From Methanomicrobiales archaeon (GTDB lineage Archaea; Halobacteriota; Methanomicrobia; Methanomicrobiales; JACTUA01), in the NCBI GenBank assembly GCA_015660865.1, contig JACTUA010000006.1, positions 23,777-87,776 on the forward strand: a stretch of 64,000 nt of DNA, in the 5' to 3' direction. Under the pieces are notes generated by a model. That model was not told where the DNA came from. It saw only the letters and a program-made list of their open reading frames with translations, and ran no database searches. Each line of letters starts with the position of its first letter. The stretch's first letter is position 1. Shown in pieces: positions 1 to 64,000 of the stretch. The position numbers and the translations under genes are program-made.

Positions 1-864
1 TATCATCATCATGCCAAGTGAATAGTATCCAACAACTGTGGTAGAAAAGAAATAGGCTAACAGGAAAATTGGGACCTGCCATGAAATCGTATTTAGCAAG
101 GCAGACCAAGTATCATATTTTGGAAAATTGCTGAACCGTTTGAAAGATTCGATTATTCCTTTCTGGGTTATTTTTTGTTTGAAAAAGGAAAGATGGTCTT
201 TCAAGATGGGGATCCCGAGCGTGAATGCTGATGCCATCTGCCCAAGAATATATGCACCAATGAGAACCCCGCCGGATGCGATTCCAGCAAAACCGGCCCC
301 CAATTGCGTTCCTTTTGCTGTGCACGAATTTGCCACCTGTGCAATTGATAACCTTTGAAAGTTCTTTGACCTGGTATTCAAGTAATTTAAAGCGAGGAGC
401 GTTCCGCTGATAAAAATTGTCAGCGGGATTAACCAGAAAAACGGGCTAAGCTGTGGGGTTTTCAGAAACAGGATAACTGGTTGCTGTAGTACAAAAAGGA
501 AAGGGATTGAGATGACACTGATTAAAATCACGATAATAATACATAAGCAGAAAATATTTGCCGCTTCTTCGTCTGATTCAGGGAGCAGTATAGCAAATTC
601 GTACCGCAAACATGCGACGACACCAATAATACTCGTAATCGATGTGAAAAGCGCTAGAAGACCAAAGGCTTCAGGACCATATAGCCTGGTGATAAGAGGA
701 GATGTAATGATTGCGATGATCTGAGCAACAGTAGTGCCAGTAACGAGTGTTAAAACGTCAGCTGCAAAGGGAGATGGGCGAGACGATGCGGGAACTTTGG
801 GTGGCATATGGTCAGTAACTTTATTCGGGATTATCAGGTGATTATATATCGATTCTTCTGTCAT
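1..864 (-). CDS. Polysaccharide flippase, MATE/Wzx-like (C-terminus beyond window)
   Basis: This frame stays open from an ATG at 864 to the left edge, giving 288 codons of a longer protein of which only the N-terminal part is present. After about 30 polar residues it has the typical opening of the Polysacc_synt family, with SPLITRLYGPEAFGLLALF and a charged pair in CLRYEFAILLP, followed by several hydrophobic helices. Such proteins flip lipid-linked oligosaccharides across the cytoplasmic membrane. An in-frame TAG lies 12 bases upstream of the ATG, so the start is constrained, although no clear ribosome binding site is visible. It is the last gene seen in a minus-strand glycosyltransferase cluster, which supports a role in exporting the glycan those enzymes build. 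Its substrate cannot be read from the sequence. Confidence 0.85.
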   Translation of the reverse strand, partial: MTEESIYNHLIIPNKVTDHMPPKVPASSRPSPFAADVLTLVTGTTVAQIIAIITSPLITRLYGPEAFGLLALFTSITSIIGVVACLRYEFAILLPESDEEAANIFCLCIIIVILISVISIPFLFVLQQPVILFLKTPQLSPFFWLIPLTIFISGTLLALNYLNTRSKNFQRLSIAQVANSCTAKGTQLGAGFAGIASGGVLIGAYILGQMASAFTLGIPILKDHLSFFKQKITQKGIIESFKRFSNFPKYDTWSALLNTISWQVPIFLLAYFFSTTVVGYYSLGMMMI

Positions 865-990
865 GAGTTTATACTATGGTTTAATCAAAAAATTACGATA
901 AGATTCCCGGTGCCCGAAATGGTTCTTCCATATTTTCGAGATGGCCTTGGTATGGTCGAAGAAACCAGCTAATATGATTATTGAAACCCT

Positions 991-2220
991 TTATTTGTTG
1001 ATTCTGCTAATAATTTTCTGATACACCTCCAATTCTTGTTTTAATCGAAAATCCCAACTTCTTTGTTGAATTATTGTATTTCTAGCATTAAGTCCTAAAA
1101 ATTCACGGAATTTTTCATTTTGATATAATAATTTTAAATTATCGACAAACCCTTCAATATCTCCGGGTTTCGAAATAAGACAATTTTCTTTATGCGTTAA
1201 TATTCCCTTATTATTGTGAAAAAATATAACAACAGGTTTTGCACATGCCATAGCTTCCTGGATAGATCGATTAATATTGCTGATCAGGGATGTTCCGATG
1301 ATTACATCCGATGATAACATTTCATTCCTTGTATCTTCGATACTAAGGCTACCTAAAAAGAGAACATTTTCTTGGATTCCCATCTCTTTGACAAATTCTT
1401 TTAATTGGTCCATTTCACTACCCGTACCTGCTATTTTTAATTTTAAATTTTTTGGCCGAGTGAGCAATTTGAAAAATTTTTCAAATATAACTATTCCTAG
1501 ATCAACTCTTTTCGATTGTTCTAATCGATGTGGGGATAGTATAATAAATCCATTCTTTTTTTCGACAATATTTAAAGGCGAATATAGATCTGTATCAATG
1601 GCATGAAAGACAATTTTGAATTGAATGTTATTATTCTGAAGTAAGGCGAATAGTGAATCACTCAAGGTTCCATCGTCAAGAAGTAACACAAAATTTGGCT
1701 TAAAATATCTTAAAATACCTTTTCGAAAAATGATCGTAAACAATTTGGACCGAATTGGTACATCTTCATTTAACGGGTTCCCATGGGTCATTATCACAAC
1801 CGGAATAGTAATTCGCTCTATTTTTAAAAATAAATTAATAATTATCCCTAGGTCGAATCTATGGATATGAATTATGTCGATAGATTTATGACTTTTATTT
1901 AGTTCGATTATTGCCTTGGTAATATTATACGCATAAAAAATAAGATTTAATGTTGAAACACCAGGAATTTTGCTCCATTGTTGATTTTGGATTAAATTAT
2001 ATCTAATTCGCGTGATGGGTACTAAGAACTCATCATCAAATTTTGAATATTCAGCGTTTTCATATATAGGGCAGATTAGAGTTTGTTTCGCAATAAAAGG
2101 ATCAATTTTATGAATCAATTCAATAACATGAGTAACAGAGCCTCCTTGAATTGGGTAAAAATCAGTGACAATTCGTAATAGTGATATTGGAATTCTTTTA
2201 TTTTGAATTTCCTTTTCCAT
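991..2220 (-). CDS. Glycosyltransferase family 4 (GT-B fold)
   Basis: The 409-residue product has the two Rossmann halves of a GT4 retaining glycosyltransferase. The N-terminal half carries the glycine-containing acceptor loop (RIVTDFYPIQGGSVTHV). The C-terminal half has the nucleotide-sugar region, with HRLEQSKRVDLGI, a KLKIAGTGSEMDQL strand-loop and the late segment SIQEAMACAKPVVIF. In that segment the usual EGxxxxxxE donor motif is weak: the first Glu-Gly is replaced by Asn-Ile/Asn-Arg residues, so donor binding may be altered. I chose the ATG at 2220 because GGAG sits six bases upstream; a TTG four codons earlier is also open. The gene is very AT-rich and belongs to the minus-strand glycan cluster. 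Donor and acceptor are unknown. Confidence 0.85.
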   Translation of the reverse strand: MEKEIQNKRIPISLLRIVTDFYPIQGGSVTHVIELIHKIDPFIAKQTLICPIYENAEYSKFDDEFLVPITRIRYNLIQNQQWSKIPGVSTLNLIFYAYNITKAIIELNKSHKSIDIIHIHRFDLGIIINLFLKIERITIPVVIMTHGNPLNEDVPIRSKLFTIIFRKGILRYFKPNFVLLLDDGTLSDSLFALLQNNNIQFKIVFHAIDTDLYSPLNIVEKKNGFIILSPHRLEQSKRVDLGIVIFEKFFKLLTRPKNLKLKIAGTGSEMDQLKEFVKEMGIQENVLFLGSLSIEDTRNEMLSSDVIIGTSLISNINRSIQEAMACAKPVVIFFHNNKGILTHKENCLISKPGDIEGFVDNLKLLYQNEKFREFLGLNARNTIIQQRSWDFRLKQELEVYQKIISRINK

Positions 2221-2278
2221 TATTATCTCCAATCCTTAAACATATTTGATATCATACTAAAACTATCGACAATATGGT

Positions 2279-4120
2279 TCATCCCAAATGAGGATTGAAC
2301 TCATAAATCTTTAAATCATCATTTGAATAAATATTGTTATTATTTATACCATTAAAGAATCTTGAAAAATCCTGAGGAGTGTAACTCCATAAGTCTGAAA
2401 ATTCAGGATTGACACGCTCATCATAGAATCTCCCTTGTTTATTGAGAATAAAATAATATCGAGATTCTGAATAGAGTTGATTAAAACTTTCATTGGACTG
2501 ATAACCGAAATGTTTAGGTAGAGGATTTGTTTCATAATAAACAATGTTCACATTCGGTACATCGACCCCATAGAGTGCATCATGAAACCGTTTTTGTGAG
2601 AGTCCCAGTTCAAATATTTTGAGGGCCTCATCACGAAACGAAAAAAAGGTTCCCATACCCTTATAATCACTTTCAGTAACTTGTTGGTTTGAATTGCGGG
2701 TTAATGGGGATAAATAGAGGGTAAATACAGAAAGATAAGTAAGAGCCATTATTATTCCTATGATAAATAAAATATGCAGCATTTTTTTAAGAGTCACATA
2801 TTGAATATCCGATATTATATAAGCAAACCATCCTGCAATAATAAAAAATGAAAATACGACAGCAAAGTTGTAAATTCTTATAAATCCAAAAGATCCATTC
2901 ACGAAAAGCATTGCTATTGCGAGAAAAAATAAAATAAAATAACTATATACAATTATTTGCATTATCTGCCATCGTTTCTTTTCGTCCTTATTTTGATTTC
3001 GATAAGTTGTGAAAATCCAAAAAAGCGCCATAAAAAAAAGAATGCCAATAATAATTTGGATTCCATAGGTATAAAATACGTGTCTTATTAAAAGAAAGGG
3101 ATCTATGCCGTATTCTAAATAACTCATCTGTCGGGTAAATTCAGAAGTCATCCCACCATTACCTAAAATAGATTGAATAATCGGATTTACAGTCTTTATC
3201 AACGTATAAAGATACGAACTCCAAGAAAGAAAAAGAAGAACGAATATAAAAAATAAAAAGAAGGGAGAGAACTGAAAAGACAACTCTTTTCCTTTCAAAT
3301 CTTTATAAATTATTAAAATTGCTAATAAAATCATCGCAAGAACAGCTACCAATGGATGAAATAATGCCAATAAAACAGTGGTTAGTAAAATTGCAAAATG
3401 GAATGATTTTGATATGAAAGGGGATATCATTCGGAAAATTAGATACAAGAAAAATGGAAAGAAAAGCAAAATTTGACAAAACGGGGCAAATGCCATAAAA
3501 TTATTCCCGAAACAGAGAAGGGAACCAAAAATAAGAGTAAGAAAAAAAACTTCTCTGCTTTTAGAGATTACCTTTGCCAATGGTATCCATGCAATAAGAT
3601 AAAAACTTGAAAAATACAGTGGAATTACATAGGTAATTTGCTCAATAGATAAATTGGTAAAGTATTGTAGTATTATCCCAAATATGTGATCAAGAGGATA
3701 ATAATTGGAGCCAAGATTAGAATTTGTGATTATATCACGCATATATCCGATATGGGTTAAAACATCACCAGATCCATTTATGAAATACCCTCTCATTAAA
3801 GGGAGACTAAGAAGAATAAAATCTGCAGTAAAAATTAGCACAAAGCCAAATATCCAATTATTCTTTGTTTTTTCACTATGAAAAGCTGATAATAATAAAA
3901 TGCTCTGGCCTGAAAATATAGCAATTATGATGAATAACCAGAATATCCAGGGATAAGCATCATACAGAGAGAATTCATAACCTGAAATAGGGGGTGCTAG
4001 AAGAATGATTAATAGACAGAGAAGGATTAAAACAAATCCAAAAAGTGTCAATAATCTACAAATACGATTATATTCAATAGAGCCCCTGAATAAGTTACTC
4101 TGCGATTTTTTCAAGAACAT
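2279..4120 (-). CDS. Large multi-span membrane protein of the glycan cluster
   Basis: The 613-residue product has about a dozen strongly hydrophobic segments from residue 20 to 470, then a soluble C-terminal tail of roughly 130 residues rich in Tyr, Phe and Asn. The architecture of many helices, one large extracytoplasmic loop after the second helix (RGYFINGSGDVLTH) and a C-terminal extracellular domain resembles GT-C enzymes and archaeal glycan polymerase or transferase families, but I see no diagnostic motif. The start at 4120 is the first sensible ATG. It overlaps the end of the preceding glycosyltransferase by 26 bases, indicating translational coupling. The gene is AT-rich like its neighbours. 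A role in polymerising or transferring the lipid-linked glycan is inferred from context only. Confidence 0.7.
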   Translation of the reverse strand: MFLKKSQSNLFRGSIEYNRICRLLTLFGFVLILLCLLIILLAPPISGYEFSLYDAYPWIFWLFIIIAIFSGQSILLLSAFHSEKTKNNWIFGFVLIFTADFILLSLPLMRGYFINGSGDVLTHIGYMRDIITNSNLGSNYYPLDHIFGIILQYFTNLSIEQITYVIPLYFSSFYLIAWIPLAKVISKSREVFFLTLIFGSLLCFGNNFMAFAPFCQILLFFPFFLYLIFRMISPFISKSFHFAILLTTVLLALFHPLVAVLAMILLAILIIYKDLKGKELSFQFSPFFLFFIFVLLFLSWSSYLYTLIKTVNPIIQSILGNGGMTSEFTRQMSYLEYGIDPFLLIRHVFYTYGIQIIIGILFFMALFWIFTTYRNQNKDEKKRWQIMQIIVYSYFILFFLAIAMLFVNGSFGFIRIYNFAVVFSFFIIAGWFAYIISDIQYVTLKKMLHILFIIGIIMALTYLSVFTLYLSPLTRNSNQQVTESDYKGMGTFFSFRDEALKIFELGLSQKRFHDALYGVDVPNVNIVYYETNPLPKHFGYQSNESFNQLYSESRYYFILNKQGRFYDERVNPEFSDLWSYTPQDFSRFFNGINNNNIYSNDDLKIYEFNPHLG

Positions 4121-5222
4121 GACGCCATCGTTCCACAGTCTTCTCAAACGTAAAATTCTCTTCCACAAACTGCCGTCCATTCTCCGCAATTCTTTCCAGG
4201 TCCGAAGAATTCAGGGCTCTAATCACATTCGCCGCAATGCATCCCGGTGAGTTATTCTCCATAATAAACCCCGTCTTCCCATCTTGGATAATATCCGGAA
4301 TCGCCCCAACCGGCGTTGCGAGCACCGGTGTTTCGCAGGCCATAGCCTCGAGCATGATGTTCGGGAGACCCTCAGTGTAGGAGGGAAGAACGAGAAGCCG
4401 AAGCTGGTTTAGATGCCAGGGGAGATTGTCATAGGAAACCCAACCGGGGAGGTTGACATGGGCAGTGAGTTTCTGCGCCTGTAGGAACACCTCAATACTA
4501 TCTTTCAACGGCCCATCCCCCCCGATGAGTACACAGAGATCTGTTCGGTCGTCAAGAATGGTAGGTAGGGACCGGACAAAGTTCTGAATGCCTTTCTCTT
4601 CACTCAAGCGCCCGATGTAACCGATGAGTGGGGGGCGGGCGGATAAGGGCGTCGTGACGGCAAAGGTGTCGAAATCAAGGAAGTGTTGATGGGCGATGAT
4701 AATCTTGTGACAGTAAGGTTCAAGTTTCCACTCAGAAATGAGTCTTGGGGTGTAAACTACAATTTTATCTGCCAATGCTGATTTAATTGCAGATAATATT
4801 TTAACTATATTCCTAAAGGGATCATGAACGAATGTAGAATCTTTTATTGTTGAACCTAAAATCAAAATAATAACTTTCTTTTTCAGTAATTTTGCAATGA
4901 ACATAACGATAATTTCACGTTCTCCACCAAAAATAATCCAATAATTAATTTTTTTCCCAACTTTTATTATTATCAAGGATGCTTTTATCTGACCATATAA
5001 ATTTCTTATTACTTTCAAAACTGTATTCCCAATTTTATAACTGACATCGTACACCTTGAAGCGAGACTCGTTTTTGAATTTTTTATACCCTTCATTACCG
5101 GTGACCAATACGAATTCTGTTGAAATATTGAATAGTATTTCAACCAGATTTGACAATGGTATTACGCTAGCTTTTGCTATTGGCAATGTTAATATCCCTA
5201 TTCTTAGTTTTCTCTCCTCCAT
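4095..5222 (-). CDS. Glycosyltransferase family 4, compositionally mosaic
   Basis: This 375-residue GT4 enzyme has a canonical donor-binding half: LIGYIGRLSEEKGIQNFV, LIGGDGPLKDSIE, LPSYTEGLPNIMLEAMACE and TPVGAIPDIIQDGKTG. The catalytic EGLPNIMLE (EX7E) motif is intact. The N-terminal acceptor half is divergent and lacks an obvious Gly-rich loop. The DNA changes character inside the gene: the part encoding the C-terminal half (4095 to about 4740) is of balanced composition, whereas the part encoding the N-terminal half (about 4750 to 5222) is very AT-rich. That suggests a recombination joining an old donor-binding domain to a different acceptor domain. It ends inside the start of the downstream membrane-protein gene. 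The sugar specificity is unknown. Confidence 0.88.
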   Translation of the reverse strand: MEERKLRIGILTLPIAKASVIPLSNLVEILFNISTEFVLVTGNEGYKKFKNESRFKVYDVSYKIGNTVLKVIRNLYGQIKASLIIIKVGKKINYWIIFGGEREIIVMFIAKLLKKKVIILILGSTIKDSTFVHDPFRNIVKILSAIKSALADKIVVYTPRLISEWKLEPYCHKIIIAHQHFLDFDTFAVTTPLSARPPLIGYIGRLSEEKGIQNFVRSLPTILDDRTDLCVLIGGDGPLKDSIEVFLQAQKLTAHVNLPGWVSYDNLPWHLNQLRLLVLPSYTEGLPNIMLEAMACETPVLATPVGAIPDIIQDGKTGFIMENNSPGCIAANVIRALNSSDLERIAENGRQFVEENFTFEKTVERWRHVLEKIAE

Positions 5223-5276
5223 GGAAACTCTGTTTTATTTTCAAATTAAGTCATAATATCTTACACATTTTTTAAT

Positions 5277-6410
5277 TCAATGCTGTATTTGATTTTTATA
5301 TAATTTTGAGATGTCTGAGAACACTTTAAGATATTGTTCCGAAATTATTTCCCAATCTAAGTTCGTAAGAGTATACATCCTTGCATTCTTTGCGTGATCC
5401 GAATGCCCCGACTTCAAATAATTCAAAATTTCATCTGCGGCCTTTTGAATCTCACTAAAACGAACAACAATCCCGCAATCAGCATCTTGTACCATCTCCA
5501 GGTTCGGAATATCTGATACAATACAGGGTAAACCCGTTGACATCGCCTCCAGAAGTGTCAAAGGTGTACCTTCATACTTTGAAGTCATAATAAAGTAATC
5601 AGAGCACGCATATAGATCAGGAAGTTCTTGGTTGTCCACATGACCTAAGAATTTGATCTTTTGGATCCCCATCTTCTTTGCAAGTCTCTGGGTAGAATCA
5701 AGGAGTTCCCCTTTTCCGGCAATACAGAGCATAATCTTATCCAATTGTTTTTCAAGAACAGAAAAAACCTCTAGCATCATGTGGGGCTGCTTTTGCGGAG
5801 TCAGTCGTCCGACGCTTAAAAGAATTACATCCTCTTCAGGAATCCCAAACTTTTTTCGAATGATATTTTTATTTTCTGAAGGATGGAATTTTTTTATATC
5901 GACCCCATTGGGTATGTAAATGATTCGGTCTTTATCGATTCCGATTTCCGAAAGTTCACTGCAAACCGGTTGCCCAACACCAGAAAAGATTGTCGAAGAT
6001 TTCATCCGTAACAAACAATTCCGCTCAATCAACGCCACGAGTTTTTTATATATACGCAGATAGGCAGAACTGCCTACCTGGAAAAGCGATTCACCATAAT
6101 ATGTTGTATGAATTGTTACAAGACTGTGGTGAAAAGGATTTGATATGGTAAAAAATGGATTGTGGAGCCATACTGCATCATAGTTATTTTTTTTAAAAAA
6201 ACGAGAGACTTGATACCAAAAATAAAGGAGGCCTATAATCCCCATTTTTTGTATAAGAGAATGACTCCCCAACTGTATATCTGGACCATTTGGTGAACAA
6301 ACTGTACAATCCACACCGTTTTGTTTGAGTACTTTGACCACATTATAAACTACGTTGGCAATACCTGAACCATGAGGATAATATTCAGAGGCGCAGACAA
6401 GCAATTTCAT
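5277..6410 (-). CDS. Glycosyltransferase family 4
   Basis: The 377-residue product is a complete GT4 enzyme. It opens with MKLLVCASEYYPHGSGIANV, where the Gly-containing loop contacts the acceptor. It carries IYIPNGVDIKKFHP, the classic inter-domain segment, then LLSVGRLTPQKQPHMMLEV and CIAGKGELLDS. The EX7E donor motif is in MTSKYEGTPLTLLEAMSTG. It probably adds one sugar to a lipid-linked glycan at the cytoplasmic face of the membrane. Gaps of 54 and 86 bases separate it from the two flanking glycosyltransferase genes on the same strand, consistent with one transcription unit. No transmembrane segment is apparent. The donor sugar cannot be assigned. Confidence 0.9.
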   Translation of the reverse strand: MKLLVCASEYYPHGSGIANVVYNVVKVLKQNGVDCTVCSPNGPDIQLGSHSLIQKMGIIGLLYFWYQVSRFFKKNNYDAVWLHNPFFTISNPFHHSLVTIHTTYYGESLFQVGSSAYLRIYKKLVALIERNCLLRMKSSTIFSGVGQPVCSELSEIGIDKDRIIYIPNGVDIKKFHPSENKNIIRKKFGIPEEDVILLSVGRLTPQKQPHMMLEVFSVLEKQLDKIMLCIAGKGELLDSTQRLAKKMGIQKIKFLGHVDNQELPDLYACSDYFIMTSKYEGTPLTLLEAMSTGLPCIVSDIPNLEMVQDADCGIVVRFSEIQKAADEILNYLKSGHSDHAKNARMYTLTNLDWEIISEQYLKVFSDISKLYKNQIQH

Positions 6411-6496
6411 TCAATTTTTCACACAATGATTTGTTGAGTGATAGTTTTTTATGATTATTATGGCATCGATATTTATTTGAAGCAATGGTGACCATT

Positions 6497-7654
6497 TCAA
6501 TGGCTATTTTTTTGGATTAAACGCGTATATAGATCTAAATATTCATCAATTATTTTATCCCAAGTGTAATTATTTATGACCTTCTCCTTCCCTGTTGATG
6601 ATAATCGATTCGCCAATTCATTATCCTTTAACAATCTTATTATTGCATCTGCCAGTGCCTGTTCGTCCTGTGGCGGAACAAGTAAAGAAGACTCGCTAAA
6701 GTGATCTTTAATTCCAGGAATATCTGAAGCAATAACGGGTAATCCAAAATAATATGCCTCAAGTATTACTGTTGGAAGCCCTTCAGACAATGAGGGTACA
6801 ATTAACATTTTTGAGGATTTATAGGCTTTAATTAAATCAACAAAAGAAATTTTCTCTAAAAATATAACAGTGTCCTCCATTTTATACTCAATTATAGCTT
6901 TTCTTATTGTCTCAAGCTGATCTCCTGACCCAACAATTAATAATTTTACTTTGCTTCCTAATTCAATCGAATTTAATATTGAAAATGCTTTTATGAGATA
7001 AATTATTCCTTTTCTGGCGGATAATTCACCAACAAACAAAATTGGAACCGTATTTTCAAGCTTATATTTTATTATAAAATCTGATGTATCAATGGTATTG
7101 TGATATGAAAAGTCTTCTACACAAATCGCATTAGGAATCACTGAAATTCTATTCCTATCCATTCCAAATGATGCAATAAATTTTGCATCGGAATCTGAAA
7201 GAACTACTGCGTGATCTGCATTTTTCAATAACCAGGAAAATATAAGTTTTTCATACATTCTGACGATAAAATTCCGATAACGATCACCAAATTTCATCTG
7301 GCCATGATGTGTTAATATTAGTGGTTTATTATCAACTTTTTTTAGGATGTGCCCGAATATAGCTGCAGAACTATAAAGCAAATGAACCTGAATAAGATCG
7401 AATTTTTTTATCTCATCTTTATGAGGGAATATAAAAGCGGGCACAAGAGGATTCCTTAATGGTTCAGCAATACTAGTAAATCTTCGAATTTTTGTTCCAT
7501 CAATAATTTCAATTTTTTTTGTTCGAGGGATGTTGGATGTATAAATTTCAACATCATGACCTTTTTTCACTAAATATTTACTCAAATTTCCAACATATCG
7601 TTCAATTCCCCCAGTATGGGGTAAAAAATATGGAGTGATTTGAAGGATTTTCAT
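6497..7654 (-). CDS. Glycosyltransferase family 4
   Basis: The 385-residue product begins MKILQITPYFLPHTGGIERY, a textbook GT4 N-terminus with the GG acceptor loop. Further along are the HHGQMKFGDR region, ISVIPNAICVEDF, ILFVGELSARKGIIYLI, LLIVGSGDQLETI and the donor motif VPSLSEGLPTVILEAYYFG with both glutamates present. I chose the ATG at 7654 because GAGGTG lies just upstream; a GTG two codons earlier belongs to that ribosome binding site. The gene is AT-rich and co-directional with the other glycosyltransferases. It most likely acts in assembly of a surface polysaccharide or protein glycan. Confidence 0.9.
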   Translation of the reverse strand: MKILQITPYFLPHTGGIERYVGNLSKYLVKKGHDVEIYTSNIPRTKKIEIIDGTKIRRFTSIAEPLRNPLVPAFIFPHKDEIKKFDLIQVHLLYSSAAIFGHILKKVDNKPLILTHHGQMKFGDRYRNFIVRMYEKLIFSWLLKNADHAVVLSDSDAKFIASFGMDRNRISVIPNAICVEDFSYHNTIDTSDFIIKYKLENTVPILFVGELSARKGIIYLIKAFSILNSIELGSKVKLLIVGSGDQLETIRKAIIEYKMEDTVIFLEKISFVDLIKAYKSSKMLIVPSLSEGLPTVILEAYYFGLPVIASDIPGIKDHFSESSLLVPPQDEQALADAIIRLLKDNELANRLSSTGKEKVINNYTWDKIIDEYLDLYTRLIQKNSH

Positions 7655-7794
7655 AATCACCTCAAAGTTTTCATGAACATGATAGAGGCACTCGAATATT
7701 CATAACGGTACGTTTTTTAATTAGTCAAGTCGTTCCGATGACGATCGCTATCATAGATACTCGTGATGGAACCCATCAATCTTGGTGACTTCCA

Positions 7795-9237
7795 TCATGA
7801 TCCAGCTATCTTCTGCCGTTTCAGGATTTGTACCAGGGTATTCAGGATGAGACCCGATATGATGAGCAGCAGCCCGAGTAACAGGAAAATGCCGCTTATA
7901 AAAGACGGCCCGTAGGGGAGTTCCTTCGTCGAATAATATACTGAAAATGCAAAGAATCCGAATATCAGCCCGAGGGTTGTGGCAATTGCCCCGGATATCC
8001 CGAAGGTCATCATCGGTCGTTCGTACCCGATGAGGTTGATGAGGCTTCCCAGGACCTCGAGGCCATGAGAAAGGGGGTTCTGGCTGGAAGTGCTGGGGAC
8101 ATCGTACCTGACCTTGATCGGGATTTCGTGGACTTGAAAGGCATTCACTTGAATACATGAAAGGATCTCTGAACCTGCACTCATACCATGGTTATGGATC
8201 CTGATGGCCTGAATTGCTTTCCGCCCGTATGCACGGTATCCGCTCTGTGAATCGCTGATCTCTGTTCTGCTGGCAAAACTGGTGAATTTATCCAGCACCT
8301 TCATCCCGAAACGGCGATAGAGCGGAATATGAGAACTATTGGCGATGAAGCGTGATCCGATGACGATGTCAGCTTTTCTCTCCTTCAGGGACCTGAGGAA
8401 ATCGGGGATATATTTCGGGTCGTGCTGGCCATCTCCGTCCATGATGATCAGGATATCGAAATCATTCTGCCGGGCGTACTCGAAGCATGATTTCAGGGCC
8501 GCCCCGTATCCCATATTTTCCGGGTGGGAGAGGACCTTTGCCCCTGCCCGCTGTGCAACGGCAACGGTATCGTCGGTACTCCCGTCATTGACCACGAGTA
8601 TCTCGTTGACACAGGACTGGGCACGTAATATCAGGGATCCGATGGTCAGGGTTTCATTGAAGCAGGGGATAGCAAGAAGAATCCTTTTATCCGGATCGTT
8701 ATCCGGCGAATCCTTGAATATTTCAAGGACCGGCCGTGATATTGCGATATTCTTCTGGAGGGCTTCGATTAATTGCCGGTAATTCGAGGATATCTTCGTC
8801 TCCGAAACTGGGATGTTGGCCGGTAGATCCTTCTCGGTGAGAGGGGGCTTGATCCCGTCATCATGGGAGACCGGGCTCCTCACCTTTGTCAAATCAGCTC
8901 TTCCCCAGACGATAGGATCGATGAGTGACGGGATATACTTCGTATCATGTACGCTCGTTCCATCTATCACCGCAACGACATCCATTTTGTCCTCAATGGC
9001 TTTCACGAAGGCGGGTGTGAGGAGAAAATCACCATTCGTCTTTTCATGGGACCGGAGGAGGGAAATCCGTGGATTGCCGGAGATCACCCTGGAAAAATCG
9101 GCAACATCGGATGAATTGCCATTACTCACAACATAGACATGATCGACATAGGGGGGTATCGACGAGATTATGTCACTGTTTATTGGTGTCCCGTTATGTG
9201 CAGGAAGTATTAGCCCAATCCGATTACGGGAATACAT
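7795..9237 (-). CDS. Tandem GT2 glycosyltransferase, first domain catalytically degenerate
   Basis: This 480-residue protein holds two GT2 (GT-A) domains and a C-terminal membrane hairpin. The second domain (about residues 182-400) is canonical: ILLAIPCFNETLTIGSLI, ILVVNDGSTDDT, the metal-binding IIMDGDGQHDPKYI and SDSQSGYRAYGRKA. It is of the dolichol-phosphate mannosyltransferase type. The first domain (about residues 5-125) has the same strand order (IGLILPAHNG, VYVVSNGNSSD), but the metal site reads VIDGTSVHDTKYI, losing the Asp-x-Asp, so it is probably inactive and may be regulatory. Two hydrophobic helices near residues 415-470 anchor it in the membrane. AGGAGG lies nine bases before the ATG. 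Composition is closer to the genome core than the GT4 genes. Confidence 0.85.
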   Translation of the reverse strand: MYSRNRIGLILPAHNGTPINSDIISSIPPYVDHVYVVSNGNSSDVADFSRVISGNPRISLLRSHEKTNGDFLLTPAFVKAIEDKMDVVAVIDGTSVHDTKYIPSLIDPIVWGRADLTKVRSPVSHDDGIKPPLTEKDLPANIPVSETKISSNYRQLIEALQKNIAISRPVLEIFKDSPDNDPDKRILLAIPCFNETLTIGSLILRAQSCVNEILVVNDGSTDDTVAVAQRAGAKVLSHPENMGYGAALKSCFEYARQNDFDILIIMDGDGQHDPKYIPDFLRSLKERKADIVIGSRFIANSSHIPLYRRFGMKVLDKFTSFASRTEISDSQSGYRAYGRKAIQAIRIHNHGMSAGSEILSCIQVNAFQVHEIPIKVRYDVPSTSSQNPLSHGLEVLGSLINLIGYERPMMTFGISGAIATTLGLIFGFFAFSVYYSTKELPYGPSFISGIFLLLGLLLIISGLILNTLVQILKRQKIAGS

Positions 9238-9436
9238 GCGGAAAAGCCTCCTTTCGTGTTACGCTTTCGAACCGGCGGCCAGGGAGAATGCCTGACTGCT
9301 TCGCGGTAAGAACGATACCTCCAATAACGAGCTCTTCATTGTATGCGGGGATGATGACATCGACGCCGTGGAGTCTCCAGTCCATGGGGTAAGTTGATTG
9401 GACTGTATCGGATTTGATAGAAATAGATAGCGTCAT
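9224..9436 (-). pseudogene. Truncated GT2 glycosyltransferase remnant
   Basis: This 70-codon frame carries the first strand and helix of a GT2 enzyme (VDVIIPAYNEELVIGGIVL) and then loses similarity, ending after 32 further residues. No nucleotide-binding or metal motif follows. Its 3' end contains the AGGAGG of the next gene and overlaps that gene's start by 14 bases. I read it as the stump of a decayed GT2 gene, possibly still translated and coupled to the intact GT2 downstream. A functional leader peptide cannot be excluded. Confidence 0.6.
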
Positions 9437-9866
9437 ATGGCATCCGAATTTAATTCTATTAAACTGGATTGATACTGGAGTTTCGGAATCCCAATTATGT
9501 TTTAATTGTATTTATATATTCCTCCATTCTATCGACGGTGAGATATGAATTTCTGCATCAGAGTTTTATTATATGAATCTTTTGTTATTTGACACTCCCA
9601 GATTTTTATAATTTAAAAGAAATTGAGTGGAACCAGCTCGGTAATGAAACTTTTTCCACCTCCTGATCCTGGTTCTGGATTGGACATAGATTTAAGAGCT
9701 CATTGTCGCGCGATTAAATAGATTAGATTATCAATTCGGGAATAGCCAGAGTTTCTTCGTCGACACCCCTCGCCTGGCCAAAGGAATAACCTGGTGAATC
9801 CGGGGATGAAAAGATATTCATTGAATGCCTGAAAATTGGTACGATTACCTCCGGGCTTCGGTTCTT
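9437..9866. other. AT-rich gap between glycan cluster and wecB remnant
   Basis: I see no gene, tRNA or repeat here. The stretch is AT-rich on its left and presumably carries the promoter of the minus-strand glycan cluster. A T/A-rich segment around 9505-9620 could hold TATA elements, but no single one stands out. Confidence 0.4.
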
Positions 9867-10061
9867 TCAGCCCGGTAATCCTTCACAGAAATTCACGATC
9901 CGCTCTCCTGCATGTCCATCACCGAAGGGATTCTTTCAGTTCCGATCCCGTGAGGACATGGTTCGGGAGGCTTCAAGGATCCGGACTGGATCGGTCCCTG
10001 CGAGTATGTTGCTCCCCGCATCGATGGTCTCTGGCCGCGTGCCAAGAATGATGGTGATCAT
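9867..10061 (-). pseudogene. wecB: wecB (UDP-GlcNAc 2-epimerase) remnant: internal deletion plus nonsense codon
   Basis: From an ATG at 10061 the frame reads MITIILGTRPE, the conserved N-terminus of UDP-N-acetylglucosamine 2-epimerase. It then runs directly into TIDAGSNILAGTDPVRILEA, which belongs near the C-terminus. About 300 residues are missing. The junction falls at Arg-Pro-Glu, a tripeptide expected in both the N-terminal GTRPE and the C-terminal TERPET motif, so it looks like a deletion between short shared sequences. The frame stops at TGA (9936-9938), where the family has Trp (RNWKNPFG), then continues in the same frame as KNPFGDGHAGERIV to a stop at 9867. The ATG overlaps the stop of the preceding gene. 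The enzyme would have supplied UDP-ManNAc to the neighbouring glycan cluster. Confidence 0.85.
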
Positions 10062-10558
10062 AGGGAATAGGTATGGGTGATGGCGGGTATGCTGATCGCC
10101 TCTGAGAAGGTCTCCTCGTATCCGTCGGGGAACTGGACCTTCGTGACGGTCGGGGAGAAATCAGGGCTTATCAGGGGTGCAAACCAGTAGGATTCAAGAA
10201 CCCTTTCCGCTGCCGCAAAGGACAGGGCAGGAGTTGTCAGGGTTGTTACCCCGTCGGATTTTTCTACCCTTGCAAAGGCCTCCACAGTGAGACTGATGGA
10301 GTCCGTTCCCGCCGATTGGACATAGACCGGCCTGTGGAGGTTCTCCTCGAGGACCCGCTGAACCTCAAAGGCCGGATCAGCGATCCTCGTGAAGACTGCA
10401 AAGTACTCCAGCCATGAGAGGTGGTAGGTGAATGCCACATTGGCATTGCCGTCCTGATCAAGAGAGATTGTGAGGGTGTCAGCCTGGAACGCGAGAGCGG
10501 GATACGCTACGGTGGAAAGAAGCAGGAGAGCTGCGAGGATAACGGCGGTTTTCTTCAT
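10058..10558 (-). CDS. Secreted protein of unknown function
   Basis: The 166-residue product starts MKKTAVILAALLLLS and has a clear signal peptide ending near AYPALAFQ. The mature part is about 140 residues, mostly alternating polar and hydrophobic strands (DTLTISLDQDGNANVAFTYH), consistent with a beta-rich extracellular domain. I selected the ATG at 10558 because it places the signal peptide at the N-terminus and has GGTGA upstream; the frame is open about 19 codons further back. I do not recognise the family. Its stop codon overlaps the start of the wecB remnant in an ATGA arrangement, suggesting the two were once co-transcribed. Confidence 0.65.
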   Translation of the reverse strand: MKKTAVILAALLLLSTVAYPALAFQADTLTISLDQDGNANVAFTYHLSWLEYFAVFTRIADPAFEVQRVLEENLHRPVYVQSAGTDSISLTVEAFARVEKSDGVTTLTTPALSFAAAERVLESYWFAPLISPDFSPTVTKVQFPDGYEETFSEAISIPAITHTYSL

Positions 10559-11199
10559 GAGGGCATCACCTGGAAAGAGACGCGTAATGGGTAAATAGGA
10601 TCTCCGCAATATCAAATTATCTGATTTGCGAGGAATGTATCAGCTTCGGTCCGTCCTCAAGGATGACAGGGCTTCGAATGGAAAAGATCCAGGAAGCAAT
10701 AGAATCATGCTGATGAAGATAACATTTCCTCCTTTTCCAGGGTATCTTCAAGGTGCGGCCGTCTACCGGGCTCCTTCCAGAGGATCGCTCAGGTGCCCGT
10801 CACGCACCTTCCGCCCGAATTCATGAAGGCTGCGTCTTCTTGCATCATTTTAACCGTTGAGCGAACCGCATTCAGCGCACGCGGCAGGGCAAAAGGCGGG
10901 TAAATCCACTTCCCCCGCTCAAATAACCTCAATTGTATCGTTTTTTCATGAGAAGTCCTATGCAATCAGAAATTCCTTTCAGTATCCAGTATGCGCATTA
11001 TGGCCCCCAGGTGCGATAAACCGAGATGCAATGCACCTATAATGTGGACCTCTATCCGGCCGACCTGTGAGGCTGGCAAACAGAGACAGACGCCGGTTGC
11101 GTGTGGTGCCCGGCATGTGCTCCACCGTTAAGAATCTTATAATGGAATATGTTTCCCTGATGGTTTGCCTTAGCCCAGGAAGGTGAAGGGAAGAATCCC
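10559..11199. other. Intergenic stretch, no gene supported
   Basis: About 640 bases without a convincing coding frame on either strand. The short open frames here have no recognisable motifs and no ribosome binding sites. A minus-strand stretch near 10740-10860 reads like short fragments of protein sequence but is broken by stops in every frame. It may be gene debris. Confidence 0.4.
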
Positions 11200-11586
11200 T
11201 CACCCGTTGAGGAGACTGAAGATGACCGTGAGATTCCACATGACAACCCAGATGGTCGCGAGCGTAATGGATGTCATGACCCAGAAGAATCTGTAAGGAC
11301 GGACCCCTCTCCACTTCCAGAGGATACCGATTGCCCCGCTGATACCTCCAATCGCCATCACCTTGGACGTGAATAACATCGGCGGGCCATAGAGGTGAAG
11401 AAGGAGAATCATCACCCGGTTTCTTTCATGCCCGCCAAGGGAGAGGGTGCTCGCGGTGGTCATCGCGTCAGCCATCGAGATGATGGTGAAGAGGATGAGC
11501 ATGATGATGAGGTGGCCATTGGTGACCCGTATCAGCCTGGGGTTGATGAACTCTTCGATATTCTCCACGGAGATCGCTGATCCCAT
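11200..11586 (-). CDS. Small four-helix membrane protein, DUF5658-like
   Basis: The 128-residue product has about 30 polar N-terminal residues, then four hydrophobic helices. The first contains LFTIISMADAMTTASTLSLG with an acidic residue in the membrane, followed by GGHERNRVM. This pattern of an Asp in helix 1, a short Gly/Glu/Asn loop and three more helices matches my memory of the DUF5658 family; function is unknown. I chose the ATG at 11586 because AGGAGG lies nine bases before it. The ATG six codons upstream overlaps that ribosome binding site. The gene stands alone, with no operon partner. Confidence 0.65.
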   Translation of the reverse strand: MGSAISVENIEEFINPRLIRVTNGHLIIMLILFTIISMADAMTTASTLSLGGHERNRVMILLLHLYGPPMLFTSKVMAIGGISGAIGILWKWRGVRPYRFFWVMTSITLATIWVVMWNLTVIFSLLNG

Positions 11587-12012
11587 ATCCTGGAACCTCC
11601 TCATGGCGGTAAAAATAACCGGTGCAGTGCACGCCCTGGAATTTTTAAGAGATAAAACTTTCGATTTGTGATTTTGATGATGTAAAAACGTTAATTTCTC
11701 AATCCATTCTCAATTTTGTTATTAATTTGTAATTACCACGTATTTCAGATTGTATGAATCAGGTCATGAAGATGCTTCGTCTCGAAAAACGGCATATCAC
11801 TACCGGCACTCCCATATCCCCGGCTCTTCCCGGGGGCAAGATGAGTACCGACGCGGGCAGGACGATGGACCAGGAGCTCGGTTACCATGAAGAGCGGAAG
11901 TATACGGGATGTCAGGGTCTGGGAGAGGGTGAGATGGTCATAGATCGGTACAACCCATCTTTCCCATTCCAAACTATTTTACCCCCTCCCGACAGGTACC
12001 GTATGGTACAGT
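11587..12012. other. Intergenic region upstream of tRNA-Arg
   Basis: No gene is supported. The left part is AT-rich and probably holds the promoter for the minus-strand membrane protein. A TATA-like CTATTTTA at 11974-11981 lies about 30 bases upstream of the tRNA and is the best candidate for its promoter. Confidence 0.35.
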
Positions 12013-12084
12013 GCCCCGGTAGGGTAGTGGACATCCTAGAAGCCTCCGGAGCTTTTGACCTGGGTTCGAATCCCAGCCGGGGCG
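12013..12084 (+). tRNA. tRNA-Arg, anticodon CCG
   Basis: The acceptor arms GCCCCGG (12013-12019) and CCGGGGC (12077-12083) pair perfectly, with G at 12084 as discriminator. The T arm is CTGGG-TTCGAAT-CCCAG. The anticodon arm is GAAGC, a seven-base loop CTCCGGA and GCTTT, giving anticodon CCG at 12046-12048 for codon CGG. The D arm is GGGT/ATCC around AGTGGAC, leaving two bases rather than one between the D and anticodon stems, a small irregularity. No intron and no encoded CCA are present. Confidence 0.92.
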
Positions 12085-12163
12085 TCCCCTTCTTTTCCCT
12101 GGATTTTGTACCCCCCATACCATACCAACGGGTTTTATTTCGGGCAACAGCGAGAATCCCGGG

Positions 12164-13639
12164 ATGGGTCGCCTGAAACTTCCTTTCAGATTCGATCACG
12201 ATATCTTCAGGACGCGATCCATCGGCGATCTCATCGAGGGGTCCAAAGGGGAACATGCCCTCAAAAAAGTTCTCGGGCCCTTTGAACTCATCATGCTCGG
12301 CGTGGGGGCAATCGTCGGGACAGGGATCTTCGTGGTCACCGGGGTAGCTGCGGCGAACTACTCGGGACCTGCCCTCGTCGTCTCCTTTGCCATCGCAGGG
12401 TCCGCGTGTGCCCTTGCAGCCCTCTGTTACGCCGAATTTGCGACCGTCGTCCCCATCGCGGGAAGCGCCTACACCTACGGCTACGCATCCCTGGGAGAGA
12501 TCTGGGCATGGATCATCGGCTGGGACCTGATCCTCGAGTACTCGGTCGCCATCGCCGCTGTTGCCATCGGGTGGTCCGGGTACATGGTAAACCTCCTGCA
12601 GGGGGCTGGAATTCAGTTTCCCGCTTCACTCGCGAACCCGCCGGGAGTCGCGGGGGGCATCGTGAACCTCCCGGCCATCCTCATCATCGGGATCATCACC
12701 GGCCTCCTCATCCTGGGCATCCGGGAGAGCGCACGGGTGAACAACATCATCGTCATCGTGAAACTCTCGATGGTATCCCTCATCATCTACCTGGGGATAA
12801 GCCACGTGAACCCTCTCAACTGGACGCCGTTCATGCCTTACGGCTGGAGCGGGGTCGTCACGGGAGCGGCGATCGTCTTCTTTGCCTATATCGGGTTTGA
12901 CGCTGTATCCACGGCAGCCGAGGAGGTGAGGGACCCGCAGAAGAGCCTCCCGATCGGGATCATCGGATCCCTCATCATCTGCACCATCCTCTACATCGTT
13001 GTCTCGGCGATCCTGACGGGTATGGTCCCGTACCTGGAGTTCAGGGATACGAGCGCACCGGTCGCCTATGCTCTGTCGAGGATCGGGATCACCTGGGGAT
13101 CATCCCTCGTCTCGGTCGGGGCCATCTGCGGGATCACCTCGGTCATCCTGGTCCTCCTCTACGGGCAGACCCGTATCTTCTTTGCGATGGCAAGGGACGG
13201 GCTCCTCCCCTGCACCTTCGGTACTGTTCACCCGAGGCTGCGCACACCGGTGAAGGTGACCCTCCTCGTCGGCTGTGCCACCGCGGCGCTTGCCTCCCTC
13301 CTCCCCCTCACTGCTATCGCAGAGCTCGTCAATATCGGAACCCTTGCTGCCTTTATCATTGTCGCCGCAGGTGTGCTGGCGATGAGGAGGACACGCCCGG
13401 ATCTGGAGAGGCCCTTTCGCACACCCCTCGTCCCGTGGGTTCCCGTGCTCTGCATCATCGCATGCTTTGGCCTCATCCTTGCTCTCCCCACCGTCACCCA
13501 CCTGAGGTTCGTCATCTGGCTCGCACTCGGCCTCGTCATCTACTTCTCCTATGGCGTGAAGCATGCACGTGCGGCGGGGAGCACCCTTGACGCGTGCGAC
13601 GGCGGGAGAGAGCCGGGCACCCGGGATCCCGGGGCCTGA
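12164..13639 (+). CDS. APC-family amino acid permease, cationic amino acid transporter-like
   Basis: The 491-residue product has 12 or more hydrophobic segments and the hallmarks of the APC superfamily CAT group. These are a soluble N-terminus ending in HALKKVLGPFELIMLGVGAI, the unwound first helix GAIVGTGIFVVTG, AGSAYTYGYASLGEIWAWII in helix 3, and FFAYIGFDAVSTAAEEVRDP in helix 6. Length is typical. It probably imports or exchanges an amino acid at the cytoplasmic membrane; the substrate cannot be read. It starts 80 bases after the tRNA-Arg, a position that invites a link to arginine, but that is only context. A second, distantly related APC transporter begins at 62739. Confidence 0.9.
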   Translation: MGRLKLPFRFDHDIFRTRSIGDLIEGSKGEHALKKVLGPFELIMLGVGAIVGTGIFVVTGVAAANYSGPALVVSFAIAGSACALAALCYAEFATVVPIAGSAYTYGYASLGEIWAWIIGWDLILEYSVAIAAVAIGWSGYMVNLLQGAGIQFPASLANPPGVAGGIVNLPAILIIGIITGLLILGIRESARVNNIIVIVKLSMVSLIIYLGISHVNPLNWTPFMPYGWSGVVTGAAIVFFAYIGFDAVSTAAEEVRDPQKSLPIGIIGSLIICTILYIVVSAILTGMVPYLEFRDTSAPVAYALSRIGITWGSSLVSVGAICGITSVILVLLYGQTRIFFAMARDGLLPCTFGTVHPRLRTPVKVTLLVGCATAALASLLPLTAIAELVNIGTLAAFIIVAAGVLAMRRTRPDLERPFRTPLVPWVPVLCIIACFGLILALPTVTHLRFVIWLALGLVIYFSYGVKHARAAGSTLDACDGGREPGTRDPGA

Positions 13640-13677
13640 CGCCCTCGCCAGGCTCCAGATCTTATTATCCCCTTGGG

Positions 13678-14274
13678 ATGAGTACTTCTGTACCCATGGA
13701 GCCCGCTCCCGTGGTAGAAGAGAGCCCTCCCCCGGTCCCTTCCGACCGGAAGAAATGGGCGATTATTGCCCTCATTCTCGTGATCGCAGGGATCACGGCA
13801 GCGGCTTTTCTTCCCGGTCTCCTGACGACTTCTTCCGGCGGACAGGCGCACCCGATCTCGGGAACGGTGCTCCAGACACCTATTACGCCGTCGTCCCACA
13901 GGACCCCGGGGCCGACTCTCCCTGTCTCACCCGGGGCAACCGCATCCCCAACACCGAGCGGGCCGCCTGGATTTACCGTGACCGTCTCGCCGACGCAGAT
14001 CACTGCAGGCAGGGGTGAAACGGTCACGTACCAGATGATGATCGAGGCCCAGAACGGTTTCTCCGGGGATATCCACATGGAGCTCGTGGCGAGCGTCCTC
14101 TTCTTCAGCCACACCTATGATCTGGGTATCCAGGAGCCCCCATACCCGAAGACCGTTGAGTACCCCTTTACGGTTCCCGATAACCTGCCTTCAGGTGTGA
14201 CGGTGAACGGTGTCGTCAGTTCGACGGGCGGCGGGATCACCCGGGAGGATCAGCTCAGTCTCACCGTACGGTGA
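13678..14274 (+). CDS. Membrane-anchored extracytoplasmic protein
   Basis: The 198-residue product has a Pro-rich N-terminus, one transmembrane helix (WAIIALILVIAGITAAAFLP), a Ser/Thr/Pro linker (about residues 50-100) and an extracytoplasmic domain of about 100 residues beginning FTVTVSPTQITAGRGETVTY. That opening and the following strands resemble the immunoglobulin-like folds of archaeal surface proteins with a Gly-Glu-containing early strand. I chose the ATG at 13678. The frame extends 28 codons upstream, but that part overlaps the transporter gene's end and looks like its shadow. No ribosome binding site is visible, so translation may be leaderless. Function is unknown. Confidence 0.6.
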   Translation: MSTSVPMEPAPVVEESPPPVPSDRKKWAIIALILVIAGITAAAFLPGLLTTSSGGQAHPISGTVLQTPITPSSHRTPGPTLPVSPGATASPTPSGPPGFTVTVSPTQITAGRGETVTYQMMIEAQNGFSGDIHMELVASVLFFSHTYDLGIQEPPYPKTVEYPFTVPDNLPSGVTVNGVVSSTGGGITREDQLSLTVR

Positions 14275-14299
14275 TTCTCACCCGGTATACGTCGCAGGC

Positions 14300-14965
14300 T
14301 CAGGAACTTCTGTCCCGGTGCCCGGAACCCATGGGCCTCCTCCGTCGCATGAATGCCCAGAGGCCTGTAGCCAGGATAGCCCCAAGGAGTGATACTGCCG
14401 GCGATACCGGCTCAGGCTGGGGCCCCGGGCTGCCGGCAGGGGAGGGAGCACCTGCCCGCTCGGCCGCCTCCTTCCTGTCCGCGGCCTCGAGACCTCTCCG
14501 CAGGGCATCTTTCTGGTCCTGGGAACGGCCGAGCTTCTCGTAGACCAGGCTCTCGTAGAAGTAGGCATCCACGAAGTCCGGGTCCACGGCCGTGGCATTC
14601 GAGAAGGCAAGGAGGGCCTCGTTGTACCGTCCCAGCCTGAAGAGGGCATCTCCCGTGTAGTACCAGGCATTGAGGAGCGAACGGTTCTGGGAGAGGGCTT
14701 TTTCGTAGGCGAGGATTGCCTCGCCGTACCGCTCCTCGTTCGTGAGGGCAAACCCCTGCTCGTACCAGTCCTGCGCAGCCAGGGTCGGCTCGGCAAACGA
14801 GACATTCGGGAGGAAGGGAAGGGAACGATTATCGGTCCCGAGGGGGCCCCCCATGGGATTCGGTGACGCATCTTTTCCCGCCACCGGAGCGGCAAACCCT
14901 CCCGTCACGATAAAGGGAACGAGAAGGAGTACAAGGATACCGCCATCCGGGAAGGCGCCTCTCAT
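14300..14965 (-). CDS. Membrane-anchored TPR protein
   Basis: The 221-residue product starts MRGAFPDGGILVLLLV with a signal or anchor helix. Three TPR units follow (AAQDWYEQGFALTNEERY, AWYYTGDALFRLGRYNEAL and AYFYESLVYEKLGRSQDQ). After a Pro/Ala-rich linker there is a C-terminal helix (SPAVSLLGAILATGLWAFM) followed by RRRR, which looks like a membrane anchor with positive stop-transfer. The TPR domain would therefore sit outside the membrane. The start at 14965 was chosen because it puts the hydrophobic helix at the N-terminus. It is convergent with the preceding gene. TPR domains mediate protein contacts; the partner is unknown. Confidence 0.7.
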   Translation of the reverse strand: MRGAFPDGGILVLLLVPFIVTGGFAAPVAGKDASPNPMGGPLGTDNRSLPFLPNVSFAEPTLAAQDWYEQGFALTNEERYGEAILAYEKALSQNRSLLNAWYYTGDALFRLGRYNEALLAFSNATAVDPDFVDAYFYESLVYEKLGRSQDQKDALRRGLEAADRKEAAERAGAPSPAGSPGPQPEPVSPAVSLLGAILATGLWAFMRRRRPMGSGHRDRSS

Positions 14966-15094
14966 CTCAGGAGATGGTACTCCACCGGCCCTATATATCC
15001 ATGGTGCCAGGTGAATACCCGTGCTCCACGGAACTTCAGACGGGAGAAAGAGATCATCCAGGCCCGAAGAGATCGCGGATACGACGGCCACAGT

Positions 15095-16888
15095 TTATGT
15101 TCTCTTGAAGAGGGCATCCAGGGCCGACTTTGAGAATGAGACCATGGTGGGGCGCCCGTGCGGGCACGTGTAGGGGCTCTTCGTGAGGCGGAGCTGGGCG
15201 ACGAGCCTCTCGCATTGTTCCCGGGTGCAGATCGTCCCTGCCTTGATGGCCCCCTTGCATGCGATGGACCGGCTGATGCGCTCTCCCGTATCCTCGGGCG
15301 TGTCAACCTCTTCGGAGAAGATGTCCCCCAGGAGATCATGGATGGCGGAGGCATCGTCCATCCTGCCGAGGACAGATGGTATCCCCCGGACAAGGAAGCT
15401 CTCCTTCCCGAACTCCTCGACGATGAACCCCCGGTCCCCGAGGAGACCGGTGATACCCCTGAGGAGCGCCGCTTCACGTGGCGATTCCCGGATGACGACG
15501 GGCACGAGAAGTTCCTGGGAAACCCGTCGGGCATCCCTCTTCTCTGTCACCTGGTCATAGAGCACGCGCTCGTGGGCCGCGTGCTGGTCGATGAGGATGA
15601 GATCATCGCCGCGGGTCCGGGCGAGGATATATGTCCCCCCGATCTGCCCCACCACCTCCATCTCGGGAACAAGGGTCTCCACACTGGATATCCCGGTCGG
15701 GAGCTCTGTCTGCCGGAGCCTCATATCCGTCATCTTCGCACTGACAGGGGAGGGTTCGCGTACCGGTGCAAAATCTGCAGGTATTCCCGCCGCCGGCCCG
15801 TGCGCGGGAGCAGGAACGGTTCCGGGGGAGGTCCGGGCCGCTCCGCTCTCCTGGACAGGAGGGGTGAGATCCTCACTCCTGAGGCACTCCCTGACAGCTT
15901 CCTCGATAATAGCAAGGATCTCGTGCTCCTTCCCGATCCGCACATGGCGTTTCGTGGGATGCACGTTCACGTCCACGCGTGAGGGATCCATGAGGAGATC
16001 GAGGAAGGCTACGGGATAGGTATGGGACGGGAGAAGGGTCCCATACCCGCGCCGGATGGCCCTCAGGATCTGCCTTGAGAAGACCGGGCGGCCGTTGATG
16101 GAGACGAGGACCCTGGAGGGGGTCTTCCTGGGTGAGAAAGGGGTGGAGATGTACCCGCTGATCCTGACAAGCGGGTGATCCGCCGAGAGGGGGATGAGAT
16201 CCCCCGCCACCTCGTTCCCGTACAGGTCTGTGATGGCCTCAAGGAGGTCGGGGCCCCTCCCGGTTGCAAGGCGTTCCCGGCCGTTGTGGAAGAACTGGAA
16301 GACCACCGAGGGATGCGCGATGGCAAGGGCCTCCAGGGCACCGGTGAGCTGGGCGAGCTCGGCCTGGAGGGATTTGAGGAACTTCTGCCGCGCCGGGGTA
16401 TTATAGAAGAGATCTTCGACCACCACTGTCGTTCCCTGGGGGGCCCCGGCCTCGGAAAGGTTTACGATCTCCCCGCCCCTGGCCTGGACCCGGGTCGCGT
16501 TCCCGCACCCTTCACCCCTGCACCGGGTCACCAGGGTGACCTGCGAGACGGCCGCGATGCTCGCGAGGGCCTCGCCCCGGAACCCCAGGGAGAGGGTATT
16601 CCCGAGATCCGAGAGGGTGCGTATCTTGCTCGTGGCATGAGGGAGGAAGGCGAGGCGGGCATCGGCCCGGTTCATCCCGATCCCGTCGTCGGTGACGCTT
16701 ATCCGGGTGATCTGCCGGGGACTGGAGTTCACCTCGACCCGGATCCTTTTCGATCCGGCATCGAGAGAGTTCTCGACGAGCTCCTTCACCACCGATGCAG
16801 GCCGCTCCACAACCTCCCCCGCGGCGATCTTCATCGCCTCCGAGGGGTCCAGGAGGTGGATGGTCGGGGTGCCCTCGTCAGCGGTCAT
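15095..16888 (-). CDS. mutL: DNA mismatch repair protein MutL
   Basis: The 597-residue product has the GHKL ATPase motifs in order: ELVENSLDAGS, VTDDGIGM and SLGFRGEALASI, then the second-domain lysine region NVHPTKRHVRI. The C-terminal dimerisation domain carries endonuclease-type motifs: DQHAAHERVLYD near residue 432, ACKGAIKAG, and CPHGRPT near residue 576. In the metal-binding DQHAxxExxxxE motif the last Glu is Asp here. MutL links mismatch recognition by MutS to strand incision. I chose the ATG at 16888, which overlaps the last 11 bases of mutS; the frame is open 13 codons further but that part is mutS shadow. Bacterial-type MutS-MutL pairs are known in methanogens and haloarchaea. Confidence 0.95.
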   Translation of the reverse strand: MTADEGTPTIHLLDPSEAMKIAAGEVVERPASVVKELVENSLDAGSKRIRVEVNSSPRQITRISVTDDGIGMNRADARLAFLPHATSKIRTLSDLGNTLSLGFRGEALASIAAVSQVTLVTRCRGEGCGNATRVQARGGEIVNLSEAGAPQGTTVVVEDLFYNTPARQKFLKSLQAELAQLTGALEALAIAHPSVVFQFFHNGRERLATGRGPDLLEAITDLYGNEVAGDLIPLSADHPLVRISGYISTPFSPRKTPSRVLVSINGRPVFSRQILRAIRRGYGTLLPSHTYPVAFLDLLMDPSRVDVNVHPTKRHVRIGKEHEILAIIEEAVRECLRSEDLTPPVQESGAARTSPGTVPAPAHGPAAGIPADFAPVREPSPVSAKMTDMRLRQTELPTGISSVETLVPEMEVVGQIGGTYILARTRGDDLILIDQHAAHERVLYDQVTEKRDARRVSQELLVPVVIRESPREAALLRGITGLLGDRGFIVEEFGKESFLVRGIPSVLGRMDDASAIHDLLGDIFSEEVDTPEDTGERISRSIACKGAIKAGTICTREQCERLVAQLRLTKSPYTCPHGRPTMVSFSKSALDALFKRT

Positions 16889-19550
16889 TCCCCTCACCTT
16901 CCTCCCGCACCCTCTTCTGGAGGGCATAGAGGGCCTCGAGCGCCTGGATTGGGGTCAACCCGTCGGGTTTCAGGTCCATCAGCTCCTTCATGACGGTTTC
17001 ATCCCGGGGCTCCTGCTCCGGTGCATCGACGAAAAGCACCTGGGCGTAGCGCTTCGGCCGTCCACCCTTTCCATCCTCACCCTTCTGGACCGAGGTGAGG
17101 ATCTCGGCCGCCCGGTCGGTGACCTTTTTCGGGATACCTGCCCTCCGGGCGACGTGGATCCCGTAGCTCCGATCTGTCGCGCCGGGAACGAGCCTCCTCA
17201 AGAAGATCACGTCCTTTCCCGTCTCCTTCACCGTGAAATGGTAGTTCTTCACCCGCCGGAGCTCGGCCTCCACCCCCACGATCTCGTGGAAATGGGTCGC
17301 AAAGAGGGTTCTTGGCCCGGGAGCCGACTTCCCGTGGAGGAACTCGAGCACAGACCTCGCGATGGAGTAGCCATCGAGGGTACCGGTTCCCTTCCCGATC
17401 TCGTCCAGGATGACCAGGCTCTGCTCGGTCATGCTGTTCAGGATGTTGGCGAGCTCGAGCATCTCCACCATGAAGGTCGACTGCCCGCTTGCCAGGTCGT
17501 CGAAGGCGCCCACCCGGGTGAAGACCCGGTCGATAATCCCGACGGTTGCATGGGCTGCAGGGACAAAAGATCCCATCTGCGCAAGGATGGCGATCAGGGC
17601 GACACCCCTCATATAGGTGGACTTCCCTGCCATGTTGGCACCCGTGATGATGAGGACCTGGTCCCCGTTCCCGTCCATCAGGGTATCGTTGGGGACGAAG
17701 CGCCCCCCGAGGGACCTCTCCACGACAGGGTGCCGGCCCTCGCGGATCACGAGCCGGAGGCTCTCCTCCAGGACAGGCCGTGCGTAGCCGTTCGCCTGTG
17801 CCACCTCTGCGAGGGCGGCCGTCACGTCCAGGTCCGCAAGCCCCCGGGCCATGCCCTGGAACCGGGGAATGTCAGCCTGCAGGGAGCGGACAAGGGCGGT
17901 GTAGAGCTCCCCTTCCAGGGCGAGGATCTTCTCATCGGCAGAGGCGATCTGGGCCCCCTTGTCGGCGAGCTCGTCGATGATGAACCGCTCGCCCCCGGCC
18001 GTGGTCTGCTTCCGGGTGTACTGGGCCGGGACGAGGTGGAGGTTGGCCTTTGTGACCTCGATGTAGTAGCCGAAGACCTGGTTGTAGCCGACCTTGAGGG
18101 ATCGGATCCCGGTCCTCTCCCGCTCCTTCTGCTGGAGATCGACGACCCAGTTCTTCGATGTCCGTGAGAGGGCACGGAGCTCGTCCAGTTCCCGGGAGTA
18201 GCCTTCGCGGATGATACCCCCCTGCCGGACCATAGCGGGCGGGTCATCCATGATAGCCCGGGTGATCAGGTCCACGGCCTCATAGAGATCCTGGAGGGTC
18301 TCCAGGTTTTCCTGGACAGCCTGAGCAGGCCGAACCCCGTTTTTCGCAAAGAGGGCCCGTATCTTCGGGACCTGCAGGAGGACGTCCCGCAGGGCGACGA
18401 GATCCCGGGGACCCGCGTTCCCGTACGCGATCCTCGCCGCGATCCGCTCGATATCCGCGCACCTGCCGAAGAACTCGCGGAGCTCCCGCCGCTTCCCGGC
18501 CTCGCTCTGGAAGTACTCGACCGCATCGAGCCTCCGGTTGATCGCCTCGACAGAGAGGAGGGGGGCTGCCAGGCGCCGGCGGAGTTCCCTCCTGCCCATG
18601 GCGGTTATGGTGAGATCGAGGGTAGCAAAAAGGGTCCCGTGCTTCTCCAGGGTTCGGATGTTCTCGAAGATCTCCAGGTTCCTGAGGGTGATGGCATCGA
18701 TGAGCATGGTCAGGGTCGGGATCCTGACCGAGAGCCCGGTGATATGCCCGAGAGGGGATCGCATCGTCTCCCTCGCGTACTGGAGAGCTGCTCCCCCCGC
18801 CCTGACCGCCTCAGGGTACGGATCGCACCCGTACCCTGCCAGTGTTTCGACGTGGAAGTGATCGAGGAGGGTCTTTGTTGCCGAATCGAGCTGGAAGGCT
18901 TCCTCACCCACAGGGGTGAGGATGACCCCCTCGGATTCCAGGAGGGCCCTCAAGGGATCGGGAAGGGACGACGGGATCACGGCCTCGGTCGGCCGGTGTC
19001 GGACGATCTCGGACCTGAGATCCGCAAGGCTGCCGGAGGTCCCACAGGCCGAGAGGAAGAACTCGCCGGTGCTCGTATCGAGGAACGCAAGCCCCACCAG
19101 ATCCTTCTTCTCACCTGGCCAGATCCCCATGAGGTATCTGGACCCGGGGGGCTCCCCCAGGCCGGGATCCATGACCGTCCCTGGCGTGACGACCCGGACC
19201 ACCGCCCGCTTCACAATGCCCTTCGCCTGGGTGGGTTCCTCCACCTGGTCGCAGACCGCAACTCTGTACCCCTTTCCGACGAGTTTCCCGATATAACCCT
19301 CGCCAGCGTCGTGGGGCACACCGGCAAGGGGGATACGGTTCCCCGAACGGTCCCTTGAGCGTGAGGTGAGGGCGATATCCAGCTCACGGGAGACGAGTTC
19401 GGCGTCGGCCCCGAAGGTCTCGTAGAAGTCCCCGATATGGAAGAAGAGGATGGCATCGGGGTACTGCTCCTTGAAGGAGCGGTACTGTTCCATGGCGGGG
19501 GTGAGCCGCTGCCCCTGATCCTCTCCGCCGAGATCGCCCTCCCGAACCAT
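16878..19550 (-). CDS. mutS: DNA mismatch repair protein MutS
   Basis: The 890-residue product is a full-length MutS1. The mismatch-contacting Phe-x-Glu is in GDFYETF (residues 42-44). Connector, lever and clamp regions follow. The ATPase has Walker A ITGANMAGKST near residue 640, Walker B LVILDEIGKGTGTLDG and the LFATHFHEI switch, so it should bind mismatches and hydrolyse ATP. The Walker A reads GANMAGKS rather than the usual GPNMGGKS. An internal Met (MEQYRSFKEQ) could be an alternative start, but the upstream LTPAM is typical of the family, so I keep the longer form. It overlaps mutL by 11 bases, indicating coupled expression. Confidence 0.95.
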   Translation of the reverse strand: MVREGDLGGEDQGQRLTPAMEQYRSFKEQYPDAILFFHIGDFYETFGADAELVSRELDIALTSRSRDRSGNRIPLAGVPHDAGEGYIGKLVGKGYRVAVCDQVEEPTQAKGIVKRAVVRVVTPGTVMDPGLGEPPGSRYLMGIWPGEKKDLVGLAFLDTSTGEFFLSACGTSGSLADLRSEIVRHRPTEAVIPSSLPDPLRALLESEGVILTPVGEEAFQLDSATKTLLDHFHVETLAGYGCDPYPEAVRAGGAALQYARETMRSPLGHITGLSVRIPTLTMLIDAITLRNLEIFENIRTLEKHGTLFATLDLTITAMGRRELRRRLAAPLLSVEAINRRLDAVEYFQSEAGKRRELREFFGRCADIERIAARIAYGNAGPRDLVALRDVLLQVPKIRALFAKNGVRPAQAVQENLETLQDLYEAVDLITRAIMDDPPAMVRQGGIIREGYSRELDELRALSRTSKNWVVDLQQKERERTGIRSLKVGYNQVFGYYIEVTKANLHLVPAQYTRKQTTAGGERFIIDELADKGAQIASADEKILALEGELYTALVRSLQADIPRFQGMARGLADLDVTAALAEVAQANGYARPVLEESLRLVIREGRHPVVERSLGGRFVPNDTLMDGNGDQVLIITGANMAGKSTYMRGVALIAILAQMGSFVPAAHATVGIIDRVFTRVGAFDDLASGQSTFMVEMLELANILNSMTEQSLVILDEIGKGTGTLDGYSIARSVLEFLHGKSAPGPRTLFATHFHEIVGVEAELRRVKNYHFTVKETGKDVIFLRRLVPGATDRSYGIHVARRAGIPKKVTDRAAEILTSVQKGEDGKGGRPKRYAQVLFVDAPEQEPRDETVMKELMDLKPDGLTPIQALEALYALQKRVREEGEGNDR

Positions 19551-20117
19551 TTCACCAGTAGTCAGCCCGGGATGAGAAAGGATTACCGATCCCTGCCAAA
19601 GGGGTTCTGATGAGTTGACGGGACTTTCGATATAAAAATGGAGGATAATAAAGAACTCTGGACGTATTAGTATAAAAGAAGGTATCTCAAGTCCCGAGAA
19701 GGAATCAGAATCGTTTTATCTGTTTTGAGGCAGCCGCTAAACGATATTTTCAGTTCGATCTTAATCCTGTAAATGGGATGAAATCTAGTAATCTGTCCTC
19801 TTCCAAACTCCTATCAGAAAATTCTTCAATCTTTTCGAGCAAGCGCAATTCTCGGACATCAATGAGAGCCGTAATAAACACCCTTGCCGATAGCAATTGA
19901 CTGATATCAAAAATAGATATCCGTATTATAAATAATATAATAAGGAAAAGTTTTTACTGCGATAGATCTTTATAATCAAGATGTCATTATCGATTTACAG
20001 CGAGGTTATTTCTTCCTTAAAAGAAGGGGGGAGGGGACAGACGGGAGATAGAAAACCATATGCTTCGTAATTCAGTAAAGGTATTTTATTGTTCTTTTTA
20101 AAATTGGAGGAAAAAAG
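19551..20117. other. AT-rich left flank of the CHAT operon
   Basis: Composition drops sharply from GC-rich to AT-rich near 19600. TATA-like stretches occur at 19934-19950 and 19967-19976, and AAAATTGGAGG just before 20118 is a strong ribosome binding site. On the minus strand, 19750-19881 is open from a GTG for 43 codons (MFITALIDVRELRLLEKIEE and on to a stop), with hydrophobic codons continuing upstream. It may be a tiny gene or the tail of a lost one. Confidence 0.35.
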
Positions 20118-21173
20118 ATGACATCTGAGACATGGTGGGAGAAGATCAGCAAATCCTCTACTCAATTGCCAACTCGTGTACCGATACCTCGAGAGCATGT
20201 GGATGTAGGAGAGAAGTTGGGAACTATCAAGCCCAATGAGCACTACTTCCAGGTACTCATCAACGAAATATACCTGGCAAATTATAGAGAGTGGTTCTCA
20301 ACCTACGATCCGATGTTGTTCATAGTCTCTGAATTTAACTACGGTCAAAAAAAAGAAACTGTGCCGTATATTGTTGGCCCGAGTATGATCGAGAGTATGA
20401 TTGAGAAGTATGGGCAGAAGGCCCCACCAGGAATGATTTTTTCGGACACCCGGGTCACAGGTTTGCATCCCTATCGTGGAGATGGTTTAACCCTCTCCCT
20501 GATATTATTCCAAATAAAACGAGATGCTTATCCCCGGAAATTCATGCAGATATTTGAAAACGCTGCGAAAGTTTTAGACTTTACCACCATGCTCAGCACA
20601 TACGTGAAAGTGGCTGGTATCGTGCTTGATGGGGTGGAATCAATGCTTAATAAAACCGATGTACAGCCGCTCATTGGTTTACGCAAGGAATTTCCTAGTG
20701 ATGTATTTGAATCGCAGTATTTTGCATTGGTCAATATGCCTGAGTCCAAGTTCAATCCCAATGAACTATGGGTTCGTAATGGGCAGCTCGTTCACGGTGA
20801 TAACCTTCCGGATGCCAAACCCTACCGTGATTCTGACTACGTGCTTTTCAGCATTAATCGAACATCTGAAAGAGATGATGTGGAAACTCTTCCCTTTTAT
20901 CCACTTTGGAATCGTGTAGTAGAAGAAGCTAGGGTCGCAAAGGAAGATAACTGGGAAAGCGCAAAAACTGCCATGTCAAACCTGTACCTGGCCATGAGGC
21001 TCAGCCCGGATATAACCGAAAGTCATGCGGAAGCATTAGCAGACGATTACATTACTAAAATGCAGGCCATACAAACAACGGCATGCAAGATTGCGAAATT
21101 GGGTGATGTAAAAACGAAGCCTTCCGAATTGGATGGCATAAGGGCCAAATCTCTCTCAATACTTAAGATGTAA
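20118..21173 (+). CDS. Unrecognised protein, first gene of the CHAT/FHIPEP operon
   Basis: I do not recognise this 351-residue protein. The first 130 residues look like a mixed alpha/beta domain (HYFQVLINEIYLANYREWF). A moderately hydrophobic amphipathic region follows around residues 150-185 (FTTMLSTYVKVAGIVLDGVE), then another mixed domain, and a helical tail from about residue 275 (SAKTAMSNLYLAMRLSPDI). There is no signal peptide and no clear transmembrane helix. GGAGG precedes the ATG, and the CHAT protease gene follows after 34 bases. Its place at the head of a protease operon makes it a candidate substrate, effector or sensor, but nothing in the sequence proves this. Confidence 0.75.
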   Translation: MTSETWWEKISKSSTQLPTRVPIPREHVDVGEKLGTIKPNEHYFQVLINEIYLANYREWFSTYDPMLFIVSEFNYGQKKETVPYIVGPSMIESMIEKYGQKAPPGMIFSDTRVTGLHPYRGDGLTLSLILFQIKRDAYPRKFMQIFENAAKVLDFTTMLSTYVKVAGIVLDGVESMLNKTDVQPLIGLRKEFPSDVFESQYFALVNMPESKFNPNELWVRNGQLVHGDNLPDAKPYRDSDYVLFSINRTSERDDVETLPFYPLWNRVVEEARVAKEDNWESAKTAMSNLYLAMRLSPDITESHAEALADDYITKMQAIQTTACKIAKLGDVKTKPSELDGIRAKSLSILKM

Positions 21174-21207
21174 AGAACCAGAGGGATGGTGACACAAAGG
21201 CAGGGCG

Positions 21208-22716
21208 ATGAAGATGAAATATATCGATTGCACACTGACCATTCGTGATAATAAGAATATAGAATATGTGGATCATTACAAACGTGATGCTCTTGGAGAA
21301 ATAAGAATAGATGACCTCACGCTGAAGACAATCAAAAGATTAAAACATTGGGTGGATCGTGATGAACATTGTAATCGACAAGATCTAGAAATTTTAGGAG
21401 AGCAGCTCTATAATCTTATATTCAGCACTGTTAATCCCGAAAAGAAAATGACAGTAAGAGAAGCTTTTGAGAGAACTTTCGATGTGTTTGAGGAAGAGAA
21501 ACAGAAGGGTTCTGATCAGCGCCTGAGGTTGTTTCTCGTCTTCCATAAAGAGGCAGTGGATTGGGCTTCATACCCATGGGAGTTTCTCTTCATGCCCCGT
21601 AATGCTGAAGGGTTTTTCCTAGCTGAGAAAAAAACTGATCTCATCCTAACTCGGTTTGTGCCTGAAGTTGTCATTAAGGATCGGAAGCCTGACTTACCTC
21701 TCAAAATTTTAATCGCATTTTCTCATCCTCGGGATTTGCCACGTATTGTAGTTGATGATTTTATAAAAGCCATGGAAGCTCTAAAGTCAAAAGATATTGA
21801 TGTCAAACTTTTAGAAAACCCCTCCCAATCTCAGCTTAAAAATGAAATGGATGAAGATGGGTTTAAGCCGGACATCCTGCACTTTATCGGCCATGGGAAA
21901 CCTGGATTTATTGCTCTTAACAAGGAAGAGGAGCAGCTAAAAGTAGAAAGGAAGTTGAAAAAGAGCAACGAGGAGGTAAAGGATTATTTTTGGATTGATA
22001 ACAAGACAGTGGTCGAGCTTTTCAGAGTTCATCATCCCTATTTCGTCTTTTTGCATGCCTGCAAAGGGGCCGAGCAAGATTCGTGGGACAGTTTTAAGGA
22101 TACCGCGAGAGAGTTAGTCCATTCCAAGATACCGGTTGTAGTGGCGATGCAGTATGAGATCTCGGAAAATGATGCGAGTATTTTTGCTATAAAGTTTTAC
22201 CAACAGATTAGTATAGGCAAATGTATAGACGAAGCCGTAAGCGAGGCACGCTATGCATTAGGCACCATTGTCGGCCGGCAAGCTTGGGATGATCGTAGTT
22301 TCGGTACTCCTGTCGTCTACTTACAGTCGGGAAGTGAAACCCCACTTTTTGAACCCAGAAAGCAAGATGGTGAAATCGAGGATACTGTCCGATGTCCTTA
22401 TTTTTACTATCCCCCTCCCGATAATTGTACTGGAAGCGTGCCTAAGAAATTATCACCTCGGGACAAAGCCTGCAGTGCATGTGGGCGGGAAATTATGGAA
22501 TGTCCGGCTTGCCACCAAGTAATGGCTAAAAAACGGGGGTTTTGCAGTTGCGGATATAAACTGAGTGAGATCCCGGCCAGAGAAGACAGCAAGCAAATAG
22601 ATCGGACAAAAGATAAAGAATATGAATTAGGTGCTAAAGGGGCAGGATTAACTCAGCCTCAGAATGGTATGTTGAAACAGCCCTCCACAAGTGAGAAATC
22701 TGCCAAAAGCAGGTAG
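21208..22716 (+). CDS. CHAT-family cysteine protease with C-terminal zinc ribbons
   Basis: The 502-residue product has a CHAT domain (caspase/separase clan) at about residues 100-375. The predicted catalytic pair is His229 in ILHFIGHGKPG and Cys285 in FVFLHACKGAE. The preceding strand LKILIAFSHPRDLP and the later VVVAMQYEISENDASIFA are typical of the family. The N-terminal 100 residues form a strand-rich domain. After the protease come eight cysteines in pairs (C396, C407, C422/C425, C432/C435, C446/C448), which read as one or two zinc ribbons, then a polar tail. CHAT proteases cleave partner proteins when activated by sensors. The gene sits 34 bases after the unknown protein and 5 bases before a TPR-FHIPEP gene, so its regulators and substrate are probably in the same operon. 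Confidence 0.87.
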   Translation: MKMKYIDCTLTIRDNKNIEYVDHYKRDALGEIRIDDLTLKTIKRLKHWVDRDEHCNRQDLEILGEQLYNLIFSTVNPEKKMTVREAFERTFDVFEEEKQKGSDQRLRLFLVFHKEAVDWASYPWEFLFMPRNAEGFFLAEKKTDLILTRFVPEVVIKDRKPDLPLKILIAFSHPRDLPRIVVDDFIKAMEALKSKDIDVKLLENPSQSQLKNEMDEDGFKPDILHFIGHGKPGFIALNKEEEQLKVERKLKKSNEEVKDYFWIDNKTVVELFRVHHPYFVFLHACKGAEQDSWDSFKDTARELVHSKIPVVVAMQYEISENDASIFAIKFYQQISIGKCIDEAVSEARYALGTIVGRQAWDDRSFGTPVVYLQSGSETPLFEPRKQDGEIEDTVRCPYFYYPPPDNCTGSVPKKLSPRDKACSACGREIMECPACHQVMAKKRGFCSCGYKLSEIPAREDSKQIDRTKDKEYELGAKGAGLTQPQNGMLKQPSTSEKSAKSR

Positions 22717-22721
22717 AGTTT

Positions 22722-25418
22722 ATGGCAATTTCCGATGAATTTATTCAATTAATTGCACAGGTGTATTATGAAGCGGCATTGCAAAATGCAGACATGCGAG
22801 ACGTGACAGAAGCGCTAGAAACCATTCGCTCCGCTATTGTAAAGAGAGAGAATAAATTTAAAATATGGGATTCGATTGACCAGTATATCGGACAGGCAGA
22901 GAATGAGAGCTTTCGGAAGGTATTTATTGAATTCCGCAGTCGTTTTCGACAGCAATTTCTAACGAACGAGACTGTTCGCTTGCGTGAGGCGTTTAGCACC
23001 AGCCCTGATGAGGGGTGGATAGAATGGTTGCGAGCCTATGCCGAGGCTTTTTCCTTTGGGCGATTAAAATGTTGTCTGAAACTTTCTGAAGAGCACTTTC
23101 CATTTCAGGCTGATGTCGCACCGGTAGTAGAGAGAATCCGCCAGTCAACACGATATGCGGTACATGATCGATGGCCAGAAGTGTATGACACTATTATCTA
23201 CCTTGCAGATCAAGAGTGTATCCCCAAATCGCTGCGTACCAGCCTGCTTGTTGTAGCTGCTGAGATTCAACTTTATTATTTTTATAAGCTGGATGATGCG
23301 AAGGATTTGTTGAAACGCGGCGAGGAACTTGACCCAGGGAATAGCAGGGTCATTTGTGGCTTTGGAAAGTACTCGTTGCAACAAAACGAATTTGATAAAG
23401 TCAAAGAGTATTCCCAAGAAGCCATCAGCCGGGACCCACTCCTAACAACGAGTTATACATTAATGGGTGACTCGTATGATCGGCAGAATAAGCTTGATAA
23501 TGCTGAGGAATGGTATCGCAAAGCTATAAGTAAAAAAAGCGGCGATTCGGATGGATACCTTGGGCTGTTGCGCCTTTATGGGCGTCCTGAGATGTTTGCA
23601 GCCCATGAAGCGGACCTAATGCCTCTTCTTAATCGAGCCATTTCTGTAGACCCAGCAAGAGAATACAATGCGTATATTGATATGGGTCACATTTACCAGC
23701 AAAATCGGCAATATCCGAAAGGTCACGACTGGTACGATAGAGCTATCAAGCTTGATGGTACTCGCATTGGAGGCTATACCAGTAAAGGGTATTCATATTT
23801 GGAAGAGAAAAACTACGACGGGGCATGCGACTCCTTTCAAAGGGCCATCAAATTAGCCCCTGAAGCATTCGATGGCTACTGGGGAATGGCTTGGCTCTAT
23901 GAGCGGAAGGGGTCATTGGAGGACGCTTTGCAGTGGTACGAGCTAAGTCTGCCAAAACGGCCAAACTGGGAAGGGATTATCCGAGGCAAGATAGGCGAAA
24001 TTAAATTGAAGCAAGGGAAATATGAAGAAGCTCGAGAGGAGATTGCATTAGCATATCAAGTTGATAAGAATGAAGATGTATATCGAAGGACGATGGCAAC
24101 TATTTTCAATGCTGAGGGTAACGAGTGTTACTCTCAAACTGATTATGGCAAAGCCATTGAAAAATATGAGAGAGCAATAGAATTTAATCCAAAAGATGAA
24201 ATTTTTCACTCTAATCTTGCTGGCGCCTGGGAAAAGCTCAGTGATCCTGGAAAAAAGGTTGATGCCCTTGGCAATGCGATATCAGCTTTACAGCAGGCTC
24301 ATGAGCTGAATCCAGATGACCGTGATTATATCGAAAAGATCTCCAGATTGCAGAGAAAGAAGAGCATAGCGGAGCATTTTGGCGAAAAAGCTCTCGATAG
24401 ATTCCTCGTTGTAACCCCAATTGCAGTTGAGGTCGCCGGCAACCTGATACCTTGCGTGGAATCAGAAACTGAATCAGGACTGCATCCGACTTTAAATCGC
24501 TTAATCGGTATAATGCGTAAAGACATCAACAATACAAGCGGAATTAGTATCCCTGGTATAAGGTTCCGGGGTAATGAAGACCTTCCAGCTGGTACTTACA
24601 ATATTATCATGAATGAGATTCCTCTCGTCAGTGGAACTATTTTGGAGGAGAAGAGATTATTCCCAGGTCCCATGGCAAATTTGACACCATTGGGTGTTTT
24701 CGGAGAGGAGACAGATAATCCTTTAACGGGAGATAAAGCAGTTTGGATCAAACGAGAGGACTGGAAAAAAGTGGAACTATCGAAGCAAGCCCTTTGGGAA
24801 GTTATCGAGTACATGGTACGACACCTGGAGGCTGTTATTCGAAGAAACTTGGACGAGTTCTTCGGTCATCAAGAGATTATGACTAAATTATCTCCCTATG
24901 ATGATATTTACAAGAATATGCAGGATACTCCGGCAGATCTTACTGCATGTACCATGGTTATGAAAGGTTTATTAAACGAGGGCGTGCCAATTATCGAGTT
25001 CGAAAAACTCGTCGAAAGATTCAATGAGTCAAGGAAGGATAAAAAGAATCTTTTAACCATTATCGATACGATTCGTTCCCTGCCTGAAGTCAAAACAACA
25101 TTACCAGGGAATAATGATCAATATTCTTTTTATCGGCTCGGGCAGCGATTTGAAGAAGAGGTTAAAAAGTCTGTATCCATTGAGGATTACCTGCCTTTCT
25201 TGGCCACAAAACCATTAATTATTCAGAAGGCCCTTACAGCCGTGAGACGGAAGATCGGATCTAACCGGAATGTGGCCCTGTTCGTTGAAAATGCAGAATT
25301 AAGACCATTCGTCAGACAATTGATCGAGATTGAGTTTCCGCTTGTTCCCGTTTTATCCAGAATGGAGTTGCTACCGGATCTTGAAGGTAAAATAACAGGG
25401 GAGATTGAATTGGAGTAA
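22722..25418 (+). CDS. TPR protein with C-terminal FlhA/SctV-like (FHIPEP) export-gate domain
   Basis: The 898-residue product has an N-terminal helical domain (residues 1-165), about eight TPR units (roughly 175-545; for example GYWGMAWLYERKGSLEDALQ) and a C-terminal domain of about 340 residues. That domain follows the cytosolic part of FlhA/SctV in order: PIAVEVAGNLIPCVE, GISIPGIRFRGNEDLPAGTY (the family's IPxxRIRDNxxLxPxxY), KAVWIKREDWKKVELSKQAL, VIEYMVRHLEAVIRRNLDEF, FGHQEIMTKLS, MVMKGLLNEGVPIIEFEKLV and RPFVRQLIEIEFPLVPVLSR. The eight-helix membrane half of FlhA/SctV is absent. In secretion systems this domain forms a ring and docks chaperone-substrate complexes. Here it may do so for the CHAT protease. 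The next gene starts in an overlapping TAATG. Confidence 0.75.
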   Translation: MAISDEFIQLIAQVYYEAALQNADMRDVTEALETIRSAIVKRENKFKIWDSIDQYIGQAENESFRKVFIEFRSRFRQQFLTNETVRLREAFSTSPDEGWIEWLRAYAEAFSFGRLKCCLKLSEEHFPFQADVAPVVERIRQSTRYAVHDRWPEVYDTIIYLADQECIPKSLRTSLLVVAAEIQLYYFYKLDDAKDLLKRGEELDPGNSRVICGFGKYSLQQNEFDKVKEYSQEAISRDPLLTTSYTLMGDSYDRQNKLDNAEEWYRKAISKKSGDSDGYLGLLRLYGRPEMFAAHEADLMPLLNRAISVDPAREYNAYIDMGHIYQQNRQYPKGHDWYDRAIKLDGTRIGGYTSKGYSYLEEKNYDGACDSFQRAIKLAPEAFDGYWGMAWLYERKGSLEDALQWYELSLPKRPNWEGIIRGKIGEIKLKQGKYEEAREEIALAYQVDKNEDVYRRTMATIFNAEGNECYSQTDYGKAIEKYERAIEFNPKDEIFHSNLAGAWEKLSDPGKKVDALGNAISALQQAHELNPDDRDYIEKISRLQRKKSIAEHFGEKALDRFLVVTPIAVEVAGNLIPCVESETESGLHPTLNRLIGIMRKDINNTSGISIPGIRFRGNEDLPAGTYNIIMNEIPLVSGTILEEKRLFPGPMANLTPLGVFGEETDNPLTGDKAVWIKREDWKKVELSKQALWEVIEYMVRHLEAVIRRNLDEFFGHQEIMTKLSPYDDIYKNMQDTPADLTACTMVMKGLLNEGVPIIEFEKLVERFNESRKDKKNLLTIIDTIRSLPEVKTTLPGNNDQYSFYRLGQRFEEEVKKSVSIEDYLPFLATKPLIIQKALTAVRRKIGSNRNVALFVENAELRPFVRQLIEIEFPLVPVLSRMELLPDLEGKITGEIELE

Positions 25419-27052
25419 TGGAGGGGGAGTTCGAAAACATGGAAGGAATACCAGATATTTTGGGACAAGGAAAAGTCGTTGTTGAATTGACTCCTTCACT
25501 GGAACGCTTTACCGATCCAGAAAGTAGTGATAGTAATGCCTTGAAACAATATCTTCTGCAACTGCTGAATGATCTCATAGCGGATCTTAGGATTCCCGTA
25601 GAAATCTCATTACACGTAAAACTCGGTGACGACAAAAATAGGTTTGGTATAAACTCCTATCAGGTATCCGTTAACGATAGTAAATGCAGGTTACAACTCC
25701 CAACTATCTTGGGTCAAGATGTGCAAGCCAAAGAACTGGCCGGATCTATAGTAAAGGTCATTCATCAAAATCGCGATTTGTTCATCACGATACCATTAGC
25801 TGAGAAGATTCGGAAGGAGTGGTCATCTGTTAGTGGTGAAACGGATTTGATGGTTTGGCCAGAGAAAGGTTTTCCCGAATTTCTATCGGAGCTCGTTCGT
25901 CGTGGATTCAGGATTGATCGAGGGAAGGCAATTGTTCAGAAATCTAAAGATACGGGGCAAAATATATGGAGCGCTGAGGAATGTTTTGAAGAAGCGGTTT
26001 CCGGATTTGATACAACAATAAAAGTTTTCTTCAACCAGGAGGGTGCAAAAATACAGTCCCCAGCCGACAAAAACTCACTCGAAGAGATGTTTGACCTTAT
26101 GCAGGACGGCCTCTTTTATGAGTTAGGGATTATCCTTCCAGGGGTGAAGATCGATACTGATGAGAGCTTGGACGAGAATGAATTCAGAATACAACTGAAT
26201 GATCTCCGATCTCCACCCGATCAAGGTCCTGCACAAGATGAGTTTTTGGTGAATGATACATCTGATAGACTGTTCCTCTTAAATTTAACCGGCAAAAAGG
26301 CCGTGAATCCTGCAAATGGGACTGAAGGCGCTCTTGTTCAAGATAGAAATACAGCCTTAAAAATATGTGAAAAAGCAGGGTTGACTTCGTGGGGACCGGC
26401 CGGCTTTGTCATCCTTGCACTCAGTTCTAATGTCAGGAGAAATGCTGGTAACTTCCTGACAACTGAGATCCTCAAATTCAGTCTGGATCGGCTGAATGAG
26501 GCTTTTCCTGATCTTGTGGACACAACGCTGAAGCGTTTTGATGAAGTGATACTGACCCGGATTTTGAGAGATTTGTTAGATGAAGAGCTCTCCATCAGGG
26601 ATCTTCGAGGGATCCTCGAAGCGTTGCTAGAAGTCAGTGGTTCATCCATCGATGATCAGAGTAAAAATCTAGTGTCCTCCCCCCATATTCTCAGCTTATT
26701 GCGGAAATCCCTTGATCGATATATTTCAAATAAATGTAAAACCAGAGACAACACCTTGGTTGTATATCTTTTAGATAAACTGATAGAGAAGAGAATTATG
26801 CAGGAACGGTTATTGAACGATGAAGAACGTGATCGATTGATAAAAGCTTTCTTCGGCGAGTTTGGAGTTTTGCCTGTAGCATCCCAAAATCCAATTATCT
26901 TGACAACTTTAGGGGTTAGAAAAAAGCTCAAGAATCTAATTGAAAAAGAATTTCCCAGAATTTTTGTGTTGTGCTATCAGGAACTTGGGCCCGATTTAAA
27001 TATTCAACCGATCGCTCGAATTACATGGGACAGAAGAATTGGAGCTATGTAA
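25418..27052 (+). CDS. Second FlhA/SctV-like (FHIPEP) protein
   Basis: The 544-residue product is a second soluble FHIPEP-like protein. The N-terminal 195 residues begin with a strand-rich unit (GKVVVELTPSLERF) that I do not recognise. From about residue 230 it follows the FlhA/SctV cytosolic domain: YELGIILPGVKIDTDESLDE, ENEFRIQL, then RNAGNFLTTEILKFSLDRL, VILTRILRDLLDEELSIRDL with GILEALLE, ILSLLRKSLDRYISNK, and VRKKLKNLIEKEFPRIFVLC with YQEL. No membrane helices are present. The two FHIPEP proteins are diverged, so they may form a hetero-oligomeric ring. The first ATG overlaps the preceding stop. A second ATG at 25439 has GGAGGGGGAG upstream and may be the real start. Confidence 0.72.
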   Translation: MEGEFENMEGIPDILGQGKVVVELTPSLERFTDPESSDSNALKQYLLQLLNDLIADLRIPVEISLHVKLGDDKNRFGINSYQVSVNDSKCRLQLPTILGQDVQAKELAGSIVKVIHQNRDLFITIPLAEKIRKEWSSVSGETDLMVWPEKGFPEFLSELVRRGFRIDRGKAIVQKSKDTGQNIWSAEECFEEAVSGFDTTIKVFFNQEGAKIQSPADKNSLEEMFDLMQDGLFYELGIILPGVKIDTDESLDENEFRIQLNDLRSPPDQGPAQDEFLVNDTSDRLFLLNLTGKKAVNPANGTEGALVQDRNTALKICEKAGLTSWGPAGFVILALSSNVRRNAGNFLTTEILKFSLDRLNEAFPDLVDTTLKRFDEVILTRILRDLLDEELSIRDLRGILEALLEVSGSSIDDQSKNLVSSPHILSLLRKSLDRYISNKCKTRDNTLVVYLLDKLIEKRIMQERLLNDEERDRLIKAFFGEFGVLPVASQNPIILTTLGVRKKLKNLIEKEFPRIFVLCYQELGPDLNIQPIARITWDRRIGAM

Positions 27053-27520
27053 ATGGAAACAGCAGCCGCTCGTTATTTAGAGTTTATGGTAAATGACTAC
27101 TATAATCGCCTCATGGCTTTGCTGGATTTAGAAGATCTTAGCGACGAGGATTTGGAGACGCTCTACGCCCTTGGATACAACTTTTTCACCTACGGTAAAT
27201 ACCAAGCTGCCAAAGACATTTTCGTCCGTCTGACGGCCATTGCTCCCTACACAGCTTTCTATTGGCGTGCCCTTGGAGCGGTGAACCAACAGATGAAAAA
27301 CTACGCTGAAGCGATTGCTGCTTACAATATGGCCATCGCCAATGATGAGGCGGACATTGTAAGTTACGTTTATCGGGGTGAGTCGCAGATTCTGTCAGGG
27401 AACATTGAGGCAGCTTTAAAAGATTTCGAGAAGGTTTTAAAGATCGGAGCTAATGATTCACAGACAGAACCTTGGGTGAAGCGCGCTCATTTACTTATTA
27501 ATATACATAAACAATCCTAA
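27053..27520 (+). CDS. Small TPR protein resembling type III secretion chaperone SycD/LcrH
   Basis: The 155-residue product has a short helical N-terminus, then LSDEDLETLYALGYNFFTYG, KYQAAKDIFVRLTAIAPYTA, FYWRALGAVNQQMKNYAEAI and SYVYRGESQILSGNIEAALK. Three TPR units after an LSxxxLExLYxLxxNxxxxGKY opening is the layout of class II type III secretion chaperones such as SycD/LcrH/IpgC, and the length matches. In bacteria these chaperones hold translocators and present them to SctV. Finding such a protein directly after two SctV-like proteins argues that the chaperone-gate contact has been kept. Its ATG follows the previous stop codon immediately, so translation is coupled. A generic TPR protein is the alternative. 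Confidence 0.7.
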   Translation: METAAARYLEFMVNDYYNRLMALLDLEDLSDEDLETLYALGYNFFTYGKYQAAKDIFVRLTAIAPYTAFYWRALGAVNQQMKNYAEAIAAYNMAIANDEADIVSYVYRGESQILSGNIEAALKDFEKVLKIGANDSQTEPWVKRAHLLINIHKQS

Positions 27521-27565
27521 CGTTTGAGTATTATTCAGTTCAAATTGCTGAAAAAACACAATTTG

Positions 27566-27580
27566 GATTTAATTTTTTTA
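27566..27580 (+). terminator. Possible T-rich terminator of the CHAT operon
   Basis: A T-run (TTTAATTTTTTTA) lies about 50 bases after the last stop codon of the five-gene operon. Archaeal RNA polymerase terminates at such runs without a hairpin. An A-rich stretch follows directly, so the assignment is weak. Confidence 0.35.
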
Positions 27581-28268
27581 AAAAATTATAAAAATCTCGC
27601 CCTTCCTCTAATCTAAAAAAGAATAAAGTAAATCACCGACTGCAAAAAAAAGAACAGTCCACATTACCCTCAATCTGGAAAATACACAGCCAATTGTGTG
27701 TTATTTAAAAAAATGCATTACCACTTGAATTAGCAGGTGTTGGCACGGGTTGTTAATCCTGCCAGAGCTTAGCAGATTATCGTCATTATCACAGGATGAG
27801 ATCAGTTCTCACATTTATGATGGTAAGTCCCTCGGGAAGACCATAGGTTAATTCATCTGGAAAAACAGGTTTAGAATTATTTGATGTAGAGTAAAATATC
27901 ATCTCCGACACAGATAGTATCCGAGGAATGGGAAACTGATATTTCAAGAAAATCGAACATATTAGCCGAACTTCCTCCCCTATGAATCACCACGTATCGA
28001 TTAAAAATATAGAAAGTGTTGCAGAACCTGTCGAAACCTTTATGAATGATATTGGTTCTTTCTACCAAGTAGGGATTCCGGATAAAGGCGCTATTCAGCC
28101 ATACAGTTCAACCCATCTGGTTGGTCATTCAGTCATCCAGTGGGGTCTTATCAGGATTACCGGCCTCATAACTCTCATCACCCCCGGAATTCGAGCGGGA
28201 AGAATCTGATTATCCTTGGAGCCCGAGATCAACAGACATAAAAGTGGAACGAAGTGAGGTTGCTCGTT
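27581..28268. other. AT-rich right flank of the island
   Basis: About 690 bases without a supported gene. Short open frames occur on both strands around 27877-28209, but none has a recognisable motif. Composition rises back towards the genome level near 28200. A TATA-like ACATAAAAG at about 28235-28243 lies upstream of the calpain-like gene. No tRNA, integrase fragment or direct repeat marking an island end is visible. Confidence 0.4.
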
Positions 28269-29411
28269 ATGGACGTTGAAATCCGCCAGAATGTAGGTGT
28301 GAGAAACCCGTATGCCCTCATGGCCCTGAAGAGTTCATTGAAGAAGGGCTGGTGGAGGGCGAAGAGCCTTGAGGATGCGAAGAAAGATTTTCAGAAGAAG
28401 TTCAACAAGCCCTTCGAGAAACTCTTTGATCCTATCAACGACTCCCCTCTATACCATGGACTTCCCGGGGTATTCGGCACTGCTGTCCAAGCCCACGTTG
28501 GGGCAAAGACGGACTGTACAAATCTCCTCTCTGCATGGAAGAGAAGGGATGAATGGATCTACTACAATCCCACCCTGGACTGGTTTGATCCTATCCAGGG
28601 TTGCGTTGCGAACTGCTTCCTGATATCTGCCCTCTCCTCCCTTGCCTGGGTCTGTCCCGGCCTCATGCCCAGGGTTACAGGGAGGGACTCGAACAATGTC
28701 CCCTTCGACCAGTATAAATTCTACCCTTCCGGTGGCGCTCAACCCACCTCTGTCACGGTCACGGAGCAGCTCCCGGTGAATGCGAACGAAGAGCTGGTCT
28801 ATGCAACATCCTATACCCAGAACGAGATCTGGCCATCGGTATACGAGAAGGCGTATGCGAAATTCTGGGGATGCCCGGTCATAGATGGGGATGGAGACAA
28901 GCCGGACATCTCCCAGATGTGCTCCGGGAACCCCCTCACCGCCCTGGTCAATCTCACCGGCCTGGGAGCTGTTGCTCACCTTACTCAGGAGTTTAACTCG
29001 GGCAGTGATCTTTTCGTCGCTTTGAGCAGTCTCACCGAAGGGTCCAAGTGCAAATTCCCCATGGTCGGGTGGACCCACCCGACCGCTCCAGATGGGAGCG
29101 GCATCTCTTTTACAAGCGATCAGATCGTGGCGAACCATTCCTACTCCATCCTTGGAACCTATATCGATCCGGCAACGAGCAAGAAGTGTATCGTCCTCCG
29201 AAACCCCTTCGGCCCCAACATGGGAGACCCGAACGTTCCCGGAGTACTATCAGGGACCTGGACATACAACCTTGCCTACTTCAGACAGGGGGGGGTAAGA
29301 ATTACAATCCCGGTGAAAAGAACCCTTGATCTCACCTTAGCCGATGGAGTCTTTGCATTCGACTCAGATGAATTCATCAAATACTTCGAGGCCTTCGGGT
29401 ACGTCACATGA
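28269..29411 (+). CDS. Calpain-like (family C2) cysteine protease
   Basis: The 380-residue product carries the calpain catalytic triad in order. Cys116 lies in IQGCVANCFLISALSSLAWV, aligning with the family's QGxxGDCWLLAALASLA. His290 is in VANHSYSILGTYID, and Asn312 in IVLRNPFGPN. The oxyanion Gln is present, but the usual Gly-Asp before Cys is Ala-Asn and the following Trp is Phe. No signal peptide, EF-hand or C2 domain is seen, so it is probably cytoplasmic, or activated in an unknown way. I chose the ATG at 28269 with GTGAGGT upstream; the frame also opens five codons earlier with GTG. It lies 62 bases before a large surface-protein gene. Confidence 0.8.
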   Translation: MDVEIRQNVGVRNPYALMALKSSLKKGWWRAKSLEDAKKDFQKKFNKPFEKLFDPINDSPLYHGLPGVFGTAVQAHVGAKTDCTNLLSAWKRRDEWIYYNPTLDWFDPIQGCVANCFLISALSSLAWVCPGLMPRVTGRDSNNVPFDQYKFYPSGGAQPTSVTVTEQLPVNANEELVYATSYTQNEIWPSVYEKAYAKFWGCPVIDGDGDKPDISQMCSGNPLTALVNLTGLGAVAHLTQEFNSGSDLFVALSSLTEGSKCKFPMVGWTHPTAPDGSGISFTSDQIVANHSYSILGTYIDPATSKKCIVLRNPFGPNMGDPNVPGVLSGTWTYNLAYFRQGGVRITIPVKRTLDLTLADGVFAFDSDEFIKYFEAFGYVT

Positions 29412-29473
29412 GCATTTCCTGCTCTCCAGGAAAGACGAGAAGTGCCATGCTCATGCAACGAGGAGGACTGGAG

Positions 29474-32400
29474 GTGCATATCGCGCGCTTCATCCTCCTC
29501 TTTATTCTCTTATCTTTTGTTCTATTCTCTCCTTCAGAGGCGCATGAGTGCCTCATCACCGTCAATACCTCAGGATCGGATCAAATCGCACCTGCCATCT
29601 CCGGGGATCTCATCGCTTGGCAGGATTACCGCAATGGAAATCCCGATATCTATCTCTACGATATTGCCACCGGGAAAGAGACCCGGATAACCCAAGATTC
29701 TTTTGAGCATACCTTACCTGCCATCAGCGGATCCCTCGTTGCATGGGAAGAGAACCTTGGCATCGCATTCCTTCGGCTTCCCAACCTCGTCGAGGCTCCG
29801 CTGGCATCAAGCGGATTTACCCCGGCGACCTATGGTGACATGGTTGTCTGGGCCGACACTCGAGACGGAGATTCACATATTTACCTGTATAATACCACCG
29901 AAGGAGAGGAGGCCCCCATCACCAGCGAACCCGGTCTGCAGCAGATAAACCCGGCCGTCGGAGAATATGGCATTGTCTGGTTGAATACCTCAATAGACCC
30001 TGTCACTTATTTATACGGACCGGCCGATCTCTACTTCAATGCCACCCCTTCGGGTAGTGCACTTGGGTTCACCAACGGTTCCATCGTTACCGGGACAGCC
30101 AGCCCAATGTCTCCCCCGGCTATATCCAGGAATCGCATCGCGTGGGCTGATAACCGGAACGGGGTCTCCGAGATCTATCTCTATGATCTTACATCAGGGA
30201 TGGAGACGAAGATAACAGCGGATCAAGCAGAACAGATTGCCCCTTCCATCGACGGGACACGGGTCGCCTGGGTGAATACCTCTGACTCTGCAATATACCT
30301 CGGCCTGAACATGGCAGGCCTCGCCTCCCCCCGGTCGGTCATCGGTTCCGGGGGCGTGAACGACCTCCCGAGGATCTCCTCGGACCGGGTGGTATGGCAG
30401 AAGTATGCCGGAGGCCACTACGACATCTACCTCCATACCATCAACTCCCCGGAACCCTGTCCTGTTGCCACTTTTATGGCAAATGCAACCTCCGGTATGG
30501 CCCCCCTTGCGGTCCAGTTCAGTGACATCTCGGGAGACCCGAATACAACCCACTGGTCCTGGGAGTTCGGCGATGGGACCACCGCCGATGGGCAGAACCC
30601 GGTCCACACCTATGGGACCGATGGCACCTACTCCGTCTCTCTCACGGTGAGCAACATGGTGGGGAGGGATTACACCACAAGAACAGATTATATCAGGGTC
30701 GGGCCTGTCCCTATCGTATCCTTCTTGGCGAACCAGACCTATGGGATCGCACCTCTTCCCGTTCAGTTCACCGATACCTCGTCCGGAAATCCAACCAGCT
30801 GGTCGTGGGACTTCGGTGACGGGAATACCTCCTCGGCCCAGAATCCGATCTACACGTATCCGAAATGGGGAAACTACACCGTGAGCCTCGCTGCGACGAA
30901 TATCAACGGGACCGGCACGGCGAGCATGCCGGGTCTCATCCAGGTTCTCAACGGGACCAGCCTCACTGCAACCACGGCTATCGATGGACTCCAGGGCGCT
31001 ACTCTTGGCAGCAGGGATGTGGTCACCCTGGACACCACGGAGAATCCCGGTTATACTTTTGACCCGAACAGCCCCTCCTCCTTCTCCTTCACCCCTCCGG
31101 CTTCGAGCGGCTGGCAGAGGATCACCTTCTCCTCAACGGACGGGATCGGCTTTGCGAGAGATGCCAGCGGGAACATCACGGGAAACTATACTTCATGCAC
31201 CCTTGAGAGCCGGGAGATTGTCCCCACCACCTTCGGGACAGGCGTCGGAAACAACCTCCCCATATCCTACCAGCTCCAGCTCGCCACATACCCCCTCCTC
31301 GGCGAGGTGAATGCGACCATATGGGAGGGGGTGATGAATGCCGATAAATATCCATTCTGGCATACCCTCGTTACCACGAGCACGCAGTTCACGAGCATCA
31401 TGGCCACGGCATATACCCTTAATTTTACCACGAACATCACGGGTGCGACAGCGACCCTAAACCTCTCCGTAAGTTCGGATTGGGTTACAAGGAACGGAAA
31501 CCAGAACAACATCACCGTCATCCGGCTCGGCGATGATCTGGTGAACCAGACCCTGAACCCCTCCGCCACCTTCACCGATACCGCGAACAACCTCGATTAC
31601 TTTGTCATCCCATCACCGAACGGCCTCTCGAGGTTCGCCCTCGTCTCTGCCACAGGCTCCTCCAACCTGATCCAGATAGGGACCAGGCTTGCCACCCAGC
31701 TGATCCAAGGCTCGGGTATCGGGTATACCAGCGGCGGATCCTCCGGGGGGGAGGCCCCTCCCCAGGAGAAGCCCCCACAGCCGGCGAAGGCGCCGGCCGA
31801 ACGCCCGGCGGCGACATTTTACGGGGAGGGGAAAATCGACACCACCCCTGCAGGCATCGTCCGGGACCCTGTCATCATCACCTCCACTGACCATGGCGCA
31901 AGCCTCGCCATCGATGCAGGGACAGCGGCCTTTGACAGCATGCACGTGCCCCTTACCCTTGCCACCGCAAGGGCGGTCACAACCGGGTCGATCCCGGCGA
32001 TGCCCGGGGGGGCAGGCATCCAGTTCACGGGGATGGCGTATGATATCGGGCCTGACGGTGCCACCTTCAACCCGCCTGCCACCATCAGCTTCACCGTTCC
32101 AGACAACCTGTGGGACACGAACACTCAGTACGCTATCCGCAGCTACTCAACAAAGACCGGATCCTGGGATGGCATTTCCACGATGGCGGATCCCGGTACC
32201 CGGACCGTGAGCGGCCAGGTCTCCCACCTCTGCCTCTTCGGGCTCTTCACCGCTCCCCTGGCTGGTCCCGCAACCCCGGCTCCCCCCGTCAGGGCCTCAG
32301 CCGGACTGCCCCAAGCACAGCCAAAGCCCCTCCCGCGGACCCCCATGGGCACCTTCACCGGCTTGCTGGGATGGATCTATGCCGCTGCCATATCGAATAT

Positions 32401-32686
32401 TCCGGTCTCCTTCACCATCGTTCTCTCGGGCCTTGCTGCCATCTATGCCTCCACCCGGAGGGCATGGCTCTCCCGGAACCGGACATGGATCACCCTCTAC
32501 CTCATCAGCCTGACCGGCCTCCTCTGGGCGCTCTTCCTCGCCGCCTCTGATGGCCCGCCGTGGGAGTCGGCCTGGATCCTCATCACCGTCACCGGGCTGA
32601 ACCTTATCGTCCATATTCTCCGGTTCGATCGGATCGATCTCTCCTCCCGTGCCCGTCGCGGCTATGTCGAGATTGGACGCCGCTGA
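29474..32686 (+). CDS. Surface protein: beta-propeller, two PKD domains, C-terminal three-helix module
   Basis: The 1070-residue product starts with a signal peptide (MHIARFILLFILLSFVLF). It continues with a TolB-like propeller of repeated IxWxDxRxGxxxIYLYD units (to about residue 345), two PKD domains (WSWEFGDGTTADGQNPVHTY and WSWDFGDGNTSSAQNPIYTY), a long region rich in N-glycosylation sequons, a Pro-rich linker, and a domain starting ATFYGEGKIDTTPAGIVRD. The C-terminus has three hydrophobic helices ending GLNLIVHILRFDR. I prefer the GTG at 29474 because AGGAGG sits seven bases upstream and the signal peptide then starts the protein; the frame itself opens at 29408, overlapping the calpain-like gene. 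Its C-terminal 270 residues match the protein at 49002. Confidence 0.82.
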   Translation: MHIARFILLFILLSFVLFSPSEAHECLITVNTSGSDQIAPAISGDLIAWQDYRNGNPDIYLYDIATGKETRITQDSFEHTLPAISGSLVAWEENLGIAFLRLPNLVEAPLASSGFTPATYGDMVVWADTRDGDSHIYLYNTTEGEEAPITSEPGLQQINPAVGEYGIVWLNTSIDPVTYLYGPADLYFNATPSGSALGFTNGSIVTGTASPMSPPAISRNRIAWADNRNGVSEIYLYDLTSGMETKITADQAEQIAPSIDGTRVAWVNTSDSAIYLGLNMAGLASPRSVIGSGGVNDLPRISSDRVVWQKYAGGHYDIYLHTINSPEPCPVATFMANATSGMAPLAVQFSDISGDPNTTHWSWEFGDGTTADGQNPVHTYGTDGTYSVSLTVSNMVGRDYTTRTDYIRVGPVPIVSFLANQTYGIAPLPVQFTDTSSGNPTSWSWDFGDGNTSSAQNPIYTYPKWGNYTVSLAATNINGTGTASMPGLIQVLNGTSLTATTAIDGLQGATLGSRDVVTLDTTENPGYTFDPNSPSSFSFTPPASSGWQRITFSSTDGIGFARDASGNITGNYTSCTLESREIVPTTFGTGVGNNLPISYQLQLATYPLLGEVNATIWEGVMNADKYPFWHTLVTTSTQFTSIMATAYTLNFTTNITGATATLNLSVSSDWVTRNGNQNNITVIRLGDDLVNQTLNPSATFTDTANNLDYFVIPSPNGLSRFALVSATGSSNLIQIGTRLATQLIQGSGIGYTSGGSSGGEAPPQEKPPQPAKAPAERPAATFYGEGKIDTTPAGIVRDPVIITSTDHGASLAIDAGTAAFDSMHVPLTLATARAVTTGSIPAMPGGAGIQFTGMAYDIGPDGATFNPPATISFTVPDNLWDTNTQYAIRSYSTKTGSWDGISTMADPGTRTVSGQVSHLCLFGLFTAPLAGPATPAPPVRASAGLPQAQPKPLPRTPMGTFTGLLGWIYAAAISNIPVSFTIVLSGLAAIYASTRRAWLSRNRTWITLYLISLTGLLWALFLAASDGPPWESAWILITVTGLNLIVHILRFDRIDLSSRARRGYVEIGRR

Positions 32687-32803
32687 AGCATCGGGGAGGA
32701 AGACCCATCTCCGCACCGCGCAGAGGAACCCCCCGGGTTGCCCTGGATCTTAACACAACCTTAAAGACCACCTGCAGGGCAACCCACCGGTGGTAGCATC
32801 GCG

Positions 32804-33772
32804 ATGCCCCTCCCCTTCCTGATCCGGCGCCCTCCTGATATCACCTCGCTGCAGGAGGCGAAGGATACCCGGGGGCTCATCCGGCTCCTCACCCATCCCG
32901 ACCCTGATACCCAGTGGAAGGCGGCCGCGGCCCTGGGGACCCTCGGGGATCCCGCCCTCGAAGACCTCGTCAGGGGCCTCGATCACCCTGATGTGCGTGT
33001 GCGGCTCGGGATCCTCGAGGCTCTCGGGGAGATCGGGGATGCCAGGGCCGCCCGGCCCCTCCAGGTGATCCTTGCAGGGGACAAGAGCAGCGAGATCCGC
33101 TGGGCTGCCGCCCTCGCCCTGGGGAACCTGGGCGGTGCCGGCGCCATCCCCTCCCTGGTGAAGGCCCTCGGGGATCCGGACAAATACGTCCGGTTCGGTG
33201 CAGCCACAGCTCTCGGGAGGCTCGCATGGGAACCTGGCAGCGGCGAGGAGAGGGCCCTCTCCCTCATCGCGAGGCAGGAGTGGCCCCCCCTCCCGCCTCT
33301 GGGTTCGCAGGCTGTCGGGCCCCTGCTCCGGGCAACGCGGGACCGGGATCCCGCCATCCGCGCCCGGGCTGTCGAGATCCTCGGGGAGATTGGCGGACAG
33401 GGGGCAGGGGAGGCGTGCGGTCCCATTCTCAGGGACCCGGATGGCGAGGTCCGCTGGAGGGCGACCCTCGCATTCCCGAGGTGCGGTATCCCCCTGATGC
33501 ACCTCCCCATGGGCCTTGCCCGGCGGCCCAGGCCGGGGAAGAGCCCGGTGGTCGCAGCCTTCCTGAACCTCCTCTTCCTCGGCCTCGGATACAACTACCT
33601 GGGCAGGTGGTACGGGTTCCTCCTCTTCCAGCTGAACCTGACCGCGATCGTCCTCGCATCCCTCGTATGGGGCCCGCTCCTCCCCTACGCCGTCTCATAT
33701 ACCCTCTCGGCGCCCATCGCCGTGCAGACCTGGTACCAGGCACGGGGAATGCAGGAACAGGAGCCGGGATGA
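32804..33772 (+). CDS. HEAT-repeat protein with C-terminal TM2-like domain (copy 1)
   Basis: The 322-residue product has about six PBS-lyase-type HEAT repeats, for example DTQWKAAAALGTLGDPALED and VRLGILEALGEIGDARAARP, across residues 15-230. These form a solenoid for protein contacts. A Gly/Arg linker follows, then a C-terminal pair of hydrophobic helices beginning AAFLNLLFLGLGYNYLGRWY, whose FLGLGxxYLGR pattern resembles the TM2 domain. The solenoid therefore lies at the membrane. It is followed after 13 bases by a paralog of the same architecture. No catalytic residues are visible, so a scaffold role is an inference. Confidence 0.8.
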   Translation: MPLPFLIRRPPDITSLQEAKDTRGLIRLLTHPDPDTQWKAAAALGTLGDPALEDLVRGLDHPDVRVRLGILEALGEIGDARAARPLQVILAGDKSSEIRWAAALALGNLGGAGAIPSLVKALGDPDKYVRFGAATALGRLAWEPGSGEERALSLIARQEWPPLPPLGSQAVGPLLRATRDRDPAIRARAVEILGEIGGQGAGEACGPILRDPDGEVRWRATLAFPRCGIPLMHLPMGLARRPRPGKSPVVAAFLNLLFLGLGYNYLGRWYGFLLFQLNLTAIVLASLVWGPLLPYAVSYTLSAPIAVQTWYQARGMQEQEPG

Positions 33773-33785
33773 GGGAGGTACCTTC

Positions 33786-34745
33786 ATGAATCTCTCTTCG
33801 ATCTTCCGGCCCGGGACCCCCGATATCGACGCAATGAAGAGCCGAAGGGATATCCCGGGCCTGATCGCAGCTCTCCGGCACCAGGATACCGATACCCAGT
33901 GGAAGGCTGCAGCAGCCCTCGGCTCCCTCGGCCCGGATGCCATCAGCCACCTGATCAGGGGGCTCGCGACCAGGAACAGGGCGGCGAAGCTCGGGATCAT
34001 CGAGGCCCTCGGGGAGATCCGGGACCCCCAGGCAGTCGAACCCCTCATAAAGAACCTCCGGGACCCGAGCGCGGAGGTCAGGTGGGAGGCTGCCCTTGCC
34101 CTCGGGGAGATCCGGGATGAACGGGCGATCGGCCCCCTCCTTCCCTGCCTCCGGGACCCGGATCGCTACGTCCGCTACGGGGCTGCCCTTGCCCTCCCGA
34201 AGCTGGGGTGGAAGCCGGCGAACGATGAGGAGCAGGCCTACCGGCTCCTCGGCCTCCAGGACTGGCCAGGGCTAGCTGCCCTCGGGCCTTCGGCTATACC
34301 TGCCCTCAGCTTCGCCCTGAAGGACCGGGAGAGGACGGTGCGGAGGAGGGCGGTGGAGATCCTCGGCGAGATCGGGGATACAGGGGCGATCCCGGCGATC
34401 ATCCGCGCCCTCCGGGACCCCGATGACGGGGTGCGCTGGCGTGCCGTCCTGGCAGGGCCGAGGTGCGGGATTGCTCCCATGCACCTCCCCCGCAGCCTCT
34501 CGCAGCGCCCCCGGGTGAGGAAGACCCCCTCTGTCGCAGCCCTCCTGAACCTCATCCTCCCGGGGCAGGGCTACCTCTACCTCGGGCGGTGGTGGGGGGT
34601 CCTCGTCTTCCAGGTCGACATCACCGCGACCCTCTGGCTCTTTGCCACGGTGGGGGACCAGCCCACCTACGGCCTCCTCCTCCCCCTCTACGTCATCCTC
34701 GCCGCCCATGCATGGTACCTGGCCGGAAGGATGCCCGAGATGTGA
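33786..34745 (+). CDS. HEAT-repeat protein with C-terminal TM2-like domain (copy 2)
   Basis: The 319-residue product is a tandem paralog of the preceding gene. Its repeats (DTQWKAAAALGSLGPDAISH, LGIIEALGEIRDPQAVEP, VRWEAALALGEIRDERAIGP) and the C-terminal ALLNLILPGQGYLYLGRWWG hydrophobic pair align along the whole length. GGGAGGT lies just before the ATG. The shared segment RCGIxxMHLPxxLxxRPRxxK joins the solenoid to the membrane part in both copies and is the most conserved stretch. The pair arose by gene duplication and is probably co-transcribed, which would allow a heterodimer. Confidence 0.8.
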   Translation: MNLSSIFRPGTPDIDAMKSRRDIPGLIAALRHQDTDTQWKAAAALGSLGPDAISHLIRGLATRNRAAKLGIIEALGEIRDPQAVEPLIKNLRDPSAEVRWEAALALGEIRDERAIGPLLPCLRDPDRYVRYGAALALPKLGWKPANDEEQAYRLLGLQDWPGLAALGPSAIPALSFALKDRERTVRRRAVEILGEIGDTGAIPAIIRALRDPDDGVRWRAVLAGPRCGIAPMHLPRSLSQRPRVRKTPSVAALLNLILPGQGYLYLGRWWGVLVFQVDITATLWLFATVGDQPTYGLLLPLYVILAAHAWYLAGRMPEM

Positions 34746-34946
34746 AGGGAAGCCGTATCCGGTCCTCCAGCGAGCCCTGCCGGAGGCGATCCGCCATCCC
34801 CGGAGTACCGTGTCCCGCAAAAACCTGTTTCAGGGCGTTAAAAACCAGGATACCCGCATTCCATCGATATTCATTCCCTGACCCCCGGCACTTTCGCCCC
34901 TCCCGCTCTCAGAGCTTTATGTGACCGCTTCCCTTCACCCTTGACC

Positions 34947-35483
34947 ATGGAGTTCGAGCTTCACCCGTCGGTCACCCTCGAGAGCGGCACCTTCTCGGTC
35001 GTGACGGCACCGGAGGAGCTCGTGCTCCGGGGGCTGAACGGGACACCGGCCCTCTCCCGCTTCCTCTTCCTCTACGTCTGCGGGAACTACTCCCGGCTCC
35101 TCACCGGGATCCGCCGCCGTTCCGCCCACTTCGAGGTCCGGCGTGCCTTCACCCTCTTCCAGCTCCTCACCATCCTCAGGGAGGCGCACCACACCGTCCT
35201 CTTCGTGGAGCATGATCCGGGCCTGTACGAGGACGCAGGATCCCTCCTCCCCGAGGTCGCCGGGGCCCTCGCCGAGGCGGCGCGGACGGCCCTCGTAGTC
35301 CTCTACGCCCCCAGGCAGGACCCGACACTCTCGGTCCTCGCACGCCGGGCCGACCGGGTCTTCTGCGTCGAGGCAGGGGAGAAGGGGCTCCGTGCGGCCC
35401 GGGCCGGCCGCGGCGGCCTCCCGCCGGGAGGGGACCAGACCACCCTGGAGGTGTTCGGATGGGCCGCTCCTTCGAGAGCGTGA
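34947..35483 (+). CDS. PolB2-operon protein, RecA-fold-like without Walker A
   Basis: The 178-residue product precedes a DNA polymerase B2-type gene. Its strand pattern (FQLLTILREAHHTVLFVEHD, AARTALVVLYAPRQDP, ARRADRVFCVEAG) resembles the core of a RecA/RadA-like ATPase, but no GxxxxGKT/S loop is present, so it would be a non-catalytic relative. I recall inactivated RecA-like proteins near archaeal polB2 genes, which supports but does not prove the call. The ATG at 34947 is two codons inside the longest frame, which opens with TTG. The next gene starts within its last 25 bases and the one after that also overlaps, so the three are co-translated. Confidence 0.65.
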   Translation: MEFELHPSVTLESGTFSVVTAPEELVLRGLNGTPALSRFLFLYVCGNYSRLLTGIRRRSAHFEVRRAFTLFQLLTILREAHHTVLFVEHDPGLYEDAGSLLPEVAGALAEAARTALVVLYAPRQDPTLSVLARRADRVFCVEAGEKGLRAARAGRGGLPPGGDQTTLEVFGWAAPSRA

Positions 35484-35695
35484 GGATGGGGGTGAAGGAG
35501 CTCTCCGGGCGCTGGCTCCGGGCGAGGCGGGCCCTCCCGAAGGAGGACCAGGCCTATGCCGAGAACCTGGCGGAGATGGCGAAGCGCCACGCGAGCGAGG
35601 GGTTCTACACCTTCGACGACCCTCTCGAGGCCGCCGTCTTCTCGGTGCTCATCGAGATCCTGAAAAAGCTGGACGCGGACGATGTGGATCCTTGA
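35459..35695 (+). CDS. Small acidic protein of the PolB2 operon
   Basis: The 78-residue product is helical and charged (MGVKELSGRWLRARRALPKE, then EAAVFSVLIEILKKLDADDV). I do not recognise its family. The start at 35459 has GGAGGTG five bases upstream. It overlaps the preceding gene by 25 bases and the polymerase by 14. Small proteins accompany archaeal PolB2-type genes, and a subunit or assembly role is the natural guess. No DNA-binding motif is evident. Confidence 0.7.
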   Translation: MGRSFESVRMGVKELSGRWLRARRALPKEDQAYAENLAEMAKRHASEGFYTFDDPLEAAVFSVLIEILKKLDADDVDP

Positions 35696-37655
35696 CTCGT
35701 CCCCCAGGAGTCCGGTCCTCACCTGGGGATGCCGGGGGGAGGGGAGCCGGACCCTCCCCGCCATCCCGTCCTTCCTCCTCCACCTTCCCGATCCCAACGA
35801 GCACCAGGACCTCCTCGAGGGGCTTGCGGACAGCTACCCGGTGGAGGAGTGCAGGTTCTCCACGGTCTACGGCCCCCTCGACGGGTACCGGGTCGCGGCG
35901 GGGAGGGAGGTCGCTGAACGGATCGAGGGGCAGACGCACTGCGCCGCGGACCTCTACAACGTGGACATCAGGCTCGACCAGCGGGCCATGGCCGAGGCCG
36001 GCCTTGTCCCCTGCAGCTACCCCGGCGAGTCGCGGTTCGCCCTCGACTTCCCCGTGCCCCTCGCCATTGCGGAGCTGGAGGCACTGGGGAACCCCTACCG
36101 CGACGGCCCCCTGCCCTCCATCGAGGTAAAGGGCGAGAGGGGGGAGGTGCTCGAGGGGACCGAACAGATCCTGCTCGACGACCTCTTCTCCCTCATCGGG
36201 AGCCTCGACCCCGATGTGATCCTGATGCCCTGCGCCGATATCTGGATCCCGCGGATCGTGGGCCGGGCGAGGGAACTCGGCATTGAACAGACCCTCAGCC
36301 GGAGCGGGCGGTTCCGGCCCCTCGCGGGGAAGTCCTACTGGAGCTACGGGCGGGTGTACCACAAGGACCCGGCCCTCATCCCCGAGGGGAGGGTCCTCAT
36401 CGACACCGAGCGGTCCTTCGTGTACCGGGAAGGGGGGATCCCCGGCGTGCTCATGGCGTCCCGGCTCTCGGGCCTCCCCCCGAACCTCACCGCCCGGTTC
36501 ACGCCAGGGACCCTCATCTCCTCGTACGAGATCTACGAGGCGCTCCGGAGGGGGATCGCGGTCCCCTTCCGGAAGAGGGACCCCGAAGTGGCGAGGGGGT
36601 CCTCCGAGCTCGCCGCGTGCGATAAGGGGGGGATGATCTTCCAGCCGGAGCCGGGGGTGTACGCGGACGTCCATGAAATCGACTTCACCTCCCTCTACCC
36701 GGCCGTGATCGTGAAGTACAACCTCTCGCCGGAGGTGCCCGACGGGAAGGGGAGGGAGGGGTTCCTCCCAGCCGTGCTTGCGCCCCTCCTCGGGATGCGG
36801 ATCCGGTCGAAGCGGCTGAAGAAGTCGTCGCCCGCGTACGCGGGGGTGGACTCGGTCCTCAAGTGGATGCTCGTCACCTGCTTCGGGTACACGGGCTACA
36901 GGAACGCCAAGTTCGGGAGGATCGAGGTCCACGAGGGGATCACCTCCCGCTCCCGGGAGATCCTCCTCGCGACAAAGGAGATCGCCGAGGTGATGGATCT
37001 CTCGGTCCTCCACGGGATGGTGGACTGCGTCTGGGTGCAGGGCGAGGGGATCGGCATGTTCAAGGAGCGGGTCGAGGAGGCGATTGACATCCCCACCGAG
37101 CTCGAGACCTACGGCTGGCTCACCTTCCTCCCCCTCGCGGACGGGAACGGCGCCTACAACCGCTACTACGGGAGGATGGCCGGGGGCGGGATGAAGGTGC
37201 GGGGGGTCGCGGCACGGAGGGGCGATACCCCTGCCTACATCCGGCGGATGCAGGAGGAGATGTTCGGGGTGATGGAGAAGGCGGCGGATCTGGAGGGGCT
37301 CCGGGGGCTCGACCCGGAGATCAGGCGGATCCACCTCCGGTATGCCCGGGGAATCGCCGGAGCCGACCCGGGGGAGATGGTCATCCGGCGGCGCGTGAGC
37401 CGGCTCTCCTACAGCCGGAGGTCTCCCGAGGCCTCTGCCGTTGCAGCCCTCCAGGTCCTGGGGGCGCCCCTCGCCCCGGGGATGGAGATCGGCTACGTGG
37501 TGCGGGACGCCTCCCGCTGGCTCGTGGAGGTCGAGGGGGAGGCGACGGAGTTCGACGTGCCGTACTACGAGCACCTCCTCGAGAAGGCATGGGACGAGGT
37601 GGCCTTCACCCTGGACCGGGTCCGGGAGGGGCCGGCGGGAACGGCCGGATCCTAG
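35682..37655 (+). CDS. polB2: Family B DNA polymerase, PolB2 type, with altered motif C
   Basis: The 657-residue product has family B motif A (EIDFTSLYPAVIVKYNLSPE, near residue 333) and motif B (KWMLVTCFGYTGYRNAKFG). Motif C, normally YGDTDS, reads HGMVDCVWV near residue 444, so the first catalytic Asp is replaced by Met and only one remains. The N-terminal exonuclease region is degenerate; DPDVILMPCADIWIPRIVGR is reminiscent of exo II but lacks the usual residues. This pattern defines archaeal PolB2, a group long thought inactive, though some members retain activity and are tied to DNA damage tolerance. It ends a three-gene overlapping operon, and the convergent VOC gene overlaps its stop by four bases. 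Confidence 0.85.
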   Translation: MWILDSSPRSPVLTWGCRGEGSRTLPAIPSFLLHLPDPNEHQDLLEGLADSYPVEECRFSTVYGPLDGYRVAAGREVAERIEGQTHCAADLYNVDIRLDQRAMAEAGLVPCSYPGESRFALDFPVPLAIAELEALGNPYRDGPLPSIEVKGERGEVLEGTEQILLDDLFSLIGSLDPDVILMPCADIWIPRIVGRARELGIEQTLSRSGRFRPLAGKSYWSYGRVYHKDPALIPEGRVLIDTERSFVYREGGIPGVLMASRLSGLPPNLTARFTPGTLISSYEIYEALRRGIAVPFRKRDPEVARGSSELAACDKGGMIFQPEPGVYADVHEIDFTSLYPAVIVKYNLSPEVPDGKGREGFLPAVLAPLLGMRIRSKRLKKSSPAYAGVDSVLKWMLVTCFGYTGYRNAKFGRIEVHEGITSRSREILLATKEIAEVMDLSVLHGMVDCVWVQGEGIGMFKERVEEAIDIPTELETYGWLTFLPLADGNGAYNRYYGRMAGGGMKVRGVAARRGDTPAYIRRMQEEMFGVMEKAADLEGLRGLDPEIRRIHLRYARGIAGADPGEMVIRRRVSRLSYSRRSPEASAVAALQVLGAPLAPGMEIGYVVRDASRWLVEVEGEATEFDVPYYEHLLEKAWDEVAFTLDRVREGPAGTAGS

Positions 37656-38059
37656 AGCTGCCCCCGTCTCGCCAGCCGTTCTTCATCGGGTGTCCATTTC
37701 GCTGTCGGGTCCAGCTCCATGATCCCGAAGATGTTCCCTTCGGGATCCTGGCAGAGAGCATTGTACCCGACACCGGGGACCGCCATCTTCGGGCTGAGGG
37801 CCTTCCCGCCGATCTCGACCACCCTTTTCAGGGTCTCGTCCGCCGAGGCTACGCTGACGGTATTCCTGGTCCCTTCCCGCACGTCCCTTCTCGCGATGGC
37901 CCCGTGGATACCCGGTTCGCTCTCCGGGCCGGTGGCGACGAGCCAGTACTCGACCGGCCCTCCCCAGTTTGTGATCTTCCACCCGAACAGGCGGCGGTAG
38001 AACTCTGCGAGCTGTTCCGGATCCCCTGAAGGGATCTCAAAGTGTATGACGCGAGGCAT
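37652..38059 (-). CDS. VOC-family (glyoxalase-like) protein
   Basis: The 135-residue product has the two beta-alpha-beta-beta-beta modules of the vicinal oxygen chelate fold. The first is VIHFEIPSGDPEQLAEFYRR followed by LFGWKI. The second ends in YNALCQDPEGNIFGIMEL. His6, Glu8 and a late Glu are candidate metal ligands, but the specific enzyme cannot be told. Members range from glyoxalase I to antibiotic-binding proteins. It is monocistronic and convergent with the PolB2 gene, overlapping it by four bases. Confidence 0.85.
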   Translation of the reverse strand: MPRVIHFEIPSGDPEQLAEFYRRLFGWKITNWGGPVEYWLVATGPESEPGIHGAIARRDVREGTRNTVSVASADETLKRVVEIGGKALSPKMAVPGVGYNALCQDPEGNIFGIMELDPTAKWTPDEERLARRGQL

Positions 38060-38219
38060 GAGACGATCCTCCCTGAAACCATCCTTGGGTCGTGTTCACC
38101 CCCGATAAGCCTTCCTGTTGGGATGGGAAGAATCCGGGCCTTGCACGGGCTCCTGGGGGCGTGATGGGATCCGGGCCCGGGGGGGAGAAAATATTTCACC
38201 GCCCCGGATGCACCCTCTC

Positions 38220-38226
38220 TATAAAA
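38220..38226 (+). promoter_or_regulatory. TATA box of the TPR gene at 38252
   Basis: TATAAAA lies about 26-30 bases upstream of the start codon region. The transcript would therefore begin within a few bases of the gene, implying a very short leader. Confidence 0.6.
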
Positions 38227-38251
38227 ACCCGAAGGGACCGGGGTGATCAAG

Positions 38252-38740
38252 ATGATGAACCTCTTCAAGGGGGAAGAAGCCCCCTGGGTCAGGAAGGGCT
38301 TCGACCTCCTCATGATGAAGAAGCACGGCGAGGCGCTCGAGACCTTCGCACAGGGCCTCGAGAAGGAGCCGAAGGACCCCCTCGGGTGGCTCGGGAGGGG
38401 GATAGCCCTCTCCTCTCTTGGGGACGACCGGAAGGCGATGGAGTTCTTTGACTACGCCCTCCGGCTCGCTCCGCAAATGGGGCGGGGCTGGTTCAGGAAG
38501 GGCATCTCCCTCGCCCGGCTCGGACGGCATGAGCAGGCCCTCTCCTGCTTCGAGAAGGTCCTGAAGCTCGATCCCGCCCATGCCCTCGCCTGGTACCACA
38601 AGGGGATGAGCTGCGAGGCCCTCGAACGCTGCCGCGATGCCTTCGACTGCTACGAGCAGGCCATGCGGTTCTCGGATGCAAAGGAGATCCGGGAACGCAG
38701 GGATTCAGTCCTTTCCCTGATCCAGCAGGGTAACCGCTGA
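38252..38740 (+). CDS. Cytoplasmic TPR protein
   Basis: The 162-residue product consists of about four TPR units, for example GLEKEPKDPLGWLGRGIALS, GRGWFRKGISLARLGRHEQA and ALAWYHKGMSCEALERCRDA, followed by a short helical tail. It has no signal peptide or membrane helix. The ATG at 38252 is preferred: GGGGTGA lies upstream and the TATA box at 38220 would place the transcript start near 38246-38250. A GTG three codons upstream and another ATG one codon downstream are alternatives. The gene ends in a strong hairpin terminator, so it is a single-gene unit. Its protein partner is unknown. Confidence 0.82.
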   Translation: MMNLFKGEEAPWVRKGFDLLMMKKHGEALETFAQGLEKEPKDPLGWLGRGIALSSLGDDRKAMEFFDYALRLAPQMGRGWFRKGISLARLGRHEQALSCFEKVLKLDPAHALAWYHKGMSCEALERCRDAFDCYEQAMRFSDAKEIRERRDSVLSLIQQGNR

Positions 38741-38748
38741 ACCGGTCC

Positions 38749-38791
38749 GGGGCCGGGCGGGAGCCCGGCCCCTGATTCTCCCTCTTTTTTT
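38749..38791 (+). terminator. Perfect GC hairpin followed by T-run
   Basis: GGGGCCGGGC (38749-38758) and GCCCGGCCCC (38763-38772) form a perfect ten-pair stem around a four-base loop, with seven T residues at 38785-38791. It has the form of a bacterial intrinsic terminator and sits eight bases after the TPR gene's stop codon. It also faces the end of the convergent DedA gene. Confidence 0.75.
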
Positions 38792-38823
38792 AGTAACCCG
38801 CTCTCCCTGCACTTCGGGGTTGG

Positions 38824-39477
38824 CTACTCCGGGGAGTCCCGGTTCCTCGCGAACTGGATGACACCGGCAAGGATGGAGACGACAGCAACGAGCGAGATGA
38901 TGATGATGGCCCAGACCACGAGGTCGAAGTGCTCACGGACGACGGGAATGCCGCCGAAGAAGTACCCCGCGAGCAGGAAGGAGAGGATCCAGGCAAGCCC
39001 CCCCATGATGTTGTAGAACAGGAACCTCGGGTAGCTCATCCGCCCGACACCTGCCATGAAGGGGGCGAAGGTCCTGATGTAGGGGACGAAACGGGCGATG
39101 ACGATGGTCTTTCCCCCGTACTTCCCGTAGAAGCGGCTGGTCATCTCGAAGTACTCCTTCCGGAAGAGGCGCGGGTACCGGCAATGAAGCTGGTCGATGC
39201 CGCAGTACTTCCCGATCCAGTAGTTCAGGGAGTCTCCGGCGACAGCCGCGATGGAGAGGAGGATGCAGAGGGTGAGGATATCGAGCATCCCCCCGGATGC
39301 AAGGGCGCCCGCGACAAAGAGGAGGGAGTCCCCCGGGAGGAAGGGGGTCACGACGAGCCCGGTCTCGATGAAGATGATGAGGAAGAGGATGAGGTAGATC
39401 CACAGGCCGTAGGCAAGGACGAGGGATGCCAGGTTGGTGTCGATATGGAGTAAAAAGCTGATGAACTCAGGTATCAT
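38824..39477 (-). CDS. DedA-family membrane protein (VTT domain)
   Basis: The 217-residue product has the DedA signature. Hydrophobic helices flank ETGLVVTPFLPGDSLLFVAG, then GDSLNYWIGKYCG, and the re-entrant region FYGKYGGKTIVIARFVPYIR followed by TFAPFMAGVGRM. The Glu, Asp and the two Arg residues expected to be essential are all present. DedA proteins act in lipid flipping and membrane homeostasis, and some recycle undecaprenyl phosphate or translocate phospholipids. In an archaeon the lipid substrate is uncertain. The gene is monocistronic, with a ribosome binding site not clearly visible. Confidence 0.92.
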   Translation of the reverse strand: MIPEFISFLLHIDTNLASLVLAYGLWIYLILFLIIFIETGLVVTPFLPGDSLLFVAGALASGGMLDILTLCILLSIAAVAGDSLNYWIGKYCGIDQLHCRYPRLFRKEYFEMTSRFYGKYGGKTIVIARFVPYIRTFAPFMAGVGRMSYPRFLFYNIMGGLAWILSFLLAGYFFGGIPVVREHFDLVVWAIIIISLVAVVSILAGVIQFARNRDSPE

Positions 39478-39661
39478 GAATGCTCACCGGTTGGGTGGCA
39501 AGCTATAAATTCCTTCATGGGCGGGCCGCTGGAGGCTGGACCACCGACGGAATGCAGGACGGGATCGGATCCTCTCTCACCCGGGCAGGGTGAACGGCAT
39601 CCTCCGGTGTCCCGTGAAGATCGCAAGCTCCGGAAAAAGGAAGTTGAGAAGATAGGGATGA

Positions 39662-39829
39662 TTAGAATCGCGGCTTCCGGTGCTTCGGAAGGCACTCGCG
39701 ACAGTAGACGGGCCTTCCCTCGGTTGGCTTGAAGGGGACCTCGCACTCTTTTCCACAGTCCGAACAGATGGTTTTTGTCATTTCCCTGGGCCCAAAGCTC
39801 CTCGGGCCTCTCATTCTTCTGTCTTCCAT
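39662..39829 (-). CDS. CxxC-x17-CxxC mini zinc ribbon protein
   Basis: The 55-residue product contains CSDCGKECEVPFKPTEGR continuing to VYCREC. The two CxxC pairs are separated by exactly 17 residues, which matches the small CxxC-x17-CxxC domain family found in methanogens and some bacteria. It should bind one zinc ion, and the KHRKPRF tail is basic. I chose the ATG at 39829 because the TATA element at 39880-39891 would start the transcript near 39855; a GTG 11 codons further upstream is possible. Function is unknown, perhaps nucleic-acid binding. Confidence 0.75.
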   Translation of the reverse strand: MEDRRMRGPRSFGPREMTKTICSDCGKECEVPFKPTEGRPVYCRECLPKHRKPRF

Positions 39830-39879
39830 TGTTTTGCCTGTGCAGTCTTCCCAAAACTGCACTTAAGGATGGAGAAAAT

Positions 39880-39891
39880 GACTATATAGTC
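39880..39891 (-). promoter_or_regulatory. Palindromic TATA element of the zinc ribbon gene
   Basis: GACTATATAGTC is a perfect 12-base palindrome centred on a TATA box, about 25 bases upstream of the expected transcript start. A dimeric regulator could compete with TBP at such a site. Confidence 0.5.
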
Positions 39892-40148
39892 TTTTCTTGT
39901 CTGCGGATTCCTGCACCGAAACACCGGTGGGGCTGTCGGCCTGTTTGGGTGATACCGGAGTGCCCGTGGCAGAACGCGAGAATATCCCTCACGGTCGTGG
40001 AAGACAGATAGGAACCATCATGATCGAAAACGACCGGGCGACCTGAAGGTATGGGAACAGTCTGGCCCGGCGTCCGGGAGGATACAGATCCGGAACCGCC
40101 GGCCCGAGGAAGAACGGGATGACGGATCCCTCCATCCCTTAAGACTTC

Positions 40149-40457
40149 TCAGGTCTTCTTTGCCGTCTGGTCGTACCGCTGGGTCTTCTCTGAACCCCTC
40201 ATGCAGAAGGAGACATACTTGAGACCAAGGTCGCTCTTCACCGGGCATCCGGCGCAGAGGCAATTGACCTGGGTGGTGATGTGCCGGAAGCTCTTCCCTG
40301 TCCCGCAGAAGAAACTCTCGCCCGATGCCCTGGCGGCGTTCGTGTACGTCGGGCACTGGCCGCACATGCACTTGTCCATCTCTTCCTGGAGCGTCTTCAT
40401 CCCTTCCTGGAGGGGCATCTTCGCCATATTCTGCATGGTCTGTTCAAATTTGTCCAT
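40149..40457 (-). CDS. Cysteine-rich protein, DUF2769-like
   Basis: The 102-residue product has a helical N-terminus (MDKFEQTMQNMAKMPLQEGM) and then seven cysteines in CMCGQCPTYTNAA, SFFCGTGKS, NCLCAGCPV and SFCMRG. This arrangement matches the methanogen DUF2769 family, whose members are small and of unknown function; metal or iron-sulfur binding is likely. I chose the ATG at 40457, three codons inside the frame, because the upstream GGTG then serves as ribosome binding site. It is followed on the same strand, after a gap, by no close partner. Confidence 0.78.
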   Translation of the reverse strand: MDKFEQTMQNMAKMPLQEGMKTLQEEMDKCMCGQCPTYTNAARASGESFFCGTGKSFRHITTQVNCLCAGCPVKSDLGLKYVSFCMRGSEKTQRYDQTAKKT

Positions 40458-40590
40458 GGACGACACCAGCTGAGGAGTGATTCCACCGGATGATAAATTA
40501 TATTGATATTGTCAAAAAATGAAGGGACTCGACTCGCCCCTGCCTGGCGGCAACCCGAAGCCGCACAGACAGGGAACACTATCACGGTTT

Positions 40591-41340
40591 CTAGAGCCCC
40601 TTCACCAGGTTCCTCCTCTGGATGATCTTGGCGCCATAGATGAAGATGAGGAGGATCAGCACCAGCACGGCCCCGTCGAGAGCCGGCGGGTAGACCGCGT
40701 CGCCGTTGAGCGCGGCATGGAACAGGTCCACGAGATAGGTGAGGGGCGAGAGGGAGGTGAGCACCAGTTCCCATCCCGTCATCTGCCCGAGGGGGATGAA
40801 GATGCCGGAGACGAAGATGAGGGGGAGCCGGATCAGGCTGGAGAGCATCATGACGGTGGAGGGGGTATCCGTTGCCGTCGAGGCAAGGAGGGTGCCGAGG
40901 GCAGCGAATGCGAGCGCCCCGAGGATGAGCCCCGCGAGGAGCGCTGCCGCGCTCGCGAGGGCCAGGTGCAGGTACACAGCGCACACACCCCAGACGAGGG
41001 CCGTGATGAGCACCCCGAAGACGGAGCCGGCCGCGATATCGCCGAGGATGAGGCTGTCGAGGGTCACGGGGAGGGAGAGGAGCCGTTCGTAGGTCTTCTC
41101 CCGTTTCTCCCACGGCGTGATGAGGGGCCCGACGGAGGACGCGGTGAAAAAGAGCATCATCGCGAGGAAACCCGGGAAGAAGAGCACGATATCGAGGTCC
41201 CGGCCGATGAAGAAGGTGAAGAACATGATCAGGGGGAAGAGGAGCCCGAAGACCACCACCGGCCCCTTGAAGTAGTAGATCCGCATGTTCTTCTCGGCGA
41301 TGACGAGGACGCTCCGGGCGAAGACGGCCGGATCCATCAT
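40591..41340 (-). CDS. ABC-2 type transporter permease
   Basis: The 249-residue product has six hydrophobic segments with the ABC-2 permease layout: a long amphipathic N-terminus, LLFPLIMFFTFFIGRDLDIV, WEKREKTYERLLSLPVTLDS (the conserved ERxxxLxxLPxs segment after helix 2) and FVSGIFIPLGQMTGWELVLT. These permeases pair with a separate ATPase to export drugs, lipids or polysaccharides. Its ATG overlaps the stop of the ATPase gene upstream in an ATGA arrangement, so the two form one exporter. The substrate is unknown. Confidence 0.9.
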   Translation of the reverse strand: MMDPAVFARSVLVIAEKNMRIYYFKGPVVVFGLLFPLIMFFTFFIGRDLDIVLFFPGFLAMMLFFTASSVGPLITPWEKREKTYERLLSLPVTLDSLILGDIAAGSVFGVLITALVWGVCAVYLHLALASAAALLAGLILGALAFAALGTLLASTATDTPSTVMMLSSLIRLPLIFVSGIFIPLGQMTGWELVLTSLSPLTYLVDLFHAALNGDAVYPPALDGAVLVLILLIFIYGAKIIQRRNLVKGL

Positions 41341-42191
41341 GCACCTTCCGTGAGCCGGACGAAGGCCTCCTCGAGCGTCGGGCCGGAGGTCGCGATGGAG
41401 AGGATGACCAGGTTCTCCCGTTCCGCGAGGGCGCCGAGGTACTTCACCACATGGTCCGGGTTATCCGTGTAGAGCCGCCACTTGTCTCCCCGGCGTTCGA
41501 CCCGGTAGACCCCCTCGTGCACGAAGAGCTCCTTCTCCACGGGCTGCCCGAAGGAGATCTCGACGTACTGCGTGGTGTCGAAGCTCTTCTTGAGCCCCTC
41601 CGGGCTGCCTGTTGCGATGATCTTTCCCTGCTTGATGATGCTCACGGTGGTGCAGAGTGCATTGGCCTCCTCGATGTTGTGGGTCGTGAGAAAGACCGTG
41701 GACCCCTCCTCGTTCATCTGCCGGACGGTCTCGATCACGAGGCGCCGGCTCTGGACATCCAGCCCCACGGTCGGCTCGTCGAGGATCAGGACCTCCGGAG
41801 ACGGGACTATCGCGCACGCGATGCTGATCCGCTGCTTCATCCCCTTCGAGAAGGTGCGGACCAGGTCATCCTTCCGACCGGTGAGCCCCAGCCGCGCGAG
41901 GATATCACGCGCCCGCATCTCGCGGGTGGCGCTGTCCAGGCCATAGAACTTTGCCGTCCAGAGGATGTTCTGTTCGGCGGTGAGGTCGCCGTACACGGTG
42001 CTGTTCTCCGGGATCACGCCCATCTTCAGCTTGGCGGCGAGGGGATCCGTATGGATGTCCACCCCGCCGATCCGCACCGACCCGGAATCGGGGGAGAGCA
42101 CACCGGTCAGGAGCCGGATGGTCGTGGTCTTCCCGGCACCGTTCGGCCCCAGGAAACCGAAGATCCCCCCTTCCCTGACGTCGATACTCAC
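41337..42191 (-). CDS. ABC transporter ATPase subunit, true start unclear
   Basis: The frame encodes an ABC-2 exporter ATPase with Walker A GFLGPNGAGKTTTIR, signature FSKGMKQRIS, Walker B VLILDEPTVGLD and the switch His in LTTHNIEEA, plus a C-terminal domain of about 80 residues. The first canonical start is the GTG at 42191, but coding clearly continues upstream as IEADHLFKSFGPVAAVND, the normal beginning of such ATPases, to an ATT at 42243-42245. No ATG, GTG or TTG exists in frame before the upstream stop. Either a rare start codon is used or a mutation or sequencing error has removed it. Loss of these 18 residues would remove the A-loop strand. It is coupled to the permease gene. Confidence 0.88.
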   Translation of the reverse strand: MSIDVREGGIFGFLGPNGAGKTTTIRLLTGVLSPDSGSVRIGGVDIHTDPLAAKLKMGVIPENSTVYGDLTAEQNILWTAKFYGLDSATREMRARDILARLGLTGRKDDLVRTFSKGMKQRISIACAIVPSPEVLILDEPTVGLDVQSRRLVIETVRQMNEEGSTVFLTTHNIEEANALCTTVSIIKQGKIIATGSPEGLKKSFDTTQYVEISFGQPVEKELFVHEGVYRVERRGDKWRLYTDNPDHVVKYLGALAERENLVILSIATSGPTLEEAFVRLTEGA

Positions 42192-42345
42192 GTCGTTGAC
42201 CGCAGCGACCGGTCCAAAGGATTTAAAGAGATGATCTGCTTCAATGGCTCCCGTGGGATTGCCTCCCTGAACAGTCGTTCCCTGCAGGAAGTATCGGTAT
42301 GGGAGGAATATAACCTCTGTTATTCATAACGGACCATAAGAAAGA

Positions 42346-42378
42346 TTTATAAAACAAAATGTAACATATAGATTACAT
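42346..42378 (+). promoter_or_regulatory. TATA box and inverted repeat upstream of the lipoprotein gene
   Basis: TTTATAAA (42346-42353) is a good TATA box. Just after it, ATGTAA (42359-42364) and TTACAT (42373-42378) form a perfect six-base inverted repeat with an eight-base spacer, where the transcript start should fall. This is a plausible operator. The divergent ABC operon may share it. Confidence 0.5.
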
Positions 42379-42443
42379 ATTGTGCGGCCCCGGGCCGCAC
42401 CCAGACCAGAGGGAAGATCCCGAGAGACCAGGAGATGAATTCC

Positions 42444-42809
42444 ATGCAGAGAGACAGCATATTTCTCATCGTTGGATCGTTACTACTCGTGACCGCAATG
42501 ATCGTTGCAGGATGCGTGCAGGACAACGGGAGTTCGTCACAATCTACCGGTGGCCAGGTACCCCCGTCGGGCTCACCGTTCCAGTACAACGGTACGAGGT
42601 TTCACCCGAACCTCACCGCCGCAGCAGAGACACTGGGCGTCACCCAGCAGCAGCTGGAGAACGTCCTGAACACGACGTTCCAGGGGCGCATGAACCTCAC
42701 CTACGCGGCAGAGCAGCTGGGAGTGACCACGCAGGAGCTCTCCGATGCGCTCGGGTTCCACTTCAATGCCTCGAGGCAGCGGCCCGGTCCCGGTGCGACA
42801 CCGGGATAA
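42444..42809 (+). CDS. Small secreted lipoprotein
   Basis: The 121-residue product has a signal peptide with a lipobox ending VTAMIVAGC, then a Ser/Gln-rich spacer. The mature domain is about 70 residues with two similar helical units, AAAETLGVTQQQLENVLN and AAEQLGVTTQELSDALGF. Each has the AAxxLGVTxxxLxxAL pattern seen in tandem small helical repeats of bacterial surface and gas-vesicle-associated proteins. I chose the ATG at 42444 because AGGAG lies nine bases upstream; another ATG three codons earlier abuts that site. It is followed 42 bases later by a PKD protein on the same strand. Function is unknown. Confidence 0.72.
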   Translation: MQRDSIFLIVGSLLLVTAMIVAGCVQDNGSSSQSTGGQVPPSGSPFQYNGTRFHPNLTAAAETLGVTQQQLENVLNTTFQGRMNLTYAAEQLGVTTQELSDALGFHFNASRQRPGPGATPG

Positions 42810-42851
42810 AACCCGGGATACGTCCATTCAACAATGCAGAAGGATATCCTC

Positions 42852-44399
42852 ATGACGAAGATCTTCACATGCCTTCTTTTTCTTGCCTTGATGGCACTTC
42901 TTTCACTCCCTGTTCTGGCAGATGACCAGAACGCCACCCCCGCAACGACAGCCACCACGGTCCCGACAACGACAGCAACAACAGTCGCAACAACTGCCAC
43001 GACTACTGTCCCGGTGACCACGACAACCGCTGTCCCGACAACGACAGCAACAACGGTGGCAACAACTTCCACGACTACCGTCCCGGTGACCACAACAACT
43101 GCAGTCCCGACAACGACAGCAACAACAGTCGCAACAACCACCACGACCACGGTCCCGACAACGACGGCAACAACAGTTGCAACAACCACCACGACCACCG
43201 TCCCGGTGACCACAACAACTGCGGTCCCCACGACGGCGATGCCTGCACCGGTCGCATCCTTCACCGGAACGCCCACGTCCGGCACCGCCCCGCTCACCGT
43301 CCAGTTCACCGATACTTCCAGCGGATCCCCGGCTTCCTGGGCCTGGTCCTTCGGTGACGGGGGGTCCAGCACGTCTGAGAATCCCTCCTACACGTATTCA
43401 GCCGCAGGTTCCTACACCGTCTCCATGACCGCCATAAATGCGGCGGGCAGCGATATCTCCACCGAGGACGAATATATCACGGTGAGTTCGGCGTCTTCGG
43501 CTCTGGTCGCCTCTTTCACCGGAACGCCCACGTCCGGCATCGCCCCGCTCACCGTCCAGTTCACCGATACCTCCAGCGGATCCCCTACCTCGTGGAGCTG
43601 GGACTTCGGGGATGGCGGGTCCAGCACGGACCAGAACCCCGGGTATACCTACACAACCGGCGGTAATTACACCGTCTCCCTGACCGCCACCGATGCGGAA
43701 GGCAGCGATACCGCCACCGAGGATGAGTATATCACCGTGAGTTCGGCACCGGTCGCCTCCTTCACCGGATCACCCACCTCCGGCAGTCCACCGCTCTTTG
43801 TCCAGTTCACCGATACCTCCAGCGGATCCCCTACCTCCTGGAACTGGGACTTCGGGGATGGCGGGTCCAGCACCGATCAGAACCCCTCCTACACCTACAC
43901 GACCCCCGGCACCTATACCGTCTTTTTGATCGCCACGAATGATGAAGGCAGCAATACCTCCACCGAGGAGAATTACATCACCGTCGGCGCCGTGCCGACA
44001 GCGGCTCCAATACTGGTTTTGACACTCGTACCAACCACAGCACCCCCTCCATCGGCGCCGGTTGCTTCCTTCATCGACGACCCCATCCTCGGCTCCGCCC
44101 CGCTCACCGTCCAGTTCACCGATCTGTCGGACGGCTCCCCCACCTCGTGGCACTGGGACTTCGGGGATGGCGGCACCAGCACCGATCAGAACCCCTCCTA
44201 CACCTACACGACCCCGGGTTCCTACACCGTCACCCTGACCGATGCCAATTCGGCAGGCAGCAGCACCTCGACAGGCACCGATAAGATAACCGTGCTCTCC
44301 CCGGCTTCCAGTACCCCGCTGTCCCCGCTGGCTGCGGTGATGGCGATGGGGATTGCTGCCATCGCTTACGCGGGAATACGCGGGAGGAAACAGCAATGA
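42852..44399 (+). CDS. Surface protein with Thr-rich stalk and four PKD domains
   Basis: The 515-residue product has a signal peptide (MTKIFTCLLFLALMALLSLP), a low-complexity stalk of about 110 residues built almost only of Thr, Ala, Val and Pro, and four PKD domains. Each domain carries a WxFGDGGSS-type turn followed by a YTY strand. The C-terminus is a hydrophobic helix and basic tail (SPLAAVMAMGIAAIAYAGIR), a likely membrane anchor or sorting signal. PKD domains are extracellular Ig-like folds, and the Thr-rich stalk is probably O-glycosylated. The ATG at 42852 has AAGGA upstream; another lies six codons earlier. The PKD copies are near-identical in places, indicating recent duplication. 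Confidence 0.85.
   Translation: MTKIFTCLLFLALMALLSLPVLADDQNATPATTATTVPTTTATTVATTATTTVPVTTTTAVPTTTATTVATTSTTTVPVTTTTAVPTTTATTVATTTTTTVPTTTATTVATTTTTTVPVTTTTAVPTTAMPAPVASFTGTPTSGTAPLTVQFTDTSSGSPASWAWSFGDGGSSTSENPSYTYSAAGSYTVSMTAINAAGSDISTEDEYITVSSASSALVASFTGTPTSGIAPLTVQFTDTSSGSPTSWSWDFGDGGSSTDQNPGYTYTTGGNYTVSLTATDAEGSDTATEDEYITVSSAPVASFTGSPTSGSPPLFVQFTDTSSGSPTSWNWDFGDGGSSTDQNPSYTYTTPGTYTVFLIATNDEGSNTSTEENYITVGAVPTAAPILVLTLVPTTAPPPSAPVASFIDDPILGSAPLTVQFTDLSDGSPTSWHWDFGDGGTSTDQNPSYTYTTPGSYTVTLTDANSAGSSTSTGTDKITVLSPASSTPLSPLAAVMAMGIAAIAYAGIRGRKQQ
42960..43231 (+). repeat. 72-bp tandem repeats in the Thr-rich stalk
   Basis: GTCCCGACAACGACAGC recurs at 42960, 43032 and 43104 (period 72), with a related copy at 43152 (48 bases on) and another GTCCC start at 43224. 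The spacings are multiples of 24, so the basic unit encodes eight residues. Stalk length could vary by unequal recombination without shifting the frame. Confidence 0.75.
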
Positions 44400-44465
44400 A
44401 TTCCCTCCCCATGGAGCGCGGAGATGGATAATTTCAAGAGGGCTCACACGAGAAGGAGGATGCGT

Positions 44466-45074
44466 ATGAAGGTTGTTGCATTCAACGGGAGTGCCAGGAA
44501 GAATGGCAACACCGCCATCCTGATCAGGTATGCGCTGAAGGAACTCGAGAAGGAGGGGATCGATACCGAGCTGGTGCAGCTCGCGGGAAAGAGGATCCGG
44601 GGATGCACGGCCTGCATGAAATGCTTTGAGACCCGGGATCAGAGGTGCATCATCAAGAATGACATCGTGAACCGGTGCATCCGGAAGATGATCGATGCCG
44701 ACGGGATCATCCTCGGTTCACCGGTCTATTTCCTGGACGTTTCCCCGGAGATGAAGGCCCTCATCGACCGGTGCGGCTTTGTCTCCATGGCGAACGGAGG
44801 CCTGTACCGGCACAAGGTCGGATCCGCTGTCGTTGCGGTGCGGAGAACCGGTGCCAGCCGCACCGCTGACACGATGCTGCATTTCCTCCTCGCTGGCGAC
44901 ATGATCATCCCCGGGTTCCCGGGTATCGGGATAGGGAGGAACATCGGCGACGTCGAGGATGACGCTGAAGGGATAGAGAGGGCAAAGAACCTCGGGAAGA
45001 ACATGGCCTGGCTGCTCAGGACCCTCGAAACTGCTGGGCAGGCAGCTGAGCCAATCCTCGCAAAGGAGGCCTGA
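44466..45074 (+). CDS. Iron-sulfur flavoprotein (Isf-like NADPH-dependent FMN reductase family)
   Basis: The 202-residue product has a flavodoxin-like fold with the phosphate-binding FNGSARKNGNTAILI. A compact cysteine motif CTACMKCFETRDQRC (CxxCxxCx7C) binds a 4Fe-4S cluster in methanogen iron-sulfur flavoproteins, and GSPVYFLDVSPEMKALIDR contacts FMN. Isf proteins move electrons between ferredoxin and FMN-dependent acceptors and take part in oxygen and peroxide defence. The ATG at 44466 has AGGAGG six bases upstream; the longer frame adds 14 residues that look non-coding. A related gene follows after three bases, forming an operon with a methyltransferase. Confidence 0.88.
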   Translation: MKVVAFNGSARKNGNTAILIRYALKELEKEGIDTELVQLAGKRIRGCTACMKCFETRDQRCIIKNDIVNRCIRKMIDADGIILGSPVYFLDVSPEMKALIDRCGFVSMANGGLYRHKVGSAVVAVRRTGASRTADTMLHFLLAGDMIIPGFPGIGIGRNIGDVEDDAEGIERAKNLGKNMAWLLRTLETAGQAAEPILAKEA

Positions 45075-45077
45075 TTC

Positions 45078-45755
45078 ATGAAGGTTATCGGACTCATTGC
45101 AAGCCCAAAGGGAAAAGAGAGCAACACCCTGAAGCTCGTGAACGCCGCGCTCATAGGTGCAGCAGCCGAGGGAGCACAGACAGAACTCGTGGATCTCTAC
45201 CGGCTGCGCATCGAGTACTGTACCGCCTGTGGCACCTGCTATGCAACCGGCGAGTGCACCCTGGTCGATGACTTCCCGGAACTCTTTGACAGGCTGATGG
45301 CTGCAGACGGGATCGTCCTTGGCGCCCCCAACTACATCGACTCCGTGCCTGCGCCCCTGAAAGCGGTCATCGACCGGGTTGCAGATGCCATCCACTGCCA
45401 GATGTTCACGGGAAAGTACGGCTGTTCGGTGTGCACTGCGGGCGGGAGCGGGCAGGACGAGGTTGTGGGGTACATGAACCATGTCCTCACGAATCTCGGT
45501 GCTACGGTGGTCGGGGGGGTCGGTGTTGCCATCGGCAGGAATCCATCCGCGCTCCCGGCGGCCGAGAAGGAGGCACACGAGCTGGGGAAGAAGCTCGCCC
45601 GGTCGATCCGGGGTGAAATCCAGTACCCCGAACAGGACGAGGCCCGCAGGCAGCGGAGGGAATTCTTCTGCGAGCTTGTGAAGTCCCATAAGGACCGGTT
45701 TGCCCACGAGTACGACTGGTATGTCCAGATGGGATGGATGAAGGAAGGCGAGTAA
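45078..45755 (+). CDS. Iron-sulfur flavoprotein (second copy)
   Basis: The 225-residue product is a second member of the family. It has GLIASPKGKESNTLKLVNA at the phosphate loop and the cluster motif CTACGTCYATGEC (CxxCxxCx4C), differing from its neighbour in the spacing before the fourth cysteine. GAPNYIDSVPAPLKAVIDRV lies at the FMN site, followed by CTAGGSGQDEVVGYM. A C-terminal extension of about 40 residues (RREFFCELVKSHKDRF) is extra compared with the first copy. AAAGGAGG lies eight bases before the ATG. The two differ along their whole length, so this is an old duplication and they may have different partners. Confidence 0.87.
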   Translation: MKVIGLIASPKGKESNTLKLVNAALIGAAAEGAQTELVDLYRLRIEYCTACGTCYATGECTLVDDFPELFDRLMAADGIVLGAPNYIDSVPAPLKAVIDRVADAIHCQMFTGKYGCSVCTAGGSGQDEVVGYMNHVLTNLGATVVGGVGVAIGRNPSALPAAEKEAHELGKKLARSIRGEIQYPEQDEARRQRREFFCELVKSHKDRFAHEYDWYVQMGWMKEGE

Positions 45756-45765
45756 GGCCAGGGGA

Positions 45766-46356
45766 GTGAGTGTGAGCATGGATTTCTTTGACTCGGCGTA
45801 CAAGGGAACACCCCCCTGGGACATCGGCCGGCCCCAGAAGGTGTTCGTTGAGCTGATGCGGGACGGAGAGATATCGGGATCTGTCCTTGACATCGGATGC
45901 GGGACCGGGGAGCATGCCCTCTTCTTTGCGGGGGAAGGGTACGAGGTGTGGGGGATCGACTCCGCCCCTCTCGCCATCCAGAAGGCGAGGGAGAAGGCTG
46001 CCGGGAGAGGACTTTCGGTGCATTTCCTCGTCATGAACGCGCTGGAACTCACCAGGCTCAACCGGAAGTTCGATACCGCCACCGATTCGGGGCTCTTCCA
46101 TACCCTGTCCGACGAAGACCGGCCGGTCTTCGTGGATGCCCTTGCAGCCGTCCTGTCCCCGGGCGGGAGATATTTCATGCTCTGCTTCAGCGACCTGGAG
46201 CCCGCCGGATACGGCCCGAGGAGGATAACGGAGAGGGAGATACGGGAGAGCTTCCGGGACGGGTGGACCATCAATTACATCAGGCCGGCGACCTTCGAGA
46301 GCCGCACCCGGGCCGAGGGACCCCGCGCCTGGCTCTCGTCGATATCAAGGAGCTGA
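45766..46356 (+). CDS. Class I SAM-dependent methyltransferase
   Basis: The 196-residue product has the SAM-binding motif I SVLDIGCGTGEHALFFAGEG, motif II VWGIDSAPLAIQKAREKA, and later LSPGGRYFMLCFSDLEP. Its opening FFDSAYKGTPPWDIGRPQ resembles the thiopurine and tellurite-resistance methyltransferase group (TPMT/TehB-like), so the substrate may be a small thiol, selenium or tellurium compound. That is inference. The GTG at 45766 or the ATG at 45778 could be the start; GGGGAG lies upstream of both. It is ten bases after the second flavoprotein gene and probably co-transcribed. Confidence 0.85.
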   Translation: MSVSMDFFDSAYKGTPPWDIGRPQKVFVELMRDGEISGSVLDIGCGTGEHALFFAGEGYEVWGIDSAPLAIQKAREKAAGRGLSVHFLVMNALELTRLNRKFDTATDSGLFHTLSDEDRPVFVDALAAVLSPGGRYFMLCFSDLEPAGYGPRRITEREIRESFRDGWTINYIRPATFESRTRAEGPRAWLSSISRS

Positions 46357-46410
46357 GGATCACGGGCCCGGGCTCTATGAGACGGGAGGGAGACGCCTCC
46401 GTATGGAAGC

Positions 46411-47739
46411 TCACGCCGGGGGATGAGGGGCGGGGAGTGAGATCCTCTGCCCCAGCAGGTAGAGCCAGCACGGGTAGAAGAGGATCTCTCCAGCGGGAAG
46501 GGTTCTCCGGTCCATGGTATCCTTCGTTACCATAATACCCCGGTCAACCCTGAACTTCCCCATGAATGCCAGCAGGCCCCTCAGGTCATCTGGTGCAATC
46601 CGGTTCCGGTACTTCACCTCCACCGGAAGGAGGTGGCCCGTGTCATGCACACCATCAACCTCGCGTTTCTGCTTATCCCTCCAGAAATATCTGCCGGCAC
46701 AGATAGTCTCAACGAACTGCCCGAGCATCTCCTCGGAGAGCATCTCCCTCTCCATCCCCAGGACCGCAAAGGCGATGGCAGGGTGGACAACATAGAGCTT
46801 CTTATTCCTCCGCAACCGTGTCGCAGGACTCCCCGAATATGACTCAGCTGATGTTACCAGGAATGCAGCTTTCAGGTAGAAGAGATAGTTGCCCACGGTC
46901 TCGTAATTCGCACTGAAGAGGGTGCAGAGGTTCCTGATATCGAAGAGGCCCGCAGAATTGGCACATGCATACCGGAAGAGTTCATAGAGAAGATCCCGCC
47001 TCCGGATCTCAAAGATTGCCGGGATGTCGCGGTAGATGATCTTCTTCACCACCAGCTCCTGAATATACCGGCGGATCACCGCCGGATTTTCTTCGCTGAC
47101 AAGCTCCGGAAACGCACCCTTATACAGGTATTCCAGGAACTCGTGCTCCAGCAGCTCTTTCCCTGCAACATGCCTCCGGTAGAGAGCCTCCATGGCCGGG
47201 TAGTCCTCAGGGGAGGCGGGCCCTTTCCCGATTGCCATGCCTTTCATCCGGAGGTATTCGCCGAAGCTGAGCGGGTCCAGCCGGAAGCTGATGATCCGTC
47301 CTGCAAGGGCCGCCTTTGCCCTGCTCAGTTCCAGGGACTCAGAGCCCGAGACGATGCACTTGACCTCCTTCTGGTCATAATAACGCTTCAGCACCCCCTC
47401 CCAGTCGCCGACATACTGGATCTCGTCGAGGAAGATATGGGTTGCCCCGGTGACATGGAGCGCGTAATCGATGATGAAGGTGAGGGTCTCCTTGTTCTGG
47501 GTCTCCTCCTCGTCAAAGGAGAAGAAGAGCACCCCCTGCCCGAGGTCCTTCATCAGCTGGCGCATGATGGTCGTCTTACCGGTCCTCCGGAGGCCAACGA
47601 TGGCGATAGCCTCCTTCCTGCCCATCCATTCCTGGACTTCAGCATAGAGATCCCGTCGGAACTCCGGCACCGCGATGGCCTCACCCCTGAGCTGGGGGTT
47701 ATATTCGGCGATGAGGCGGATGAGGTAATCCTTATTCAT
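46411..47739 (-). CDS. AAA_14/DUF4143-type ATPase
   Basis: The 442-residue product has a P-loop GLRRTGKTTIMRQLM, Walker B THIFLDEIQYVGDWEG, and sensor-like VSGSESLELSRAKAALAGRI. The C-terminal DUF4143 domain has YRHHVAGKE-type helices and a PD-(D/E)xK-like core near ICAGRYFWRDKQKREVDGVH with LLPVEVKYRN. These P-loop proteins are abundant and scattered in archaea; their role is poorly known, and a link to mobile elements or stress is often suspected. It is monocistronic. A perfect inverted repeat immediately upstream of the ATG suggests self-regulation. Confidence 0.88.
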   Translation of the reverse strand: MNKDYLIRLIAEYNPQLRGEAIAVPEFRRDLYAEVQEWMGRKEAIAIVGLRRTGKTTIMRQLMKDLGQGVLFFSFDEEETQNKETLTFIIDYALHVTGATHIFLDEIQYVGDWEGVLKRYYDQKEVKCIVSGSESLELSRAKAALAGRIISFRLDPLSFGEYLRMKGMAIGKGPASPEDYPAMEALYRRHVAGKELLEHEFLEYLYKGAFPELVSEENPAVIRRYIQELVVKKIIYRDIPAIFEIRRRDLLYELFRYACANSAGLFDIRNLCTLFSANYETVGNYLFYLKAAFLVTSAESYSGSPATRLRRNKKLYVVHPAIAFAVLGMEREMLSEEMLGQFVETICAGRYFWRDKQKREVDGVHDTGHLLPVEVKYRNRIAPDDLRGLLAFMGKFRVDRGIMVTKDTMDRRTLPAGEILFYPCWLYLLGQRISLPAPHPPA

Positions 47740-47744
47740 TGTAT

Positions 47745-47764
47745 AGTAAGATTAACTTCTTACT
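47745..47764 (-). promoter_or_regulatory. Inverted repeat before the AAA_14 ATPase gene
   Basis: AGTAAG (47745-47750) and CTTACT (47759-47764) form a perfect six-base inverted repeat with an eight-base spacer. It lies five bases upstream of the start codon and just downstream of TATA-like sequence. It is a plausible operator with the same 6-8-6 geometry as the repeat at 42359-42378. Confidence 0.45.
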
Positions 47765-47876
47765 TTAATAATATTATGATATAACTAAAAGATGGGAATT
47801 CGTGCATCCCGGCCCGTTATCCGGGGCAATCCGGGATACCTGAGATCCAGTTAAAGAAGCTGATTCACCGGCCGCC

Positions 47877-48050
47877 TCAGTCCTCGAGCCGCCTGAATAC
47901 CCCGTGCTTCAGGATGCTGATGTTGCACTCCGGGCACCGCCAGGTCGGGGGAAGCTTCTCGAAGGGTGTGCCCGGCGGCATCCCATGCTTTGGATCGCCC
48001 TTTGCCGGGTCGTAGATATAGGCGCATTCGAGGCACTGGTAGCAGACCAT
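47877..48050 (-). CDS. Rubredoxin
   Basis: The 57-residue product is a complete rubredoxin. It has the two iron-binding pairs CYQCLEC (CxxC) and WRCPEC (CxxC), with the typical [20 protein letters not shown] between them. It carries one electron on a single iron with four cysteine ligands, usually in oxidative stress defence in anaerobes. I chose the ATG at 48050, which gives the standard length; the frame is open 43 codons further upstream but that part has no rubredoxin features. GGGAA is upstream. The nearby iron-sulfur flavoproteins may be part of the same stress response. Confidence 0.95.
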
Positions 48051-48316
48051 GAATTGTTCCCTTCCAGATCTGGATGCGAACCGAGATGAAGGTAACTCTT
48101 CGACGAGAGGTGGCTGCTCCGGCCCGGAGATCCAGACCTCCCCCGGGCCCCCGGAGGAGAGCGGAAGCGTCCTATCCAATCGTTTTCCTGCAGGTCTCTC
48201 TCACCGCACTCCCCGTCAATCCCTGCTTTCCCGGATCGCGGGCCATCCGGGTTATCTCCCACGGTTCCATGGCATTACGGGACCGGGAGTTCTCCCGGAG
48301 GCCCGGATGGGAAGGA

Positions 48317-48326
48317 TAGTATATAG
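48317..48326 (+). promoter_or_regulatory. TATA box of the gene at 48366
   Basis: TAGTATATAG lies 40-49 bases upstream of the ATG, predicting a leader of roughly 15 bases. Confidence 0.5.
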
Positions 48327-48365
48327 AAACTTTTATCACGTCAAAGACGCTATTCCCTGCCGATC

Positions 48366-48842
48366 ATGAAAAAAATGCCTGTCCTGCCCCTGGTTCTCCC
48401 CGTGTCCCTGGTACTTATTCCCGTGGGCGCAGCCGGGGCCGCAGGCACTGCAGCCTACACCGGTGCCTTCCCGGGGCTTCTCATCTCCACCATTCTCACA
48501 AACCTGTCCATTGCCTTCACCGTCGTCCTCATGTTCATCTTCGGCCTCTATGCCTACGCCAGCCTGGCCAGGTTCGCCCCGTACCACACCTGGATCTACC
48601 TTTACCTCGTCAGCCTGACCGGTATCGTCTGGTCCCTCTTCCTCATGAACAACGGCGGCTCCCTCTCGGAGGTAACCTTCATCCTCACCACGGTCGTCGG
48701 GCTGAACCTCATCGTTCACATCCTCCGGTTCGACCGGATCCAGATATATTCCCCGAGCGAGGGGGAGTCGGCCGGGATCACCCTGGAACAAAATAGCGAA
48801 GCTCCCAACCCGCTGCTCAACTGGACCCCACCCCGTTTCTAA
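48366..48842 (+). CDS. Membrane protein made of the three-helix surface module
   Basis: The 158-residue product has a signal-like N-terminus and then three hydrophobic helices. The second and third contain TWIYLYLVSLTGIVWSLFLM and VVGLNLIVHILRFDR, which match the C-termini of the large propeller protein (29474) and the poly-Gly protein (49002). Here the module stands alone, without the extracellular domains. It could be a partner or a degenerate member of the family. A short polar tail follows the LRFDR motif. I know no function for this module. Confidence 0.75.
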   Translation: MKKMPVLPLVLPVSLVLIPVGAAGAAGTAAYTGAFPGLLISTILTNLSIAFTVVLMFIFGLYAYASLARFAPYHTWIYLYLVSLTGIVWSLFLMNNGGSLSEVTFILTTVVGLNLIVHILRFDRIQIYSPSEGESAGITLEQNSEAPNPLLNWTPPRF

Positions 48843-49001
48843 TGGAAATATACCTCCTGCGTGAGGTCTTCTTTCCAGGTCCCTTCGACTTAGCGCACAC
48901 GATCACCAGGCAATCACCGGGACCAAAATTCTGAGAAGACACGGCTCAGGCAGAGAAGAGAAATCTTTATTCGATTCAGGGCGCTATAAAGGGGAAGAAT
49001 A

Positions 49002-50069
49002 ATGCGAATCTGTCCCCTGCTCCTCCTGGTACTCTTCATCGCGTCCACAATACCGTTGGGTGTGTCTGCCTCAGCGAGTGCCACGGTCGTTATCTCAGGG
49101 ACATTGATCCGTCCCGGCCCCTCGACAGGTGGCGGAGGCGGTGGAGGGGGTGGCGGAGGAGGAGGGGGCGGGCCCGGGTATATCCCGCCCTCGGGGCCAC
49201 CGGGCCCGGCAGTTATCCCTGCGGTCCCGACCTTCTACGGGCAGGGGCCGGTTGATACCACCCCGTCGGGAACCACCCGGGATGGCGTAACGATAACCTC
49301 CCTGGACCACGGGGCGAGCCTCTACATCCCGGGAGGCATCCAGGCCCTTGACGGGTCGAATATTCCCCTCACCCAGGTGAGCGTGAGCCCCGTTTCAGCC
49401 GGAGGGGTTGTCCCCGGTTTCACCGGGATATCCTACGACGTGGCCCCGGATGGCGCGCACTTCAATCCACCTGCTACCCTCACCATGATCATCCCTGATT
49501 CCCTGTGGTCCGGAGATACCCGGTTCTCCATCCGCGTCTTTGATGTGAATACCAATTCGTGGGTGACCTTCCCCGCCAGCCTGATCCCCGGTTCCCATAC
49601 TCTTTCCGGCCCGGTCTCCCAGCTGGGCATCTTCGGACTCTTCGGCGAACCGGTGCCGATTCCCACACCACCCCTTCCCATCCAGCCGATCCCGGCCGGG
49701 ACGGTCGAAGTCCAGGGGCAGCCGGTACAGAATCCCATTCTGAATGCCCTTGCCGGTCTCCTCGCGTACGCCACCGCGAACCTCTCGGCGGCCTTCACCA
49801 CCCTCCTCATTGCCCTCGCCGGCCTCTACGCCTATACCCGGAGGGACCAGATCGCCCGGTACCAGACCTGGATCACCCTGTACCTGATCAGCATGACCGG
49901 TGTCCTCTGGGCTTCCTTTATCTATACCGAGGGTGGGCCTCTCCAGGAACCGGTCTTTCTGGTCACCACTGTCATCGGTCTGAACCTCATCGTCCACGTC
50001 CTCCGGTTCGACCGGGTCGTGATACCCATCCCCGCCATGGGGAACCCCGCAGGGATCCCCCTTAAGTGA
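49002..50069 (+). CDS. Surface protein with poly-Gly stretch and three-helix C-terminal module
   Basis: The 355-residue product has a signal peptide, a run of 15 consecutive Gly residues (codons at 49128-49172), a Pro-rich segment and an extracellular domain starting PTFYGQGPVDTTPSGTTRDG. It ends with three hydrophobic helices (TWITLYLISMTGVLWASFIY, IGLNLIVHVLRFDR). From residue 78 onward it is homologous to the C-terminal 270 residues of the propeller protein at 29474, including the ISYDVAPDGAHFNPPATL segment. It therefore looks like the anchor half of that protein with a flexible Gly spacer instead of propeller and PKD domains. Function is unknown. Confidence 0.8.
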   Translation: MRICPLLLLVLFIASTIPLGVSASASATVVISGTLIRPGPSTGGGGGGGGGGGGGGGPGYIPPSGPPGPAVIPAVPTFYGQGPVDTTPSGTTRDGVTITSLDHGASLYIPGGIQALDGSNIPLTQVSVSPVSAGGVVPGFTGISYDVAPDGAHFNPPATLTMIIPDSLWSGDTRFSIRVFDVNTNSWVTFPASLIPGSHTLSGPVSQLGIFGLFGEPVPIPTPPLPIQPIPAGTVEVQGQPVQNPILNALAGLLAYATANLSAAFTTLLIALAGLYAYTRRDQIARYQTWITLYLISMTGVLWASFIYTEGGPLQEPVFLVTTVIGLNLIVHVLRFDRVVIPIPAMGNPAGIPLK

Positions 50070-50443
50070 GGAGACTCCTCCCCCCCCGTTTACCGGGTCT
50101 CCACTCCTTTTCCAGATGGAACTATATGGAATAACTACCCTGCGTGGAACTTCTTTTTAGACCTTTTCAACTCAGCAAACAGATCCGATAACAGGATTAC
50201 GTTACCTTTTACCTCCTTATTCAGATAAAAGTAATTAACTTCTCTTAACTTTTTCAAAAATGATTCAATCAAATTGAATTTCAATCCCTGTAATGTTCGT
50301 TGAATACGTTCTAAAGCCCATTTAAAACCATTTAAAAGCCATATACGAAATAATAATGCCTTTTCTATCGATTCATGGTATGCCGGGATCTCATGGCAGT
50401 TAATGAAGAATGAATATATTTATATACATCCTCGTTCGATAGA
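50070..50443. other. AT-rich intergenic region with promoter
   Basis: No gene is visible. The segment becomes strongly AT-rich after 50200. The TATA element TTTATATAC at 50419-50427 lies about 20 bases before the next ATG. Confidence 0.5.
50419..50427 (+). promoter_or_regulatory. TATA box of the Cys-rich PKD gene
   Basis: TTTATATAC ends 16 bases before the ATG at 50444, so the transcript is probably leaderless or starts at the second ATG (50450). Confidence 0.55.
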
Positions 50444-51643
50444 ATGCCGATGAAGCTGAAGGTTATCGGTGCATTTCTTATTCTCGCCGTCGCAGTCCTC
50501 GCCGTTACCCCTTGCGCCGCGGCTGGAAAAGCAGCCAGCGTGACGGTCGGTGGTTGCGTGAAGGTCCCGCCGACTCCCAGCTTCTCTTTCTCACCAGTTT
50601 CAGGAACTGCCCCCCTTCTCGTGATGTTCAGCTCCACATCATCCACAGGAGTCATCACCTCGTATTACTGGGAGTTTGGCGACGGGGGTACATCGACGGA
50701 TGCGAACCCGCAACATACCTATACTACACCAGGGGGCCCCTATTATCCAAAACTCACCCTCTACGGCCCATGCGGTGCGCAGGTAATATTGACGTCTACA
50801 CAATCCATCACGGTCACAAACCCCGCCCCGACCTTCGACTTTACTGCCGATAAGCCCTGTCCCTGCACGAGTAACACGGTGAAATTCACCTGCACGCAAA
50901 CGGGTGTGACCACCATCACTTCCTGGGCATGGGCATACGAAGCGAGCGGCAGCTCAACCTGGAAGACATTAGGTACTACGGGGACGGGCAATCCACTATC
51001 TGCCTCATTTTCCGCCGCCGGAACGTATGATATCCGGCTCACCGTAGTTTCAGGAAGCGTGTCTTACCAGTTGATCAAGCCCGGCTATATCATCGTGATC
51101 AGTTCTTCATCTCCGCTCACTGCTTCCTTTACCGCAACCCCGACGAGCGGACCCAAACCGCTCACCGTGAAATTCAAGGATACGAGCACAGGCTCCTGTA
51201 TCACTTCAGAGAAGTGGGAGAACAAAACCTCGTCAAGCAGCTCCTGGAAGCAGTTCTATCTGAGGGCTGTGGACTCGACCTTTACCTTTACAGCAACAGG
51301 TACCTATTCGATAAGGCTCACGGTATCGAACGCCTGTGGTACAAGTAAGACCAGCGGAACCCAGACCATCACCGTGACGTGCCCGACCGTGACGGCTGGC
51401 ATGTCCGCGAGCCCGACCTCCGTGAAAACCGGGTCCACCGTCACCTTCTCCGATACAACCAGCGGTCCTTACACCTCCTGGGATCTGGATTTCGGTGACA
51501 GCACAACTCATGCGACGCAGAGAGCTGATAAGATCCCTCATATCTATACTACAACGAAAACCAAGACCGTCACGGCGAAACTGACCGTGAAGAATGACTG
51601 CTGCACGAGCACAAAGACCATCTCCATAACCGTAAACAAGTGA
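50444..51643 (+). CDS. Cysteine-rich PKD-domain surface protein
   Basis: The 399-residue product has a signal peptide (MKLKVIGAFLILAVAVLAVT) and four PKD-like domains. The first is canonical (YYWEFGDGGTSTDANPQHTY); the other three are increasingly divergent. Cysteines recur at equivalent places (LYGPCGAQ, KPCPCTSN, SNACGTSK, NDCCTSTK), suggesting disulfides that stabilise the domains. No C-terminal membrane helix or sorting signal is present, so the protein may be secreted or held by other surface proteins. It is preceded by a TATA box and has no operon partner. Confidence 0.8.
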   Translation: MPMKLKVIGAFLILAVAVLAVTPCAAAGKAASVTVGGCVKVPPTPSFSFSPVSGTAPLLVMFSSTSSTGVITSYYWEFGDGGTSTDANPQHTYTTPGGPYYPKLTLYGPCGAQVILTSTQSITVTNPAPTFDFTADKPCPCTSNTVKFTCTQTGVTTITSWAWAYEASGSSTWKTLGTTGTGNPLSASFSAAGTYDIRLTVVSGSVSYQLIKPGYIIVISSSSPLTASFTATPTSGPKPLTVKFKDTSTGSCITSEKWENKTSSSSSWKQFYLRAVDSTFTFTATGTYSIRLTVSNACGTSKTSGTQTITVTCPTVTAGMSASPTSVKTGSTVTFSDTTSGPYTSWDLDFGDSTTHATQRADKIPHIYTTTKTKTVTAKLTVKNDCCTSTKTISITVNK

Positions 51644-52278
51644 TCTTTCCGGGTCTTTCCCCGGTGATTTCGGGAAGGTGCCCCGGGGAGGGCGGCCAAT
51701 CTCACGGTCATGGAACGGGGGGAATCTCCTTCTTTTCCTGAATACCCGGCAAATGCGGTGGTACTCCCCCTAAAATATTGCGTCTTCCATTTCACGTTTT
51801 AACCAGACGGGAACCCGGTGAAGATATCCCTCGGCTGAATCATCCTGTGACCGTGAGGGAAAATTCCGGAACAGCCCTTCCTCAATACCGGATCGCTTTG
51901 CACCCTGGCCGCTCAATCGAAAAGTTAAGAAGAATTTTATAAAACCTATTTTTTCTAATAAACCTTACGGTCTTCAGGAAATCGTCTCTAAAACTGTGAA
52001 TGACTTTTTAGATGCATTGAATAAGTGATCGCTAAAAATGAGCAAAAAACCACTTCCCATTAATTCAATGAAAATGCTTAACCCATCCACATGTTACCAG
52101 GAACCTTCGCGGATGAGACTGGCCCGGTTTGCCTGAAAACCATGCATACGGGGCGTAACGGCAGGCCTTCCGCCGACCTGCCGCATATGCTCCGCCTGCG
52201 ATGAAAGGGGCGAAATCACGGCCACTCAAAAGAGTAAAGGGAATCCCCTTATCATTTTTTATAAATCGCGGGATTTAG
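51644..52278. other. Long intergenic region, no gene supported
   Basis: About 630 bases with no coding signal on either strand. It holds AT-rich patches (51920-52080) and a GC-richer patch (52130-52220). I see no tRNA, no repeat shared with other parts of the window and no clear stem-loop. Confidence 0.4.
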
Positions 52279-52444
52279 TAATTATCCCCTATTAACTGGA
52301 AAAAAAATCGAAACATTTATCATGTGTTAATGAAATTAGTGTTCTTGTCCTTTCCGACCTGCTTGAACGAAGCTCGTGGGGGCCCCGAAGTCACGGGCTC
52401 CACATGGCGGGCGTGAGGGATTATGCACAGAGGTGAAAAGAAAC
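52279..52444 (+). promoter_or_regulatory. Promoter and structured leader of WxL-like gene 1
   Basis: Bases 52279-52354 match 54251-54325 almost without gaps, including the TATA region AAACATTTATCATGTG. The presumed leader of about 100 bases then carries a stem GCTCGTG (52372-52378) with CACGGGC (52392-52398), and ends in AGAGGTGA, a ribosome binding site. The other copy has a stem in the same place. Conservation of both promoter and layout points to shared control of the two surface genes. Confidence 0.5.
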
Positions 52445-52972
52445 ATGAAGAAGTACGTACTTTTGGGAGTGCTCGCCATCATGCTGGTTGCGATTCCGAT
52501 GGCAGTGGCGGCGGCGCCCGCGACGGGCAACGTTCAGGTGACAGGATCTTCCACAGTAGATCAGGAAATTCAAGTCACTCCAGCTACCATAGCACTTCCC
52601 ACTTTAATCCCCGGTACCACGGTCACTACTGACTATGTGGACGTACAGGTGTCTTCGAATGTGCCACGCTGGCATGTTGTGGCGACCGACGACAATAATG
52701 GACACATGTACAAAAATGGCGACGGTGCCCAAAAACTGATTGATGCTCTTCAGATACAGGGACTTAGTGGCGAAGGCCTCGAGTCTTTGAGCGGTACTAC
52801 TGCAGTTGAATTCTATTATGGTTCAACAACCACCCCAGGTTACTCAGGTTGGTATCCTGTTACCCCTGGGCTCGGTGGCGTTGGTGCAACCTGGTTCTCA
52901 CAAAAAGTAGAGAACACGGATAATCCCGGTAGTTATGTGCTTAATGTAGTCTTCACGATCGGATCATATTGA
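52445..52972 (+). CDS. Secreted WxL-like surface protein 1
   Basis: The 175-residue product has a signal peptide (MKKYVLLGVLAIMLVAIPMA). The beta-rich mature domain begins VQVTGSSTVDQEIQVTPATI. The segment PRWHVVATDDNNGHMYKNG and the final strand GSYVLNVVFTIGSY have the order and spacing of the WxL domain of Gram-positive surface proteins, with WxV in place of WxL. The protein encoded at 54416 has the same pattern (SSWYVKISDDTES, AGSYSINLQYQ). A DUF916-like gene lies between them, as in bacterial WxL clusters. The assignment is inference from pattern. The ATG at 52445 follows AGAGGTGA. Confidence 0.65.
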   Translation: MKKYVLLGVLAIMLVAIPMAVAAAPATGNVQVTGSSTVDQEIQVTPATIALPTLIPGTTVTTDYVDVQVSSNVPRWHVVATDDNNGHMYKNGDGAQKLIDALQIQGLSGEGLESLSGTTAVEFYYGSTTTPGYSGWYPVTPGLGGVGATWFSQKVENTDNPGSYVLNVVFTIGSY

Positions 52973-53060
52973 GATTCAAAAGAAGCAGACTACATCCCAA
53001 TAGAGTAGCAAACCCAAAAACCTTTTTAGATGAGAAAATAATTCAATCAGGAGGGAACGT

Positions 53061-54101
53061 ATGCTTTCTGTGAACCATCGTATCCGATTAATCCTGATAC
53101 TCCTGACAGTATTTTTTATCGCTATTCTGGCCATCCAACCGGTTGCTTCGCTGAGAGTGGAAAGTGGGGATTTTAGAATCGCGGTGTCGAAAGGAGACAC
53201 GTACACCATTCCCATTGCCGTCTCCATCGGATCGCAGGAGTCGGCGGGCGATTATGCCATCGATGTGGGCGGCTTCGGGGAGACACCTGACGGAATCTAT
53301 CAATCTCTCCCCGCCTCCAATGATACCAGCTCATTCTCGGCCCGACCATACATCACGGTCAATCAACCGACGGTCCACCTCAATCCGGGAGAACGAGAAT
53401 ATTCTAACATAACAATTCGTGTTCCGGCGAACGCTCCAGACGGTGGACGGTATGCGCTTATTCTCGTCCATCCGGCTCCCGCAGCAGGTGGTGCAGGATC
53501 TGGAATCTCCACTGCTGTCCAGATCCCGGTCATGCTCACCATAGCGGGAAGCACTCTGACCCAGACCGGATCTATCACCAATTTGGCGACGGGTGAGATG
53601 GTTACCGGGGAGCCTATCAAGATTCTGACGACCCTTAAGAACACCGGTAACTACCACTATTACGGGGCTTTTGTGAATGTTACCGTAACTGACGCAGCTG
53701 GGAAGGTGGTTGCCACGACTTCGACAGACCCGTCGCGCCCTGCCATAATCCCTGGATATGCAATAACATTCGTTACGCCCATTACTGCAACCCTGTCCCC
53801 AGGCACCTACACGGTGAAGGCCGACGCGAAACTCGCCGACGGGATGGTCCTTCTTGATTCGAAGACTGCCTCCTTCACCATCCAGACCCCCTACGTCCCG
53901 CCGACCCCAACCCCGCAGGCTACCGTCACCGTAGCTGGGGGAACGCCGATTCCTTCTTATACCGTGCCTGCACCGGCAGGGACCACCGGGCCGAATAAGA
54001 TCCCATTCCTGCCAATTTATACACCTGGGCCGGATGCTCTTATGACTGTCGGAGTAGTATCCGCAGCCCTCCTCCTCTGGTCCGCGAAACGGCGAAGATA
54101 G
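53061..54101 (+). CDS. DUF916-like surface protein (WxL-interacting type)
   Basis: The 346-residue product has a signal peptide and a first domain with GDFRIAVSKGDTYTIPIAVS, then PYITVNQPTVHLNPGERE and ITIRVPANAPDGGRYALILV. This matches the pattern of the DUF916 (WxL protein peptidoglycan-binding) domain: an early kG(x)n strand, PyixvxPxxvxLxpGe, and PxxapxGxY. A second Ig-like domain (EPIKILTTLKNTGNYHYYGA) follows, as in bacterial WxL-interacting proteins, then a Pro/Thr linker and a C-terminal anchor (DALMTVGVVSAALLLWSAKR). AGGAGG is upstream. It sits between two WxL-like genes. Confidence 0.68.
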   Translation: MLSVNHRIRLILILLTVFFIAILAIQPVASLRVESGDFRIAVSKGDTYTIPIAVSIGSQESAGDYAIDVGGFGETPDGIYQSLPASNDTSSFSARPYITVNQPTVHLNPGEREYSNITIRVPANAPDGGRYALILVHPAPAAGGAGSGISTAVQIPVMLTIAGSTLTQTGSITNLATGEMVTGEPIKILTTLKNTGNYHYYGAFVNVTVTDAAGKVVATTSTDPSRPAIIPGYAITFVTPITATLSPGTYTVKADAKLADGMVLLDSKTASFTIQTPYVPPTPTPQATVTVAGGTPIPSYTVPAPAGTTGPNKIPFLPIYTPGPDALMTVGVVSAALLLWSAKRRR

Positions 54102-54250
54102 GGCACTTTTTCAAATCCCTTTTTACGACGATATACCGTTTCCGCCTCCCTGCCGCGTTTCCTTTTTCTGGTGGTATAAGATCAGCCGTCACCTGAGATC
54201 AAACAGGAAACGATATGTACTTACCTCTTTCTCTGGAAACCCGGTTTTTG

Positions 54251-54415
54251 TAACTATCCTCTCTTAACCGGCGAAAAAATCGAAAGATTTATCATATGTG
54301 AATAAAAGTAACATTTCTGTCTTTCACGGTCCGTCGAAATAAAACTTGGTGCCTGCCCGATAGGCACAAGGGTCCTGCGGTGGATTTGAAGGGGATGTAC
54401 AGAGGTGGATGAAGA
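54251..54415 (+). promoter_or_regulatory. Promoter and structured leader of WxL-like gene 2
   Basis: Bases 54251-54325 repeat the promoter segment at 52279-52354, including AAAGATTTATCATATG. In the leader, CTTG plus TGCCT (54345-54354, one bulged G) pairs with AGGCACAAG (54362-54370) around a seven-base loop. AGAGGTGG near the end is the ribosome binding site. The stem's position, but not its sequence, is shared with the first copy. Confidence 0.5.
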
Positions 54416-55117
54416 ATGAGGATGCACATATTTCTGCTTTTAGGCATGCTCACTTTTGTTTTGCTGATCATGCCAGGGATCATACCGTTGCCGGTGGCAG
54501 CTGAGAATGTGACGGTTACGGAAACACCGGTGGTTACCACTGTAACGCCTGCTGAAACCCCGGTCCCGGACCAGAATGTGACGGTTGCGGAAACACCGGT
54601 GGTTACCACTGTAACGCCTGCTGAAACCCCGGTCCCGGACCAGAATGTGACGGTTACGGAAACACCGGTGGCTACCAATGTAACGCCTGCCGAAACCCCG
54701 GTCCCGGACCAGAATGTGACGCCTCAGGAAACAACACCAGGTGAAATTACTATTACATTTGCCAGTGACACCGCAGTTTTTAATAAATTTCATATCGGCG
54801 ATAACGACTGGTCTACAGGGATAACGGTGAACACCAGCTATTCATCCTGGTACGTGAAGATATCAGATGACACGGAGAGTGCAAGCCCGGGTTGTATGAT
54901 AAACGTAAAGGATCCTTCGAAGCATCTGGCGAAGCCGCTATTGGTGAAAAGCATTGATACTTCAAGTTTTGCTGGTGTCAATCCACCCCTCACGATCTGG
55001 ACAGGGAGATCACCGGGCACGTTCACAAATACTCTGTACATCAGGCAGTATTACGGGGATACCGATCCAGCTGGCTCATATTCCATAAACTTGCAGTACC
55101 AGGCAGGACCTTTATAA
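54416..55117 (+). CDS. Secreted WxL-like surface protein 2 with repeat stalk
   Basis: The 233-residue product has a signal peptide (MRMHIFLLLGMLTFVLLIMP), three 23-residue repeats of the type NVTVTETPVVTTVTPAETPV, each with an N-glycosylation sequon, and a C-terminal beta-rich domain of about 120 residues. That domain contains SSWYVKISDDTESASPGC and DPAGSYSINLQYQAG, parallel to the protein encoded at 52445. The repeats act as a spacer between membrane and domain, or between surface layers. No C-terminal anchor is seen. It shares promoter and leader with the first WxL-like gene. Confidence 0.65.
   Translation: MRMHIFLLLGMLTFVLLIMPGIIPLPVAAENVTVTETPVVTTVTPAETPVPDQNVTVAETPVVTTVTPAETPVPDQNVTVTETPVATNVTPAETPVPDQNVTPQETTPGEITITFASDTAVFNKFHIGDNDWSTGITVNTSYSSWYVKISDDTESASPGCMINVKDPSKHLAKPLLVKSIDTSSFAGVNPPLTIWTGRSPGTFTNTLYIRQYYGDTDPAGSYSINLQYQAGPL
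54505..54711 (+). repeat. Three 69-bp tandem repeats
   Basis: GAATGTGACGGTTACGG-type units start at 54505, 54574 and 54643, with a partial fourth at 54712. The period is 69 bases (23 codons) with only a few base changes, so copy number can change without shifting the frame. Confidence 0.9.
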
Positions 55118-55216
55118 TAACCCACATTTTCTCAGGAAACAAGGCCACCCCTAGGGAGGCAGATCTCAGAATAAGAGAATTTTGGATTCTTTCATCGAAA
55201 AAATAGATATTTTGAA

Positions 55217-55696
55217 TCAGGGCATCCTTGCCGTTGTCTCATTGCAGTTCCCTAGGTAGTATGCCTGGGCATCGCATTCACTCCCGTCCGTGAAGACGCA
55301 GACATGGTCCACGCCCCCGTCCGGGTTCTCCCTGATGGTGTACGTAAGGTTCTCTGCAAGACAGAAGTCACCCCAGGGGTCAGTTGAAGTCTCACTGGAG
55401 CCGGAGGCGGCAACGCAGTTGCCCCGGTAAAATTCCCAGGAATCGCAGACGGTGCCGTCGGGAAGGATGCACACCCCGTACCGGTTCCCGTCCGGATTCG
55501 TCCGGACCTCGTAGGTGAAGTTCAGGTCATTGCAGTATTCCCTGGCCAGCGGCGAGAGGTTGGCCGGGGGAGGTGGGACTGATGCTGGCTCACCCGGAGC
55601 CAGAGGGATCCCCGTGAATATGGTGGCCAGAACAAGGACAACGGCGATCGTGGCGAGGATGAAAGCGAGGAAGATGAGATCGTGTCTTCTCTCCAT
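55217..55696 (-). CDS. Membrane-anchored protein with two DUF333 domains
   Basis: The 159-residue product has one N-terminal transmembrane helix (LIFLAFILATIAVVLVLATI) and two tandem DUF333 units. Each has a YC or FC opening, a long strand and a GVCILPDGTVCDSWEFYRGN-type core (second copy: HVCVFTDGSECDAQAYYLGN). DUF333 occurs in small periplasmic or extracytoplasmic proteins, some annotated as putative hemolysins; real function is unknown. The paired cysteines probably form disulfides. The gene is convergent with the surface cluster and monocistronic. Confidence 0.82.
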   Translation of the reverse strand: MERRHDLIFLAFILATIAVVLVLATIFTGIPLAPGEPASVPPPPANLSPLAREYCNDLNFTYEVRTNPDGNRYGVCILPDGTVCDSWEFYRGNCVAASGSSETSTDPWGDFCLAENLTYTIRENPDGGVDHVCVFTDGSECDAQAYYLGNCNETTARMP

Positions 55697-56034
55697 GGGG
55701 ATCCCTTATAGGTGATTACAACCTCATCCCTGATAATCGTGCGGAAATCGTCCTCGTGGCGGGAACCCTCCTTCGGTTCCCATTCCCTGCCCCCCCGGAC
55801 AGTACCGGATGCCCTCCAGACATCTCCCTGAAAAATGGGACTCAAAGTGATCCACTACACCTCCACAAGATCTCAAAGATGGTGTCTTCTGTTTCTATTC
55901 TCATTGTGATGGAAGAATTCCTATGAGGCCAGTGAAAAATCAACAATTTATGAAAAAAGACTAATATGAAAGATATTATAAATTGGAAACAATTATATAT
56001 AGTATAGAGGGAGCATACGCTATTAAGAGGTAGT
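55697..56034. other. Intergenic region with promoter for the propeller gene
   Basis: No gene is visible. A TATA box TTATATATAG at 55993-56002 lies about 35 bases upstream of the ATG at 56035, and AGAGGTAGT just before the ATG is the ribosome binding site. Confidence 0.55.
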
Positions 56035-57620
56035 ATGGGATCACATCTTGCGAGCATCTTATTCATGATACTCCTTCTTGCCGGCCTGGCGACCATCCCG
56101 GCCGCTGCCGGCTCTTCAATGATGTTCCGGATGAACCCTGAGCACACCGGGAATTACAGCAGCATCTCCGGTGGAATCCACCCAAATAACGTTCTGAAAT
56201 GGGTCTTCCCGACAGGAATCGGGTCAATTGATATGTTTTCCTCCCCTGCTCTGGTGGATGGCGTGGTCTACGTAGGAAGCGGTAATGGGAAGGTCTATGC
56301 CATAGATGCAGCGACCGGCACCCAGAAGTGGAACTTCACAACAGGATCGTGGGTGGATTCATCCCCTGCAGTTGCGGACGGCGTGGTCTACGTAGGAAGC
56401 GGTAATGGGAAGGTCTATGCCATAGATGCAGCGACCGGCACCCAGAAGTGGAACTTCACTACAGGATCCTATGTTTGGTCCTCCCCTGCAATTGCGGACG
56501 GCGTGGTCTACGTAGGAAGCGGTAATGGGAAGGTCTATGCCATAGATGCAACAACCGGCACCCAGAAGTGGAACTTCACTACAGGATCCTATAGAAGTGG
56601 GCCTTCACTACAGGATCTTTCGTGGATTCTTCGCCTGCAGTGGTGGACGGCGTGGTCTACGTTGGGAGCTACGATAATATGGTTTATGCCATTTATGCGG
56701 CAAACGGCACCCAGAAGTGGGCCTTCACTACAGGATCCTATGTGTTATCCTCTCCTGCAGTGGTTGACGGCGTGGTCTACGTTGGGAGCTATGATGACAA
56801 AGTCTACGCCATCGGCTTCCTGCCACCCGTTGCCAACTTCACAGCCACCCCCACTTCCGGCACCGTCCCTCTAACCGTCACCTTCACGGATCTCTCCACG
56901 AACAATCCCACGTCATGGAACTGGTCTTTCGGTGACGGAACTTTCAACGAGACGCAGAATACGGTCCACACGTACGCTTCAGCAGGGACCTACACGGTGA
57001 CCCTCACGGCCTTGAATGCCGGGGGGAGTAACACATCACCGGGCACGACTATCACGGTGACTGTACCGCCACCCGTTGCCGACTTCACCGCCACTCCCAC
57101 TTCCGGCACCGCCCCTCTCCCCGTAACCTTCACGGATCTCTCCACGAACAATCCCACGTCATGGAACTGGTCCTTCGGCGACACGGGCTGGTTTAATACC
57201 AGCTCAGCAGGTGCAAGGAATGCCACGCATACTTACACAAGTCCCGGCACCTATACCGTCATGCTATCGGTCACAAACCCCTCAAGTACAAACAGCAAAA
57301 CGGAGACCGACTATATCAGTGTCATACCCCCAATTCCAACCACGATGGCCCCAACTCAGGCTCATTACCGCAGCTACATAAGAATCGGTGGAGGATCCCC
57401 GCCGTCTCTTCCGACGGTAATATCAACTCCTGCCCCGGTTACTGAAAGTGAGACAACTCCCACTCCATCTGTTCCTGAAGGGGAAACAACTCCCGCTCCA
57501 TCTGTTTCAGGAATGGGGATCCCCGCCGCTCCAGCAGGTACCAGTTCACCTGGGTTCGAAGCTCTCTGGGCAATTGCAGGATTATCGGTCCTGATATGCT
57601 GGAGGAAGAGGCTCCTTTAA
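56035..57620 (+). pseudogene. Frameshifted PQQ-like propeller plus PKD surface protein with PGF-CTERM tail
   Basis: The first part (from 56035) has a signal peptide and PQQ-type propeller repeats of 40 residues with GVVYVGSGNGKVYAIDAATG and TQKWNF. Near 56590 the frame shifts. The propeller continues as QKWAFTTGSFVDSSPAVVDG in another frame, open from 56622 to 57620, followed by two PKD domains and a C-terminal SSPGFEALWAIAGLSVLICW with a basic end, a PGF-CTERM archaeosortase signal. The shift comes from 29 extra bases (56575-56603) that duplicate TTCACTACAGGATC. The upstream frame would run on as unrelated sequence to 56874. Unless the shift is a sequencing error or corrected by recombination between repeats, only a truncated, unanchored propeller is made. 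Confidence 0.8.
56251..56604 (+). repeat. 120-bp tandem propeller repeats
   Basis: Units starting near 56251, 56371 and 56491 are almost identical over their whole 120 bases (for example GGAAGCGGTAATGGGAAGGT). Related units follow at about 56640 and 56760. The step between the third and fourth is 149 instead of 120, which causes the frameshift. Confidence 0.9.
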
Positions 57621-57726
57621 CGAAGGCATCATCCAGCCTTCCATGATTGCCGCGGAGGGAGATTTCCCGCCCGTCACACAGCAGTGCAGCCAGAGAAAAA
57701 GATAGAATGGGTCCAGAAAAAAGTGA

Positions 57727-58719
57727 TTATCCGCAGCCACCCGTGGCAGCAGTGCCCGTGGTGGAGAGGTTGACGCTGCACTCCGCCGGCGCAGTAGCGA
57801 AGTGGGCGCAGATCGCCTGCTTGTATGCATCGGGGGTCCTTTCGCCGTTGTAGACCTCCCCGTTGATGATCACTGTCGGGGATGCCTGGACATTATTGGT
57901 ATTCGAAAGCGTCTCGTCGGCCGAGAGCAATGCCAGCGCGCCCGGGCTGTTGGCGCAGGTCTCTACCCCCTGGGCATCGATCCCCAGCGCCTGCATGGTC
58001 TTCGCCCGGCAGGCATCGAGCTGGGTGGCGTTCTGCCAGTTCGGGTAGCAGTCCCGGTCGTAAGCGGTCAGATAAGGCCAGAGCTGCTGGGGATAGTCCC
58101 GGTTGATGCAGAGTTGCCGCAGGTCCTCCATCGCCTCGGATGGGCCGTGCAGGGAGCTGACAGAAGCGGCGGTTGTTCCCTGGACGCTCACAATGTACCG
58201 GACCGTGATATTCGCCTTCGTACCCAGGAGGTTCGCGACCGGCTGCATCGCGGCCTCGGCCTGGGTCCCGTACGGGCAGAAGGCCATCACGTAGAGGTCA
58301 ACCACCGGGCTGGCGGACGCCACCGGCGCGGCGGTTGCCTGGGGCTGTGCGGCGGTTGGCTGGGTTCCCGTGAGCGCGAGTGAGTTCGGGAAAAGAAGGG
58401 TGCAGTCCTTTGTCGCAAACAGGGGGATGTCGCGTCCCAGGTACTGTACATTGATCTCGTAGATCCCGCTCTTCTCAGTGACATTCACGAGCGTTGCGGT
58501 GGAACCTGCCTGTGCGAGGTTAGCGTTCACGAAGGTGAGCACGGTCCCGCCGCAGGCCTGCGGTGGCACAGCGGGGGATGCGCCCATGTTCCCGGTAGCG
58601 ATGACGATTGCAGCGAGAAAAATGATCGCGGCAACGAGGATCAATCCAGCGATAACTCCTTTTTTGGCGAAGACCTGGGAGGGGGAGTTTTTCAAGTCGT
58701 TCTTGGGGGGTTTGGCCAT
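57727..58719 (-). CDS. Membrane-anchored DsbA-like thioredoxin-fold protein
   Basis: The 330-residue product has one N-terminal transmembrane helix (GVIAGLILVAAIIFLAAIVI), a first extracytoplasmic segment of about 90 residues and a Gln/Ala/Pro linker. A thioredoxin-fold domain begins VVDLYVMAFCPYGTQAEAAM. CPYG places a single cysteine at the active site (CxxG), so it may act as an isomerase or reductase with another thiol rather than as a dithiol oxidase. The later SPTVIINGEVYNGERTPDA has the conserved cis-Pro (Thr-Val before). Additional paired cysteines (QLCINRDY, DRDCYPNW, LDACRAK, VETCANS) could form structural disulfides. It ends in GGCG. Confidence 0.85.
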   Translation of the reverse strand: MAKPPKNDLKNSPSQVFAKKGVIAGLILVAAIIFLAAIVIATGNMGASPAVPPQACGGTVLTFVNANLAQAGSTATLVNVTEKSGIYEINVQYLGRDIPLFATKDCTLLFPNSLALTGTQPTAAQPQATAAPVASASPVVDLYVMAFCPYGTQAEAAMQPVANLLGTKANITVRYIVSVQGTTAASVSSLHGPSEAMEDLRQLCINRDYPQQLWPYLTAYDRDCYPNWQNATQLDACRAKTMQALGIDAQGVETCANSPGALALLSADETLSNTNNVQASPTVIINGEVYNGERTPDAYKQAICAHFATAPAECSVNLSTTGTAATGGCG

Positions 58720-58895
58720 GTCTATCGTTCCTTTCTCTCTTGTGAGATAGAGAATGGGGCGTGATCGATTAAAATGATACTGTCCCCCTCAAATCCGGCG
58801 ACAGGCCGGGTCGGGGTACCTGGACTGGATCATCCCGGGATCAGCGGCATGGAGATACCAGCGGGTTTAAGAAACCGGGTGCCCACCATGGTATC

Positions 58896-60194
58896 ATGTT
58901 CCCCCGGGTCCTCCTCCCCACGGACTTCTCGCCCCATGCAGAGCGGACCGTCCACTGCATCGCCGAGGTCCCGGGGATCGAGGACCTCATCCTCCTCCAT
59001 GTCCTGGAGCCGGGGCCGGACCGGACCACGGCGTACGGCCAGCACACCGTCGAGACCCGGATCAGGGAGTCGCTCCTCCACCTGGAAGGGATAAAGAAAT
59101 GGACGGAGCGGCCGGACCTCCCGGTGAGGATCCTCGTCCACGAGCGCATCCATGACGACGTGGCGGAGACCATCCTCTCGGTCGCGGCGAAAGAGAAGGC
59201 CGACCTCATCGCCCTGGGCGCCCGGGGAAGGACCCTGAAAAACCTCGTCCTGGGTTCGGTCTCGGCCGCGGTCCTCAGGGATGCAAAAACAGGGGTCCTG
59301 GTCGTCCACGACAGGGCTCTCGACGCGGGAGAGGCATTCGGGAAGTACTGCCGCTCGGCCTTCGCAAAGGTCCTCTGCCCGGTGGACTTCTCGAAGCCCT
59401 CCCTCGATACGGTGGGGTCCCTCCCCGGCCTCATGAAAGGCGGCGGGGTGCTCCTCCTCCACGTCCTCGGGGGGGATATCCACGGCTGGGACTTCCCCAT
59501 CGCCCGGGGGAACGCCGGGAAGCGCCTTGAGGAGATGAAGGGGGAGCTGGAGAAGGCGGGGTTCCAGGCCCGCACCATCCTTGCCATCGGGGAGCCAGCC
59601 GCCGAGGTTCTCAGGGTGGCGGAGGAGGAGGACGTCTCTATGATCCTTCTCACCCGGTTCGGGAAGCGGGACTACGTGCAGGCCGTCGGTATCGGGTCCA
59701 CCGCCGCAGCCATCGCAGGGAAGGCGGGATGCCCTGTCCTGGTCCGCTACCCGCACCTCCACTACGAGGTAGTGGCCCGGGAGCTCAAGCCACCTGAGTT
59801 CTTCATCGCTGACGGGATCTGGCTCCACTACCACCAGCTGAAGACTGACCAAAAGACCGACCGCATCTTTGTTACTTTCGCCGACGGGGTCCCGGCAGGG
59901 GTGGCCCGGTGCCGCAGGCACCCGGACGGCCTGGAGGTTGACGGGGTCTTTGTCCTGGAGGAGTTCAGGAACAGGGGGTATGCGAGGAGGCTCCTCGCAG
60001 CCCTGGTCCCCGCCTGCGGGAGCGAGGACCTGTACATGCACTCCACGGTCGAGCTCGAACCCTTCTACCGCACCTTCGGTTTTGAGTCCATCCCTGAAGA
60101 GGAGTTGCCGCCTGCCATCGCCGAACGCTACTCTTTCGCTATGGGGGATCTCGGGATGGCGCAGGTGCAGCCTATGAGGCGACGCGCCGGGTAG
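58896..60194 (+). CDS. Two universal stress protein domains fused to a GNAT acetyltransferase
   Basis: The 432-residue product has two USP domains and a GNAT domain. USP 1 (residues 1-140) has VLLPTDFSPHAERTVHCIAE and the ATP-binding GARGRTLKNLVLGSVSAAVL. USP 2 (about 155-290) has VLCPVDFSKPSLDT and a degenerate loop TRFGKRDYVQAVGIGSTAAA. The GNAT domain (about 300-425) has the acetyl-CoA motif VFVLEEFRNRGYARRLLAAL. The first USP should bind ATP or a related nucleotide, the second less clearly. The fusion suggests acetyltransfer gated by nucleotide or stress. The gene is monocistronic. The acetylated target is unknown. Confidence 0.88.
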   Translation: MFPRVLLPTDFSPHAERTVHCIAEVPGIEDLILLHVLEPGPDRTTAYGQHTVETRIRESLLHLEGIKKWTERPDLPVRILVHERIHDDVAETILSVAAKEKADLIALGARGRTLKNLVLGSVSAAVLRDAKTGVLVVHDRALDAGEAFGKYCRSAFAKVLCPVDFSKPSLDTVGSLPGLMKGGGVLLLHVLGGDIHGWDFPIARGNAGKRLEEMKGELEKAGFQARTILAIGEPAAEVLRVAEEEDVSMILLTRFGKRDYVQAVGIGSTAAAIAGKAGCPVLVRYPHLHYEVVARELKPPEFFIADGIWLHYHQLKTDQKTDRIFVTFADGVPAGVARCRRHPDGLEVDGVFVLEEFRNRGYARRLLAALVPACGSEDLYMHSTVELEPFYRTFGFESIPEEELPPAIAERYSFAMGDLGMAQVQPMRRRAG

Positions 60195-60321
60195 GGGAGG
60201 AGCGGGCTCCCGGCCAAAGAAGGACCCCCCGGACAGTCCCCGGCGGAAGAGCATGCGGCGAGGAGATCAAATCTTCCCGTTGCCCTCCCTTCCGTCGAAT
60301 CCGGAACCGGGGAGGGCTGCC

Positions 60322-61500
60322 CTACAGCAGGTTCTCCACCTTGCTGTTCGCGATCCTCCCGCTCACCCCTTCGCGGTCGGACTGGTGGTCCAGGATGTAC
60401 TGGTACACCTCGTTGATCTGCCGGAATTCCTCGACATTGTTGTTGTACCGGGTGCCAAGGGTGGTGTACCGGGAATAATCGGCATCGTACTCGTCCTGGG
60501 TTGTATACGAGGTACTGGCAGTGAGCCTGCTCTCGAGGGACCGGATCTCAGGGAGCATCTCCGCGCAGGCCCCTGCGAGCCATTTCATCTTCTCCTCCAT
60601 CCTCTTCTGGGTGGAGACGATATGCATCACGTCGTTAATGGCATGGTAGGTGATGCCCCCGTCCCCGGTCGGGATGATGACCGGGTCCTCGTTCGCGAAG
60701 TCGTCGGGGTAGAGGCCGATGAAGGAGGGCCGGGTGGTCTCGATGTACACGTACTTCCGCCCCCCGTATACATAGACCCGGAAGGACGGAATCCCTTCGG
60801 TCTCGATCCGGATCCCCGCGGTGGCATGGTGCTTATCGGGGAAGAGGAGGATCGCGGCATCGTAGCCCTCCCGGTACAGGAGCCCGAGGAGGAGGAGGCT
60901 CTTCTCGTCGCAGTCGCCCTTCCCGTCCAGGATGACCCCGGCAGGTGTCCTCGGGCAGACCGGTGCCTGGGGATCGTAGGGGATCTGCTGGACGAAGTTG
61001 ACCATGAGCTCGAGGTACTGGTCATCATTCAGCCCCTCCATCCTCCGGATCCTGCGGAGATCGGAAAGAAGGCTGGAAAAGAGGCCATCCTCACTGGGGT
61101 CCTTGAAGATGCCGGTATAATAAGAGGCAAGGGCCCCCTCCTCGCCCGGCTGCCAGGATGCAAGGGGGCAGTCCCCGCCCCCCCCGGTCGGAAGGGGGGC
61201 TGCGGGATCCAGGGTTGCGGTGACCACGGACGCGGACCGGCCGGAGGTGAAGTTGAAGGCGAGCCGGAGTGCCGCCTGGTCTCCCTGGACCGGAAGGGGG
61301 GTTGGCACTGCCACAGCGGGGGTCTCCGTCACGGGTGCCTGTAGGGTTGGCGCCGCAGGCAGGACCGGTGGGGCGGGAGGGGGTGAAGGAGCAGGGAGGT
61401 CCGGGGCGGCCGCCGGTGAACCGTACCTTCCGGCATGAAGGCACCCAGGGCTGAGAGCGGCAAGGAGGAGGAGCACGAGGACAATCCGGCCCCTCGTCAC
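60322..61500 (-). CDS. Lipoprotein with transglutaminase-like cysteine protease domain
   Basis: The 392-residue product has a lipoprotein signal peptide (VLLLLAALSPGC), a Pro/Ala-rich spacer of about 50 residues and a transglutaminase-like core at about residues 170-270. The catalytic residues read as Cys in LDGKGDCDEKSLLLLGLLYR, His in LFPDKHHATAGI and an acidic residue in YVYIETTRPSFIG. Such proteins act as proteases or cross-linking enzymes at the cell surface. A C-terminal helical region of about 90 residues follows (EEKMKWLAGACAEMLPEIRS). The start at 61500 places the signal peptide correctly. It has no partner genes in the window. Confidence 0.8.
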   Translation of the reverse strand: MTRGRIVLVLLLLAALSPGCLHAGRYGSPAAAPDLPAPSPPPAPPVLPAAPTLQAPVTETPAVAVPTPLPVQGDQAALRLAFNFTSGRSASVVTATLDPAAPLPTGGGGDCPLASWQPGEEGALASYYTGIFKDPSEDGLFSSLLSDLRRIRRMEGLNDDQYLELMVNFVQQIPYDPQAPVCPRTPAGVILDGKGDCDEKSLLLLGLLYREGYDAAILLFPDKHHATAGIRIETEGIPSFRVYVYGGRKYVYIETTRPSFIGLYPDDFANEDPVIIPTGDGGITYHAINDVMHIVSTQKRMEEKMKWLAGACAEMLPEIRSLESRLTASTSYTTQDEYDADYSRYTTLGTRYNNNVEEFRQINEVYQYILDHQSDREGVSGRIANSKVENLL

Positions 61501-61825
61501 GAAAGCTCACCCCGGGAGAGAGGATGGAGGGAGGGAGACGCTCCACGGGATAGCACGTCCCCCATGACGGTGGATTGATGGGATCCGCTCCGACGGGAGA
61601 GACATCTACCCTTGCACGCTATGATCAGCAGAAACATGCTGATCTCACCTCTTCAATAAAAATGTTTCTACTTTGAACATTATTAATATTACTCAGATAT
61701 AATGATATTAAAGCATAATTGAGTCTTTGCTGCTGATCCGAGAGAGGATAATTCTTTTCGGGCGGCGGACATACCGGATCGAACTGGCCGGTATCTTATT
61801 ACCCGACATGGAGAGATGATCCGGT
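61501..61825. other. AT-rich divergent promoter region
   Basis: No gene is supported. Between 61640 and 61740 the sequence is very AT-rich (AATATTACTCAGATATAATG). It lies between divergent genes and should contain their promoters. No clear inverted repeat stands out. Confidence 0.45.
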
Positions 61826-62710
61826 ATGCTCTGGGCGATCCTCGCCTTCGTGGGAGCCGCCCTGGACGCGGGGTACTACGCCCTTGCGAAGCGGTTCCTC
61901 CCGTCGGTAGCAAACGAGGTGCTCGCTGCGGGCGCCTTCCTTGCGACCTCGGCGCTTCTCTTCCTCATATCCTTCGCAAAGGGCGTACCGGAGATCTCCC
62001 CCGCCCTCGTCCAGCCGGTCCTTGTCACGGGGACCATCAACATCATCGCCGCCGCCCTCGTCTTCATCACCCTGCGGAGGACCGACCTCTCCCTCTCCGT
62101 TCCCCTCATCACCTTCACCCTGGTCTTTCTCATGGGCACCTCGTACCTGGTCCTGGGCGAGATCCCGACGGCTGCCGGGATGGCGGGGATCCTCCTCATC
62201 GTCGCAGGTGCATTCTGCATCCAGCTATCCCCGGGCAGACCTGGCGCCTCACCTCCGCGGAACGGGACACGCTGGGAGGGGATCGTGACCATGCTCGGGG
62301 TGGCGTTCCTCTACAGCCTCTCCCTCCCCTATGACAAGGCGGTGGTCCTCGCGTCGGACACCGTCTTCGGGTCGGCGCTCGTGAACCTCTATATCGGTGG
62401 CGTCTTTGCCGGGATCGCCCTCGCCAGGGGGAGCTTTCGGCGGGTCCCTCGGGGCGCGGCCGTCTCCGCGGCACTCGCCCTCGGCCTCGCGCTCGCGGGT
62501 GAGACCGTTGCCATCAACCTCGCGTACACCCTCCAGATCGTCCCCTATGTCATCGCGGTGAAGAGGCTCTCGATCCTCTTCTCGGTCCTCATCGGCGGGT
62601 TCGTCTTCAGGGAGGAGGGGATCCGGTACAGGATCCTCGGCGCCCTCATCATGATAGCGGGGGTGGCCCTCATCGTCCTCACCACGGTCCCCGGATCAAT
62701 ACTCTCATGA
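61826..62710 (+). CDS. EamA-family (DMT) transporter
   Basis: The 294-residue product has ten hydrophobic helices in two halves, each an EamA unit: the first starts LWAILAFVGAALDAGYYALA, the second RWEGIVTMLGVAFLYSLSLP. The conserved end-of-half sequences VFLMGTSYLVLGEIPTAAGM and VLIGGFVFREEGIRYRILGA are typical of the drug/metabolite transporter superfamily. It probably exports amino acids or other small metabolites. The start at 61826 has GGAGAG upstream. An APC transporter begins 28 bases downstream on the same strand, so they are likely co-transcribed. Confidence 0.88.
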   Translation: MLWAILAFVGAALDAGYYALAKRFLPSVANEVLAAGAFLATSALLFLISFAKGVPEISPALVQPVLVTGTINIIAAALVFITLRRTDLSLSVPLITFTLVFLMGTSYLVLGEIPTAAGMAGILLIVAGAFCIQLSPGRPGASPPRNGTRWEGIVTMLGVAFLYSLSLPYDKAVVLASDTVFGSALVNLYIGGVFAGIALARGSFRRVPRGAAVSAALALGLALAGETVAINLAYTLQIVPYVIAVKRLSILFSVLIGGFVFREEGIRYRILGALIMIAGVALIVLTTVPGSILS

Positions 62711-62738
62711 AGGAGATGGTCACATACCCTCCACGGGC

Positions 62739-64000
62739 ATGGAACTCAGGCGGGACCTCTCCCTCTTCGACCTGACGAACATCGTCGTCGGGTCCATCAT
62801 CGGGGCTGACATCTACGTCGCCTCGGCCCTCACGGCGGGGCTCATCGGACCCTTCGCCATCATGGTCTGGATCGCCGCCGCGGTCTGCGCCACGGTCCTC
62901 GCCCTGGTCTTCGCCTACTGCAGCTACTACCTCCCCCTCGTGGGAGGCCCCTTTGCCTACGTCTCGGAGGCATTCGATGACTTCTACGGCTTCATCGCGG
63001 GCTGGTCCCTCTGGATCGCTGAGATCCTCTCCCTCCCGGTCTTTGCCATCGCCTTCACCCAGTACCTGGGGTTCTTCATCCCCCTCTCCACCCTCCAGCA
63101 GATCCTTGTCAAGGGGCTCTTCCTCGCCGCGCTTACCCTCGTGAACATCTTCGGGGTGAAGGCTGCAGGGAGGGTGAACGATCTCCTGACCATGGTGAAG
63201 CTCCTCCCCCTCCTCGCCCTGGTGGTCGTGGGCCTCGGCACCTTCGCCCTCGGCCCGGGGAGATTTGTCGCGAACTATACCCCCCTCGCGCCCCTCGGGT
63301 TCGCGAATTTCGGCACCGCGCTCGTGCTCATCTTCTGGGCCTACGTCGGCTTCGAGCTGGGGACGTTTCCTGCGAGCGAGGTGAAGGACCCGAAGAGGAA
63401 CATCCCGAAGGCCATCATCTCGGGCATGGTCATCGTTACGGCGTTCTATCTCGCAACAAACTTCGTGGTCTTCGGCACGGTGCCCTGGGAGACCCTCGCC
63501 GGGACCAACACCCCCCTCGTCCTGGTCGGGGCGGCACTGTTCGGGGGCGTCGGGGCAGCCTTCATGACAGCAGGGGCCCTCGTATCGGTCTCGGGATCGG
63601 ACGAGAGCGGGATCCTCGGGACCGCCAGGCTCTCGTACGCCATGGCCATCGACGGCCTCTTCCCGAAGGTCTTCTCCCTCGTCCACCCCCGGTACGGGAC
63701 CCCGTTCGCCGCCCTCGTCATCGAGGGGGTCATCGCGTTCTTCCTCTCCCTGGTCGCCGGGATCTCGGGCCTCATCTCCTTCGCGGTCTTCAACCTGGCC
63801 TTCTCCTTCCTCGTCACATGCCTCGCCCTCACCATCCTCTCCCTGGGAAAGAAGGATACGCTCCATGGCCAGAGGATCCTGCCCTGGATCGGGATCGCCA
63901 TCTGCATCTATCTCCTCATCTCCACGTCCTTCTTCGACAAGCTCGTGGGCGGGCTCGTCATCCTCGCGGGGGTACCCATCTACGTATTCTTCTCGCCGAA
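62739..64000 (+). CDS. APC-family amino acid transporter (C-terminus beyond window)
   Basis: The frame runs from an ATG at 62739 to the right edge, giving 420 codons. Family features are LSLFDLTNIVVGSIIGADIY (helix 1), LVGGPFAYVSEAFDDFYGFI (helix 3 region), GFELGTFPASEVKDPKRNIP (helix 6) and repeated hydrophobic segments. It is only distantly related to the permease at 12164; helix 1 reads GSIIGADIY where most APC members have GxGIGSGIF. Substrate is unknown. A long frame on the opposite strand is its shadow. It follows the EamA gene after 28 bases. Confidence 0.88.
   Translation, partial: MELRRDLSLFDLTNIVVGSIIGADIYVASALTAGLIGPFAIMVWIAAAVCATVLALVFAYCSYYLPLVGGPFAYVSEAFDDFYGFIAGWSLWIAEILSLPVFAIAFTQYLGFFIPLSTLQQILVKGLFLAALTLVNIFGVKAAGRVNDLLTMVKLLPLLALVVVGLGTFALGPGRFVANYTPLAPLGFANFGTALVLIFWAYVGFELGTFPASEVKDPKRNIPKAIISGMVIVTAFYLATNFVVFGTVPWETLAGTNTPLVLVGAALFGGVGAAFMTAGALVSVSGSDESGILGTARLSYAMAIDGLFPKVFSLVHPRYGTPFAALVIEGVIAFFLSLVAGISGLISFAVFNLAFSFLVTCLALTILSLGKKDTLHGQRILPWIGIAICIYLLISTSFFDKLVGGLVILAGVPIYVFFSP

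Follow-up and report, generated by a model that had tools for sequence, protein, structure and literature searches.

A CHAT protease encoded beside two soluble relatives of the type III secretion export gate in an archaeon

In the window, the 64,000-nucleotide stretch of a Methanomicrobiales archaeon analysed here, five adjacent genes (W1 to W5) encode a protein of no known family, a CHAT protease, a protein combining TPR repeats with a FHIPEP domain, a second FHIPEP protein and a TPR protein resembling LcrH/SycD chaperones. This composition had been proposed by the first-pass annotation, and is confirmed by profile matches. The part of the operon that recurs elsewhere consists of CHAT, TPR-FHIPEP and FHIPEP. 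We tentatively propose, with a probability of about 0.4, that W3 and W4 form a soluble export-gate ring which would activate the CHAT protease, in an apoptosome-like manner, during a conflict or self-killing response. The anatomy of the module is firm; ring, proteolysis, activation and defence are what we infer from it.

Operon and host genome

The five open reading frames lie head to tail on the forward strand, between positions 20118 and 27520, separated by gaps of 34, 5, -1 and 0 nt (Table 1). Such closely spaced, head-to-tail frames ordinarily form one operon, and the tight packing noted at first pass is evident. Scans for promoters and terminators found no more hits than in shuffled sequences.

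The host genome (1.94 Mb, 98.98% complete) encodes methyl-coenzyme M reductase alpha, and is therefore assigned to a methanogenic archaeon. FHIPEP is matched nowhere in it except in W3 and W4. FliP and FlhB gave no match in the genome, while the same search was positive in 4 of 14 control genomes; this agrees with the earlier claim that the operon has no secretion system. The GC content of the operon is 43.0%, against 63.1% at positions 12000-19550 and 61.5% at 28254-50000, and the W4 profile matched just one of the 392 sampled genomes of the host phylum, the host itself. Base composition, lone occurrence and absence of FliP and FlhB matches, taken together, fit a horizontal gain of the operon by the archaeon. 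A viral origin was rejected, pattern scans of viral contigs having returned no relative of W1 or W4.

Table 1. Position of the described features in the window, with the supporting evidence.
Feature	Position	Strand	Evidence
GGAGG, candidate ribosome-binding site for W1	20106..20110	+	sequence
W1, 351 aa; no Pfam/NCBIfam/PADLOC family	20118..21173	+	profile searches, model
W1 residues 140-177, predicted helix pair	20535..20648	+	model, hydropathy
W2, CHAT cysteine protease, 502 aa	21208..22716	+	Pfam CHAT 3.4e-13
W2 His229 codon	21892..21894	+	invariant in 9/9 aligned CHAT proteins
W2 Cys285 codon	22060..22062	+	invariant in 9/9 aligned CHAT proteins
W2 C-terminal zinc-ribbon-like CxxC...CxxC stretch	22387..22545	+	sequence pattern
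W3, 898 aa, with TPR repeats between an N-terminal part and a C-terminal FHIPEP	22722..25418	+	profile searches
W3 FHIPEP domain, residues 545-886	24354..25379	+	Pfam, E 4e-37
W4, 544 aa, second soluble FHIPEP protein	25418..27052	+	Pfam, model
W4 SctV/FlhA cytosolic-domain fold, residues 197-538	26006..27031	+	structure model
W5, 155 aa, LcrH/SycD-like TPR protein	27053..27520	+	TIGR02552, PDB search

The encoded proteins

W2 is, judging from its sequence, a CHAT protease with a conserved His229/Cys285 dyad, for which proteolysis is predicted; the pair, already noticed at first pass, does not vary among the nine aligned CHATs. Zinc-ribbon patterns similar to that of W2 are present at the N-terminus of P0204, a protein of W3 type, and in the interior of P0028, of W4 type; together with the more distant P0247, these are the only three cases in 254 retrieved proteins (shuffle mean 0.0). 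Among the aligned CHATs the ribbon is found in three of nine (window, L003 and L057), most being devoid of it. Since both CHAT and FHIPEP proteins carry it, the ribbon may be a docking piece in the members concerned.

The two Pfam FHIPEP matches, in W3 and in W4, enter the 657-position profile at 311 and 325. For W4 the match covers residues 191-526 (4.7e-37); the SctV model TIGR01399 is also matched (8.1e-40), far below its full-length cut-off. Maximal KD19 is 1.28 in W4 and 1.85, within the FHIPEP domain, in W3, against 3.0-3.2 in the SctV controls P0084 and P0113. By these sequence measures both proteins are shown to lack the N-terminal transmembrane gate domain, and the soluble FHIPEP domains assigned at first pass are borne out. 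The earlier reading had staked itself on significant FHIPEP matches and on a fold like that of SctV: both were found, the latter in a structure of W4 modelled as a monomer. The N-terminal part of W4 was also considered as a duplicate of the first FHIPEP domain, and discarded (hhalign probability only 24-27%).

W5 matches TIGR02552 (LcrH_SycD) over profile positions 5-133 of 136, in keeping with the chaperone-like TPR layout described earlier; at 102.5 bits, it falls 2.3 bits short of the equivalog cut-off (104.8). Its PDB matches, which comprise various TPR proteins, some of them engineered, include PcrH (25-145), AcrH, SycD and IpgC; generic TPR proteins score like class II chaperones in this search.

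W1 gave no Pfam, NCBIfam or PADLOC match at E up to 1. Its structure model contains a weakly C2-like sandwich (residues 38-252) followed by C-terminal helices; the most hydrophobic 19 residues start at residue 152 (KD19 1.43). The search for homologues returned 79 proteins; in a Pfam scan of 41 family members, one showed a weak match to DUF305. A gasdermin identity was considered and found no support: the window protein has no Pfam match, and its model no Foldseek match at E up to 0.001. PxLxxP is a motif of class II chaperones. It was looked for and discarded: its single match, at residue 83 of W1, falls inside the folded part. The motif is absent from W2-W5, and from the first 60 residues of 41 W1 family rows.

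Gene neighbourhoods

The W1-alignment search led to 15 loci, 11 on genome contigs and 4 on plasmids. A search of 288 genomes with the W1 profile returned the previously found G396 and one marginal match (8.7e-4). In 14 of the 15 loci a cysteine protease is found next to W1 or within a few ORFs of it. It is a CHAT, assigned by similarity to W2, in L003, L006 (broken frames), L007, L008, L011, L012 and L013, and by Pfam in L009, where it is not adjacent, and L017; a C14 caspase in L004, L005 (on the opposite strand), L010 and L014; a C1 papain in L016. For L015, the annotation shows no protease adjoining W1. A NACHT protein adjoins W1 in L010 and is nearby in L009, while in L014 W1 adjoins an AAA-caspase protein, preceded by a gene annotated as MoxR. 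These genes support the link to peptidase conflict systems suggested at first pass.

A TPR protein follows the CHAT in L003, L006, L007, L008, L012 and L013. In L008 and L013 it bears FHIPEP according to Pfam; in L006 it is frame-broken, with a FHIPEP tail piece recognized by a profile search, and in L003 it is truncated by the contig end. No FHIPEP was found in the TPR protein of L007 at E up to 0.1, nor in that of L012 among the best 25 families. A separate second FHIPEP follows in L006 and L013. L057, reached through W4, features a CHAT, a TPR-FHIPEP and a second FHIPEP in broken form; the place of W1 is taken there by another protein, of 310 aa. CHAT and TPR-FHIPEP are therefore neighbours in the window, L006, L008, L013 and L057, and a second FHIPEP accompanies them everywhere except in L008, where the contig stops some 320 nt beyond the TPR-FHIPEP. 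Such loci recur in Chloroflexi and Terriglobia. The Terriglobia genome of L008 also encodes a separate FHIPEP protein of 691 aa (L062); the module is thus not restricted to hosts without one.

W1, on the other hand, is common to peptidase systems without FHIPEP, and W5 is rare in the retrieved set: its only full-length match among the homologues of W1, W3 and W4 is the tail of P0004. Of the five-gene order whose survey had been suggested, the CHAT, TPR-FHIPEP and FHIPEP core recurs, while the two outer genes do not consistently accompany it.

The possibility that the operon is a decaying remnant of a bacterial type III secretion system, devoid of present function, draws on the broken relatives L006 and L057 and on the probable derivation of W4 from SctV in the tree described below, but is very improbable, as all five window genes are open with conserved motifs, the order CHAT, TPR-FHIPEP, FHIPEP recurs across distant phyla and the FHIPEPs of W3 type group apart from the rest.

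Homologues, fusions and origin of the FHIPEP proteins

For W4, 124 homologues were retrieved, scoring being limited to candidates sharing most words; of the best 120, which were examined, 92 remain below KD19 2.2, and the 28 above it are all 670-719 aa long, the length of SctV. Names of source organisms, among the matches listed, include Hodarchaeota and Hermodarchaeota, which are Asgard archaea. The FHIPEP domain of W3 has 58 homologues; 39 of them make up the W3-type set (P0200-P0238, P0200 being the window's own), and 37 of the 39 are below KD19 2.2.

The fusion of genes is commonly taken as a sign that their products act together. In 20 of the 39 W3-type proteins the first FHIPEP is followed by a W4-type one in the same chain, 1385-1427 aa long in 15 cases; no tandem was found in the remaining 19 of the 58 homologues. 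In P0004, W4 is followed by a whole-length W5 (9.7e-69). P0103 and P0108 join a W4-type FHIPEP to an FGE-sulfatase domain. These two fusions fit a sensing hub, because such domains have been proposed as sensors in DGR-diversified conflict systems (PMC10907252).

The FHIPEP tree (LG+C20, midpoint root) was built on 93 rows selected from 216 extracted domains. The 21 W3-type rows group together as a clade (100/100). A second clade (100/100), placed among the SctV rows, contains P0114, P0118 and P0120 besides the 35 rows of W4 type, and neighbours four SctV sequences (99/89), two of them named Myxococcota. Given the midpoint root, the direction between W3 and the other FHIPEPs is not fixed by the tree. 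If W4 does descend from SctV, the docking domain would have been kept while the membrane gate disappeared. The soluble pair L085/L086 was considered as a further case, and set aside: it groups with the FlhA-labelled rows, away from W4, and no CHAT relative was found there.

The W4 profile matched 45 of 400 genomes. Among the five whose surroundings were examined (G395, G518, G547, G599, G628), two carry the module, G599 and G628 have a FlhA including the membrane part, and G547 has none by profile. A scan of 319 genomes matched 163, the matches listed being mostly frames near 700 aa; the two examined among them are L085 and L086. Another scan, run on 245 genomes without a positive control, returned no matches. 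Contigs of the same size are shared among W1, W4 and W3 homologues in 4, 5 and 7 cases, against 0.35, 0.07 and 0.11 expected by jitter, which is only indirect support; the comparison took all 79 W1, the first 76 of 120 listed W4 and 39 of the 58 W3 homologues.

Discussion

In the proposed mechanism, a closed ring would be built of W3 and W4 in alternation. Crystals of SctV cytosolic domains contain rings of 8, 9 and 10 subunits (PMC9629515), so that tandem W3-W4 pairs could close an even-numbered one. A trigger or client would be bound by W3 through its TPR arms, and perhaps by W5 too; this binding would bring CHAT molecules together at the ring, by way of the zinc ribbon in some members, and the gathered protease would then cut a partner. 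W1, found near cysteine proteases of several families and modelled as a weakly C2-like domain with helices, would be the likeliest substrate or membrane-directed executioner. The complete version of this scheme, a prokaryotic apoptosome, archaeal ones included, derived from an export gate, with a tandem-FHIPEP ring, TPR trigger arms, CHAT firing and a C2-like partner sent to the membrane, is doubtful as a whole.

The module is real and recurring, yet its function could be physiological. A regulatory protease of normal physiology, serving as protein-quality or signalling switch and assembled from captured secretion parts, is rather unlikely, although it is the alternative that survives best. 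Consistent with it, no copies were found on viral contigs, the operon is flanked in the window by MutS, MutL, transporter and PKD/beta-propeller genes, and the only PADLOC matches of its five genes are one to SAVED_CHAT, which is weak (0.00016), and one to Cas2 at chance level (0.036). The W4 profile matches only 3 of the 11 genomes with W1 loci, and the zinc ribbon is confined to a minority of CHATs. A mobile conflict module, in contrast, fits better the very patchy spread in the host phylum, the foreign base composition, the plasmid relatives of W1 and the NACHT, MoxR and caspase genes beside it.

Alternatively, in line with the first-pass idea of a ring delivering a client to or away from the protease, the FHIPEP and SycD-like proteins may be a soluble chaperone-docking hub, from which CHAT would receive its client, held by a chaperone until then, to degrade or mature it, without any role in activation. 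The Yersinia chaperone YscY is a TPR protein. In Yersinia the YscX:YscY substrate:chaperone pair docks on the SctV nonamer (PMC9163089), and both the closeness of W5 to class II chaperones and its fusion to W4 in P0004 agree with delivery. We consider it unlikely: W5 is rare among the retrieved homologues, W1-W4 have no suitably placed PxLxxP-type motif, and W3 already bears TPR arms. An activation-platform ring would fit the evidence somewhat better, since TPRs are fused to one FHIPEP, the FHIPEPs are often fused together, the ribbon is found on CHAT and FHIPEP proteins alike and W5 is seldom present.

Several known systems share parts of this architecture. With the SctV/FlhA export gate (PF00771) the window proteins share the cytosolic FHIPEP fold; unlike it, they lack the membrane gate domain, reside in a genome without FliP or FlhB match, and comprise two distinct FHIPEPs, which relatives often carry in tandem, with TPR arms and a protease in the operon. 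W5 shares the TPR layout of LcrH/SycD class II chaperones (TIGR02552) over its whole chain, just under the cut-off, but no injectisome gate genes were found in its host. Bacterial gasdermins occur with proteases, and W1 likewise is an uncharacterised partner kept beside CHAT or caspase proteases; it shows, however, no gasdermin match, its model being weakly C2-like. Craspase, the TPR-CHAT of type III-E CRISPR, is a triggered protease cutting Csx30, in which a caspase-like CHAT is joined to TPRs (PMC9729208); here CHAT and TPR are separate chains, encoded by separate genes, the partner is FHIPEP, and PADLOC found no Cas7-11 among the five operon genes and the calpain gene. MoxR-vWA/caspase ternary conflict systems (Kaur 2020, 2021) have in common with our loci peptidase effectors, and STAND or MoxR NTPases by W1 relatives at three loci. 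The five window genes, by contrast, have no MoxR ATPase, vWA or other NTPase match, the MoxR annotation being that of L014, and searching both Kaur papers for the terms FHIPEP and FlhA returned nothing.

As stated at first pass, no described system of this composition was found: the literature search, with most subscription papers and bioRxiv preprints outside its scope, returned no evident description of FHIPEP or FlhA with CHAT, archaeal caspase or TPR defence. The protease side alone is of a known kind; the FHIPEP hub is the new part. In the literature searched, the export gate domain is described solely as part of a secretion machine, while here, in an archaeon and in bacteria, it forms a stand-alone, duplicated, TPR-armed pair beside a caspase-like protease. 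Should the ring exist, it would represent a novel type of platform for protease activation and a second evolutionary path to a wheel resembling the apoptosome, a part of the secretion machine having been recast as a (likely) immune or death switch. The module makes it testable whether SctV/FlhA dock chaperone complexes as a signalling device of general use, rather than for secretion alone.

Genes flanking the operon

The gene for a calpain-type cysteine protease starts 733 nt past the LcrH/SycD-like TPR gene that ends the operon, and may or may not be a member of the module; at this gene, GC climbs toward the host level. The glycosyltransferase gene run lies within a low-GC stretch (35% over window positions 1-8000): two of its genes have hits to the GT4-conflict profile, and for one of the two the score exceeds the cut-off (34.1 vs 26 bits).

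Positions of flanking genes and of genes at loci in other genomes
Feature	Position	Match or size
Glycosyltransferase gene run	991-9237	GT4-conflict (two genes)
Calpain-type protease	28254-29411	PF00648, 3e-20
Two neighbouring ORFs	32804-34745	PADLOC HEAT-ARM_XIII, small part of model only (4.4e-14, 7e-14)
NACHT-FGE protein	L009:2477-5728	
Soluble FHIPEP	L085:10125-11891	~590 aa
Soluble FHIPEP	L086:9629-11410	~590 aa

Related loci in other genomes

In P0103 and P0108, homologues of the second FHIPEP protein, an FGE-sulfatase domain is fused to this type of FHIPEP. At L009, a NACHT-FGE protein adjoins CHAT upstream of a relative of the first operon gene, with a 630-aa ORF and smaller ORFs in between.

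A different soluble FHIPEP, found at L085 and L086, branches together with the FlhA rows of the FHIPEP-domain tree; no CHAT relative turned up at either locus, and in both an ORF, judged by eye to be aminomethyltransferase-like, adjoins it.

In the phylum of genome G394, reached via the Leptolyngbyaceae MAG of L005, 163 of the 319 genomes have FHIPEP matches, an odd frequency for cyanobacteria, which are not known to have flagella. Possibly the phylum under which this MAG is filed is a different one.
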